Source: a virus. Taken from it: a DNA stretch of 37,640 bases. The stretch lies in IMG/VR virus record IMGVR_UViG_3300035698_011674, positions 1 to 37,640 of that record; one strand, given 5' to 3'. Positions 1-37,640 of this stretch are shown piece after piece. The translations under genes were made by a program, and so were the position numbers. How positions within the stretch are numbered: position 1 is the stretch's first letter; the number at the start of each line of letters is the position of its first letter. Under the pieces are notes generated by a model, which worked only from the letters and a program-made list of their open reading frames with translations, was not told the origin of the DNA and ran no database searches.

Positions 1-2
1 AG

Positions 3-134
3 GGTTTTTTCTTTGGGGAGTATGAATATAACGAGTGGTATTTTACGGGCTTAGAGGAAACAAAAAAAGAGCTGGCGGAGTTGTTGGAGAAGGATAGGGC
101 AGAATATGGATATTGTTATCATTCAAGTTGGTAA
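3..134 (+). CDS. Partial hypothetical protein, C-terminal 43 residues
   Basis: An open frame enters from the left edge and stops at TAA 132-134. The visible part begins with an aromatic stretch (GFFFGEYEYNEWYF), then an acidic and basic helix-like segment (LEETKKELAELLEKDR), and ends in YCYHSSW. The stop lies 12 nt before the next start, which is typical of this gene-dense genome. The true start is outside the window and I do not recognise the family. Confidence 0.5.
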   Translation, partial: GFFFGEYEYNEWYFTGLEETKKELAELLEKDRAEYGYCYHSSW

Positions 135-146
135 AGGAGTAAGGCA

Positions 147-434
147 ATGTTGGATATGGCTGAAAAAGAGATTATTGTTGAGTCGAGAAAAGTGAGAGAT
201 TTGATGTTATGCAGGTACAGCCGTAAGAACGCTGAGAAGATGGCTGTTGCAATCGCTGGGATGTTCGACAGGCCAGTGGTCGAAGAGTCTGTGGTTGAGA
301 AGGTGGCAGCGGAGGAAGAGCCTGTTGTTTCTGGTGCTGTGAGGTGTAAGGTGGTCAATTTCTCTGAAATTTGTAAGGATAAGAACCTGACGCTTTCAGC
401 GGAGCAGGTGGTCGGAGATTCACAGGACGTTTAA
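147..434 (+). CDS. Hypothetical protein, 95 aa
   Basis: ATG at 147 follows an AAAGGAG Shine-Dalgarno site at about 133-139. The product starts with a basic helical region (residues 1-45, with SRKVRDLMLCRYSRKNAEKM) and continues with a valine- and glutamate-rich low-complexity middle (about 46-66) before a short ordered-looking C-terminus. No catalytic motif is visible. It is the last gene before the promoter/leader region, so it probably belongs to the operon entering from the left. Confidence 0.6.
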   Translation: MLDMAEKEIIVESRKVRDLMLCRYSRKNAEKMAVAIAGMFDRPVVEESVVEKVAAEEEPVVSGAVRCKVVNFSEICKDKNLTLSAEQVVGDSQDV

Positions 435-448
435 AATAAAAAAGTACA

Positions 449-484
449 GGTGTCACCATACAGTGACATCTACAAAGTGACATC
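449..484 (+). promoter_or_regulatory. Three octamers at 14-nt spacing, operator-like
   Basis: GGTGTCAC (449-456) is followed by GTGACATC at 463-470 and again at 477-484. Start-to-start spacing is exactly 14 nt, and the first copy is inverted, so 449-470 can also form an 8-bp hairpin (one G-U pair) with a 6-nt loop. No T-run follows, so a terminator is unlikely. It lies about 70 nt upstream of promoter A in a 192-nt gap without genes (435-626). A binding site for a regulator is my inference. Confidence 0.4.
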
Positions 485-555
485 TGGTTTTGGTAACTCA
501 TTATTCTATAACAACTTAAGGGCTTAAAAAAACTTTAAAAAAACTTATTTTATCC

Positions 556-589
556 TTGACCTTCTGGTGTATGTAACATATACTACATA
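556..589 (+). promoter_or_regulatory. Promoter A, sigma70-like, with dyad over the -10
   Basis: TTGACC (556-561), a 17-nt spacer, then TATACT (579-584). The upstream stretch 515-550 is A/T-rich, like an UP element. An inverted repeat TATGTA (570-575) / TACATA (584-589) is centred at the -10, where a repressor could block the polymerase. The same arrangement recurs in promoter B. It would drive the small early genes starting at 627. Confidence 0.7.
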
Positions 590-626
590 TAGTAAAGAAC
601 AAGTTAAGAATTGAAAGGGTAAGATA

Positions 627-821
627 ATGAAAAAAATGAACCATTTAGAGTATCCAAAAAAACTCAAGAAGCTGTGTGATTTAGCTTTAAGGTTTATTAT
701 AGCGGATTGCCAAGAGGCTATCAAGGCTATGCCTGACAATGAAAATTGTAGTTTTTATGCAGACGAGATTTGCTACTGCACGACTGAACTTTTTGACAGA
801 AAAATGAAAGGGGTGAAGTGA
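627..821 (+). CDS. Hypothetical small early protein, 64 aa
   Basis: ATG 627 follows the leader GAAAGGGTAAG, a Shine-Dalgarno motif shared with the genes at 1039 and 3803. The product is mostly helical, with a basic N-terminus (HLEYPKKLKKLCDLALRF) and cysteines in its second half (NCSFYADEICYCT). It is the first gene after promoter A and its stop overlaps the next start (TGATG). I do not recognise the family; the position suggests an early host-takeover function. Confidence 0.6.
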   Translation: MKKMNHLEYPKKLKKLCDLALRFIIADCQEAIKAMPDNENCSFYADEICYCTTELFDRKMKGVK

Positions 822-1006
822 TGAAAAAAGGAACGAGAGTCAGAGTGAAAAAAACTACAGATACAGGGGTGATTGCAGAGATGCCTGATTTTGGAGGCTT
901 TATAGCTACTTTAAATAAGTCGTATGTTGTATGGGATAAGCCGAGAGGGAAGAATATGGTGGTTAGCGGGACTGTTAATACGTCTGACTTGGAAGCGGTA
1001 AAATAA
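821..1006 (+). CDS. Hypothetical small basic beta-rich protein, 61 aa
   Basis: ATG 821 overlaps the previous stop by 1 nt. A GTG 3 nt upstream is in frame but less likely. The sequence alternates glycine turns and beta-like strands (GTRVRVKKTTDTGVIAEM, GGFIATL, SYVVWDKPRG), reminiscent of a small SH3/KOW-like barrel. That resemblance is pattern-level only. It is translationally coupled to the gene at 627. Confidence 0.6.
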   Translation: MKKGTRVRVKKTTDTGVIAEMPDFGGFIATLNKSYVVWDKPRGKNMVVSGTVNTSDLEAVK

Positions 1007-1038
1007 ATTGAAACGTTTACTTTTGAAAGGGTAAAAAA

Positions 1039-1458
1039 ATGGACAATTATATAAAACCAGAAATGACAGACAGGTTGAGGAGTATTCAGCAGATTGCAGT
1101 TAAGACTATAGAAAATGCGTTGGCTAATTCGAGGTCTAAGCCTGATGAAATTGAGAAGGCACGGAACGAAAGCCCTCTTGGCAGTCAGAAATCTTATGAT
1201 GAAGCTGTAAGGCTGTTTAAGTGGGGTAAGGATATAGGATTCCTTAAGCCCTGTGAGCATGAGTTTTTGCGGGTTAAATTTTTGGGTGGTTATAGTAAGC
1301 TTAAAATGCTTGATTTAGCCAGTAAGGCGTTTTTTGGGTATATGCTGGAAATTGTTTTGACTCATTACGAGTTAGAGCACAGTAATAAAAGTGCTATCGA
1401 GGGAATTAGTGCATTGATAGCTAAGGCCATTGCGAAAGACATCATTGGTAATAATTGA
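1039..1458 (+). CDS. Hypothetical protein, 139 aa
   Basis: ATG 1039 is preceded by TTTACTTTTGAAAGGGTAA, nearly identical to the leader of the gene at 3803. The protein looks all-alpha: an N-terminal helix (about 9-35), a basic middle and a hydrophobic C-terminal helix region (LASKAFFGYMLEIVLTHYELEH, then an alanine/isoleucine-rich tail). No family is recognised. Confidence 0.65.
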   Translation: MDNYIKPEMTDRLRSIQQIAVKTIENALANSRSKPDEIEKARNESPLGSQKSYDEAVRLFKWGKDIGFLKPCEHEFLRVKFLGGYSKLKMLDLASKAFFGYMLEIVLTHYELEHSNKSAIEGISALIAKAIAKDIIGNN

Positions 1459-1487
1459 CAGTGACAGGGAAAAAAAGGAAGAAGAGG

Positions 1488-1790
1488 ATGGTGATGGAAA
1501 CTGAGACGCTGAGCGAAAGTGATTTGAGGCAGTTTATTGGCACTGAAAACTATTACCGTCACTGGACAAAAAAGCTGGTGTACACGGACGGCGTAAAGTT
1601 TATGGCTGAGAAGGGTGGTGCGTACTGGCTGATTGATGTGGATGAGAATAAGAGGGCGGTTGTGACAATGCGGGAAGATGAGGGTAAGCCTTTACTGGTG
1701 AAACAGGCCATTGGTTCTACTGACTTTCCGTTGAAAAAGATTGAGTTGTGGCTTATTGACGGCGTGTTGATATTGCCGAGTGAATACTGA
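1488..1790 (+). CDS. DUF6876-like protein, about 100 aa
   Basis: The segment LRQFIGTENYYRHWTKKLVYTDG followed by AYWLIDVDEN matches, from memory, the pattern of DUF6876, a small family of unknown function in bacteria and their mobile elements. ATG 1488 is chosen because GGAAG lies 6 nt upstream. The frame is open back to TTG 1455 and ATG 1494 is also possible. It overlaps the start region of the next gene. The role is unknown. Confidence 0.6.
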   Translation: MVMETETLSESDLRQFIGTENYYRHWTKKLVYTDGVKFMAEKGGAYWLIDVDENKRAVVTMREDEGKPLLVKQAIGSTDFPLKKIELWLIDGVLILPSEY

Positions 1791-1803
1791 AAGGATGGTT
1801 GTT

Positions 1804-2067
1804 ATGAGGAAGTATAATATACTTTTTACAGGTTTTGCATTTTGGTTTGTTGAGAATATGTGGTTCGGCTGGAACAGTGTGCCTTGTTGCCCCGCCGAAC
1901 TTTACTGTGATAAGATTGCGGGTATTTTGGTTCTGTGGGGCTCTGTTAAGGTGATAGCTGCTACTGAAGCTGAGAAGGCTGCTATTGAAGCTGTTTCAAT
2001 TGCTGTTAATTTTATAAAAACTATTCATAGCAAAGAAGGGAAGGAAGAAAATGAACTTCAAATGTAA
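1804..2067 (+). CDS. Hypothetical protein with hydrophobic segments, 87 aa
   Basis: ATG 1804 has GAAAGGA 8-9 nt upstream; ATG 1795 is a less likely start. Residues 3-20 are hydrophobic, and residues about 38-55 contain a second apolar stretch (KIAGILVLWGSVKVIAAT) after a cysteine pair (SVPCCPAE). The C-terminus is charged. It may associate with the membrane. The stop overlaps the zinc-finger gene at 2051 by 17 nt. Confidence 0.55.
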   Translation: MRKYNILFTGFAFWFVENMWFGWNSVPCCPAELYCDKIAGILVLWGSVKVIAATEAEKAAIEAVSIAVNFIKTIHSKEGKEENELQM

Positions 2068-2305
2068 TTTTTGTGAGCACGTTACTGGTAGTGACGCTGG
2101 GATGGTTAATCACTTGAGAAGGAAACACGGCGTTGAAAAGGATTTTGCTGGTAACTGCCAAAAGACTGATGTTGAGCCTACGAACAAGTACAAGAGGCGT
2201 AGTGTCAGCGGCAAGGTTAATAAGGCTAAGAAAGCGTTGAGGCCAGAGGTTACTTATGTTGATGTCCCGATTGTGCTGGGGAAGGTGAAGTTGGGGCAGG
2301 GTTAG
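2051..2305 (+). CDS. Small C2H2-type zinc finger protein, 84 aa
   Basis: The N-terminus carries C-x2-C (KCNFCEH) followed after 14 residues by H-x4-H (NHLRRKH), a classical C2H2 zinc-finger layout at residues 4-27. The rest is strongly basic (KYKRRSVSGKVNKAKKAL), consistent with nucleic-acid binding. ATG 2051 follows GAAGGAAG. C2H2 fingers in phages occur in small DNA-binding or regulatory proteins; the target here is unknown. Confidence 0.7.
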   Translation: MNFKCNFCEHVTGSDAGMVNHLRRKHGVEKDFAGNCQKTDVEPTNKYKRRSVSGKVNKAKKALRPEVTYVDVPIVLGKVKLGQG

Positions 2306-2325
2306 TAACGGAAAGGAAGTTTGTT

Positions 2326-2628
2326 ATGGCTAAGAGAAATATGAAAGTTGGTTTATTGAAAGGCAGAGTGAATTGGAATGATGATGTTAATTTGGTTTGT
2401 ACGTATCTTGCAGAGAAGGGACTGCACGGAAGGGTCATTGCTACGGCTGCGGGGCTGAGCGTGAATCAGGTATATTACAGGTGTCGCCAGATTGGGTTGC
2501 ACTTGAGGGATTACAGGGACGGGAACACAGAGGCAGGACGGATGCTGATAAGGAAATATAGCATAAAAACCATAGAAGGAGCTGCTCGTAAAGAAGTACA
2601 TAAAAAGGCTATAACGCCGAAGGAGTAA
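2326..2628 (+). CDS. Putative HTH DNA-binding protein, 100 aa
   Basis: Residues about 22-60 read like a helix-turn-helix of the simple HTH type: a helix (DVNLVCTYLAEKG), then VIATAAGLSVNQVYYRCRQIG, where AGLSVNQV resembles the turn and recognition helix. The protein is basic. It starts at ATG 2326 after GGAAAGGAAG. In this early cluster a transcriptional regulator is plausible, but the fold call is by eye. Confidence 0.55.
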   Translation: MAKRNMKVGLLKGRVNWNDDVNLVCTYLAEKGLHGRVIATAAGLSVNQVYYRCRQIGLHLRDYRDGNTEAGRMLIRKYSIKTIEGAARKEVHKKAITPKE

Positions 2629-2632
2629 GAAG

Positions 2633-2824
2633 ATGTCGGACACGAAGAGGATGATTCAGCATAACATACCATTTTCGGAGAAGGAGTCTGAGGTTGTGGT
2701 TCAGGCTTACAATGAGTGCTCGAAGGAGAAGCTGTTTGGTGCTTTTCAGCGGAAAATCATCTTAAGGTATTGCAGGAGTTTACTGAAAAGGAAGGCGGAA
2801 AATGGAAAACGGAAAGGTGAATGA
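2633..2824 (+). CDS. Hypothetical basic protein, 63 aa
   Basis: ATG 2633 follows GAAGGAGTAAGAAG. The product is helical with a strongly basic C-terminal half (RKIILRYCRSLLKRKAENGKRK). The middle (SEKESEVVVQAYNEC) looks amphipathic. There is no recognisable motif. The stop overlaps the next reading frame. Confidence 0.55.
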   Translation: MSDTKRMIQHNIPFSEKESEVVVQAYNECSKEKLFGAFQRKIILRYCRSLLKRKAENGKRKGE

Positions 2825-2826
2825 TA

Positions 2827-3084
2827 ATGTCTACGAAATTATGGATTAAAAATGCGTTGTATGTTGTTGATGAGGAAGTGCAGGAGGCATACGATGATGC
2901 TTTGGTTGAGATTGATACTTTTAAGGCTGAGTTGGAAATGATTGACGACCACCTGTTTCAGTATGTGGATACGCAGACGACGAGAGATTTTATAAAAACG
3001 AAAACGCCCTCAGCGAAAAGGTTGCTCAGGCTTTGTGACTTGATAGATGCTGCACGGGCAGGCAAAAAAAAGGGAGGTGACTGA
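2827..3084 (+). CDS. Hypothetical protein, 85 aa
   Basis: GGTGA sits 6 nt before ATG 2827, which makes this start better than ATG 2821 in the same frame. The protein is acidic, with a long helical region (EEVQEAYDDALVEIDTFKAEL) and a basic end (AGKKKGG). Its stop TGA overlaps the next ATG (TGATG). Confidence 0.55.
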   Translation: MSTKLWIKNALYVVDEEVQEAYDDALVEIDTFKAELEMIDDHLFQYVDTQTTRDFIKTKTPSAKRLLRLCDLIDAARAGKKKGGD

Positions 3085-3275
3085 TGCCTGTAGGAATTAT
3101 AGTTTTTGATGAGTCAGAGATTAAGGATATGTTGAGAGCGAAGGCTTCTCAAGTGACGGGCATAAACGAAAAAGACCTTGTTGTTACTTGCGTCTGTTAT
3201 GGTAAGGGTGAATTTTATACTTACGTTATGCACCGTGACGGGAAAACGGATTTAGATTTGGTAGGAGGTGGATAG
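3084..3275 (+). CDS. Hypothetical protein, 63 aa
   Basis: ATG 3084 is preceded by GGGAGGTGAC, a strong ribosome site. The sequence looks alpha/beta (PVGIIVFDESEIKDMLRAKA, then VVTCVCYG and FYTYVMHRDG). Unknown family. Its stop TAG overlaps the GTG start of the next gene by 1 nt. Confidence 0.55.
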   Translation: MPVGIIVFDESEIKDMLRAKASQVTGINEKDLVVTCVCYGKGEFYTYVMHRDGKTDLDLVGGG

Positions 3276-3511
3276 TGGCGTATTTTGCAAATGGTTCAGA
3301 GGGTATGGTATTTGATGATGAGTGTGCTGATTGTGTTTTTGGTGATGAGCCGTGCCCTATCGCCTTGACGCAATCAATTTATAATTATGAGGCTGTGAAT
3401 AACAAGCTTGCGTCAGGGATACTCAACTCGCTCGTAGAGCAGGATGATGAGGGTAGGTATATCGGGTGTAGAATGAAAAAACTTATTGATAGGGTGCTTG
3501 AGAAGGAGTGA
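3275..3511 (+). CDS. Hypothetical cysteine-containing protein, 78 aa
   Basis: The GTG start at 3275 follows AGGAGGTGG and overlaps the previous stop. The N-terminus has three closely spaced cysteines, C-x2-C-x6-C (DDECADCVFGDEPCP), that could bind metal, and there is another near the C-terminus (IGCRMKK). A small metal-binding protein is possible but unproven. Confidence 0.55.
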   Translation: MAYFANGSEGMVFDDECADCVFGDEPCPIALTQSIYNYEAVNNKLASGILNSLVEQDDEGRYIGCRMKKLIDRVLEKE

Positions 3512-3516
3512 AAAAA

Positions 3517-3696
3517 ATGGATAGTGTTCTGTGGATTAGTTTGGGTTGCTTGTTTCTTGCGATAGTGGTGAAGCCGATTCGCAAAGCTGTTGGGTTGCTG
3601 CTTATAATTGTCGGAATCTTCGAGTGCCTGACTGTGATAGGCCTTTTGATAGGTGTGGTTTCAATATTCATTGGTGGAATATTCCTATTTTCGTAA
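3517..3696 (+). CDS. Small membrane protein, 59 aa
   Basis: ATG 3517 follows AAGGAGTG; a GTG at 3508 in frame is less likely. The product is almost entirely hydrophobic and contains two probable membrane helices, residues about 4-18 and 25-57, separated by a short basic loop (KPIRKA). It is last in the promoter A operon. A holin-like or superinfection-exclusion role is possible, but nothing in the sequence decides it. Confidence 0.55.
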   Translation: MDSVLWISLGCLFLAIVVKPIRKAVGLLLIIVGIFECLTVIGLLIGVVSIFIGGIFLFS

Positions 3697-3724
3697 AAAA
3701 ATTTAAAATATTCCCATTTTATAC

Positions 3725-3760
3725 TTGACAACTTCGTATATGCAATATATACTACATATG
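3725..3760 (+). promoter_or_regulatory. Promoter B, sigma70-like, with dyad over the -10
   Basis: TTGACA (3725-3730), a 17-nt spacer, TATACT (3748-3753), with A/T-rich DNA upstream. ATATG (3738-3742) and CATAT (3755-3759) form a dyad centred at the start of the -10, matching promoter A. The downstream TACTACATAT is shared with promoter A. It drives the gene at 3803 and the recombination genes beyond. Confidence 0.75.
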
Positions 3761-3802
3761 TAATTTAATTAAACCAAGTTTACTTTTTGAAAGGGTAAAG
3801 CG

Positions 3803-4147
3803 ATGGGAACAAGAGCACTGGTAGTAATTAAGGACGGTAATGGGGCGGAAATTGTTAACCTTCAGCACGATAGCTATCCAAACGGTCTTGGTGTTGTTTT
3901 AAAGGGTATGCTGGGAGGCAAAAAGCTTGTGAATGGTTATCAGTACGGAATGTCAACGGCGACCAATTTTAACGGCATAAACTGTATGGCAGCGTATGTG
4001 GTGAAAGATCTTAAGGTTGACATTGGTAACGTTTATCTGTATCCACCAAACACAAGAGGCAGTGAGGAGTTTACTTACACGCTGTACCCGAAGAATGGTG
4101 AAAGCCGATTGATTATCCTTTCAAGAAGACCTTTGGCGGTGGTATAG
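3803..4147 (+). CDS. Hypothetical protein, 114 aa
   Basis: ATG 3803 follows GTTTACTTTTTGAAAGGGTAA, the same leader as at 1039. The protein looks beta-rich with a motif MGTRALVVIKD and an aromatic/glycine core (HDSYPNGLGVVLKGML). I have an impression of a small family found in other phages, but no function. First gene of the promoter B operon. Confidence 0.6.
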   Translation: MGTRALVVIKDGNGAEIVNLQHDSYPNGLGVVLKGMLGGKKLVNGYQYGMSTATNFNGINCMAAYVVKDLKVDIGNVYLYPPNTRGSEEFTYTLYPKNGESRLIILSRRPLAVV

Positions 4148-4190
4148 ATTGCGAAAGCATAAAACCGCCAACATTTTGAAAGGAATTGTT

Positions 4191-4421
4191 ATGTTTGAGT
4201 GGATTATTTATCAGTTGACGTGGTTAAGACTGTTAGTTTGCTGTGTGATAAGCATAGCAATTTTAAGTGTCTTAGCGGCTTTGTGTTTTCTTACAAAGTT
4301 AGTGCTTTGGAAGGCTGCTGGGAAAGTTACCTGTTATCTTGTTATCGCAGGTGATAAGGTTGCAGGTTGGGCGAAAAGCGAAATGAATTATCTTGTAAGA
4401 AATTATTTAGACGGAAAGTAG
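4191..4421 (+). CDS. Small membrane protein, 76 aa
   Basis: ATG 4191 has GAAAGGA 6-7 nt upstream; an in-frame TTG at 4149 lacks such a site. Residues about 7-45 are strongly hydrophobic (LLVCCVISIAILSVLAALCFL), giving one or two membrane helices, followed by a soluble C-terminus with basic and aromatic residues. Function unknown. Confidence 0.55.
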   Translation: MFEWIIYQLTWLRLLVCCVISIAILSVLAALCFLTKLVLWKAAGKVTCYLVIAGDKVAGWAKSEMNYLVRNYLDGK

Positions 4422-4429
4422 GTAAAAAA

Positions 4430-5377
4430 ATGGACGAGAATGAAAAAGTTGAGAAGGTTGAAGCTGAGGTTGTGGAGCACCCGTTGGGTGATATGAGTAT
4501 GATTAGTGTCAGCGACGACCCTGAGCGTAGGCTTGCTGTGATGAATAAGATGGCAGAGCTTGCACCGATGTTCAAAAAGGCGAGGGATGCGATTGTTGTA
4601 GCTATGACATATCCTGAAGACTGGGAGCAGTTTGGTGAAGGTGACAAGGCTAAGATGTGTCTTGGCAGTGCTGGTGCTGAGAGGATAGGCACGATGTTTA
4701 ATTGGCAAAACAAAAACGTTACATTTAGTAAGGAAGAGTTTGTGATTGAGGGAAAGCCTTATTACAGGTATGTCTACGAAGGGCTTGCGGTGCAGGGCGA
4801 GAAGGAAATATTTACTATAGGAATGTATTCGACGAGAGATAAGTTTCTTGGTTTTGCAAATGGTGAGTGGGTTGATACTGGTGATGTTAACGAAAACAGT
4901 ATCCGAATTGCTGCCTATCATATATTCACTGGAAACTGCGTGAAGGCATTGCAGGGCATAAGGAATATGCCGAAGAGGGAGTGGGAGGAGATTATGGGCA
5001 AGACAGGTGGTGATGCTGATAAGGCTGGCGGTCATACTTACGGTGGCGGTACGAAAGGCGGTACTTCTGGTGGTGATGTTGAGTTACAGCAAAGGCTCAA
5101 AGAGGCGTGTTTGGTGGTTATTAATTGTGGTATGTATGCTGAGAGGGATGGCAAGGAGTTTAAGCTTAAGTTGCTTGAGAGAGAGCCGAAGAATCCTGCT
5201 GATACTTTAATTTTCGCTGATGATTTAAGTATTACTTTGAGTAGCTTTGTAGGCAATAAAGGTGAGGTCACTGGTAAAAAGCCTGAGCATTTGAAGGGTA
5301 AGTGGCTTGCAAATACTTTGAAAACCGCCGAGAGACTGGCAAAGGAAGCTGAGAAAGCTGCTGAGGAGCAATTCTAA
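4430..5377 (+). CDS. Putative ssDNA annealing/recombination protein, 315 aa
   Basis: ATG 4430 starts an acidic N-terminus (residues 1-25) followed by a conserved-looking core (about 35-180) with AKMCLGSAGAERIGTMF, FVIEGKPYYRYVYEG and RIAAYHIFTGNCVKAL. A glycine-rich linker follows (about 188-212), then a charged helical C-terminus. The core layout recalls phage proteins placed beside Cas4-like exonucleases, which act as single-strand annealing proteins in recombination. I cannot assign it firmly to Erf, Sak or RecT. Context supports the call: a RecB/Cas4-type nuclease follows with one small gene between them. A general ssDNA-binding role is the main alternative. Confidence 0.45.
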   Translation: MDENEKVEKVEAEVVEHPLGDMSMISVSDDPERRLAVMNKMAELAPMFKKARDAIVVAMTYPEDWEQFGEGDKAKMCLGSAGAERIGTMFNWQNKNVTFSKEEFVIEGKPYYRYVYEGLAVQGEKEIFTIGMYSTRDKFLGFANGEWVDTGDVNENSIRIAAYHIFTGNCVKALQGIRNMPKREWEEIMGKTGGDADKAGGHTYGGGTKGGTSGGDVELQQRLKEACLVVINCGMYAERDGKEFKLKLLEREPKNPADTLIFADDLSITLSSFVGNKGEVTGKKPEHLKGKWLANTLKTAERLAKEAEKAAEEQF

Positions 5378-5551
5378 ATGGAGCAGCCAGTAAAAAAAAG
5401 ACATTTAAAATTATTAGAAAAACGAAAAGAATTTCTAACTAACCGTATAGAAAATAGCGTAAAGGATTTATCGTTTGATAAAGCAGAGCGTGCTGCTCTT
5501 TATTATGTTATTCGTTTAATCCAAAAAGATATAGAGAAAGCGGAATTTTAA
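5378..5551 (+). CDS. Small basic protein, 57 aa
   Basis: This short frame fills the gap between the annealing-protein candidate and the nuclease. ATG 5378 follows the previous TAA directly, and its TAA overlaps the next ATG (TAATG). The GAGGAG in the end of the upstream gene serves as ribosome site. The product is helical and charged (KRHLKLLEKRKEFLTNRIENS) and looks like a short coiled coil. The tight coupling on both sides makes it a real gene, perhaps an accessory to the nuclease. Confidence 0.65.
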   Translation: MEQPVKKRHLKLLEKRKEFLTNRIENSVKDLSFDKAERAALYYVIRLIQKDIEKAEF

Positions 5552-6543
5552 TGGAACATCCAAAAATTGATTATTCACGTGGTATGGATATGTTTACCGC
5601 TGACAGTAAGAGTGGTTTTAACCACGCAACGAATCACCCGTCTATGTTGGGCGACGTTTGTTTGAGGAGGCTTTACTATTTCAGGAAGGACTTTGATAAG
5701 GTTAAGCCTGTTGGTGATTACCTTGCTGGTATCTTCAAGACGGGGCATTTGCTTGAGCCTGTAATAAAACACCTTACTCACTACGTTGGGCTGAATAGCG
5801 ACCCACAGTGGAAGATAGAGGAGGCTGGGGTGGCGACCAATGACGCATTGCTCCAGGAGCATAATATTGGCGGTACAAAGGACGGGTTTCTGAAAATCTA
5901 TAGTGACGAGAGTGGCTGGAAAAGGGCTGCTGTTGTTGATATTAAAACGATGAGTGACAACGTTTACAGGGCGGTTGATACGGTTGAGGATTTACAGAAG
6001 TTTGCGTGGACAAAAAAGTATATTGCTCAGTGCAATTTGTATGCGTTGGCTGACAATATGGATTGGGCGGTTTTACTGTGTGTCAATAAACAGAACTTGT
6101 GCCAGATGAAGTTTATCTGGATTCCGCTTGATATGGAGCTGTGTGATTCTTTGTTAACCAAAGCTGTTGAGGTTAACGAAGCTGTGGAAAATAATGAACC
6201 ACCAGAAAGAGTTAATGAGCCAGAGGAATGTGAAGGGTGTGCTTTTAAGAGTATTTGCTGCCCTGAATATACTGCATCTGGTGGCGTTGAGATGGTGCAG
6301 AATCAGGAGTTACTTGATGTTCTGGATGAGTTGCAGTTTTTGTCTGAGGATAAGTCGAGGATTGCCAAGCTCGAGAAGAGGCGTGATGCTCTGCTTGAGA
6401 AGGGTAAGGATATTGTTGTTGGTAATTATGTTGTGACGTGGAAGCTTGGTGTTACGAATTACAAGGCTAAAGAGGCGTATCAAGCTGAGTCGTGGCGGAA
6501 GAAAATCATTTTTACTGGAGGCAAGACCGATGTCGATAAGTAA
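5551..6543 (+). CDS. Cas4/RecB-type PD-(D/E)XK nuclease with Fe-S cysteines, 330 aa
   Basis: The PD-(D/E)XK core is legible: E69 in GHLLEP, D111 in TKDGFL, D130-x-K132 in VVDIKTM, and the Q160-x3-Y164 motif in YIAQCNLYAL. Cysteines C37 (GDVCLRR), C227, C230 and C236/C237 (ECEGCAFKSICC) fit the AddB/Cas4 pattern of one N-terminal and three C-terminal ligands for a 4Fe-4S cluster. Such proteins resect DNA ends and in phages pair with an annealing protein. It overlaps the 57-aa gene upstream and the gene at 6530 downstream. The catalytic residues appear intact. Confidence 0.8.
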   Translation: MEHPKIDYSRGMDMFTADSKSGFNHATNHPSMLGDVCLRRLYYFRKDFDKVKPVGDYLAGIFKTGHLLEPVIKHLTHYVGLNSDPQWKIEEAGVATNDALLQEHNIGGTKDGFLKIYSDESGWKRAAVVDIKTMSDNVYRAVDTVEDLQKFAWTKKYIAQCNLYALADNMDWAVLLCVNKQNLCQMKFIWIPLDMELCDSLLTKAVEVNEAVENNEPPERVNEPEECEGCAFKSICCPEYTASGGVEMVQNQELLDVLDELQFLSEDKSRIAKLEKRRDALLEKGKDIVVGNYVVTWKLGVTNYKAKEAYQAESWRKKIIFTGGKTDVDK

Positions 6544-6769
6544 AAAACAGGAACAGATATTTAAAAACGCTTGCTTGGGTGCGTTGTTTGCTTTTGATGA
6601 AGGGTTGATGAGTAAGTCGCCTGACTATATTTTTGAAAAAGCTACCCGACTTTGTGATTGTCGAGTGGCGTGGCACACGCTACATCCCACATTGCAGAGC
6701 TATGTCAGAGCGTGGGCTAAAAAGTGGAATTTCCCGATAGATGAATTATTGGAAACTTTTAATAAGTGA
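6530..6769 (+). CDS. Hypothetical protein, 79 aa
   Basis: ATG 6530 lies inside the end of the nuclease gene, 6-7 nt after GGAGGC; the frame is open further upstream but without a ribosome site. The product is alpha-helical and aromatic (KQEQIFKNACLGALFAFDEG, ATRLCDCRVAWHTLHP, YVRAWAKKW). No family is recognised. The overlap suggests co-translation with the nuclease. Confidence 0.6.
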   Translation: MSISKKQEQIFKNACLGALFAFDEGLMSKSPDYIFEKATRLCDCRVAWHTLHPTLQSYVRAWAKKWNFPIDELLETFNK

Positions 6770-6780
6770 AGGAGAACGAA

Positions 6781-7395
6781 ATGCAGGAGATGAAAGTAAG
6801 GTTAACGTTAACAAATGAGGCACTTGGTACTTTGTCAGGCAATCCAAAAATTGCTGAAGAGTATATAGCCTCAAAACATCCAGACGGTTTGCAGCCTGAT
6901 GAGCTTGCTCAACTTGTAAAACTTGAGGAGCTTCAAGAGAAGCAAAGTACGGTCTTCCCGAAAGATGATACGGGTTGTCCTTTTGTATGGGGATACCAAT
7001 TCAAGGGGTTTCTTAAAGAAGCGTGTTTGGCTATGATTGAAAGTGATGAAGAGACAGCAGCTACCCTAAAATTAAGGAGGTTGACGCTTTATTTGCACAA
7101 AAGGACAATTGATAAGCAGATTTTTATGGCTGAGAGGTTTTGCGTTATTGATATGAAAGGCGGCGAGATGGGGTGGTGCGAAAGGCCGCTGCGTGGGCAA
7201 ACAATGAAGGGTGAGCGAATATCACTTGCGAGAAGTGAGACAGTCCCAGAAGGTAGTACGTTTGAGTTTACAATTCTTGTGAACAATAAAAAACTTGTAC
7301 CCTATATTAAAAAATGGCTTGATTATGGTCAGTTCAGCGGTTTCCTACAGTGGCGTAATTCAGGTAAGGGCACTTTCACTTACGAAATTTTGTAA
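6781..7395 (+). CDS. Unknown recombination-module protein, 204 aa
   Basis: ATG 6781 follows AAGGAGAACGA; a GTG at 6766 is less likely. The protein has a beta-strand start (MKVRLTLTNEALG), a conserved-looking WGYQFKGFLKEACLAM, then RPLRGQTMKGERISLARSETVP with a basic/glycine region, and ends in a glycine-bearing strand (FLQWRNSGKGTFTYEIL). This pattern of a beta start and a G-rich C-terminal segment reminds me of RAMP/Cas7-like folds reported in some phage proteins, but that is a guess. It is the last gene before the pentameric array, and its stop codon touches the array. Confidence 0.5.
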   Translation: MQEMKVRLTLTNEALGTLSGNPKIAEEYIASKHPDGLQPDELAQLVKLEELQEKQSTVFPKDDTGCPFVWGYQFKGFLKEACLAMIESDEETAATLKLRRLTLYLHKRTIDKQIFMAERFCVIDMKGGEMGWCERPLRGQTMKGERISLARSETVPEGSTFEFTILVNNKKLVPYIKKWLDYGQFSGFLQWRNSGKGTFTYEIL

Positions 7396-8087
7396 GGGTG
7401 TCGTCGAGTTTCGTTGAGTCGAGTGCTGGCAAGGTGGCGTTTTGTGAAGGCTTGGTGGCGTTAAGTAGAGTAGCGTTAAGGCAATGTAAAGTGAAGTACA
7501 GCAGAGGCAAGGTGCGGTAATGTCGCGTAGCGTTAAGGGTAGCGTAAGGTTCAGTGAAGTACAGTAAAGGCAATGTGCGGTAAGGTAGCGTGCTGTGCTG
7601 GCGAGGTCTGGTCAAGTAGCGTTGGGGCAGCGTAAGGTGGTGTGCAGGCAAGGTGTTGCAAGGTAAGGGTGCGGTGTCGTGGCGTGGTGTATAGGCAGCG
7701 TATCGTGCCGTTCAGTAACGTCAGGGCGGGGTATTGCATAGATGGGCAATGTCCAGTGGTGTGAGGGTAATGTGTCGCACGGTGTTACATTGTGAAGGCT
7801 TGGTGGCGTGCAGTCTGGTAAGGTATAGGTACGGTAGAGTCTCGTAAAGTTCAGTAAGGTCTTGGTGACGTGGAGTTCGGTTCGGTGGGGCTGGGTGCTG
7901 GCGAAGGTATTGTATTGCAAAGTTAAGTGAAGGTGTGGTCAAGTAGCGTATAGTAAAGTGAGGGTATGGCAATGTCAAGTATTGTGCTGTACTGTGTTGG
8001 CGAGGTGGAGTGCAGTCTTGTTGTGTGGCGTTAAGGCAGGGCGTGGTAACGTATTGTGATGTGAAGGCAGTGAGTTGAGACAAGGTT
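7396..8087 (+). repeat. Degenerate pentameric (NNNGT) tandem array, about 690 bp
   Basis: The whole gap between two genes is filled by units of mostly 5 nt, sometimes 6, ending in GT or GG. Clear in-phase runs are 7541-7565 (agcgt aaggt tcagt gaagt acagt) and 7831-7860 (acggt agagt ctcgt aaagt tcagt aaggt). The + strand is G/T/A-rich and C-poor, with stops in all + frames, so it is not coding on +. Longer repeats are nested in it: a 20-nt exact repeat (7442-7461 and 7790-7809), a roughly 30-nt near-repeat (7492-7521 and 7555-7584), and several copies of GTGCTGGCRAGGT. It begins right after the stop at 7395 and ends before the AGGAG of the gene at 8105. Function is unknown; see findings. Confidence 0.85.
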
Positions 8088-8104
8088 TTTTTTAGGAGAA
8101 CGAG

Positions 8105-8362
8105 ATGGCAATTGATAAGTATGATTACAGGCATAAGGTTTGTCCCTATTGTAAAAGCAAGAATCTTAAGCGTGTTGTGATGGTTCCATTGGCTGAAAAT
8201 GAGTGGCGTACAGATGAGCGTCCTTTTGAAATGACAGGTTATGTTTGTCGTAACTGCAAAAAGTATTCAGCGATAAATAATACGAAACTTATCTTCGATA
8301 GAGGGCAGATGCGGCGTGATATGAACCGATTGAAAAAATTACTGGAAAATAAAAATTTATAG
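8105..8362 (+). CDS. Zinc-ribbon protein, 85 aa
   Basis: Two C-x2-C knuckles are visible, KVCPYCKSK (residues about 13-16) and YVCRNCKKY (about 48-51), spaced as in small zinc ribbons. The C-terminus is basic and helical (RRDMNRLKKLLENK). ATG 8105 follows TTAGGAGAACGAG. Such small proteins often bind nucleic acids or act in transcription. It sits between the array and csrA. Confidence 0.7.
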   Translation: MAIDKYDYRHKVCPYCKSKNLKRVVMVPLAENEWRTDERPFEMTGYVCRNCKKYSAINNTKLIFDRGQMRRDMNRLKKLLENKNL

Positions 8363-8363
8363 T

Positions 8364-8392
8364 TTGACACCTGTTTTTAAAAATGGTTTATT
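8364..8392 (+). promoter_or_regulatory. Candidate promoter upstream of csrA
   Basis: TTGACA (8364-8369), a 17-nt spacer and TTTATT (8387-8392, 4 of 6 matches to TATAAT). It would give a transcript with a leader of about 35 nt before the csrA start. The perfect -35 is the main support; the -10 is weak, so this is tentative. Confidence 0.4.
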
Positions 8393-8432
8393 AAGATTGA
8401 CAAATCAAAGAACCTTTTGTAAGGGAGTGCAA

Positions 8433-8618
8433 ATGCTTGTAATACAAAGGATTGAGGGCGAAGGTTTTTCTGTAGGCAATTCTGTTAAAATCCACATTGT
8501 AAAGGTTCGGGGTGATAAAGTAAAAATCGGCATAGAAGCTCCGAGAGATATGGAAGTGTTGAGGGATGATGCTATTGTTAGGATTCCACAGCCGTCGAAA
8601 AACAGTGAGGTTTATTGA
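8433..8618 (+). CDS. csrA: CsrA/RsmA-family RNA-binding regulator, 61 aa
   Basis: The product starts MLVIQRIEGEGFSVGNSVKI and continues with VKIGIEAPRDMEVLRDDAI, matching CsrA along its full length: beta-1 MLxIxR, the GEGFSVG turn, GIEAP, and the RNA-contact segment V-L-R-D-D (canonical V-H-R-E-E), with the key arginine at about position 44 retained. CsrA dimers bind ANGGA motifs near ribosome sites and repress or stabilise mRNAs. ATG 8433 follows AAGGGAGTGC; the frame is open upstream to 8364 but homology begins at 8433. The stop overlaps the DUF1064 gene. The target could be host carbon or virulence control, or phage mRNAs whose ribosome sites contain AAGGA. Confidence 0.9.
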   Translation: MLVIQRIEGEGFSVGNSVKIHIVKVRGDKVKIGIEAPRDMEVLRDDAIVRIPQPSKNSEVY

Positions 8619-9100
8619 TGCCTGTTCATTGGGACTATAATAATCAGCCCGTCAAGGTGGTAATTGAAGGCAAAAATATTACCTTCCGCAGCAAGTTTGA
8701 GTATCGGTACGCACAGTACCTTGAGTTGCTAAAAAATTCTGGTGAGATTATTTGTTGGGATTTTGAGGGTTTGCTGGGGAAATGTCCTCAGCCTAAATTT
8801 ATTTTTCACGGTGTTGAGACTGCTCCCGTGCAATACTTGCCTGACTTTTGGGTGTTATATAAAAATCAAACAGAAGAATACCATGAAACGAAGGGCAGAT
8901 TATTAAAATACGACCTCACAAAATACAAAAGAATGAAAGAGCAGTACGAAAACGTGAAGCTTGTTGTTATTTTTATGGGCAAGCCGAAGATTAGCGTAAT
9001 CAAAAAAGGGAAGCTGGAAAGGTGTACTGAGAGGGTTATTTGGAACGCAGGGAGTGAGATATTCAAAAGTGCCGTAAGAGGTTTACTTGATTGGAGTTAG
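8618..9100 (+). CDS. DUF1064-type phage endonuclease (PD-(D/E)XK), 160 aa
   Basis: The motif pattern is that of DUF1064: FRSKFEYRYAQYLELL (E28), a YLPDFWVLY strand with D76, then HETKG (E90-x-K92), together forming an E...D...ExK restriction-like nuclease core. Members are thought to act as Holliday-junction or recombination nucleases in phages. ATG 8618 overlaps the csrA stop (TGATG), so it is co-expressed with csrA. It lies within the replication/recombination block. Confidence 0.75.
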   Translation: MPVHWDYNNQPVKVVIEGKNITFRSKFEYRYAQYLELLKNSGEIICWDFEGLLGKCPQPKFIFHGVETAPVQYLPDFWVLYKNQTEEYHETKGRLLKYDLTKYKRMKEQYENVKLVVIFMGKPKISVIKKGKLERCTERVIWNAGSEIFKSAVRGLLDWS

Positions 9101-9105
9101 GAAGA

Positions 9106-9834
9106 ATGGCAACCAAAAAGGACAGTTGGAATCCGTTAAGAAAAAGCTACTATAACAGCGATAAGATAAACAACGTAAGTATTGGGGCAGAAACACTTTA
9201 CACCAGACTGATTGCTCAGAGTGACGACAATGGTAATTATGAGGGCGACCCGTTCCTGATTATGTGTGGATTGTTTGCAAAAAGGGCAAAGAAAAAAGAG
9301 GTATCCGTAACGCTTACGTTACGTTGGCGTACCGAACTCGAAACGAATGCGTTAATAACCCTGTACGGACACAGGGGGAACATCTATTTACACCTAAACG
9401 GGTGCAAAAAGCATTTGCGGAGAGACGTGAAACAAGAGGTGAAAGTTCCAGATATAACGCAAGGTGCTATTATTACACAATTTAACGAAAACGTAACGGG
9501 TACGGTACGTAAATGTAACGAATCCGTCCCTACAGATACAGATACAGATACAGATACAGATACAGAGTGTAAGGGCAAAAGAAAAATATTCAAGCCACCC
9601 ACGCTACAGGATGTTATTGATTACAGAAATAGTGACCCTGAATTACAGGTTATTAGTGCAGAGAAGTTTTTTAAGACGTATGATGAGTGTGATTGGAAAG
9701 ACAAGAATGGTGACAAGGTACGCAACTGGAGGTTGAAATATAGGACATGGTGTAGTTTTGAGGTTAAGAGAAATGGCGGTGCGGATAGCACTGACGAGGC
9801 AATGAAAAGTTTAATATCGAAAGGAATCCGATAA
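9106..9834 (+). CDS. Replication initiator / DnaD-like organizer protein, 242 aa
   Basis: ATG 9106 follows AGGAAG. The N-terminal domain (residues about 10-105; VSIGAETLYTRLIAQSDDNGNYEG, ITLYGHRGNIYLHLNG) resembles the winged-helix domain of phage replication organizers. A low-complexity linker with alternating T and D (about residues 142-153) follows. The C-terminal segment (PPTLQDVIDY, AEKFFKTYDECDWKDKNG, NWRLKYRTW) is typical of the C-terminal domain of these proteins, which recruits the helicase loader. Next is a loader-like gene. The linker DNA holds repeats, as in lambda O. Confidence 0.7.
   Translation: MATKKDSWNPLRKSYYNSDKINNVSIGAETLYTRLIAQSDDNGNYEGDPFLIMCGLFAKRAKKKEVSVTLTLRWRTELETNALITLYGHRGNIYLHLNGCKKHLRRDVKQEVKVPDITQGAIITQFNENVTGTVRKCNESVPTDTDTDTDTDTECKGKRKIFKPPTLQDVIDYRNSDPELQVISAEKFFKTYDECDWKDKNGDKVRNWRLKYRTWCSFEVKRNGGADSTDEAMKSLISKGIR
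9307..9521 (+). other. Possible origin iterons inside the initiator gene
   Basis: The pentamer TAACG occurs at about 9308, 9456, 9483, 9494 and 9516, with inverted copies (CGTTA) near 9317 and 9350. The last three direct copies cluster with GGTACGGTACG inside the gene for the putative initiator, just upstream of a hexamer repeat. Lambdoid initiators carry their origin iterons inside the gene, in the linker between domains, and this is the same place. Spacing is irregular, so the call is weak. Confidence 0.3.
9532..9567 (+). repeat. Hexanucleotide microsatellite (ACAGAT)5 plus ACAGAG
   Basis: Five perfect ACAGAT units (9532-9561) followed by ACAGAG. The repeat is in frame and encodes alternating Thr-Asp in the linker of the replication protein, so copy-number changes by slippage would alter linker length in steps of two residues without breaking the frame. 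Confidence 0.9.
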
Positions 9835-10292
9835 TGATGTACGCAGAAAAAAGGAAGTTTATTGACGAAGAGCTGAAGCAGTTGTGGCCTCAGTGGAAAT
9901 GGACTGAAGCTTCGCTAAAAGTGTGGTTTGGTATTTTGAATGACTACCCCTATGACGAAGCCTGCACTGCTATCGGTATAATTTACGCAAATGACGAGGT
10001 GAGTTATCAGCGGAGTTTGGTGTCGAGGTTTATTAAAAAGGCCAAGACGTTGTATAAAAAGCCAGCGGTTGCGGCTACTGACGAAACAAAAAAAGAATTG
10101 CCTTTGTACACCATACAGTCAAGAGACAGGGATGAGTTGAGGTATCGGTTTTTTCTTTTTAACCGCAAGGATATGCCGTCTGGGGACAGGATTATGGGGC
10201 AGGCAAATGTTATGCTTAAGCGGGTTACAGAAGCACGTGGAGGTGAGTGGTACGTGGTAAGGGATTATTTGAGCAAGGCAGTGCCGTTTTAG
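9834..10292 (+). CDS. Helicase-loader-like protein (G39P-type), 152 aa
   Basis: The N-terminal half (residues 8-60; LKQLWPQWKWTEASLKVWFGIL, YPYDEACTAIGIIYAN) has the W-P-x-W...W pattern and helical layout of the phage loader/inhibitor G39P family and related replication accessory proteins. A linker (about 75-100) leads to a basic C-terminal region. ATG 9834 overlaps the stop of the initiator gene (TAATG), which fits an initiator-loader pair. No helicase gene is visible in the window, so the loader probably acts on the host helicase. Confidence 0.6.
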   Translation: MMYAEKRKFIDEELKQLWPQWKWTEASLKVWFGILNDYPYDEACTAIGIIYANDEVSYQRSLVSRFIKKAKTLYKKPAVAATDETKKELPLYTIQSRDRDELRYRFFLFNRKDMPSGDRIMGQANVMLKRVTEARGGEWYVVRDYLSKAVPF

Positions 10293-10300
10293 GAGCTGAT

Positions 10301-10480
10301 ATGAAAATACCGTTTATAAATATACATATTTTGCGAGATAGGACGTTACGACGGATTCTCAGGCAGTCAAAGGTTGAGTCGAATAAGTTGATTATGGCTA
10401 TGTTGAAAACGAATCACCAGCAAAAAAAACTCATACGTGCGTACCAGAATGAGCTGGGTACAAAGCGAGGCAGGAAATAA
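10301..10480 (+). CDS. Small basic protein, 59 aa
   Basis: ATG 10301 lies 5-6 nt after TAGGAGC; the upstream in-frame GTG has no such site. The protein is strongly basic and helical (RDRTLRRILRQSKVESNKLIM, then KKLIRAYQNELGTKRGRK). It could bind nucleic acid. It follows the loader gene by 8 nt and is likely in the same operon. Confidence 0.6.
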   Translation: MKIPFINIHILRDRTLRRILRQSKVESNKLIMAMLKTNHQQKKLIRAYQNELGTKRGRK

Positions 10481-10517
10481 AAGTTTAGTCATAAGTAAAC
10501 AAGAAGGAGATAAGGAA

Positions 10518-10964
10518 ATGAAAAAATTAATTTTGACACTTGTGTTAGTTCTGAACATTTCAGTAGGTTTTGGCTTTGACGTTAATTCGCCGCCTGATTG
10601 GGTAGACGTAAACAGCATTGTGCCAGAGTATAGGCTTTACTATTTCCAAGAGCTTTGCGAAGGCAAGACGTTTCAGGCTCAATGGTCTAAAATTGCAACA
10701 AGCCCAGAAGGAGATATGCCAGTGAATATATTTTTTGACAATATCGTTGAGGGCTTGGTAACTGACAGTGATGCGGGATTAATGACTTATACCCCGATAG
10801 AGCCGAGCGTTGTTTACTTGTATATGACAATTAAGCCTGTTGATTTAGATACTTGTGTTAACCCGACTGAGTGGAAGCTGTGTTGTGTTTACAAAACGAA
10901 TCAGTCAGTGATATTGACACCGCCCGAACCTGTCCCTTTTGTGGAAGCATCGGTGTCGAATTGA
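10518..10964 (+). CDS. Secreted protein with signal peptide, 148 aa
   Basis: ATG 10518 is 6-10 nt after AAGAAGGAGATA. The first 20 residues (MKKLILTLVLVLNISVGFGF) form a classical Sec signal peptide: basic n-region, long hydrophobic core, small residue before the likely cut. The mature part is acidic and beta-rich, with four to five cysteines (ELCEGK, DTCVNP, KLCCVY) and proline-rich ends. Its place is the periplasm or cell surface. Exported phage proteins often alter receptors or block superinfection, but nothing here proves that. Confidence 0.65.
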   Translation: MKKLILTLVLVLNISVGFGFDVNSPPDWVDVNSIVPEYRLYYFQELCEGKTFQAQWSKIATSPEGDMPVNIFFDNIVEGLVTDSDAGLMTYTPIEPSVVYLYMTIKPVDLDTCVNPTEWKLCCVYKTNQSVILTPPEPVPFVEASVSN

Positions 10965-11017
10965 TTGTAGCGTGCGTAGTGTTTTTGTTGATGAGTGATT
11001 AATGTGGAGGTTTACGA

Positions 11018-11380
11018 ATGACTAAAGAACCGCTTAGTGTCAGGAAGGTTACAATGAAAAACCTTACTGAAGTCGAGAGGCTGGTCTTGGATTCGTTGAA
11101 AGTTGATATGGCTGGCTGTAGAAACAATGACGAGGTTTTGTGTTTATTGGTGTATGCGAAAATGAGTGGCATGAGTCCTAAGTGGTTTTCGGTAAACCTT
11201 AAAAATCTGGGAGCAAAAAAATACCCTACATTTTCCACGATAATAAGGGTGCGGAGGAAAATTCAAAATGAAAATCCCCGTATGTATTTACCTGATGCTA
11301 AAGTGCTTAGGGCGAGGCATACGGCTGAAGGTGTGTACGAAGAGTATAGTGTTGGAGGCTCAACGCAGAAGTTGAGGTAG
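11018..11380 (+). CDS. Hypothetical regulator-like protein, 120 aa
   Basis: ATG 11018 follows TGGAGGTTTACGA. The layout (LTEVERLVLDSLKVD, CRNNDEVLCLLVYAKM, YPTFSTIIRVRRKIQNENPRMYLPD, ARHTAEGVYEEY) resembles small helical proteins found in many phages near late genes, in which a serine/threonine plus RxRRKIQ segment looks like a recognition helix. A role in late gene control is a guess. It lies between the secreted-protein and lipoprotein genes. Confidence 0.55.
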   Translation: MTKEPLSVRKVTMKNLTEVERLVLDSLKVDMAGCRNNDEVLCLLVYAKMSGMSPKWFSVNLKNLGAKKYPTFSTIIRVRRKIQNENPRMYLPDAKVLRARHTAEGVYEEYSVGGSTQKLR

Positions 11381-11423
11381 TATTTGTTTGAACGGTAGTG
11401 ATATGAAAAAAGGAGACAGTAAA

Positions 11424-12032
11424 ATGAGGAAATGGATTTTAGTTACAGTTGTGACTTTGGTTATGGCTGGTATCCCGATGTGTATCGGGCTGAGTGGTTG
11501 TAATGAACCAGAGAAGGTGCAGGCTTTTGGTAGGCAGGTTAACAGTGAGATTTTACCTGCTGTTGACAGGTATGAGGCGGCGACGGCGGAAATCGTGCAG
11601 ATTTTGGCTGATTACAATGTTGTTGACGCAAATGCTGTTGCTAAGGTGAATAAGGTTTTGGCTGAAATGGATAAGGTCGAAGCTGAGGTGAGTGATGTTT
11701 CTGCGGGAGTGTCGTCTGTTGTTTTGACTGGTGAGGCGGTTGATGATTGGTTGTCAATGGCTAAGACTGCCAATGCTGTATCAGCCCCGTTTAATCCTTA
11801 CGCTGGGGCTATTGCTGGAATCTTGGCGGGTATAGGAGCATTGTTACCGTTCTTTAGGAAAAAGAGTGTCGCAGCGTCAAGGGCTATCACGGCAGTCGGT
11901 GAAATTGTCGCAGGTGTTGAAAGGTTGAAGAGTAGGGATATAGTTTCCAGTGAAGATTTGAATTCAGCTATGAGCCAGAGCCTTGATACAGAAATAATGG
12001 TGACTGATGTTAGGCGTGACTTGACGGTATAA
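11424..12032 (+). CDS. Lipoprotein with second membrane segment, 202 aa
   Basis: The start ATG 11424 follows AAAGGAGACAG. Residues 1-25 are a hydrophobic signal ending in the lipobox LSGC with the modified cysteine at 26. A helical, probably coiled-coil region follows (about 30-95; YEAATAEIVQIL, VAKVNKVLAEMDKVEAEVSDV), then a glycine/alanine-rich membrane helix (about 126-144) and a charged tail with RKK just after it. Lipid anchor plus coiled coil plus membrane helix recalls unimolecular spanins, which fuse the two membranes at lysis, although these usually end in the membrane helix whereas about 58 residues follow here. Other envelope roles are possible. Confidence 0.6.
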   Translation: MRKWILVTVVTLVMAGIPMCIGLSGCNEPEKVQAFGRQVNSEILPAVDRYEAATAEIVQILADYNVVDANAVAKVNKVLAEMDKVEAEVSDVSAGVSSVVLTGEAVDDWLSMAKTANAVSAPFNPYAGAIAGILAGIGALLPFFRKKSVAASRAITAVGEIVAGVERLKSRDIVSSEDLNSAMSQSLDTEIMVTDVRRDLTV

Positions 12033-12045
12033 AAAAGTTAATAAC

Positions 12046-12110
12046 TGGCGGGTTTGGGAACATACTATCACCTGAGCGGTGAAGACGGGACGACGTTTGC
12101 CCGCCATTTT
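12046..12110 (+). ncRNA. Structured RNA element or terminator with nested stems
   Basis: An outer stem TGGCGGG (12046-12052) / CCCGCCA (12100-12106) encloses a perfect 5-bp hairpin TCACC-tgagc-GGTGA (12068-12082) and the conserved-looking GACGGGACGACG. A short TTTT follows the outer stem. The size (about 61 nt) and lack of a T-arm argue against a tRNA. It could be a weak terminator for the lipoprotein operon or a cis-acting RNA for the gene downstream. The gap 12033-12193 also holds a strong ribosome site (ATAGGAGGT, 12154-12162) before a 19-codon frame at 12172-12231. Confidence 0.45.
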
Positions 12111-12193
12111 AAGACTTGGAAAGGATTGACGATTAGTGACAAGGTGGTCGTGATAGGAGGTGGCGGTTGTTATGAAGCGGTTTTTAATATTAG

Positions 12194-12949
12194 ATGGGTT
12201 GGTTGTGTATGATGTTTCTGTTGCTTTGTAATGGTTGGTTTGGTACTGGCAGGCCGTCTACAATGTTTAAAAAACTTATGCTTTCTGGGGAATACAGGAA
12301 CAACCACACCCCCATTTTGATTGATAAATACGGCGACCTCCGTGATGGGCAGCACAGGTGTGGAGGAATACAAATGTCAAATAGAGCACAACGCTGTGAT
12401 GTTGTATTTGGTGTTGACCCTGAAATTTACCAGATTATAGATATAAATCTTCCCAGAACCAATGCGGATGCACTGTATATAAAAGGGGAAAAATACGCCC
12501 ACTCCCTTAGTGCTGTTATAAAACTGTATTGGAAGCATATTAATGGTAAAATGTTTCAAGCAGATAACCCAAACCCAAAACAACAAGACGCAATTCTGGA
12601 CTCTAATCCCTTGCTTAGAGAATCTCATATGAAGGCTATGCAAGCAGAAAAGGTGATACCTCCGTCTATTGGTGGTTTTTTGCATTATATGTTCAGGGTG
12701 AGACATCCAGAAAAAGCAGACGAGTTTTTCTCTAAACTGGCAACGGGGGAAGGGATGTATGCAAATCACCCAATACTTGCCTTGAGGGACAAACTGCTTA
12801 TGGATAAAAATTCTGTTAAAAAATTTCACCGTATATATAAGATTGCTATCACTATTAAGGCTTGGAATAAATTTACAAAAAATGAAAAAGTAAAGATATT
12901 GGTGTGGAGAAGTAGGGACTCACATGAAGCTATGCCCTTAATCAGCTAA
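12194..12949 (+). CDS. ParB-like nuclease-domain protein, 5' end uncertain, up to 251 aa
   Basis: The segment PILIDKYGDLRDGQHRCGGI followed by VVFGVDPEIYQIIDINLPRTNAD matches the ParB/Srx-type fold in phage and mobile-element proteins, where D-G-Q-H-R is the signature. The rest is helical. The N-terminus is doubtful: ATG 12194 has no ribosome site, the first 13 residues are oddly hydrophobic, and the good site at 12154-12162 serves a different frame. ATG 12264 is an alternative start. The gene may be 5'-truncated or frame-disrupted. Codon use is more A-ending than in neighbours, hinting at separate origin. Role may be DNA modification or plasmid-like regulation. Confidence 0.6.
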   Translation: MGWLCMMFLLLCNGWFGTGRPSTMFKKLMLSGEYRNNHTPILIDKYGDLRDGQHRCGGIQMSNRAQRCDVVFGVDPEIYQIIDINLPRTNADALYIKGEKYAHSLSAVIKLYWKHINGKMFQADNPNPKQQDAILDSNPLLRESHMKAMQAEKVIPPSIGGFLHYMFRVRHPEKADEFFSKLATGEGMYANHPILALRDKLLMDKNSVKKFHRIYKIAITIKAWNKFTKNEKVKILVWRSRDSHEAMPLIS

Positions 12950-12973
12950 AAGTATAGCTTTTTTAAAAAACAC

Positions 12974-13002
12974 TTGACATAAGGTGTTGTGTAGTATACA
13001 CT
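12974..13002 (+). promoter_or_regulatory. Promoter C, sigma70-like
   Basis: TTGACA (12974-12979), a 17-nt spacer and TACACT (12997-13002). The perfect inverted repeat GTGTA-gta-TACAC (12989-13001) abuts the -10, as in promoters A and B. TTTTTTAAAAAA lies upstream. It would drive the DUF488 and methyltransferase genes. Confidence 0.6.
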
Positions 13003-13047
13003 TATGATAAATAAACAATATCATTTTATACGGAAAGGTAAAGGATT

Positions 13048-13485
13048 ATGCAAAAAACTTTCTTTCAGCTCAAGGATGGCAAAAGTGTTACAGATTTTAA
13101 AGCACCTACAATTTTCAATATTGGGTATCAGGGGCAAAAGTCAGAAGGGTTAATCGAAAAGCTGAAAATCCACAATATAACCCTTTTGATTGACTTGAGA
13201 AGCAAACCTTACAGTCGGAATCCCGAGTTTAACAGGAAGAGGTTTACAGTAAAATTAGCGGAGGCGGAAATAAAGTATGAATGGCTTGGTGAGACTTTAG
13301 GTGGGATGGGTGTTTCAAGGGAAACTTGGAAACTTGAGTTGGCTGGACTGGCTCAATATGCAAAATCTAACAGTAATGAGAAAATCTGTATTATGTGTAT
13401 GGAGGCAAATATAAACCAGTGCCACAGAAAAGAGTTGTCAGAGATTCTTATGGAGGAACACGAATTACAGTGCTATAATCTGTAA
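13048..13485 (+). CDS. DUF488 family protein, 145 aa
   Basis: The DUF488 signatures are present: IFNIGYQGQKSEGLIEKLK, LLIDLRSKPYSRNPEFN, YEWLGETLGGMG and the C-terminal MCMEANINQCHRKEL (cysteine cluster followed by C-H-R). The family is of unknown or debated function, found in bacteria, archaea and mobile elements. ATG 13048 follows GGAAAGGTAAAGG. The stop touches the next ATG, so it is coupled to the methyltransferase-like gene. Confidence 0.8.
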   Translation: MQKTFFQLKDGKSVTDFKAPTIFNIGYQGQKSEGLIEKLKIHNITLLIDLRSKPYSRNPEFNRKRFTVKLAEAEIKYEWLGETLGGMGVSRETWKLELAGLAQYAKSNSNEKICIMCMEANINQCHRKELSEILMEEHELQCYNL

Positions 13486-14355
13486 ATGTTTACAGGGTCG
13501 GTATGCCAGCAGGTTAGAGAGTGGTTTTCTTCGAATGCTGATTTGTTTAGCGGGAAAGTTGTTTTATCGGGATGTTGTGGTAATTTTACAATTGAAACAG
13601 TATTGTCGGCAGGCGTGAATCCGCCGTCTAAGATAATATCGAATGATGTGTCTTTGTATACCTCAGCGTTGGGGGCTTATTTTTCTGGCTATAAACTTGG
13701 CAAGCTCGTACCTGTAAAGGGGTGGGAGCGGCTTGAGAAGTATATGAAGGATGATGTTGGTGTAGCAGCAACCTTGATAGTTTTGCTGGAGTTAGCCCCT
13801 TTTTTGTCGTGCAGGACGGCCTACCATTCTCGTATGCTTAAGGCGTATTTGAATAGTTTCGAAATATTATGGGAGAAGTCAAAAGGGAAGCTGGAGAACA
13901 GGAAAGGGCAGTTGAATGTAGATGAGTATATTGCTGGGGACGTGGTAGAATTTTGGAAACAACGGGCAGGTGAGGGTGTTTTTTTGTCATTTACGCCAAC
14001 GCTCGGTGACGGGTACGGAAAGATGTATGATGTGATTGATAAGATTTTGGGTTGGGAAAACAAACCTCACCACGAAATTATGTCTACTGAGGAGAAAGAG
14101 GATTTATTGAACGTGATTGCAGCTAAAGGGAATTATGCTCACATTGACGATGTTGAGCGAAAAGGTATGGGAGTTGTTGCTGTAATTGAGGGAGGGCATA
14201 ACAGGCCTGTTTATGTTCATAGCGATTTGGTTGGTGCGGGGATTGAGGTTTACCAGCGGGCGAAGAAGCAGACGAGTCCGTTTAGTACGCTAAGATGTAT
14301 AGCGGCCTTGACAAGGAGGATATTGAGTTCAATATGCCTACAGTCCCAACGCTGA
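13486..14355 (+). CDS. Putative antirestriction adenine methyltransferase, 289 aa
   Basis: ATG 13486 directly follows the DUF488 stop. Residues about 20-60 (GKVVLSGCCGNFTIETVL, then SNDVSLYTSALGAYFSG) match, from memory, the family annotated as putative antirestriction adenine methyltransferase: a SAM-fold-like glycine motif and an N-D-V-S motif. The middle has FLSFTPTLGDGYGKMYDVID, where such enzymes carry S-x-P-P-T-like residues; here it is S-F-T-P-T. The last 20 residues look like out-of-frame sequence. The frame at 14295 continues more naturally, so a frameshift near 14286-14300 is possible. Role: likely DNA modification or protection from restriction. Confidence 0.6.
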   Translation: MFTGSVCQQVREWFSSNADLFSGKVVLSGCCGNFTIETVLSAGVNPPSKIISNDVSLYTSALGAYFSGYKLGKLVPVKGWERLEKYMKDDVGVAATLIVLLELAPFLSCRTAYHSRMLKAYLNSFEILWEKSKGKLENRKGQLNVDEYIAGDVVEFWKQRAGEGVFLSFTPTLGDGYGKMYDVIDKILGWENKPHHEIMSTEEKEDLLNVIAAKGNYAHIDDVERKGMGVVAVIEGGHNRPVYVHSDLVGAGIEVYQRAKKQTSPFSTLRCIAALTRRILSSICLQSQR

Positions 14356-14663
14356 ATATCGCTATTGATTTTGAGCAGGTTACTATAGTTTTCCTGCCTG
14401 ACGAGAAGGAAAAGGTAAAAGAAACACTTGAAGAGATTAAAAAGAGAGCTATACTTGGTGATGAGAGCTGGATAGAAGGCCTTGAGAATTACGATACCGT
14501 GAAGGAAGCTATGCAGACTATAGGGGAGAGTGAGGGCGTGCATAACTACGCAACGGTTATTTCTTTGATGGCAGAGTATGCGATGAAGTATATGAAAATG
14601 GCTGATGGAAAAAGTGATAGATGCGGGCGAAGTGGTACTGGGACACGCTTAACTTCCAGTTGA
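14295..14663 (+). CDS. Small protein overlapping methyltransferase and tRNA, 122 aa
   Basis: This frame is -1 to the upstream gene and begins at ATG 14295 with no ribosome site. It reads YSGLDKEDIEFNMPTVPTLNIAIDFEQVTIVFLPDEKEKVKETLE, a beta hairpin plus helix seen in small phage proteins. It is either a separate gene or the true C-terminus of the methyltransferase-like protein after a frameshift. The -1 frame has a stop at 14283-14285, so any shift lies downstream of that. The last 13 codons run into the tRNA gene, so its natural C-terminus has probably been replaced. Confidence 0.5.
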   Translation: MYSGLDKEDIEFNMPTVPTLNIAIDFEQVTIVFLPDEKEKVKETLEEIKKRAILGDESWIEGLENYDTVKEAMQTIGESEGVHNYATVISLMAEYAMKYMKMADGKSDRCGRSGTGTRLTSS

Positions 14664-14692
14664 GAGAGGCGGTTCGATTCCGTATGCCCGCT
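14623..14692 (+). tRNA. tRNA-Gly (anticodon TCC), slightly degenerate
   Basis: Acceptor stem GCGGGCG / TGCCCGC (last pair G-U), D-stem GTG/CAC with GG in the loop, anticodon stem CTTAA/TTGAG, loop C-T-TCC-A-G with anticodon at 14655-14657, T-loop TTCGATT, and discriminator T, as usual for bacterial tRNA-Gly. Deviations are A instead of T at position 8 and a G-A mismatch in the T-stem. CCA is not encoded, and a T-run follows at 14694-14700. It reads GGA codons. Confidence 0.8.
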
Positions 14693-14715
14693 GTTTTTTT
14701 AGCGAGAAAAAGAGT

Positions 14716-15186
14716 ATGGCAAAGAAATTATCACAGAAGAAGTTGGATGAAATGTTCAAGCTTTGGGTGGAAAGGCAATCACTACAGTACATATCCAGAA
14801 AGTGTTCAGTTGCCAGAACCACAGTGCGGAAGTATATGAAGAAGCAGGATTGGGCTGGCAGACTTGAAGAGATACAGAAAAAAGCCGTAGAAAAACAGGA
14901 TGAGGGTTTGGTTTCTGCTCTTGCTGCGAATCTAAAGATAGTTACCTATGCCAAAGGTAAGATTGTTGAGCTGATAATGGCTGGTGATAGGGTTAGCAAG
15001 ACTCCTGCTTCGGATTTGGATAAGATGATAAGGTTGGAATTGCTACTCAGGGGAGAGGCTGATTCACGTTCTGAGACGATAACAAATGACTTGAGGGATG
15101 TTCCAACAAATGAACTTTTAGAGATGCAAAAGGAATTGCACAGAAGGGGCTCAAGGTCTATGGATGGCGATGGCGACACTGGATGA
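14716..15186 (+). CDS. terS: Terminase small subunit, 156 aa
   Basis: The N-terminal domain (residues 3-45; KKLDEMFKLWVERQSLQYISRK, ARTTVRKYMKKQDW) is an HTH with the tryptophan ending seen in phage small terminases. A helical middle follows (about 50-110, likely oligomerisation) and a charged C-terminus (NELLEMQKELHRRG). It lies directly upstream of and overlaps the large terminase gene, the standard order. It recognises the packaging site; with the large subunit it starts DNA packaging. Confidence 0.8.
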   Translation: MAKKLSQKKLDEMFKLWVERQSLQYISRKCSVARTTVRKYMKKQDWAGRLEEIQKKAVEKQDEGLVSALAANLKIVTYAKGKIVELIMAGDRVSKTPASDLDKMIRLELLLRGEADSRSETITNDLRDVPTNELLEMQKELHRRGSRSMDGDGDTG

Positions 15187-16645
15187 AGTAAATTTTGAGT
15201 TGAAAAGAAGAGAGAGGAAGATAGGGGCTGAGTTGGCGGGGCGTTCCCTAATTGATTTTACCAGTTACACTTTCGATGGTTATTATGAGGTGAACTGGCA
15301 TCACAAGCTTGTTGCTGATGAGATAGACGAGTGGCTTGAATCTAAAGACCCGTACAATTTACTGGTTCAAATGCCGCCGAGACACGGAAAATCCGAGTTG
15401 TGTTCAAGAAGGCTTCCTCCCTACATTTTTGGCAAAAGGCCTGATACTCAAATAATTCTCACAAGCTATTCGTCTGACTTGGCTAATAAGATGAGTAGGG
15501 ATGCTCAGAGGATTATGCTGTGTAAGGAGTATCGGGAGGTGTTTCCTAATACGCAGTTGGTTACGAAGGGCAATAAGGGGGAGGAAACCGCAATCAGGCA
15601 GGCTAATGAGTTTTCGATTATAGGACACAAGGGAGTTTTTAAGGCCGCTGGCATACAAGGCGGTATTGGTGGCAGGGGTGCTCATATTGGTATTATTGAC
15701 GATCCGTTCAAGAATAGGCAGGAGGCTGAGAGTGAAACAGTACGCAATTCCGTGATTGAGGAGTACAAGTCAACGTTTAGGACAAGGCTTGAGAAGGGCG
15801 GCAGGATACTTATGCTGCTCACTCGCTGGCATTTGCACGACTTGGCGGGTTGGTGTATAGAGAAGATGAAGAATGACCCTGACACGGACAGGTGGAAGGT
15901 TGTTAGTTTACCAGCAATTAAGGTTGAAGGTGAGTTTACGCACCCTCAAGATTTGAGGGAGCTGGGCGAACCGCTGTGGGAGGAGAAATACCCAGTTGAT
16001 TCACTGAGGAAGATAAAAGCGAGTATCGGGAGTTATGACTGGGAGGCATTGTTTCAGCAGCAACCGAGTCCAGCGGGCGGTGCTATCATTAAGCGAGATT
16101 GGATAAACCATATAGACGCTAAAGAGTTGCCGAGTGGAATAAGGTGGGTGAGATATTGGGATTTGGCGGTAACTAAAAACACATCGGCTGACTACACGGC
16201 AAGCGTGCAAATGGGCGTTGATAAGTATGCTAATATCTATGTCAGGAGGTTTGTACACGAACAGGAGACGTGGCCTGTAATAAGAAACATTATAAAAGCT
16301 GTGTCATTGCAGGAACGAATACCTGTTGGTATTGAACAGGTTGCTACACAAAAAGGGTTTGTTGATGATTTGGTTGCTGACCCTATTTTAATGAGCGTGG
16401 CTATTACGGGCTATGGCGTGGATTCGGATAAGCTTACAAGGTTTCTGCCTGTTGCGGCGAGAGCTGAGCAGGGCAAGTTTTTTGTGGTTCGCGGCAAGGG
16501 AAGCGATGCGTATATTGACGAGCTGGTTGATTTTACTGGGCTTGGTGATGTTCACGATGATTACGTTGACGCTACGAGTGGTGCGTTTTCAATGTTAGCT
16601 TCATACGTAGAGCCGAGCGTGGAGATTGTTGGTGCTTATGGATAA
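15164..16645 (+). CDS. terL: Terminase large subunit, 493 aa
   Basis: ATPase motifs: Walker A-like MPPRHGKSE (residues 70-78) and Walker B IIDDP (177-181), with TSYSSDLA as the adenine/motif region. The C-terminal RNase H-like nuclease begins at VRYWDLAVT with D333 as first acidic residue and has the acidic DVHDDYVDA near residue 466. It is full length for the family, about 490 aa. It cuts and translocates DNA into the procapsid. The start overlaps the small-subunit gene by 23 nt; ATG 15170 is also possible. Confidence 0.93.
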   Translation: MAMATLDEVNFELKRRERKIGAELAGRSLIDFTSYTFDGYYEVNWHHKLVADEIDEWLESKDPYNLLVQMPPRHGKSELCSRRLPPYIFGKRPDTQIILTSYSSDLANKMSRDAQRIMLCKEYREVFPNTQLVTKGNKGEETAIRQANEFSIIGHKGVFKAAGIQGGIGGRGAHIGIIDDPFKNRQEAESETVRNSVIEEYKSTFRTRLEKGGRILMLLTRWHLHDLAGWCIEKMKNDPDTDRWKVVSLPAIKVEGEFTHPQDLRELGEPLWEEKYPVDSLRKIKASIGSYDWEALFQQQPSPAGGAIIKRDWINHIDAKELPSGIRWVRYWDLAVTKNTSADYTASVQMGVDKYANIYVRRFVHEQETWPVIRNIIKAVSLQERIPVGIEQVATQKGFVDDLVADPILMSVAITGYGVDSDKLTRFLPVAARAEQGKFFVVRGKGSDAYIDELVDFTGLGDVHDDYVDATSGAFSMLASYVEPSVEIVGAYG

Positions 16646-17030
16646 TGAATGGACGCCTACACTGTTTACGATATTTGGAATTGCTGTATTGCTGGTGCTA
16701 TTTGTTTGCTTTGCCGTATTGTTCGGTATGCATGGTTACAGTATTGTAAAGAAAATAAGGCGTAAACCAGTAAAAAAGGCTCGCAAAAGACAGGTTGGGA
16801 GTATATGCTTGTCGGTTGAGGGTGTTGAAGATGAGCAAATTGTTGAAGTATTTATGTGTAAATTTGACGATGCGTGCGTTGCAACAAGTTACAAGGCTGA
16901 AATAAGTAATTGTGATGTTGAACTATCTTTTAAAATAAGCGAATGCACGCTCACTAAGGAGCTTGCTGACGAGTTGGAAGGTGCTGGTTTTTTGGTTACT
17001 GGCGAAGGTGGAATACAAAAGAAAGGTTAA
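16638..17030 (+). CDS. Single-span membrane protein between terminase and portal, 130 aa
   Basis: ATG 16638 overlaps the terminase stop by 8 nt; GGAG lies at 16620-16623. Residues about 9-33 (LFTIFGIAVLLVLFVCFAVLFG) form one membrane helix followed by a basic stretch (KKIRRKPVKKARKRQ), so the C-terminal 75 residues should be cytoplasmic under the positive-inside rule. That domain looks beta-rich with an acidic start. A membrane protein at this position is unusual. Function is unknown. Confidence 0.6.
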   Translation: MDNEWTPTLFTIFGIAVLLVLFVCFAVLFGMHGYSIVKKIRRKPVKKARKRQVGSICLSVEGVEDEQIVEVFMCKFDDACVATSYKAEISNCDVELSFKISECTLTKELADELEGAGFLVTGEGGIQKKG

Positions 17031-17033
17031 AAA

Positions 17034-18575
17034 ATGAGTATACTTGAAACACTTATGCCGAGAGTTGCTTTGGGGCGAGAGATGGCGAAGGTGAAGCTTC
17101 AGCAGGCAAAGCTTTATAGACAATTAGTTGAGGCAACGCCAGCCTTTGCTCAGGACAACGATGAGAGTGAGTGGCAAGTGTTGCTGACCCAGAAGGAACA
17201 TTATTCCGAGTCTGACCTGAAATCCCTCAGAGAGCAAGCAACGAAGTTGTACTATGTAAGCCCGTCTGCGAGAGGTGTTGTAGAAACAATGGTCAATTTT
17301 ATCATCGGCAGGCATTCGAGAGTTATTGCTACTGATGAGAATGATAAGGTTCAGGATTATTTTGATGGGTGGAGTGCCTGCAACAACTTTGACAATGCTG
17401 TGCATAAAGACAACCAGACTATCAGGCCGCCAAAGAATAAAGAGTTTGTGAGGCGTGTATTGCGGGACGGTGAGGCATTTGTAAGATTCCACGAACCGTC
17501 TTACGATTCTGTTGAAGAAGGTGATATGCGGTACACAAGAATAAGCTTCATCGACCCCAGTGAGATAACGGATGATGAAGGCACTTACACTTATGGTATA
17601 GAGACTGACCCTGATGATGTGGAGAAGGTGATAAGTTACCGTAGAAAATATTACAAGGGCAATCAGGTGATGTACGAGACTATTCCTGCTGAAGAGATTA
17701 TGCACGTTAAAATACTGTGCGATTCAAATGAAAAGAGGGGTGTGAGCTTCTTAGTTGGCATAGCGAAGAGTATTGTGCAATATGATTCTTGGCTGGATGA
17801 TAGGGTGAGACTCAACAAAATAAGGAATTATTTTAATGTGGTTATCAAGCCTGAAGGTGTTTCACCCGCTACATTCAAGAGTAACTTTGAAGATGAGACG
17901 AAGGTTAGTAATACAGGAACAGCGAGTAAGAAGATGCCTAAGTCTGGTACGGCGGTGGTGGCGAGAGGTGTTGATTATGAGTTCAAGAACCTCAATATCA
18001 ATGCTTCTGACACCAAGGACGATGGTAGGGCTATTGAGAGGATGATTTGTAAGGGTACGCAGTTGGTTGAGGGTGTGATTACTGGTGACTATTCAAACCA
18101 GAATTATGCGTCCGCGTTGGTGGCAGAAAGCCCGATGGTTAAATCTATTGAGGGATGGCAGGACTTCTTCGAAGTGTGTTTCAAGTACATATTCTCAAGG
18201 GTGATAAGTGATGGGATAGCAGCGACTAAAGTGCCACCAAAGTCATTACTCACTGACGAAAACGACCCGAATAAGAAAACTCCGATTGATACAAGCTTGG
18301 ATTGTACGGTTAATTTTTCAACGCTGGTGCATAGGGATTTACAAGCAGATACTCAGGCTTATATGGTTCATCGGGAGATGGGCTGGGCGAGTGATTCAAC
18401 GATAAGCGGCTTGTTGGGCTATGATTTTGAGAAGGAGAAGGATAAGCTCGATATTGAGGATGCTGAGAGAGCTGAGAAAGTTGCTAAGATGGACGGAGAG
18501 CAGGAATTTGCAGGCATTAAGCCTAAAGATAAGGATGAAGATAAAAACAAAGATAAAGACAAAAAGGAGAAGTAG
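17034..18575 (+). CDS. Portal protein, 513 aa
   Basis: Position, size and sequence fit a phage portal: YYVSPSARGVVETMVNFIIGR near residues 74-100, RRVLRDGEAFVRFHEP, ISFIDPSEITDDEG, EEIMHVKI and YASALVAESPMVKSIEGW. It forms the dodecameric ring at the capsid vertex. The C-terminus is a low-complexity stretch of alternating Asp and Lys. ATG 17034 follows AAAGGTTAAAAA. It is followed closely by the gene at 18578. Confidence 0.85.
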   Translation: MSILETLMPRVALGREMAKVKLQQAKLYRQLVEATPAFAQDNDESEWQVLLTQKEHYSESDLKSLREQATKLYYVSPSARGVVETMVNFIIGRHSRVIATDENDKVQDYFDGWSACNNFDNAVHKDNQTIRPPKNKEFVRRVLRDGEAFVRFHEPSYDSVEEGDMRYTRISFIDPSEITDDEGTYTYGIETDPDDVEKVISYRRKYYKGNQVMYETIPAEEIMHVKILCDSNEKRGVSFLVGIAKSIVQYDSWLDDRVRLNKIRNYFNVVIKPEGVSPATFKSNFEDETKVSNTGTASKKMPKSGTAVVARGVDYEFKNLNINASDTKDDGRAIERMICKGTQLVEGVITGDYSNQNYASALVAESPMVKSIEGWQDFFEVCFKYIFSRVISDGIAATKVPPKSLLTDENDPNKKTPIDTSLDCTVNFSTLVHRDLQADTQAYMVHREMGWASDSTISGLLGYDFEKEKDKLDIEDAERAEKVAKMDGEQEFAGIKPKDKDEDKNKDKDKKEK

Positions 18576-18577
18576 TT

Positions 18578-19051
18578 ATGGCGAAGAGAAAAAGTAGAAA
18601 ACAGGCAAAGCCAGTTGTTGCAGAAGTAAGTAAGATTGACGAATTGAGAGGCAAGTGCCTTGATGAGAAAGGCAATTACAAACCTAACGCAGACCTTGAT
18701 GATTTGCAAGAGCTGGCTAAGTTGGAGGCCGTACAGCCAGAGCCGCCGCTTAAGGTCGGGTTTAGTGTTCTTGGTGAAGAGTCTGATACTGCTACTACTG
18801 GCACGCAGACTGACCCCAGCAGCGTGGAGAAAGCGGAAGAGTTGTCTTTAGTTCCAAGTGCTGTAATCCCTTTGGTTAAAGAGGGTTATGAGTATCTTGG
18901 TCAGAGAAGCGGGTATTTTATCTTGCAGAAATTCGAAAATGATGGCGACACCGAAAAGACTGGATACAGGTATGACCCTGCAAAAGAGACGATTGATTGT
19001 CTTGGTATTTTGTTTCCTTCGGTTGTCAAAGATTTGAGGGCGGGCAGGTAA
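18578..19051 (+). CDS. Hypothetical head-region protein, 157 aa
   Basis: ATG 18578 follows AAAGGAGAAGTAGTT. The N-terminus is very basic (AKRKSRKQAKP), then an acidic, disordered-looking middle (about 40-90) and a more ordered C-terminal part (YEYLGQRSGYFILQKFENDG, GYRYDPAKETIDCLG). I do not recognise it. Between portal and MuF genes it may be a minor head or connector factor. Its stop overlaps the next ATG. Confidence 0.55.
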   Translation: MAKRKSRKQAKPVVAEVSKIDELRGKCLDEKGNYKPNADLDDLQELAKLEAVQPEPPLKVGFSVLGEESDTATTGTQTDPSSVEKAEELSLVPSAVIPLVKEGYEYLGQRSGYFILQKFENDGDTEKTGYRYDPAKETIDCLGILFPSVVKDLRAGR

Positions 19052-20085
19052 TGACCAGAGAGCAGATTCTCCACGATGCGGTCTGGAATGCACGCAAGGA
19101 CTGGCTGCATTACACTGTTAAGCAGGAACGTGAGATATATGAGCTGCTATCTACGGGTGCGTCCTCTCTTACTGAGAAGATAGCCAGATACCAGAAAGCG
19201 GGTAAAATACCGCCGTACAGGTTGAAGGCACTGCTCAAGAGTGTTGAAAGTGAGATAAGGCTGTTGAGGCCTAAGTTGTACAATAAGATTTACAGTAGTA
19301 TCAAGCAAAGCGTTAATTTTGGGATGAAAACTGCGATTTATTCAATTCATACCGCAGGAGCACCGAAACGAGCTAACCTACATATCGGGTCGAGCTTTAT
19401 AGGCGTTGACAATAAGCTGCGGGTCTATGATGTAAGGGGTGAGCTTTATGCTAAGAGCACGTGGGCGAAGATAAATTCTGATGCTATGGATGCTTTGATG
19501 CGTACCCAGTATGGAGGTGTGACCTTATCGAAGAACGTCTGGAATGTTACTTATGATTCGGAGAAGTCTATTCGGTATAGGATAACCAGAGGTGTAATGC
19601 TTGGGGAGAGTCCTGCAACGGTGGCAAGTGATATAAAAAGGTATCTGGTTGAGCCTTACGCTGTGTTTCACAGGGTTAGAAAGGACGGGATTCTTGTATT
19701 GAGTAAGCCTGCTGCTGCTTATCACCCAAAGAGGGGTGCTTACAGGTCGGCGTACAAAAACGCTTTGAGAGTAGCAAGAACTGAGATGGCGAGGGCGTAC
19801 AGTGAAGGAACAATACGTTACGCTACGCAGAAGAAGTGGATTCAGGGCTATATAAGTCGGGTTGGTTCTGGCAATCCTTGTGCGTTCTGCGAGGCGGTGG
19901 ATGGTACATTTTTCCCTAAAAATAATCCTCCAGACCAGCCGTTTCACCCGAATTGTATGTGTTATATGGAGCTTGTCACTGATGAAGTGCCGCAGGAAAA
20001 CTTAAGACCAAGACCGAGCGACGACGAGCTGCGGAAGATACCGATGGGCGTACAGGGCAATCAGAGGAAAATAGTCACTGTTTAA
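19051..20085 (+). CDS. MuF-like minor capsid protein (SPP1 gp7 family), 344 aa
   Basis: The C-terminal MuF domain is clear: RVARTEMARAYSEGTIRYA, then GNPCAFCEAVDGTFFP and FHPNCMCYMELV, giving the C-x2-C ... H-x3-C-x-C metal-binding pattern of the family. The N-terminal 170 residues are helical. MuF proteins bind the portal and assist early DNA ejection. ATG 19051 overlaps the previous stop; the region upstream in frame belongs to another gene. Confidence 0.85.
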   Translation: MTREQILHDAVWNARKDWLHYTVKQEREIYELLSTGASSLTEKIARYQKAGKIPPYRLKALLKSVESEIRLLRPKLYNKIYSSIKQSVNFGMKTAIYSIHTAGAPKRANLHIGSSFIGVDNKLRVYDVRGELYAKSTWAKINSDAMDALMRTQYGGVTLSKNVWNVTYDSEKSIRYRITRGVMLGESPATVASDIKRYLVEPYAVFHRVRKDGILVLSKPAAAYHPKRGAYRSAYKNALRVARTEMARAYSEGTIRYATQKKWIQGYISRVGSGNPCAFCEAVDGTFFPKNNPPDQPFHPNCMCYMELVTDEVPQENLRPRPSDDELRKIPMGVQGNQRKIVTV

Positions 20086-20095
20086 TTGAAAAAAA

Positions 20096-20281
20096 ATGTC
20101 TGAAAATACAGAAAAAGACTTGACAAAGAAGCCTGATTTGCTTCAAATTTATATGGAGCAGATAAAGAGGGCAGCGATTGAGCTTGAGTATGGTGTTTTT
20201 ACGATTGAGTTTAAAGTAAGAAATGGTGAGATAAAAGATGCTCATAAAACATCAGAGCTTATAAGATTGAGGCCGTTTTGA
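20096..20281 (+). CDS. Hypothetical protein, 61 aa
   Basis: ATG 20096 has only a weak ribosome site (TTGAAAAAAA). The product is soluble and helical at first (DLLQIYMEQIKRAAIELEYG), then strand-like (FTIEFKVRNGEI). It lies between MuF and the terminator at 20321. No function is recognised. Confidence 0.45.
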   Translation: MSENTEKDLTKKPDLLQIYMEQIKRAAIELEYGVFTIEFKVRNGEIKDAHKTSELIRLRPF

Positions 20282-20320
20282 AAATTTAATATTGTCACGT
20301 ATTAACTGACCAACAAACAG

Positions 20321-20374
20321 GCGGTTGATTGATTCACAGGAAGAAACTGTGTTTTAGTCAGCCGCTTTTTTTTT
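20321..20374 (+). terminator. Rho-independent terminator upstream of protease gene
   Basis: GCGGTTGA (20321-20328) pairs with TCAGCCGC (20358-20365, one G-U), enclosing a second stem CACAG (20335-20339) / CTGTG (20347-20351), and is followed by nine T (20366-20374). It ends transcription after MuF and the 61-aa gene. The gap 20282-20397 holds nothing else but this element and the ribosome site of the next gene. Confidence 0.85.
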
Positions 20375-20397
20375 GGCCTGAAAAAAGGGAAACCCTA

Positions 20398-21360
20398 ATG
20401 GACAAAATACTATTTGATGTTAATTTTTCAGAGAGCACGTTTGATAAAGATAAGAATCGTATCAATAACGTGGTGCTGCTGGGGGCTGTGAGTAAGAACA
20501 ATCGAAGGTATACGCAGAGTTGCATGGAAAAAGCTGTGTCGCTGTTTGAGAACTGTCAAGCCTTTATAAATCATCCTGACGCTGACGAGATAAAAGTAGG
20601 TAGGCGTGACATTATGAAGCTGGCGGGCAAGTATGTGAACGTGAAGTTTGCAGAGGGTAAAGTAAAGGGTGACTTTATTGGCTTGCCAGCAGACCCTTAC
20701 GCACAGAAGTATATTTCGATTGCTGAAAATATGCCTGATATTGCTGGCAATTCACAAAATGCCAGAGGACGTATGAGGATGGAGAATGGGGTGCAGGTAG
20801 TTGAAGAGCTTAAGGAGATAATCAGCGTTGACCTTGTCGCCAAGCCCGCAACTACAAAAAATTTATTTGAAGATGATAGTAAAAATGAAGGAGCAAGAAA
20901 AATGCTTGAATATGGTGAAGTCACAATGTTAGGGCTTAAAGAGTCAAGGCAGGATTTGGTTACTGTGCTTGTCGGTGAGGGTAAGAGTGCCAGAGATGAG
21001 GAAGTTAAGGAACTTGGCACAAAACTCGAAGAGTCTGAAAAGGCTGTCAAGGAGCTTGCGGCTAAAGTTGACGACTATGAAGTAAAAGAGTCGCTGGCAA
21101 CAAAGAGCAAAGATATTGAGAAAATTCTCAAAGAAAGCAAGCTGCCCAAAGTGGCAATTACAGAAACTTTCGTTGAGACGCTTCTTAATGTTGAGGTCAA
21201 AGAAGGCGAGAAGCTGGCTGATGCAGTTAAACCGCTTATCGGAGACCGTCTGGCTTTGGTTGGCAAGGGTGGCGTAAAAGGCAACACTGAGAAACATCTC
21301 GTTGAAGGCAAAGATGTTGTTGCTACCGCCAAGACAATAGCCAGAGATTTGAAGTCGTAA
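20398..21360 (+). CDS. Capsid maturation protease fused to scaffold, 320 aa
   Basis: Residues about 10-160 read as a prohead protease of the T4 gp21-like type: NVVLLGAVSKNNRRYTQSCMEKAV, a histidine in FINHPDADE, MPDIAGNSQNARGRM with the likely serine, and IISVDLVAKPATTKNLFE. The following 150 residues are charged and helical, with coiled-coil character (EEVKELGTKLEESEKAVKELAAKVDDYE), as expected of a scaffold. The protease presumably cleaves itself and the scaffold during maturation. ATG 20398 follows AGGGAAACCCTA; homology starts here rather than at an upstream ATG. Decoration and capsid genes follow. Confidence 0.75.
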   Translation: MDKILFDVNFSESTFDKDKNRINNVVLLGAVSKNNRRYTQSCMEKAVSLFENCQAFINHPDADEIKVGRRDIMKLAGKYVNVKFAEGKVKGDFIGLPADPYAQKYISIAENMPDIAGNSQNARGRMRMENGVQVVEELKEIISVDLVAKPATTKNLFEDDSKNEGARKMLEYGEVTMLGLKESRQDLVTVLVGEGKSARDEEVKELGTKLEESEKAVKELAAKVDDYEVKESLATKSKDIEKILKESKLPKVAITETFVETLLNVEVKEGEKLADAVKPLIGDRLALVGKGGVKGNTEKHLVEGKDVVATAKTIARDLKS

Positions 21361-21414
21361 GTAAACGCTCCGCCAAAGGAGATGTTTTAAAGTGATAGTT
21401 TTGGTAGGTGCAGT

Positions 21415-21440
21415 AAAAAAGTTTAGGAGTTAATAAAATG
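21415..21440 (+). promoter_or_regulatory. Shared translation leader of decoration and capsid genes
   Basis: AAAAGTTTAGGAGTTAA precedes the start codon of the gene at 21438 (from 21417) and, identically, of the gene at 21996 (from 21977). The shared leader includes TAGGAG at a good distance. Such duplication suggests both mRNAs need strong, matched translation of abundant structural proteins. Confidence 0.65.
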
Positions 21441-21932
21441 TCAAATGTAAATAGGTATCGGCACGGACGCAGGTTGCTTGTAAGAGTTCCTGTTGCGAGT
21501 GCTACAGTAATTGAGATTGGTGATTTTGTCACCCTGCAAAGCGGTGCGTGTTCAACGCCCGCATTACAGCAGGCAGCGGGTGCAGAGACTACGACCTCAA
21601 CGTTGGCAATGGATGGTATCGCAGACGTATTTATTGGTATTGCTGCGACGGCTTCAGCGAGCGGTGAGACAGAGGACGTTCTGGTTGATGTCAGTCTTGA
21701 GGCTGTGTATGAGTTTACACAGGGTACGGCTGCGGCTATTAGTTTCGGCGACCTTGTTGCTGTTAACTGGGCTTCAAGTGCTTCAGCGTCTTATGCTTGC
21801 GTAGACCAAGCTGTTATTGCTGATGCTACTGACCCGATTGCGGTATGTGTGCGAGAGCATACAACGGCTCAGGGTACGGCGACACTGTGTAAGTTGCTGC
21901 CTAACAAGGTGATAAACCCAGCACAGAGTTAA
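21438..21932 (+). CDS. Capsid decoration-like protein, 164 aa
   Basis: The sequence is rich in Ala, Thr, Ser and Val with beta strands (RRLLVRVPVASATVIEIGDFVTL, VLVDVSLEAVYEF, GDLVAVNW). Phage head-decoration proteins have such composition and lie between protease and major capsid genes, as here. The leader matches that of the capsid gene, suggesting high expression. The trimer fold is not provable by eye; DUF2190-like is an alternative label. Confidence 0.65.
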   Translation: MSNVNRYRHGRRLLVRVPVASATVIEIGDFVTLQSGACSTPALQQAAGAETTTSTLAMDGIADVFIGIAATASASGETEDVLVDVSLEAVYEFTQGTAAAISFGDLVAVNWASSASASYACVDQAVIADATDPIAVCVREHTTAQGTATLCKLLPNKVINPAQS

Positions 21933-21995
21933 TGGCGAGTAAGTAGTAAGTGAGAGTAATTTTTAGATGGAAAACAAAAGTTTAGGAGTTAAAAA

Positions 21996-23099
21996 ATGAG
22001 TTTTGAGAATAAAGCAGGCAAGCTTACCGCAGCGATTGAGAGTTGTGGCGGATTTGACAACTTTATGGACACTACGCTCCCAGAGTTGATTGAGGCTGAA
22101 AAAGGTAAAACCCCTCTTATGCAGCCCGAAGATTTCAGCTTGAAAGAAATCAGTGAAGCGGTCAATACGTCACAGTTCCCGATTCTGACGGGTTCGCTTT
22201 TAGCGAAAAAGGTAATGGATGCGTATAATCAGTTTGACAGCGTTTTAAGTAAACTGGTTACACCGTTCAAGTCGAATTTGCAGACCGATAGGATTGCAGG
22301 TGCATATCTTAAAGGTGACTTGGAAGAAATTGCAGAAGGTGCTCCGTACCCGCATAGTGGCGACATTGCTGAGAAGTATGTCACTGTTGGCGGTACTAAA
22401 AGGGGTGAAATTCTTGATGTAACCGAAGAGAACGTAAAGTTCGACCAGACAGGTTTGGTTATGATGAGAGCTTCGCAGTTTGGTAATCGTGCGGCAGTTG
22501 ACAGGGAAAGACGTGGTATGTATACGATTCAGGACGCTACGGTTGACGGCGTGAATCATTATGCGTGGTATCCGTCTGGTACGAGGATAGCGTTGTATTC
22601 CGATACGGCGAGTGGTGCTCACAGGTTGGATAACAACATCGTTGACGTGCTGGGTGATTATACTGACATTGCTGCTGCGGACGCATTACTTGGTGTAATG
22701 ACTGACGAGAACGAAGAGCCTATTATGGCGGAAGCTAAGATTTTGCTTGTGCCGAGAACTTTGAAGGTTACAGCTCTACGAATCATTAAAAACGAGTATA
22801 TGCCCGCAAACAGTGGTTCGTCCGTTGGCTTTATGGAAAAGAATCCATTTGCCAATACGGTTGAGGTTCTGGTGTCGCCGTTTATTGACAAGGTATCGGC
22901 TAATGACTGGTATTACGGTGACTTTAAAAAGCAGTATGTCGAGAAGATTATTTATCCGATTCAGGTGCTTTCGCGGAAAGATAATAAGAACGATGATGCG
23001 TGGGAACGTGATATTGTGGCAAGCTTTAAGGTACGTCACTTCACGCAGGTTGCAGCGGTTGATTTCTGCTATGTAATCAAGTCAACTGGCGAAGGTTAA
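21996..23099 (+). CDS. Major capsid protein, 367 aa
   Basis: It lies after the decoration gene and before a strong terminator, is 367 aa long, and has an HK97-fold layout of the Mu-type head subunit: an N-terminal arm (1-60), a spine-like region (about 60-150; AYLKGDLEEIAEG, GEILDVTEENVKFDQ), ILLVPRTLKVTALRII near 249-264, and a C-terminal beta part (FASFKVRHFTQVAAVD-like segment). The leader at 21977 gives a good ribosome site. It forms the capsid shell. Confidence 0.85.
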   Translation: MSFENKAGKLTAAIESCGGFDNFMDTTLPELIEAEKGKTPLMQPEDFSLKEISEAVNTSQFPILTGSLLAKKVMDAYNQFDSVLSKLVTPFKSNLQTDRIAGAYLKGDLEEIAEGAPYPHSGDIAEKYVTVGGTKRGEILDVTEENVKFDQTGLVMMRASQFGNRAAVDRERRGMYTIQDATVDGVNHYAWYPSGTRIALYSDTASGAHRLDNNIVDVLGDYTDIAAADALLGVMTDENEEPIMAEAKILLVPRTLKVTALRIIKNEYMPANSGSSVGFMEKNPFANTVEVLVSPFIDKVSANDWYYGDFKKQYVEKIIYPIQVLSRKDNKNDDAWERDIVASFKVRHFTQVAAVDFCYVIKSTGEG

Positions 23100-23127
23100 T
23101 AGTGATTTGAAGGTATAAGATTGCAAG

Positions 23128-23165
23128 AGGGCAAGGTGGTGTCAAAATTGCCTTGCCCTTTTTTT
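23128..23165 (+). terminator. Rho-independent terminator after the capsid gene
   Basis: AGGGCAAGG (23128-23136) and CCTTGCCC(T) (23151-23159) form a perfect stem with a 14-nt loop, followed by a run of T (23159-23165). It separates the abundant head genes from the connector and tail operon. Confidence 0.9.
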
Positions 23166-23184
23166 GATATAGCGAGGTGACAAG

Positions 23185-23415
23185 ATGGCTCAAATGACAC
23201 TTGCTGAGGTAGAGACTAAAATTAACGCCCTGCTTACTAATCCGCAGGTTGATTATAAAGAGGGCAATATTACTGTTTCGTCAGGCCAAAAGCTGACGCA
23301 GCTGTTGGAGTACAGGCAGCACTTGATTGATAATCCTACAGCGGAGCAGGAGTTGATAAACTTCAATATGAGCCTGAATGAGTTTGGTGAAGAACTCGGT
23401 CAGACTGTTGATTAG
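23185..23415 (+). CDS. gpW-like head-tail joining protein, 76 aa
   Basis: The pattern LAEVETKINALLTNPQVDYKEGNITV followed by KLTQLLEYRQHLID resembles gpW of lambda (helix, beta hairpin, helix, about 68 aa). Position just after the capsid gene and before the closure protein fits a connector. ATG 23185 follows GAGGTGACAAG. Confidence is limited because gpW-like proteins are short. Confidence 0.5.
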   Translation: MAQMTLAEVETKINALLTNPQVDYKEGNITVSSGQKLTQLLEYRQHLIDNPTAEQELINFNMSLNEFGEELGQTVD

Positions 23416-23426
23416 GAGATGGTTGG

Positions 23427-23783
23427 ATGTCGTTAAAAAGCAATATGCAGGATGATATTAGTTGGGTGATTGATGAGTTTGATGAATCATTGACAGTCAA
23501 AAGGGCGACCAGTACCTATGTAAACGGAAAGGCAAGTCAGAGTTGGAGTGACGTTGAAACGTTTTCTGGCGACTGGCAGCCCGTATCTGGCAGCACGATA
23601 GTTATGGAGCAGGGGATGAGGGTTAAGTCTGATGCTATGATTATCTGTGAATATGATGTTGACGTTTTGGCTGGCGATAGGGTTTACAGGGATGAGGATG
23701 GTTCTTTTGAATACGTCAACTATGTACAGAAGTATGCGGGACACCTTGAAGTGTTTATGACAAGAGTGAGTGGGAGTGCATAA
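23427..23783 (+). CDS. Head closure/head-tail adaptor protein, 118 aa
   Basis: The sequence is a beta-barrel-like adaptor: DESLTVKRATSTYVNG, SWSDVETFSGDWQPVSGSTI, AMIICEYDVDVLAGDRVYRD and FEYVNYVQKYAGHLEVFMTRV. This is the usual shape of the phage head-tail joining (SPP1 gp16/lambda FII) family. ATG 23427 follows TAGGAGATGG. Its stop overlaps the next ATG. Confidence 0.7.
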   Translation: MSLKSNMQDDISWVIDEFDESLTVKRATSTYVNGKASQSWSDVETFSGDWQPVSGSTIVMEQGMRVKSDAMIICEYDVDVLAGDRVYRDEDGSFEYVNYVQKYAGHLEVFMTRVSGSA

Positions 23784-24142
23784 TGAAAAGCGTTTTTGGT
23801 ACTGACAAAGTGTTGAGTAATATTGCGGCGAGAATGGGTGGTATTTATGCTAAGGCCGCTGAGGCTGTAGAAAAAAGTGCGGTTGATGTGTCTAATCACG
23901 CAAAGGATGGTCACGCTGGGAATATGGCTCACGCCAACAAGAGATACCAGAACCAAACGACAAATTTAACAAGGAGCATAACGCCGTCACTGTCAAAGGT
24001 TACTAAGAAGGTTATTGAGGCGGAGGTTTCGGCTAATACTGATTATGCCGAGAGGATTGAAAGTGTATATCCGTATATGTTTCCTGCGTTGCTTGCTAAC
24101 CAGCGGAAGTTTATCGAGAGAATGAAGGGAGTGTTGCTGTAA
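23783..24142 (+). CDS. HK97 gp10-like tail completion protein, 119 aa
   Basis: NLTRSITPSLSK, then VEAEVSANTDYAERIE (as VIEAEVSANTDYAERI) and YPYMFPALLANQRKFI match the pattern of HK97-gp10-like proteins (N-L-x-x-S-I ... Y-A-x-x-x-E ... PfLxPA). These join head and tail. It overlaps both neighbours by a base or more and is part of the connector cluster. Confidence 0.75.
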   Translation: MKSVFGTDKVLSNIAARMGGIYAKAAEAVEKSAVDVSNHAKDGHAGNMAHANKRYQNQTTNLTRSITPSLSKVTKKVIEAEVSANTDYAERIESVYPYMFPALLANQRKFIERMKGVLL

Positions 24143-24912
24143 TGTCTACGTTACGTGAAGCTATATATGCTCTGCTCGAAAATGACGCGGATGATGGTGT
24201 TGAGATATGTGACAATATTACTTGCGACGATGCTGGTGAGTGGACGCTTGGCACTGGATGGTCTATAGGAACTTATTTGCTGTGGCTCGGTGCTGCTGGT
24301 GTTGGTACTGCTACGCATAACCCGTCTGCTGGAATTGTTGCTGGTAGGACTTACAGGGTGGTTTATAGGACGACTTTTATAAGTGGTGGTAAGGTCACGG
24401 TGTCAGTAGGCGGTACAGCAGGGACGAAACGTGATGTGAGTGGCACTTATACTGAAGATATTGTTGCGAGCAGTACCGACGGTCTGGTGTTTACTCCTGA
24501 CGCTGGTATTGGTTCAAGCGTTTTTATTGACGATGTTTCGATAAAAGATTGCGATGCTGGAAATCTTTTTGATTTGCTCGGAGAACCGAGTGCCTCACCT
24601 TACAACTGCTATTTCAGGAATCCGCCTGAGTCGTTTGATTTTTCTGGTGGTGATAACTGCTTGACTTATTTCTTCAGTGGTATGGTTGGCAGGTTTCCAA
24701 GAGAGATATATTTGAATGTGACGGCGTGGGGCGATAACTATGAGACGGTGATGAATCGGGTGTATGACTTATTGCATAAGGCAAGCTTGACGACTACTGA
24801 TTATTCAACGTTGGTTTGCTTGTGGGATTATGCAGGTAGCGAATTGTGGGCTGATGATTTTAAGGTCTATTATCAGTTGCACAGGTTTTTGATAAAAGGG
24901 ATAGTGACCTAA
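24142..24912 (+). CDS. Tail terminator protein with inserted CBM-like domain, 256 aa
   Basis: The N-terminal 20 residues (STLREAIYALLENDADDGV) and the C-terminal part (from about 142; NLFDLLGEPSASPYNCYFRNPPESFD, CLTYFFSGMVGRFPREIYLNVTAWG, YETVMNRVYDLLHKAS) form a tail terminator-type domain. Residues about 22-138 (NITCDDAGEWTLGTGWSIG, AGRTYRVVYRTTFISGG, VFIDDVSIKDC) are a carbohydrate-binding-module-like beta sandwich inserted between them. Terminators are normally about 130-150 aa, so the extra length equals the insert. The stretch DVSIK is typical of the end of such modules. Confidence 0.65.
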   Translation: MSTLREAIYALLENDADDGVEICDNITCDDAGEWTLGTGWSIGTYLLWLGAAGVGTATHNPSAGIVAGRTYRVVYRTTFISGGKVTVSVGGTAGTKRDVSGTYTEDIVASSTDGLVFTPDAGIGSSVFIDDVSIKDCDAGNLFDLLGEPSASPYNCYFRNPPESFDFSGGDNCLTYFFSGMVGRFPREIYLNVTAWGDNYETVMNRVYDLLHKASLTTTDYSTLVCLWDYAGSELWADDFKVYYQLHRFLIKGIVT

Positions 24913-24942
24913 GTTGAGTGAGAGGAAAGAGAGGCAGTAAAA

Positions 24943-26097
24943 ATGAGTAGCAAACATCATAAAGAGGCGTTGGATGCGGTAAGGGCTAACCTTATTCACG
25001 GTAGCGTGTTGGAGGTGACGAGTAAGCCTGATTGGGGATTTGAAGAAATAAAGAGAGACACTTTGACGGTGCTTGAGTTTTTGTCGAATAAGGATTGCTA
25101 CTACGCAAATATCATATTGCACAACTTACTTGGCGAGGGCGTGCAGAGCAATACAGTTGATGCAGTTATAAAGCAGGCTATGGAGGTTGGTGTAAGGGTT
25201 GTTATGCTTGAGCATAATCCATTTTGTGACGATTTTGAGAACAATCCTCACGTGAGCGTTAATAGGGTGATGAGAGCTTTTTCCTTTCTTGATGAAGTTG
25301 GTGAGTATGATGCTCTCAATATTGGCGATAGGAATGTACTGGCGGTGGCAACAAGTCTCGATGGTGCTGGCGACAGTTTCAATCAGGTCAACGTCACTAA
25401 TCAGGTAAAGTGCTTGTCGGAGGAATGGCAGGGTAGACCTGACCCGAATAAAGGAGTGTTTTGTCATACAAGCGAAAAGCAGAGGTTTGGTGACAGAATA
25501 TTGACTAAGGATACTGTTGATTTTGTTGACAAGCTTGACGGCGGCCTAAAGATGTATGCCGTTCACGGAGGTTTGATGTGGCTTGATATTCTGGCACAGT
25601 TAAATAAGCAAAGAGATTTTATTGTTCTCGATACGTGCCTGCCTCAGCTTTTGTACGGAATGTGTGCGGTTGAGGCTATCAAGAGGTGTGAAAGCCTTAA
25701 GGAATTTGACAGGTTCTTGGACGGCGAAGGCGATGTGTATGTTTTTGGTAAGAAGCTGAAGTTGTTTGTTAACACTGACGAAATGCTCGGCTGGATGAGA
25801 AATAGTAGTGAAAAGGTTGTAAGGTCTGACGTGACTTGGCGTAACTTGCTGCGGGTTGGGTATTGGAGGCAGGAGTATAGCTATACAAGAAATAGGATTC
25901 TTGAGGGTGACGTTACGTTTGAGCACCGCTCAGTGATTGACTTGATTAAATGTGGCGAGGCCAATGGTTCTGTTGTTTATACGAGCACTGTGCTGCTTGA
26001 CGGGGTAGGGCTTGGAAAATGCCATATTATCGAGGCGATGAGCGAGAGAGATATGCCTATGCTGGTTAAGATGAAGGAGGTGGAATCAGTTGGGTAA
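24943..26097 (+). CDS. Unknown protein of the glycan cassette, 384 aa
   Basis: ATG 24943 follows GAGAGGCAGTAAAA. The N-terminal part (residues 15-85; HGSVLEVTSKPDWGFEEIKRD, NIILHNLLGEG, VGVRVVMLEHNPFCDDF) reads like a Rossmann-type enzyme of the methyltransferase class, but I do not see a full SAM motif. The C-terminal 250 residues include GVFCHTSEKQRFGDRI, KMYAVHGGLMWLDILAQL and FIVLDTCLPQLLYG and are unfamiliar. It is first in a five-gene cassette with glycosyltransferases and a deacetylase. A sugar- or lipid-transfer role is possible only by context. Confidence 0.5.
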   Translation: MSSKHHKEALDAVRANLIHGSVLEVTSKPDWGFEEIKRDTLTVLEFLSNKDCYYANIILHNLLGEGVQSNTVDAVIKQAMEVGVRVVMLEHNPFCDDFENNPHVSVNRVMRAFSFLDEVGEYDALNIGDRNVLAVATSLDGAGDSFNQVNVTNQVKCLSEEWQGRPDPNKGVFCHTSEKQRFGDRILTKDTVDFVDKLDGGLKMYAVHGGLMWLDILAQLNKQRDFIVLDTCLPQLLYGMCAVEAIKRCESLKEFDRFLDGEGDVYVFGKKLKLFVNTDEMLGWMRNSSEKVVRSDVTWRNLLRVGYWRQEYSYTRNRILEGDVTFEHRSVIDLIKCGEANGSVVYTSTVLLDGVGLGKCHIIEAMSERDMPMLVKMKEVESVG

Positions 26098-27001
26098 GCT
26101 TGGAGTCATAGTGCATAGAGATTTCCACGAAAGCAAGAGCTGGTGCTGTTGCGGTACGTGGTATTTGTACGAGGCTCTGCTTAATGAGTTTGACAGTGTT
26201 TTGATTAATTCACAGCAGGATTATGATGAGCATAAGACTGAGCTTGACGGAATGATCGGTGGCAGTCACGGTTCACCTAAGATTCAGTTTGATAGGAAAA
26301 TGAAACACAGGTCGGCGTACTTTTTGAGTGACCCGCACGACAGTAAAAGGGCGTGGTATTTGGATTACATAGAGAGGAACGATATTGACTGCGTGCTGGC
26401 TTATTACTATGAGCCGACTCTTAAGTATTATCCTGCTATGCCGAGAGAGAAGCTGGTTCATTTTACTTGGAGTTTACCTGACGAGTTTTTGATTGACGAA
26501 AAGGACATAGCCCATAAAGGACAGAAGTATTTGTCAATATTCGGGATGATGGGTTCACGTGCTTATGATGCAAGAGACTGGTGTTCTAAGTTTGCGTTTG
26601 TGCTTGACCAGAACCACAGTAGGGCGAAGAGGAAGTTTGATATTGGTGATTATTACTTGCAATTGAGAGAGTACGATGCGGTTGTTGCTGCTGGCTCTTT
26701 TTTGAAGGCATACTCGATGGTAACGCCTAAATATTATGAAGCTGCTGGCAGTGGTTGTTTGTTATTCGCACAGAGCGAGCCTGATTTGGTGTGGAACGGT
26801 TTTAACGATACGAATTGCGTTGTCTTTAATAGAGGCAATTTTTACGACAAAGCTGTTAAGTATCTTGATAATCCAGCAAAGTATCAGGAGAGGCGGGCTA
26901 ATGGTGTGAAACTGATTAGAGAGAGGCACTTGCTGAGTCACCGTTTAGCGAAAATCGAAGAACTTCTTGGAGTTGAAAGGAAGGTTAGGGATGAGAAATA
27001 G
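26090..27001 (+). CDS. Glycosyltransferase (CgeB/Glyco_trans_1_2-like), 303 aa
   Basis: The C-terminal half has the Glyco_trans_1_2 pattern: MVTPKYYEAAGSGCLLFAQSE, VVFNRGNFYDKAVKYLDNPAKYQERRANG and IRERHLLSHRLAKIEELLG. The N-terminal half (VIVHRDFHESKSWCCCGTWYLYEALL, MIGGSHGSPKIQFDRK) is the acceptor-binding domain. Start is TTG 26090, 9 nt after a perfect AAGGAGG; no ATG fits better. It overlaps the previous stop by 8 nt. Donor and acceptor are unknown. Confidence 0.75.
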   Translation: MGKLGVIVHRDFHESKSWCCCGTWYLYEALLNEFDSVLINSQQDYDEHKTELDGMIGGSHGSPKIQFDRKMKHRSAYFLSDPHDSKRAWYLDYIERNDIDCVLAYYYEPTLKYYPAMPREKLVHFTWSLPDEFLIDEKDIAHKGQKYLSIFGMMGSRAYDARDWCSKFAFVLDQNHSRAKRKFDIGDYYLQLREYDAVVAAGSFLKAYSMVTPKYYEAAGSGCLLFAQSEPDLVWNGFNDTNCVVFNRGNFYDKAVKYLDNPAKYQERRANGVKLIRERHLLSHRLAKIEELLGVERKVRDEK

Positions 27002-27482
27002 GCAGAGGGATTGGTTGGAAAAGACGTGCTTGACGCATTTGGTTGGAAGTGTGCTGTATGTTGGTGTTGCTAAGTATACAAGACATTATCACTTGCTCGC
27101 TGTGAACCCTGAACATTTCAGGACTGTTGACAATGACGGGTACGCGAGAGTGTGGGGTAGTCCTTACGGACATCACGTATGCGACTTCTTGGAGTTTGGT
27201 GGTAAACGTGCTGCTGAGATTAGGTTTGAAAATGTTGTGGTTTATGGCCTTGACCCAAAATATGCCCCAGCGGGTGAGAATTGGGCTGAGTGGAGTCGTA
27301 AATTGTTGGCTAAGGCTGATAGCTTGCTTGATGCGGGCGGTACGCTGGTGTATGGCGGCTGGGTGTATCCTGAATACAAAGAGCTGCTTGCAGAGCTGAG
27401 AACGAAGTACAACGCTGAATGGGAAGATGCTCAGGTTGAAAGTCATAAGATAAAGCTTAATAGGATGGGAATCAAGAGATGA
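26991..27482 (+). CDS. Class I methyltransferase-like protein, 163 aa
   Basis: ATG 26991 follows AAGGTTAGGG and overlaps the previous stop. The pattern VGSVLYVGVAKYTRHYHLLAV (motif I-like), NPEHFRTVDNDG (acidic motif II-like), GSPYGHHVCDFLEFGG and FENVVVYGLDP resembles a short SAM-dependent methyltransferase. The protein is short (163 aa) but could contain the core. It probably modifies the sugar or another cassette product. The fold is inferred from motif order only. Confidence 0.55.
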   Translation: MRNRQRDWLEKTCLTHLVGSVLYVGVAKYTRHYHLLAVNPEHFRTVDNDGYARVWGSPYGHHVCDFLEFGGKRAAEIRFENVVVYGLDPKYAPAGENWAEWSRKLLAKADSLLDAGGTLVYGGWVYPEYKELLAELRTKYNAEWEDAQVESHKIKLNRMGIKR

Positions 27483-28339
27483 GTGAGCGAAAAAGAGTTT
27501 TGGTTGTAATGGCTCACGCTGACGATGAGGTGATATTTGGCTGGCCTTACTTACAGAACAAGGAATATGAAAGATACCTGTTGGTTTGTGCTGAGAATGG
27601 CAAATACGAATCATTGCTCGGCGTGTGCAGGAATGAAGGAATAGTGTTGCTTCCTCCTATGGACTTGAAGCCTAAGTTTGCTGTTGATAACCCGACAGGT
27701 GCAAGAAGTATAATTATCAAGAACGTGGGCAAGGAGTTAATGGCGGTCAATCCTGATTTTATATTTACGCACAACTTCTGGGGTGAATATGGACACCCTG
27801 ACCATAGGCTTGTCAGTGGTGCTTTGTATTCGACTTTTGACAATGAAATAAGGTGCAGTGAGATGTACGCAAAAAGTGATGTGTGGAAGGTTGGCCTTAC
27901 ATATTTTCCAGCTCACCCGCACGGGATGATTGAGTGTGACTTAGGGTACTTTGAGAGAGGTCGAAATGAGTACAGGTTGAGAGGTGGCTGGACTACAAAT
28001 GAATATTTGAGCAACGCAAGTGATGAATATGCTGATATTGGTGTTTATATTCATTCGAACAAGGATGAGGTCAGAAGTGTTGATAGTAAGCCCGTTATCT
28101 TGTGGACTTGTGATGAGCCTAATTGGGCGTGGTTTAACCGAGCAAAGAGCGTTGCAGGTAGACTAAATAACTACGAGCACAGGTTTTCGTTTTCCTGCCG
28201 AGATGGCAAGAAAGTGATGATGGAGAAAGCAAGGACTGCGGATGTGGTAATGATGAATCACCCCTGTTTATTGGATGAATTTGAGGGCAAGAAGAGGGTT
28301 GTTCAGACGTTAACAAGCATGAGGATTATGGGAGTGTAA
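27479..28339 (+). CDS. PIG-L/LmbE-type N-acetyl deacetylase, 286 aa
   Basis: The metal motif AHADDE (residues 12-17; usual AHPDDE) and the H-P-D-H (106-109) in GEYGHPDHRLVSGAL mark the PIG-L family, which removes N-acetyl groups from GlcNAc-containing substrates using zinc. The family core (about 210 aa) is extended by about 90 residues with CDEPNWAWFNRAKSV. ATG 27479 overlaps the previous stop (ATGA). In the cassette it would follow a GlcNAc transfer step. Confidence 0.8.
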   Translation: MSERKRVLVVMAHADDEVIFGWPYLQNKEYERYLLVCAENGKYESLLGVCRNEGIVLLPPMDLKPKFAVDNPTGARSIIIKNVGKELMAVNPDFIFTHNFWGEYGHPDHRLVSGALYSTFDNEIRCSEMYAKSDVWKVGLTYFPAHPHGMIECDLGYFERGRNEYRLRGGWTTNEYLSNASDEYADIGVYIHSNKDEVRSVDSKPVILWTCDEPNWAWFNRAKSVAGRLNNYEHRFSFSCRDGKKVMMEKARTADVVMMNHPCLLDEFEGKKRVVQTLTSMRIMGV

Positions 28340-28341
28340 AT

Positions 28342-29256
28342 ATGATAAAGGTGCTGAGTGTTGAAAATACGTTGATATGGAGTTGGGGTATTGCCGTAAG
28401 GCAGCTCATCGACCAGCTCAAGGGCAGGTATAAAATTGTGAGGACGGTAAGAAGGCCGCACAGAGAAATTAGCAGAAGCATAACTGGGAAGTACCCAGTT
28501 ATATTGCTTCAAAATGTTGACAGTGTAATGCTTATAAATGGTGAAGATAGAAGGAAGGTGGCGTGTCGAATGGGTGGTATTGTTATAAGTGAGAAGGCTA
28601 AACCAGACAGGTATAATAAAGTGCTTATGCAGGTTGGAGCTGTGATAGCGACAAATACAGAGCTGTATCATATCAGTAAAGAGGTCAATCCTAACACTTA
28701 TTTGATTCCAAACGGCATAGATTTGAAGGTGTTTAGGCCTAACCCAAACCCCCCTGTTGAGCGTAAGTTTACAGTTGGGTTTGCTGGTAACGTTGTTGGT
28801 ATGGGAGGCAAATACAAAGGCTGGGATTTGTTTGTTCAGGCGGTGACTATTGATATGTGGAATGAGGTTGCTGTTAAGAAGTGCTTGCACGCTCACAGCC
28901 AGATGCCTCACGAAAAGATGCCTGAAGATTTTTACTGGAAAATAGACTGTTTGGTTATGCCGAGTCTGGGTGAAGGATGCAGTAATGTTGTTGGTGAGGC
29001 GTTGGCGTGTGGTGTTCCAGTTATAACTACGAAGGTCGGTTTTCACGGTGAGGAATTGAAAGACTTCGAGAATGTTTTGTTTATTGAGAGAGACAGGGAA
29101 GATTTAGTTAAAAAAGTAAGAATGTTGATTAAGGATGAAAAGCTGAGGAAAAACTTGGCTGTTAATGGTAGGCGGTTTGCCGAGCAATATCAGGAAATCG
29201 GTCAGATAGCCGAAAAATATGATTTCGTGTTGCAGCAGATTTTAAAGAAGGAGTAA
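28342..29256 (+). CDS. GT4-family glycosyltransferase, 304 aa
   Basis: The C-terminal Rossmann domain carries VGFAGNVVGMGGKYKGWDL, CLVMPSLGEGCSNVVGEAL (the E-x7-E donor motif region) and ACGVPVITTKVGFHGEEL, then RFAEQYQEIGQ, all typical of GT4 enzymes. TYLIPNGIDLKVFRP is the inter-domain linker. ATG 28342 follows GGGAGTGTAAAT. The last cassette gene, it ends just before the tail tube genes. Confidence 0.85.
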   Translation: MIKVLSVENTLIWSWGIAVRQLIDQLKGRYKIVRTVRRPHREISRSITGKYPVILLQNVDSVMLINGEDRRKVACRMGGIVISEKAKPDRYNKVLMQVGAVIATNTELYHISKEVNPNTYLIPNGIDLKVFRPNPNPPVERKFTVGFAGNVVGMGGKYKGWDLFVQAVTIDMWNEVAVKKCLHAHSQMPHEKMPEDFYWKIDCLVMPSLGEGCSNVVGEALACGVPVITTKVGFHGEELKDFENVLFIERDREDLVKKVRMLIKDEKLRKNLAVNGRRFAEQYQEIGQIAEKYDFVLQQILKKE

Positions 29257-29261
29257 AAAAA

Positions 29262-29831
29262 ATGTCGGATGTAAACAAAGTAACGCTTGGAAGCGGTACG
29301 CTTTATCTGAACGGTGTAGATGTTGGGTACTTGAAAGGGAATGTTGAATTTTCGTACTCAAGAAATATGCTACCATTTAAACCGTCCAATGCTACGGGTG
29401 TAATCAAGGAGTTTGTTATCGGCGAGACAGCGGAGCTTAAAGCTTCACTGGCTGAGCTGAAGTGTGCTAACCTTCGGTTGGCAATGGGTATTGACGAAGC
29501 TATAACGTCAAACTCAAGTTTCCCCAATGACGAGGGGACACCAACAGGTGCTTCGTATGTTGGTGATAATTCGAGTTCAAGTTTTGATATTCTCAACTTC
29601 GGCGGCAAAAAGACCGTTGATGAGATACCGTTAAGATTTGAGCACGAAAGACCAGACGGTAAAGAGGTTGTGATTGTACTTTACAAGTGCGTTGCAACTC
29701 CAGAGCTTGTGATACCGTTTACGGAAGAGGATGTCATTTTGCACGACTTGACGTTCCACGCTCTTGTTGATACTGACAGGAGTGTGGGTTCGCAGATAGG
29801 CTTTATCGCAGACCAAGTACAAGATGCATAA
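29262..29831 (+). CDS. Tail tube protein, paralogue 1, 189 aa
   Basis: ATG 29262 follows GAAGGAGTAAAAAAA. Beta-rich sequence with NKVTLGSGTLYLNGVDVGYLK, then ELKASLAELKCANLRLAMG, RFEHERPDGKEVVIVLYKC and GFIADQVQ. The layout and place before the chaperone genes identify a major tail tube subunit of the siphophage type. The gene at 29834 is a clear paralogue. Confidence 0.75.
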   Translation: MSDVNKVTLGSGTLYLNGVDVGYLKGNVEFSYSRNMLPFKPSNATGVIKEFVIGETAELKASLAELKCANLRLAMGIDEAITSNSSFPNDEGTPTGASYVGDNSSSSFDILNFGGKKTVDEIPLRFEHERPDGKEVVIVLYKCVATPELVIPFTEEDVILHDLTFHALVDTDRSVGSQIGFIADQVQDA

Positions 29832-29833
29832 CT

Positions 29834-30403
29834 ATGAGTAAGACTATAGGCAAGGTTACTGTTGGTGGCGGAACTCTGTACGTTAACGGAATTGAGGTTG
29901 GTTATCTTAAAGGCACGGTTGAGTTTGTGTATGGTCGTGAACTTGAGAGCCATAAACCTTATGACGCTACGGGAGTGACTGATAAGTTTTGTGTTGGCGA
30001 GCACGCCTCGTTGAGTGCGTCGCTTGCTGAATTAAAAACTGCAAACTTGAGACTTGCTATGGGTATAGACGAGGCTGTGTCTGCTTCTCAAAGTTACCCC
30101 GACTTTGAAGGTGGACACAGCGGTACGTCTTATGCTCCTGCTGCGAGTGCGAGTTTTGACGTGGTTAGTTTTGGAGGCAATCAGACTGTTGATGAGGTTG
30201 CTGTGCGGTTTGAACACGAAAGGCCTGATGGTCAGGATTTAGTTATTGTGTTGTACAAATGTGTATCGCTGTCAGAAATAACGCTGCCAGTTGAAGATGA
30301 TAATATTGTTATCCACGATTTGGTTCTTGAGGCTTTGGTTGATACGACCCGCACGGCGGGCGACCAGATAGGGTTTATAGCCGACCAAGTTCAGGGTAGT
30401 TAA
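29834..30403 (+). CDS. Tail tube protein, paralogue 2, 189 aa
   Basis: The same length and sequence pattern as the gene before it: GKVTVGGGTLYVNGIEVGYLK, SLSASLAELKTANLRLAMG, VRFEHERPDGQDLVIVLYKC and GFIADQVQ, with divergence in the middle (about 85-118). ATG 29834 lies 2 nt after the previous stop with no strong ribosome site, so translation may be coupled. Tandem duplication is evident; one copy could be the tube and the other a minor or alternate subunit. Confidence 0.75.
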   Translation: MSKTIGKVTVGGGTLYVNGIEVGYLKGTVEFVYGRELESHKPYDATGVTDKFCVGEHASLSASLAELKTANLRLAMGIDEAVSASQSYPDFEGGHSGTSYAPAASASFDVVSFGGNQTVDEVAVRFEHERPDGQDLVIVLYKCVSLSEITLPVEDDNIVIHDLVLEALVDTTRTAGDQIGFIADQVQGS

Positions 30404-30424
30404 TTGAGGAAAGGGAATTGAGGT

Positions 30425-30811
30425 ATGGCAAAGAGAAAAGTAAGAAAAAAAGTTAATAGGGCTAAGGATTTTACGGTGAAGAAGGTTGATTTTGGCGATG
30501 GCTTTGTGGTTGAAATGAAATGCCGAGTGGTAGGTTTGCAGTATTTGGAAGAGACTTACAACAAGCCGCTTGAAAAGCTTGATTTTGGTACAGGACGAGT
30601 GTCTGACCTTATAAACCTGTTTGTTGCTCTTGCGATAAGCACGTACCCCGATATGTCTGTTGAAGAAGCAAAGAAAAAGGTAGGCAGACTTGATATTGAC
30701 CAGCTCGGAGAAGTTGTTGGAAGTTCATCAGACATATTCGGAGTAGAAGGAAAAAACGCAGTATCGCCGTCCGAAAAGGTAATGGGAAACGTTCTCGAAA
30801 ATCAGAGCTAA
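30425..30811 (+). CDS. Tail assembly chaperone gpG-like, 128 aa
   Basis: The protein between tube and tape measure genes has the size and composition of gpG. A very basic start (AKRKVRKKVNRAKD) leads to VVEMKCRVVGLQYLEETYNK and VSDLINLFVALAISTYPDM. ATG 30425 follows GGGAATTGAGGT. The A AAA AAC site near its end directs some ribosomes into the -1 frame to make the longer fusion. Chaperones coat the tape measure protein before tube assembly. Confidence 0.75.
   Translation: MAKRKVRKKVNRAKDFTVKKVDFGDGFVVEMKCRVVGLQYLEETYNKPLEKLDFGTGRVSDLINLFVALAISTYPDMSVEEAKKKVGRLDIDQLGEVVGSSSDIFGVEGKNAVSPSEKVMGNVLENQS
30751..30757 (+). other. Programmed -1 frameshift site (A AAA AAC)
   Basis: The heptamer A AAA AAC lies in the 0 frame (codons GGA AAA AAC), a classic X XXY YYZ slippery sequence. 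The -1 frame is open from 30757 to 31170 without a stop and starts with the T-type sequence DWAAIYYELSKEFGWS. The 0 frame ends at 30811. This is the standard gpG-gpGT arrangement. No strong downstream hairpin was seen by eye. Confidence 0.85.
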
Positions 30812-31170
30812 CCGATTGGGCGGCAATATACTATGAGCTGAGTAAGGAGTTTGGCTGGAGTCCTACTGTTATAGAACGACTCACTTTGCAGCAGCTTGTG
30901 CATTACCTTGATAATATGCAGGAGTACAGAAAAAGAGTTATGCCCACAGAGATACAGCTTGAAGGAATAAGACAGGTTTTGTTTAGTTTCTTTGGTGTAA
31001 ACGAAAAAGCTGGAGAAGATAATCTTGAAGAGCAGGTTGAAAAAAGCGGATTTCCCAAAATGCAAGTAACACGCAAAGCAATGGAGGCGTGGGAGAAGGC
31101 AGGGAGGCCTAATCCGCAAAAATTCCTCGCTGAATATGATAAGAAAAGGCTGAAAGATGGCAGTAAATGA
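30757..31170 (+). CDS. Tail assembly chaperone gpT part, -1 frame, 137 aa
   Basis: Read from the slip site, the -1 frame gives a 137-residue extension, including TDWAAIYYELSKEFGWSPTV, IERLTLQQLVHYLDNMQEYR and MEAWEKAGRPNPQKFLAEY. Joined to the first 111 residues of the G frame, it makes a fusion of about 248 aa. The W-x(6)-L-S-x-x-F-G and L-T-x-x-Q pattern is typical of the T part. No start codon with ribosome site is needed. It overlaps the tape measure gene by 14 nt. Confidence 0.8.
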   Translation, partial: RSIAVRKGNGKRSRKSELTDWAAIYYELSKEFGWSPTVIERLTLQQLVHYLDNMQEYRKRVMPTEIQLEGIRQVLFSFFGVNEKAGEDNLEEQVEKSGFPKMQVTRKAMEAWEKAGRPNPQKFLAEYDKKRLKDGSK

Positions 31171-33820
31171 TGCTGGAAACATAACTGTTTATTTGCGGGC
31201 GAATATGGTAGACCTGCAAAGGAAGATAGCCAAGTCAACTACATTGCTCAGGAGGTTTACTTCTGGGATTGGTGGTGCTTTTAAAGGGCTTGCTAATAAG
31301 GTTGGCAGGGCTATCAAGACAATATGGCGGCAGTTGAAGCGGCTCGGTATTATTGTTGCTGCTGCGATGCTTGCTTCAGTTAAGGCGTTTGCTAATTTTG
31401 ACGATGCAATGACAAAATCCCTTGCAATTATGTCTGGGATAACCCCGCAGTTGCGTAAGCAGATGGAGGGCGTAGCAAAAGCCATATCACTAAACAGTAT
31501 TACCGCCGCAAAAAATCTGGGTGACGCGTACTTCTACTTGGCCTCTGCTGGTTTTGATGCTAAACAGTCTATGGCTGCACTTGCTGCGGTTGAGAGGTTT
31601 GCTGTTGCAGGTCAGTTTGATATGGCAAAGGCAACTGATTTGGCTACTGATGCTCAAAGTGCTCTTGGATTAAAAGAGAAAGACGCCATAAAAAACAAAA
31701 AGAATCTTATAAGAGTAACTGATGTTTTGGTTGGTGCTAATACTTTAGCAAATGCGTCAGTTGAGCAGTTTTCAGCTGCACTTACAACGCAAGCTGGCTC
31801 TGCTATGAAAACTTACCACATTGCCCTTGAAGAGGGTGTCGCTGTTTTGGCGGCGTATGCCGACCAAGGAATCAAAGCTGAGCACGCTGGAGCTATGTTT
31901 GGCAGGATGTTGCGGTTGCTCATAACGGGATTCTTGAAAAACGAAAAAGCGTGGAAAGAATTTGGCATTAATATATTCGATGCCAATGAAGAATTGAAGC
32001 CGATGGGTGATATTATCAATGAAGTCACTGACGGCTTGGCTGATATGTCAACAAAACAGAAGGCTGTGCAACTTGATATGTTGGGATTTAAGGCGAGGAG
32101 TCAGCAGACAATATTACCGCTGCTTGGACTTGGTGATGCCATAAATGGTTACAACAAAAGTCTGGGTAAGATGGGAGGTACGACAAGGGACGTTTACGAA
32201 AAACAGTTGAAGTCGTTTGCCGCTCAAATGAAAATCCTATGGAACAATATTCTTGATGTGTCTATAAGCGTTGGCGAGAATTTAGCTCCGCAGATTACAA
32301 AGCTTGGGAAACGTATCAGGGAGAATCAGGCGGTTATAAAAGCGTGGGCTTTAAAGTTTGTGGCTTATGTCAACTATGCAATTGATTCGCTTGTGTCGTT
32401 AGGTGTGTATTTAAAAAATGACTGGACAGGTGCTTTTGAAACAGGTGTTGAGGCTGTAAAAATAATCTTTGATGGTCTGAGTGAATACATAGTAACGTCA
32501 TTGAGGACAGCGTTTGAGAAAGTGGGCACGAAAGTTGGGGGTTGGTTTAGGAAATATTACATAGAGCCTATTGCGGTTCAAATTGAGACTAACAGGCTTG
32601 TCAAGGCGGCTGGGTACAGGGGTTTTCCATTTACTAACCCTAAAACTTGGAAAATGTATGAGTTGATTGCGGTTAAGAATATTGAGAAGCTGTATAAAGA
32701 CCTTGACAATATAAACCAGAAGACCGTTAAAAATCACGGTAAAACCCTTGAGACGATAAATAAAGAGACGAGGGCAAAGCTTGCTGCTTTAAAGGCTAAG
32801 TTTGCGTCAACCGAGGAGGGTGGACAGTATCTTAAAAGCCTTGAAGTTGACGCTGCAAAGCTTAATAAAACGCTTGCGTCAATAGACTTCTCTTTGTGGG
32901 TTGCTAATTTAAAAAAGCCTGCCTTTGAGATGAAAAAAGTATTTATGGGCAGTATGAAAAAACCTAAATGGCTTGACGGGCCTTTTGCCAAAAAAACGGC
33001 TTCTAAGCCAGTGGCGGGTATCAATGACTATGACAAAGATATTATCATGCTTGAGCTTCAGGACGAGATTGATAGGGTTCGCAGGCTCGGTAGGACTTTT
33101 GACCTGACTCGCAACGAGATGATAGCAAAGTTAAAAGAATACGCCGTGAAGCATAAAGAGGAGATTGATTCTGTTTATAGCGATATAACTGGCCTCAACG
33201 AAGCTGAAAAGTTGCTTAATGATGAAATGACGAGCATATATGACAGCAGGACAAACCAGCTTAAGCAGTATATGTCTGAGCTGACAGAGGATATGAATAA
33301 TAAAATGCTGTACGTAGCTGACTTGTTCTCTGGTGCTATGCGTGAGCTTGAAACTTCTATGAGCAGTGTTTTTGTGAGCTGGATGGATGGTACTGCGTCA
33401 ATGAAGGACGGGTTTGAAAGTTTTGTAACGAGCATAACGGCGAGTTTTCAGAAGATGGTCAGTGATTTCATAGCCAGATGGCTGATGTTTAAGGCAATAA
33501 CGGCTTTTGCTCCACAATTAGCTCCGTTGATGGGTGCAGGTTTGACTCCTATGGCTTTTGGCGGGGTGGTGAACAAGCCTACGCCTGCTCTGGTGGGTGA
33601 AGCTGGCACGGAGGCCGTAGTTCCTATGCCTAACGGTAAAAGTATACCAGTGGAGATACAGGGCGGCGGTGGAGGCGATGAGACAAACATAAGTATTACG
33701 GTAAGTGCGATTGATACTCAGTCTGGGCTTGATTTTATTATGAAGAATAAGAACACCATAGCGGCGGCGATGGGCAGTGCGGCACGCAACAATAATCCTG
33801 TAAGGAGACAGCAGATATAA
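31157..33820 (+). CDS. Tail tape measure protein, 887 aa
   Basis: The N-terminal core (residues about 10-330) matches the TP901-type tape measure pattern: KSLAIMSGITPQLRKQMEGV, ASVEQFSAALTTQAGSAM, GMLRLL-type region (GRMLRLLITGFLKNEKAWK) and KARSQQTILPLLGLGDA. A hydrophobic and glycine stretch near the C-terminus (FGGVVNKPTPALVGEAGTEA) is typical of these proteins. By about 1.5 angstrom per residue, the tail would be about 130 nm. ATG 31157 overlaps the chaperone stop. Confidence 0.9.
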   Translation: MAVNDAGNITVYLRANMVDLQRKIAKSTTLLRRFTSGIGGAFKGLANKVGRAIKTIWRQLKRLGIIVAAAMLASVKAFANFDDAMTKSLAIMSGITPQLRKQMEGVAKAISLNSITAAKNLGDAYFYLASAGFDAKQSMAALAAVERFAVAGQFDMAKATDLATDAQSALGLKEKDAIKNKKNLIRVTDVLVGANTLANASVEQFSAALTTQAGSAMKTYHIALEEGVAVLAAYADQGIKAEHAGAMFGRMLRLLITGFLKNEKAWKEFGINIFDANEELKPMGDIINEVTDGLADMSTKQKAVQLDMLGFKARSQQTILPLLGLGDAINGYNKSLGKMGGTTRDVYEKQLKSFAAQMKILWNNILDVSISVGENLAPQITKLGKRIRENQAVIKAWALKFVAYVNYAIDSLVSLGVYLKNDWTGAFETGVEAVKIIFDGLSEYIVTSLRTAFEKVGTKVGGWFRKYYIEPIAVQIETNRLVKAAGYRGFPFTNPKTWKMYELIAVKNIEKLYKDLDNINQKTVKNHGKTLETINKETRAKLAALKAKFASTEEGGQYLKSLEVDAAKLNKTLASIDFSLWVANLKKPAFEMKKVFMGSMKKPKWLDGPFAKKTASKPVAGINDYDKDIIMLELQDEIDRVRRLGRTFDLTRNEMIAKLKEYAVKHKEEIDSVYSDITGLNEAEKLLNDEMTSIYDSRTNQLKQYMSELTEDMNNKMLYVADLFSGAMRELETSMSSVFVSWMDGTASMKDGFESFVTSITASFQKMVSDFIARWLMFKAITAFAPQLAPLMGAGLTPMAFGGVVNKPTPALVGEAGTEAVVPMPNGKSIPVEIQGGGGGDETNISITVSAIDTQSGLDFIMKNKNTIAAAMGSAARNNNPVRRQQI

Positions 33821-34857
33821 TGAATAACCTGATAAATACATACGTTGGTATGACGTGGGCGAATCCATTTATCAAGTCTTTCAGGTGGCTTACTGATGTT
33901 GTGAGGTATGACAATGCTCAGGAGGTGAGAAATAAGGTTTGGACTCAGCCGATGAGGGAGTGGAGTGTAAACTGGCCTATATTGCCAGCGACAAACAGGG
34001 GTAACTTGATAAAACTGTATCAGAAGGCAGGAGGCAGGTTCAGGACGTTTTTGTTTGAGGATGATGATGAGTATGAGGGCAGTTGTGAATTTACGCAGGT
34101 AAAGTATGACATAACTGCTGCGGATGTTGACGCTGAGACTTTTACTATAGCGGGCAAGTATACGTCAATATTTGTTGCTGGTGTGACCTTTGAGGTTCGT
34201 GGGTCAACGGGCAATGATAGTAACTGGGTTGTGACAAGCTCATCTTATGTCGGTACGAATACGGTGATAATTGTGACGGGCAACATTGGAAATGCTACGG
34301 GTGACGGGCGTATATTAGTCAAGGATTTTCAGCTTTTTACAACTTACTATGACGGCGAGACTGAAGAGTGGGATGAGAACAGGAAAGATATTCAAGCCGC
34401 TTCGATTACTGGCGACAAAGGAACTACTGCGATAGTTGAAGGTGCTGGTAATGATTATACGCTTGATGATACAACGGGTGTCGTAAGGTTCAACGACGAC
34501 AAAGCTCCCGAATCAATTGATATAGCGTCTGCTACTGCGGCGACTGATACGTTTACGGTGGCTGAGGATATTACAGCCTTTTTTGCTGTTGATGATAAGT
34601 TTGTGGTTACTGGCTCAACTGCCAATGACGGAACTTACACGATTGCGTCTATAAGTTTTGGTGGTGGTGTGACAACCATTGTTACTGATGAGGATTTTGC
34701 AGGTGACGAAGATGATGGGGTTATAAATCAGTGGATGGATTTTGATTACGAGTATTATTTCAGGATAAGGTTTGACAGTGACGGGTATGTTGATAATCAG
34801 AAATGGCCTAATCACTGGAAAAGTGGAGATTTGAAATTAGTTGAGGTTAAGAGTTAA
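33820..34857 (+). CDS. Distal tail protein (DUF2460-like) with duplicated beta repeat, 345 aa
   Basis: The first 90 residues (NPFIKSFRWLTDVVRYDNAQ, WTQPMREWSVNWPILPATNR, LYQKAGGRFRTFLFEDDD) recall DUF2460/GTA gp12 distal tail proteins. Residues about 92-168 (YDITAADVDAETFTIAGKY...) and about 227-305 (ASATAATDTFTVAEDITAFF...) are two copies of one beta domain with shared FEVRGSTGND / FVVTGSTANDG. A typical distal tail protein of this family is much shorter, so these repeats are an addition. ATG 33820 overlaps the tape measure stop. Confidence 0.65.
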   Translation: MNNLINTYVGMTWANPFIKSFRWLTDVVRYDNAQEVRNKVWTQPMREWSVNWPILPATNRGNLIKLYQKAGGRFRTFLFEDDDEYEGSCEFTQVKYDITAADVDAETFTIAGKYTSIFVAGVTFEVRGSTGNDSNWVVTSSSYVGTNTVIIVTGNIGNATGDGRILVKDFQLFTTYYDGETEEWDENRKDIQAASITGDKGTTAIVEGAGNDYTLDDTTGVVRFNDDKAPESIDIASATAATDTFTVAEDITAFFAVDDKFVVTGSTANDGTYTIASISFGGGVTTIVTDEDFAGDEDDGVINQWMDFDYEYYFRIRFDSDGYVDNQKWPNHWKSGDLKLVEVKS

Positions 34858-34859
34858 TT

Positions 34860-35930
34860 ATGAGAAGCCTGAATGCGGAATTGGAAGCGGCGATAAGCGG
34901 TAAAGAGCTGAGTTTGACTGAGCTTTATGACTTTACACTTAATGACGGCACGCTCTTGTATCTGACTTCACTGAATGAGGATATTATTTGGGGTGGGCAG
35001 ACGTACACATCCGTTCCGATAACAAGGTCGCCGATTCAGCAGCAAATGAATCTTGAGATGGATACTGTGACAGTACAGCTTGAGCGTATAAGCACGGGGC
35101 TTGCTAATGCTGTTGAGAATGGGCTACTTGACGGGGTGAATATTACTATTAAGAGGGCGGTTTATTCTGGTGACGCTGGTGCTGGGGCTACTCAGACAGT
35201 ATTTGTAGGGACGGGTACGCCAGAGTATGACAGAAGCAGGCTAACCTTGCGGTGTGTCTGCATATTGGATTCTCTGAATATAGTCGTGCCACAGCATATA
35301 TACGAGGAGGCGTGTAATAATAGGTTGTTTGATGATTCGTGCGGTTTGACAATGGCAGACCATAAATATTCCAGTGCTGCAACAAGTGATGCTGATGATT
35401 GCTTTACTGTTGTTGATAGCAAACTGCCTGTCTATAAGGTGGCGTTTGATGGTGGCGATGATACCGCTCCTGTTGAAATAGCAGACGAGATAACTGGCGG
35501 TGACAATGCTTATACGGCTACGGTTGTTGGGATAAGTTATGTGACCGCAGCGGCGGGGTATATTTATTATCTGGGGTTGTCGAATCCCGCAAACTTTGAT
35601 GATGATGAGGTATTGACTGGCGGTGGCAATACTGTAACGGTAAACGGTACGCCTGCTGAAGATACGACATTCTATGCCCTTGCCGAGATAAGGATTCTGG
35701 ATGGTGACAATGAGGGGCTGCGTAGGATGGTTCGTGCAGCAAGCGGTACAAGCCTTTATGTGGCGATACCGTTTTCATCAGAAATAGTTACTGATGTGAC
35801 TTATGATATATATTCGGCTTGTGACAAAAAGCCTGAAACGTGCAGGGATAAGTTTAATAATGCTGACCAATTTAGAGGTTTTGTGTATATACCAAGAGCG
35901 GAAGAGAGCTTGTATGGCGAATCAAGATAA
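34860..35930 (+). CDS. DUF2163/BR0599-type tail hub protein with insert, 356 aa
   Basis: The N-terminal half (LTELYDFTLNDGTLLYLTS, DIIWGGQTYTSVPITRSPI, VTVQLERISTGLANAV) and the C-terminal CDKKPETCRDKFNNADQFRG are hallmarks of the DUF2163/GTA gp13 family. The stretch about 190-265 (AFDGGDDTAPVEIADEITGG..., NFDDDEVLTGGGNTVTVNG) is an extra beta-rich segment usually absent or shorter. It forms the hub between distal tail protein and tail tip. ATG 34860 is close behind the previous stop. Confidence 0.75.
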   Translation: MRSLNAELEAAISGKELSLTELYDFTLNDGTLLYLTSLNEDIIWGGQTYTSVPITRSPIQQQMNLEMDTVTVQLERISTGLANAVENGLLDGVNITIKRAVYSGDAGAGATQTVFVGTGTPEYDRSRLTLRCVCILDSLNIVVPQHIYEEACNNRLFDDSCGLTMADHKYSSAATSDADDCFTVVDSKLPVYKVAFDGGDDTAPVEIADEITGGDNAYTATVVGISYVTAAAGYIYYLGLSNPANFDDDEVLTGGGNTVTVNGTPAEDTTFYALAEIRILDGDNEGLRRMVRAASGTSLYVAIPFSSEIVTDVTYDIYSACDKKPETCRDKFNNADQFRGFVYIPRAEESLYGESR

Positions 35931-36366
35931 AATAGCAGAGGAAGCGAAACGCTGGGTGACTGATAAGGTTAAGTGGACTCACAACTCAAGCAGCAAAAGA
36001 GGCTGTGATTGTGTAGGTTTTATCATAGGGGTTATAGATTCAGTTTACAGCCAAAAAACTAAATGCCCGACATATAATAACGGATGGCTTTTGTCTAAAA
36101 GTAAAGATGAGGAAAAAATTCCCCTGCCTTTGTCTCGTTTTTTAGAGACATATTTTACGCAAATAGACGTTGATAAACGGAAAGCAGGTGATTTACTGCT
36201 TTTCAAGCAGAGACGGCATAATAATCACGTTGGGTTTTTCTTGGGCGGTGAGTTATTTGCTCATTCAACGGAGAGGGGTAAGGGGTGTGTGTATGGTATT
36301 ATAAAAAACTCCCAATGGGAGAAAGCACTGAAAGGAGCGTTTAGATTCGATGAAACGAAGATATAA
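35914..36366 (+). CDS. NlpC/P60-type peptidase, tail-associated, 150 aa
   Basis: Catalytic motif GCDCVGF with C33, H105 in NHVGFF and H117 in AHSTE give the Cys-His-His triad of NlpC/P60 enzymes. Size and place match GTA gp14 (tail cell-wall peptidase). It opens the peptidoglycan during DNA entry. ATG 35914 lies inside the end of the DUF2163 gene; upstream in-frame codons belong to that overlap and lack homology. The stop overlaps the next gene by 17 nt. Confidence 0.85.
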   Translation: MANQDKIAEEAKRWVTDKVKWTHNSSSKRGCDCVGFIIGVIDSVYSQKTKCPTYNNGWLLSKSKDEEKIPLPLSRFLETYFTQIDVDKRKAGDLLLFKQRRHNNHVGFFLGGELFAHSTERGKGCVYGIIKNSQWEKALKGAFRFDETKI

Positions 36367-36673
36367 ACGGTTAAGAGGTGCGGTGGCTATTCCGATGGTG
36401 ATGGGGATGGGCGGTGCGTGGGCAGGTGGTGCGTTGGGTGCTGCTTTTGGTATGGGTACGCTCGGTGCGGCGGTTGGTTTTTCTGTTGGAAGCCTTATTG
36501 GCTCTTATATGTTTCCTATGAACACAAGCGTCAAGTCGCCGTCAGTGGGCAATTATCCCATACAGACAGGGACAAAAGGCGGCTGTGTTACAGTGGTCTA
36601 TGGAACCCGCAGGGTCGCTGGTAATATTATCTGGTTTGGTGAGATAAGACAGAGGTCAAAAAGGATAGCTTAA
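36350..36673 (+). CDS. N-terminal part of split tail-tip protein, 107 aa
   Basis: The product has a glycine/alanine-rich hydrophobic N-terminus (about 15-62) and ends in GGCVTVVYGTRRVAGNIIWFGE. In phage tail-tip (J/GTA gp15-like) proteins this V-Y-G-T-x-R-V-A-G-N-x-I-W block lies near the N-terminus and is followed in the same protein by the ceg/IWxD section found in the next gene. Here a stop falls between, with ATG next to it. ATG 36350 follows AAAGGAGC. Confidence 0.7.
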   Translation: MKRRYKRLRGAVAIPMVMGMGGAWAGGALGAAFGMGTLGAAVGFSVGSLIGSYMFPMNTSVKSPSVGNYPIQTGTKGGCVTVVYGTRRVAGNIIWFGEIRQRSKRIA

Positions 36674-37640
36674 ATGGGTTTCTTTTCCAAGAAAAAACCA
36701 AAAGTCTACGTGACAGTATATCATCGTGGCTTCTTTATAGGGGTGTGCGAAGGTGCGGCTGATATATTGAAGGTATGGGAGGATAAGCGGTTAATATATG
36801 ACGTTGACGACCCTGACCTTGATGATTTTGGGTGTATGACATTTTTCAGGGGTGACAATGTAACGAATCCGCAGAGCCTTATAATTTCTGAAAATGCGGC
36901 TGATGTGTTTACGAAATACCCTAATCTTTGCGGTGTGTATTTTGATGATAAAGATTTAGACCAAGCAGGGGCTATATCCAACTATACTTTTGAGGTTCAA
37001 AAGGACAACGTTGATATTACTACTCCTTGGCGTGACCTGATAGACCGTACAGGATGGATAGCTATAGATGATGTTGCTGGTTTGCAGGCGATTGAAGATG
37101 GCCTTGATTTGAAATATTATCTGACTCAAGATATTGATGCGTCGGTAACTTCTGGATGGGGTGGTGGTGTAGGGTTTGTGCCTATCACTGAATTTACAGG
37201 GACGTTTGATGGCAATTGTTATAGTATTGACAGCCTGTTTATTGATAAAGGTACTACAAGTCATGCTGGAATGTTTCGCACTATTGAAGGGGCAGCGGTT
37301 GTTGAAAATGTATCCTTCACAAATGCAGATATTACAGGCGGGAGTTATATTGGTTGTTTGGCAGCACAGGTATTAGCGGATGGGGCTGTTCGCCCGACAG
37401 TCAGTAATTGTCACTTTGTATCGGGCTCGGTGACTATCGAATCATCAGGTATAGCATTTTCCAGCGGGAGTGTAGGCGGTCTTATCGGTTGGGTTTGGGG
37501 CGGCATAGTTATATATTGTAGTTCTCGCGGTACAGTTCAATCAACTATAGCTCTTCAGCCTGCTATGGCGTGTTTTGGTGGTTTGATAGGGGCTGCAACG
37601 GCGAGTGCTGATGCGAAGTTGTCTATTACTGAAAGTTACG
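36674..37640 (+). CDS. Tail-tip protein, main part with GLUG repeats, truncated at window edge
   Basis: ATG 36674 follows the previous stop directly. The first 108 residues (VCEGAADILKVWEDKRLIYD, FFRGDNVTNPQS, NYTFEV) continue the tail-tip fold. From about 125 the sequence changes to a GLUG-type beta-helix: GFVPITEFTGTFDGNCYSID, VVENVSFTNADITGGSYIG, GSVGGLIGWVWGG, FGGLIGAATAS. GLUG repeats occur in adhesins. The insert directly follows the TFEV block. The open frame continues past 37640; at least 322 residues are visible. It likely binds the host surface. Confidence 0.75.
   Translation, partial: MGFFSKKKPKVYVTVYHRGFFIGVCEGAADILKVWEDKRLIYDVDDPDLDDFGCMTFFRGDNVTNPQSLIISENAADVFTKYPNLCGVYFDDKDLDQAGAISNYTFEVQKDNVDITTPWRDLIDRTGWIAIDDVAGLQAIEDGLDLKYYLTQDIDASVTSGWGGGVGFVPITEFTGTFDGNCYSIDSLFIDKGTTSHAGMFRTIEGAAVVENVSFTNADITGGSYIGCLAAQVLADGAVRPTVSNCHFVSGSVTIESSGIAFSSGSVGGLIGWVWGGIVIYCSSRGTVQSTIALQPAMACFGGLIGAATASADAKLSITESY

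Follow-up and report, generated by a model that had tools for sequence, protein, structure and literature searches.

A variable glycan gene cassette before the tail tube genes suggests that some uncultured siphophages coat their tails with unusual sugars

We analysed positions 1–37,640 of IMG/VR virus record IMGVR_UViG_3300035698_011674 (the window). Between the tail terminator gene (24142–24912) and the tail tube genes, all on the plus strand, runs a block of five genes that overlap or are separated by short gaps, as a sequence-only reading of the window had described. They encode a two-domain protein, U384 (24943–26097, 384 aa); a GT-B glycosyltransferase, GT1 (26090–27001, 303 aa); a possible small SAM-dependent methyltransferase, MT171 (26967–27482, 171 aa as listed); a fusion of a PIG-L-type de-N-acetylase with half of a GT-B N-domain (27479–28339, 286 aa); and a GT4-type glycosyltransferase, GT2 (28342–29256, 304 aa). 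U384 begins 30 bp after the terminator gene and overlaps GT1 by 8 bp; GT1 overlaps MT171 by 11–35 bp, and MT171 overlaps the PIG-L gene by 4 bp. Gaps of 2 bp and 5 bp separate GT2 from the PIG-L gene and from the tube, respectively. GT1 starts with TTG, preceded by a good Shine-Dalgarno sequence, AAGGAGGT, and the likelier start of MT171 is the ATG at 26991, after AAGGAAGGT, giving a protein of 163 aa. We found no strong transcription terminator within 24142–30403 and no Rfam match in the window.

The flanking genes belong to the tail operon. The tail terminator is assigned by its position and by its relatives, which match phrog_78 (E 4e-4 to 1e-2). Its C-terminal part is 48–55% identical to relatives of 138–141 aa, and it carries an insert of ~118 aa that the relatives lack; searched by sequence against the PDB, this insert gave nothing below E 0.1. 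Tail tube protein 1 (29262–29831, plus strand) matches phrog_2175 (E 5.5e-14), weakly a "major tail protein". Its paralogue, tail tube protein 2 (29834–30403, plus strand; also phrog_2175), is 57% identical to it, and is followed by genes in the chaperone position and then by the tape measure gene.

The catalytic motifs of the deacetylase and of GT2 are unbroken. The PIG-L domain (residues 1–200; PF02585, E 1.2e-8) retains both metal motifs, AHADDE and HPDH; the relatives have AHCDDE or SHCDDE and HxDH. Its predicted structure matches PIG-L structures with Z scores of 13–15.6, the highest for a pseudoaglycone deacetylase, while the next folds reach at most 9.6. Its closest structural matches are enzymes with GlcNAc-containing substrates. 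Together with the fold and the motifs, this supports the proposal of the sequence-only reading that the tail operon holds a glycan pathway with an amino-sugar step. GT2 matches PF00534 (Glycos_transf_1, E 6.9e-17), and both the EX7E motif (E211/E219) and K159-G160 are invariant in 15 homologues; domain and motif together place it in GT4, of the GT-B type.

The C-terminal part of the deacetylase (residues ~202–286; 28082–28336) is a previously unnamed domain of ~85 aa that the sequence-only reading had missed. It is a conserved half of a GT-B N-domain, with four beta-alpha units, and aligns with the N-terminus of GT2 (hhalign probability 96.7, E 3.9e-10). In most relatives it is a separate gene. 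Wherever the upstream part of a cassette can be seen, an HMM search found the domain, as one to three free-standing copies or as a fusion to the PIG-L deacetylase, to an FkbM methyltransferase or to another protein. The half domains retain W, H and R positions and are under purifying selection (pN 0.20–0.36, pS 0.69–0.84); judged by these values, they are unlikely to be decaying glycosyltransferase debris. A search of 279 genomes from a single bacterial class gave no free-standing half domain besides that of the phage contig itself. The two other matches in these genomes are weak: internal stops interrupt one, and the other lies inside a 387-aa frame.

The remaining three proteins are more divergent or harder to classify. 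GT1 is assigned to the GT-B glycosyltransferases by its PF13524 match (Glyco_trans_1_2 C-domain, E 4.7e-8, 33.5 bits against a cut-off of 25), and occupies a fast-evolving slot, with 20–23% identity across relatives. MT171, 38–42% identical in relatives, had been called methyltransferase-like; it has no family match, including none to a Pfam methyltransferase, and its alignment to a methyltransferase set is not significant (hhalign probability 1.5, E 0.034). The register of its motifs is plausible, and it may be a SAM-dependent methyltransferase. U384, previously listed as an unknown protein, indeed has no Pfam, NCBIfam or PHROG match, but its AlphaFold model (pLDDT 79, pTM 0.79) predicts a class I SAM-methyltransferase (Rossmann) fold for residues 1–140 (VIA Z 11–13), while residues 143–384 resemble PDB 6ulo_B. 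Motif I is degenerate, with VLEVTSKPDWGF at that position in the window, and GxGxG is absent from six homologues. Since U384 lacks this glycine-rich SAM-binding motif, we do not file it as a methyltransferase. The idea that U384 is a BtaA/DUF3419-like aminocarboxypropyl transferase found no Pfam support at E values up to 5, and we do not claim it.

Single-sequence searches of IMG/VR with U384, GT1 and GT2 found nothing, and the family was reached via the tube and then with alignments. The loci were collected by tube or GT2 queries, so their counts should not be read as an unbiased sample. The 21 non-redundant tubes with more than 40% identity come from uncultured contigs and one contig in a bacterial MAG. 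This MAG belongs to the Gastranaerophilales; no other such tube was found in 289 genomes of its class, so the contig is possibly misbinned and we claim no host. No similar tube was found among the 50,697 deposited phages of INPHARED; searches of these phages also returned no match to U384, to the half domain or to the GT2 of one relative (L038), and weak partial matches only to the GT2 of the window.

The same five-gene set in the same order recurs in L002, L003, L004 (with its near-duplicate L005) and L010. Protein identities of 20–56% and synonymous change at or near saturation argue that this arrangement is not due to chance, and all cassette genes tested are under purifying selection. Describing the cassette as inserted is misleading, because, of the relatives found, only two distant ones have the site unoccupied. 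Each of the 22 records (21 non-redundant) whose tube exceeds 40% identity carries GT2 upstream of that tube, in 20 of them as its immediate neighbour, with gaps of −32 to 137 bp; the two distant tube loci are free of the cassette. Every other cassette gene is permuted, dropped or replaced among relatives. The earlier idea that the gene order spells out a pathway of transfer, modification, deacetylation and extension is weakened accordingly, since GT2 alone escapes this turnover. In L068 the remaining cassette genes are found upstream of those for the neck and the terminator, and a single GT2 stays between terminator and tube.

In Mantel tests, GT2 distances correlate with those of the neck, terminator and tail-assembly genes (r 0.72–0.86), a pattern resembling that of a core tail-operon gene, whereas the other cassette genes are replaced. 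The correlation with the tube (r 0.48) is below that with the other tail genes, so the distances carry no signal of specific GT2–tube co-evolution above the background. Conserved synteny alone would hold GT2 in place whatever its target.

On balance, we favour the view that the cassette is a variable set of glycan genes for late glycosylation of a virion protein, most likely the tube, with GT2 as the core transferase and variable tailoring enzymes. The suggestion of virion glycosylation thus stands as a leading reading, with GT1 and GT2 both encoded by the phage in a late structural operon. The sequences show the gene content, catalytic motifs, predicted folds, fixed position of GT2, turnover of its companions and purifying selection; the acceptor, the sugar, the order of reactions and the role of the half domain are inferred. 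A clade of uncultured siphophages would keep the cassette in the tail operon so that a virion protein is glycosylated while the late genes are expressed. Within the host cytoplasm, GT2 probably puts the first or defining sugar on the acceptor. GT1, MT171, U384 and the deacetylase may elongate and tailor this sugar, by de-N-acetylation of a GlcNAc-type residue and by methyl or other SAM-derived transfer. A probable role of the half domains is to bind GT2 or its acceptor and bring the tailoring enzymes there, and trading of tailoring genes between phages would give each a different glycan to display. A suggestive acceptor site is the S/T-rich segment at residues ~82–110 of tube protein 1. Comparison with two cassette-free loci gave a mixed result: the segment is missing in one relative (L037, 27% identity), and a similar one is present in the more remote prophage tube L092.

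We regard it as rather unlikely that the cassette instead modifies the host surface late in infection, for example by adding or de-acetylating sugars of surface polysaccharides, against sticking of virions to debris or superinfection. Its position next to the tube would then be inherited synteny. Polysaccharide loci typically contain GT4, FkbM, GT-A and PIG-L enzymes. GT2 itself resembles transferases of polysaccharides and lipid-linked glycans, and homologues lie inside larger glycan islands on other phage contigs (L018, L076–L088). However, the cassette genes scanned included no recognisable flippase, polymerase or undecaprenyl-linked enzyme, the cassette sits in the structural operon and not among early or lysogeny genes, and GT2 keeps its place next to the tube as its companions are exchanged or relocated.

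Less probable still, the genes could be variable cargo, recombining at a place in the operon that tolerates such change, with no role in virion or host surface important to the phage and with the half domains as remnants of replaced glycosyltransferases. Purifying selection on enzymes and half domains alike argues against this, even though gene turnover is high, the half domains look like truncated glycosyltransferase N-termini, and one glycosyltransferase in L068 is split into two overlapping ORFs. The half domains also keep their W, H and R residues, occur in up to three copies in every visible cassette and are fused to different enzymes, and GT2 is never absent where tube identity exceeds 40%.

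DNA-modifying genes are usually located with replication genes, whereas the cassette sits in the late tail operon. DNA, a target that the sequence-only reading had also considered, is poorly supported: a glycosylated or otherwise hypermodified base as the product of the cassette is highly improbable, for despite phage glycosyltransferases that modify DNA (Pyle 2024, as cited in PMC12619734) and a DUF488 gene with a phage Dam-like gene 10 kb away (13048–14355), no hydroxymethyl-pyrimidine, thymidylate-synthase-like or base-precursor gene appeared among the window proteins scanned, where many early genes have no family.

If the tail is indeed the target, sugar coating of tails would extend beyond mycobacteriophages as a fixed trait of a clade without close relatives among deposited phages, each member swapping the enzymes that define its own glycan. 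Such a clade would offer a natural collection of enzymes that tailor protein glycans, supplied together with their acceptor, and would make it possible to test why virions are glycosylated where animal antibodies are absent.

Several parts of the cassette have known counterparts. The teicoplanin/A40926 pseudoaglycone deacetylases (Orf2, Dbv21), BshB and MshB, of the PIG-L/LmbE superfamily, share the fold and metal motifs of the cassette deacetylase, which differs in its additional C-terminal half domain and in AHADDE in place of the usual AHPDDE. The N-terminal domain of U384 has the fold of NodS and other small-molecule N-/O-methyltransferases, but without glycine-rich motif I and at a sequence identity of about 10%. 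NodS methylates deacetylated glucosamine, a step that may by analogy parallel the PIG-L step here.

In mycobacteriophages (Che8, Corndog, Myrna), the phage's own glycosyltransferases add sugars to the capsid and the tail tube (Freeman 2023, as cited in PMC12363180 and PMC12619734); the present case shares with them phage-encoded enzymes and, as a probable target, the tail tube. The siphophages described here are in contrast uncultured, known from genes alone and without close matches among deposited phages, and have a glycosyltransferase fixed directly before the tube with variable methyltransferase, PIG-L and half-domain companions. FlmG, a modular cytoplasmic flagellin O-glycosyltransferase, selects a filament structural protein through a separate N-terminal domain (PMC7591256); the likeness is one of analogy only, as this is a flagellin-binding domain and not a half GT-B domain. 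In engineered two-chain GT-B enzymes, whole N- and C-domains assemble as separate chains and the N-domain binds the acceptor (PMC10937113), whereas the natural piece found here is only the first half of the N-domain. Tentatively, and at less than even odds, it could be a new kind of docking module for GT2 or for the acceptor (the tube or a nascent glycan), detached from a catalytic glycosyltransferase domain, by which tailoring enzymes are plugged into and out of a common tail-glycosylation machine; it would then show modular glycosyltransferase assembly occurring in nature.

Between the tail terminator and the tube genes lies a glycan locus whose content varies around a single constant gene, a GT4-type glycosyltransferase (GT2, 28342-29256 in the window). 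The late operon of the 37,640-bp IMG/VR record runs from the major capsid protein through head-tail genes, the tail terminator (24142-24912), the five-gene cassette (24943-29256), two paralogous tube genes (29262-30403) and two chaperone-position genes to the tape measure. The window tube matches phrog_2175 and, weakly, major tail proteins, and relatives of the gene upstream of the cassette match the tail terminator family phrog_78. The enzyme families proposed in the sequence-only reading were recovered: PF13524 for the GT-B glycosyltransferase GT1 (26090-27001), PF02585 for the PIG-L de-N-acetylase (27479-28339) and PF00534 for GT2. Shine-Dalgarno sequences back the GT1 start and a later ATG of the gene for a 171-aa protein (26967-27482). 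We detected no strong terminator within 24142-30403, where promoter-like matches do not exceed the chance level; the sole strong terminator-like hairpin in 21800-31200, of 16 pairs, lies at the junction of the capsid and head-tail genes (23125-23162). The window tail terminator also carries an insert of ∼118 aa near its N-terminus (24190-24561), absent from all relatives (135-141 aa), whose likeness to a carbohydrate-binding or jelly-roll module is by eye only.

Single-sequence queries of IMG/VR with GT1, GT2 and the 384-aa protein U384 (24943-26097) returned no matches, and 50,697 deposited phages yielded no protein resembling the tube. The tube query recovered five contigs, alignments recovered more, and one further contig came from within a bacterial MAG. 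In this sample, which is biased as the loci were gathered by tube or GT2 searches and in which the linkage is the same from both search directions, 22 records (21 non-redundant, window counted) have a tube of more than 40% identity; GT2 is found upstream of the tube in all 22 and is its immediate neighbour in 20, with gaps of -32 to 137 bp. In the two exceptions, contigs L032 and L034, two and three extra genes respectively, mostly glycan-related, intervene. Only two distant relatives are cassette-free: contig L037, with a tube 27% identical, and L092, a locus in a genome from the Cyanobacteriota search set, in which a terminator-position gene adjoins the tube. The supposition that the cassette was inserted into an otherwise ordinary operon therefore does not hold.

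Around GT2 the gene content varies, and the full window set is shared by only some relatives. It occurs in the same order in contigs L002, L003, L004 (with its near-duplicate L005) and L010, in some with an extra methyltransferase-like gene. In L006, GT1 is accompanied by genes resembling a methyltransferase and an ATP-grasp enzyme, and by a free copy of a half-glycosyltransferase domain. In the small cassettes (L013-L017, L038), GT2 is joined by a methyltransferase, of directly recognised families in L013-L017, and by either one or two half domains; L033 is similar, its half domain forming the N-terminus of a 311-aa protein. Long cassettes (L062, L066, L067) contain three half domains, and in L068 the bulk of the cassette precedes the neck and terminator genes, with one GT2 still between terminator and tube. 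As gene orders are permuted among relatives, the suggestion that gene order mirrors a linear reaction order is not supported. Homologues of GT2 and U384 also occur away from any recognised tube gene, in glycan islands of contigs L018 (5727-10592) and L024 (8246-12085) with FkbM, GT2-family, GT11-like and PIG-L neighbours.

Pairwise GT2 distances track those of the neck (r 0.86), tail-assembly (r 0.78) and terminator (r 0.72) genes, showing that GT2 is inherited together with the tail operon; the correlation gives no signal of specific GT2-tube co-evolution, the tube value (r 0.48) lying below those of the other tail genes. Every cassette gene tested is under purifying selection. Catalytic motifs are unbroken in both GT2, where the EX7E pair E211/E219 and K159-G160 are kept in 15/15 aligned homologues, and PIG-L, which retains AHADDE and HPDH. 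Sequence relatives of GT2 with solved structures belong to GT4 and include BshA and a bacillosaminyl-diphospho-undecaprenol GalNAc transferase, and the predicted PIG-L model resembles glycopeptide pseudoaglycone deacetylases, chitobiose deacetylases, BshB and MshB (Z 13-15.6). U384 has no family match; fold prediction, proposed in the sequence-only reading, gave a model (pLDDT 79) whose C-terminal domain resembles 6ulo_B (Z 11.9) and whose N-terminal domain has a class I methyltransferase fold but no glycine-rich motif I. The 171-aa protein, a possible small methyltransferase, likewise matched no family, and its profile comparison with methyltransferases gave no significant hit.

The most unusual element of the locus is the half-GT domain. 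The window PIG-L protein ends in a C-terminal segment of ∼85 residues (28082-28336) that the L024 PIG-L lacks and that forms, in most relatives, a free-standing protein of 79-152 aa. The profile of this segment aligns with GT2 residues 1-85 (probability 96.7, E 3.9e-10), and its predicted fold of four beta-alpha units identifies it, as modelled, as the first half of a GT-B N-domain. Fusions to PIG-L occur in the window, L002, L003, L004 and L010, and in L016 two copies are joined to an FkbM methyltransferase; the three copies each of L062, L066, L067 and L068 look like recognisable subtypes. At least one copy is present in every cassette whose upstream part is visible. In L068 (4212-5215) an 83-aa half N-domain ORF overlaps a 251-aa ORF with the remainder of a GT4, which is therefore split at the half-domain boundary. 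In GT-B enzymes the N-domain binds the acceptor, and the domains can come together as independent chains (PMC10937113); we therefore propose that spare half domains might serve to dock the tailoring enzymes onto GT2 or the acceptor.

A GT2 that stays beside the tube, a late-operon location and tailoring genes that are exchanged are all consistent with virion glycosylation in which the glycan changes. In the window tube, residues ∼82-110 form an S/T-rich segment that is absent in cassette-free L037; it is only a candidate glycosylation site, because the tube of cassette-free L092 has a comparable segment. Modification of the host surface by the cassette is possible. DNA as the target is unlikely, even with a DUF488 gene (PF04343, E 1.9e-16) and, immediately after it, a phage Dam-like gene (PF22555, E 3.8e-43) elsewhere in the genome (13048-14355), possibly a DNA-modification pair. 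Beyond this pair, a tRNA-Gly (tcc) gene is predicted at 14623-14692, in a small-ORF region just upstream of the terminase genes, and ∼700 bp at 7400-8100 have no plausible plus-strand ORF, no Rfam match and the highest GC (0.479) and GC skew (0.44) of the window.

The five-gene glycan cassette is thus real, conserved and more structured than could be seen from the sequence alone. On an unrelated phage contig (L084, 2509-6588), glycosyltransferase-like genes follow apparent capsid and head-tail connector genes, a layout suggesting that glycan genes within structural operons may occur more widely. As a precedent, in mycobacteriophages capsid and tail tube are described as glycosylated by a phage-encoded system (Freeman 2023, as cited in PMC12363180 and PMC12619734). 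The present locus is a variant of phage glycosylation loci, and as a variant it is new.
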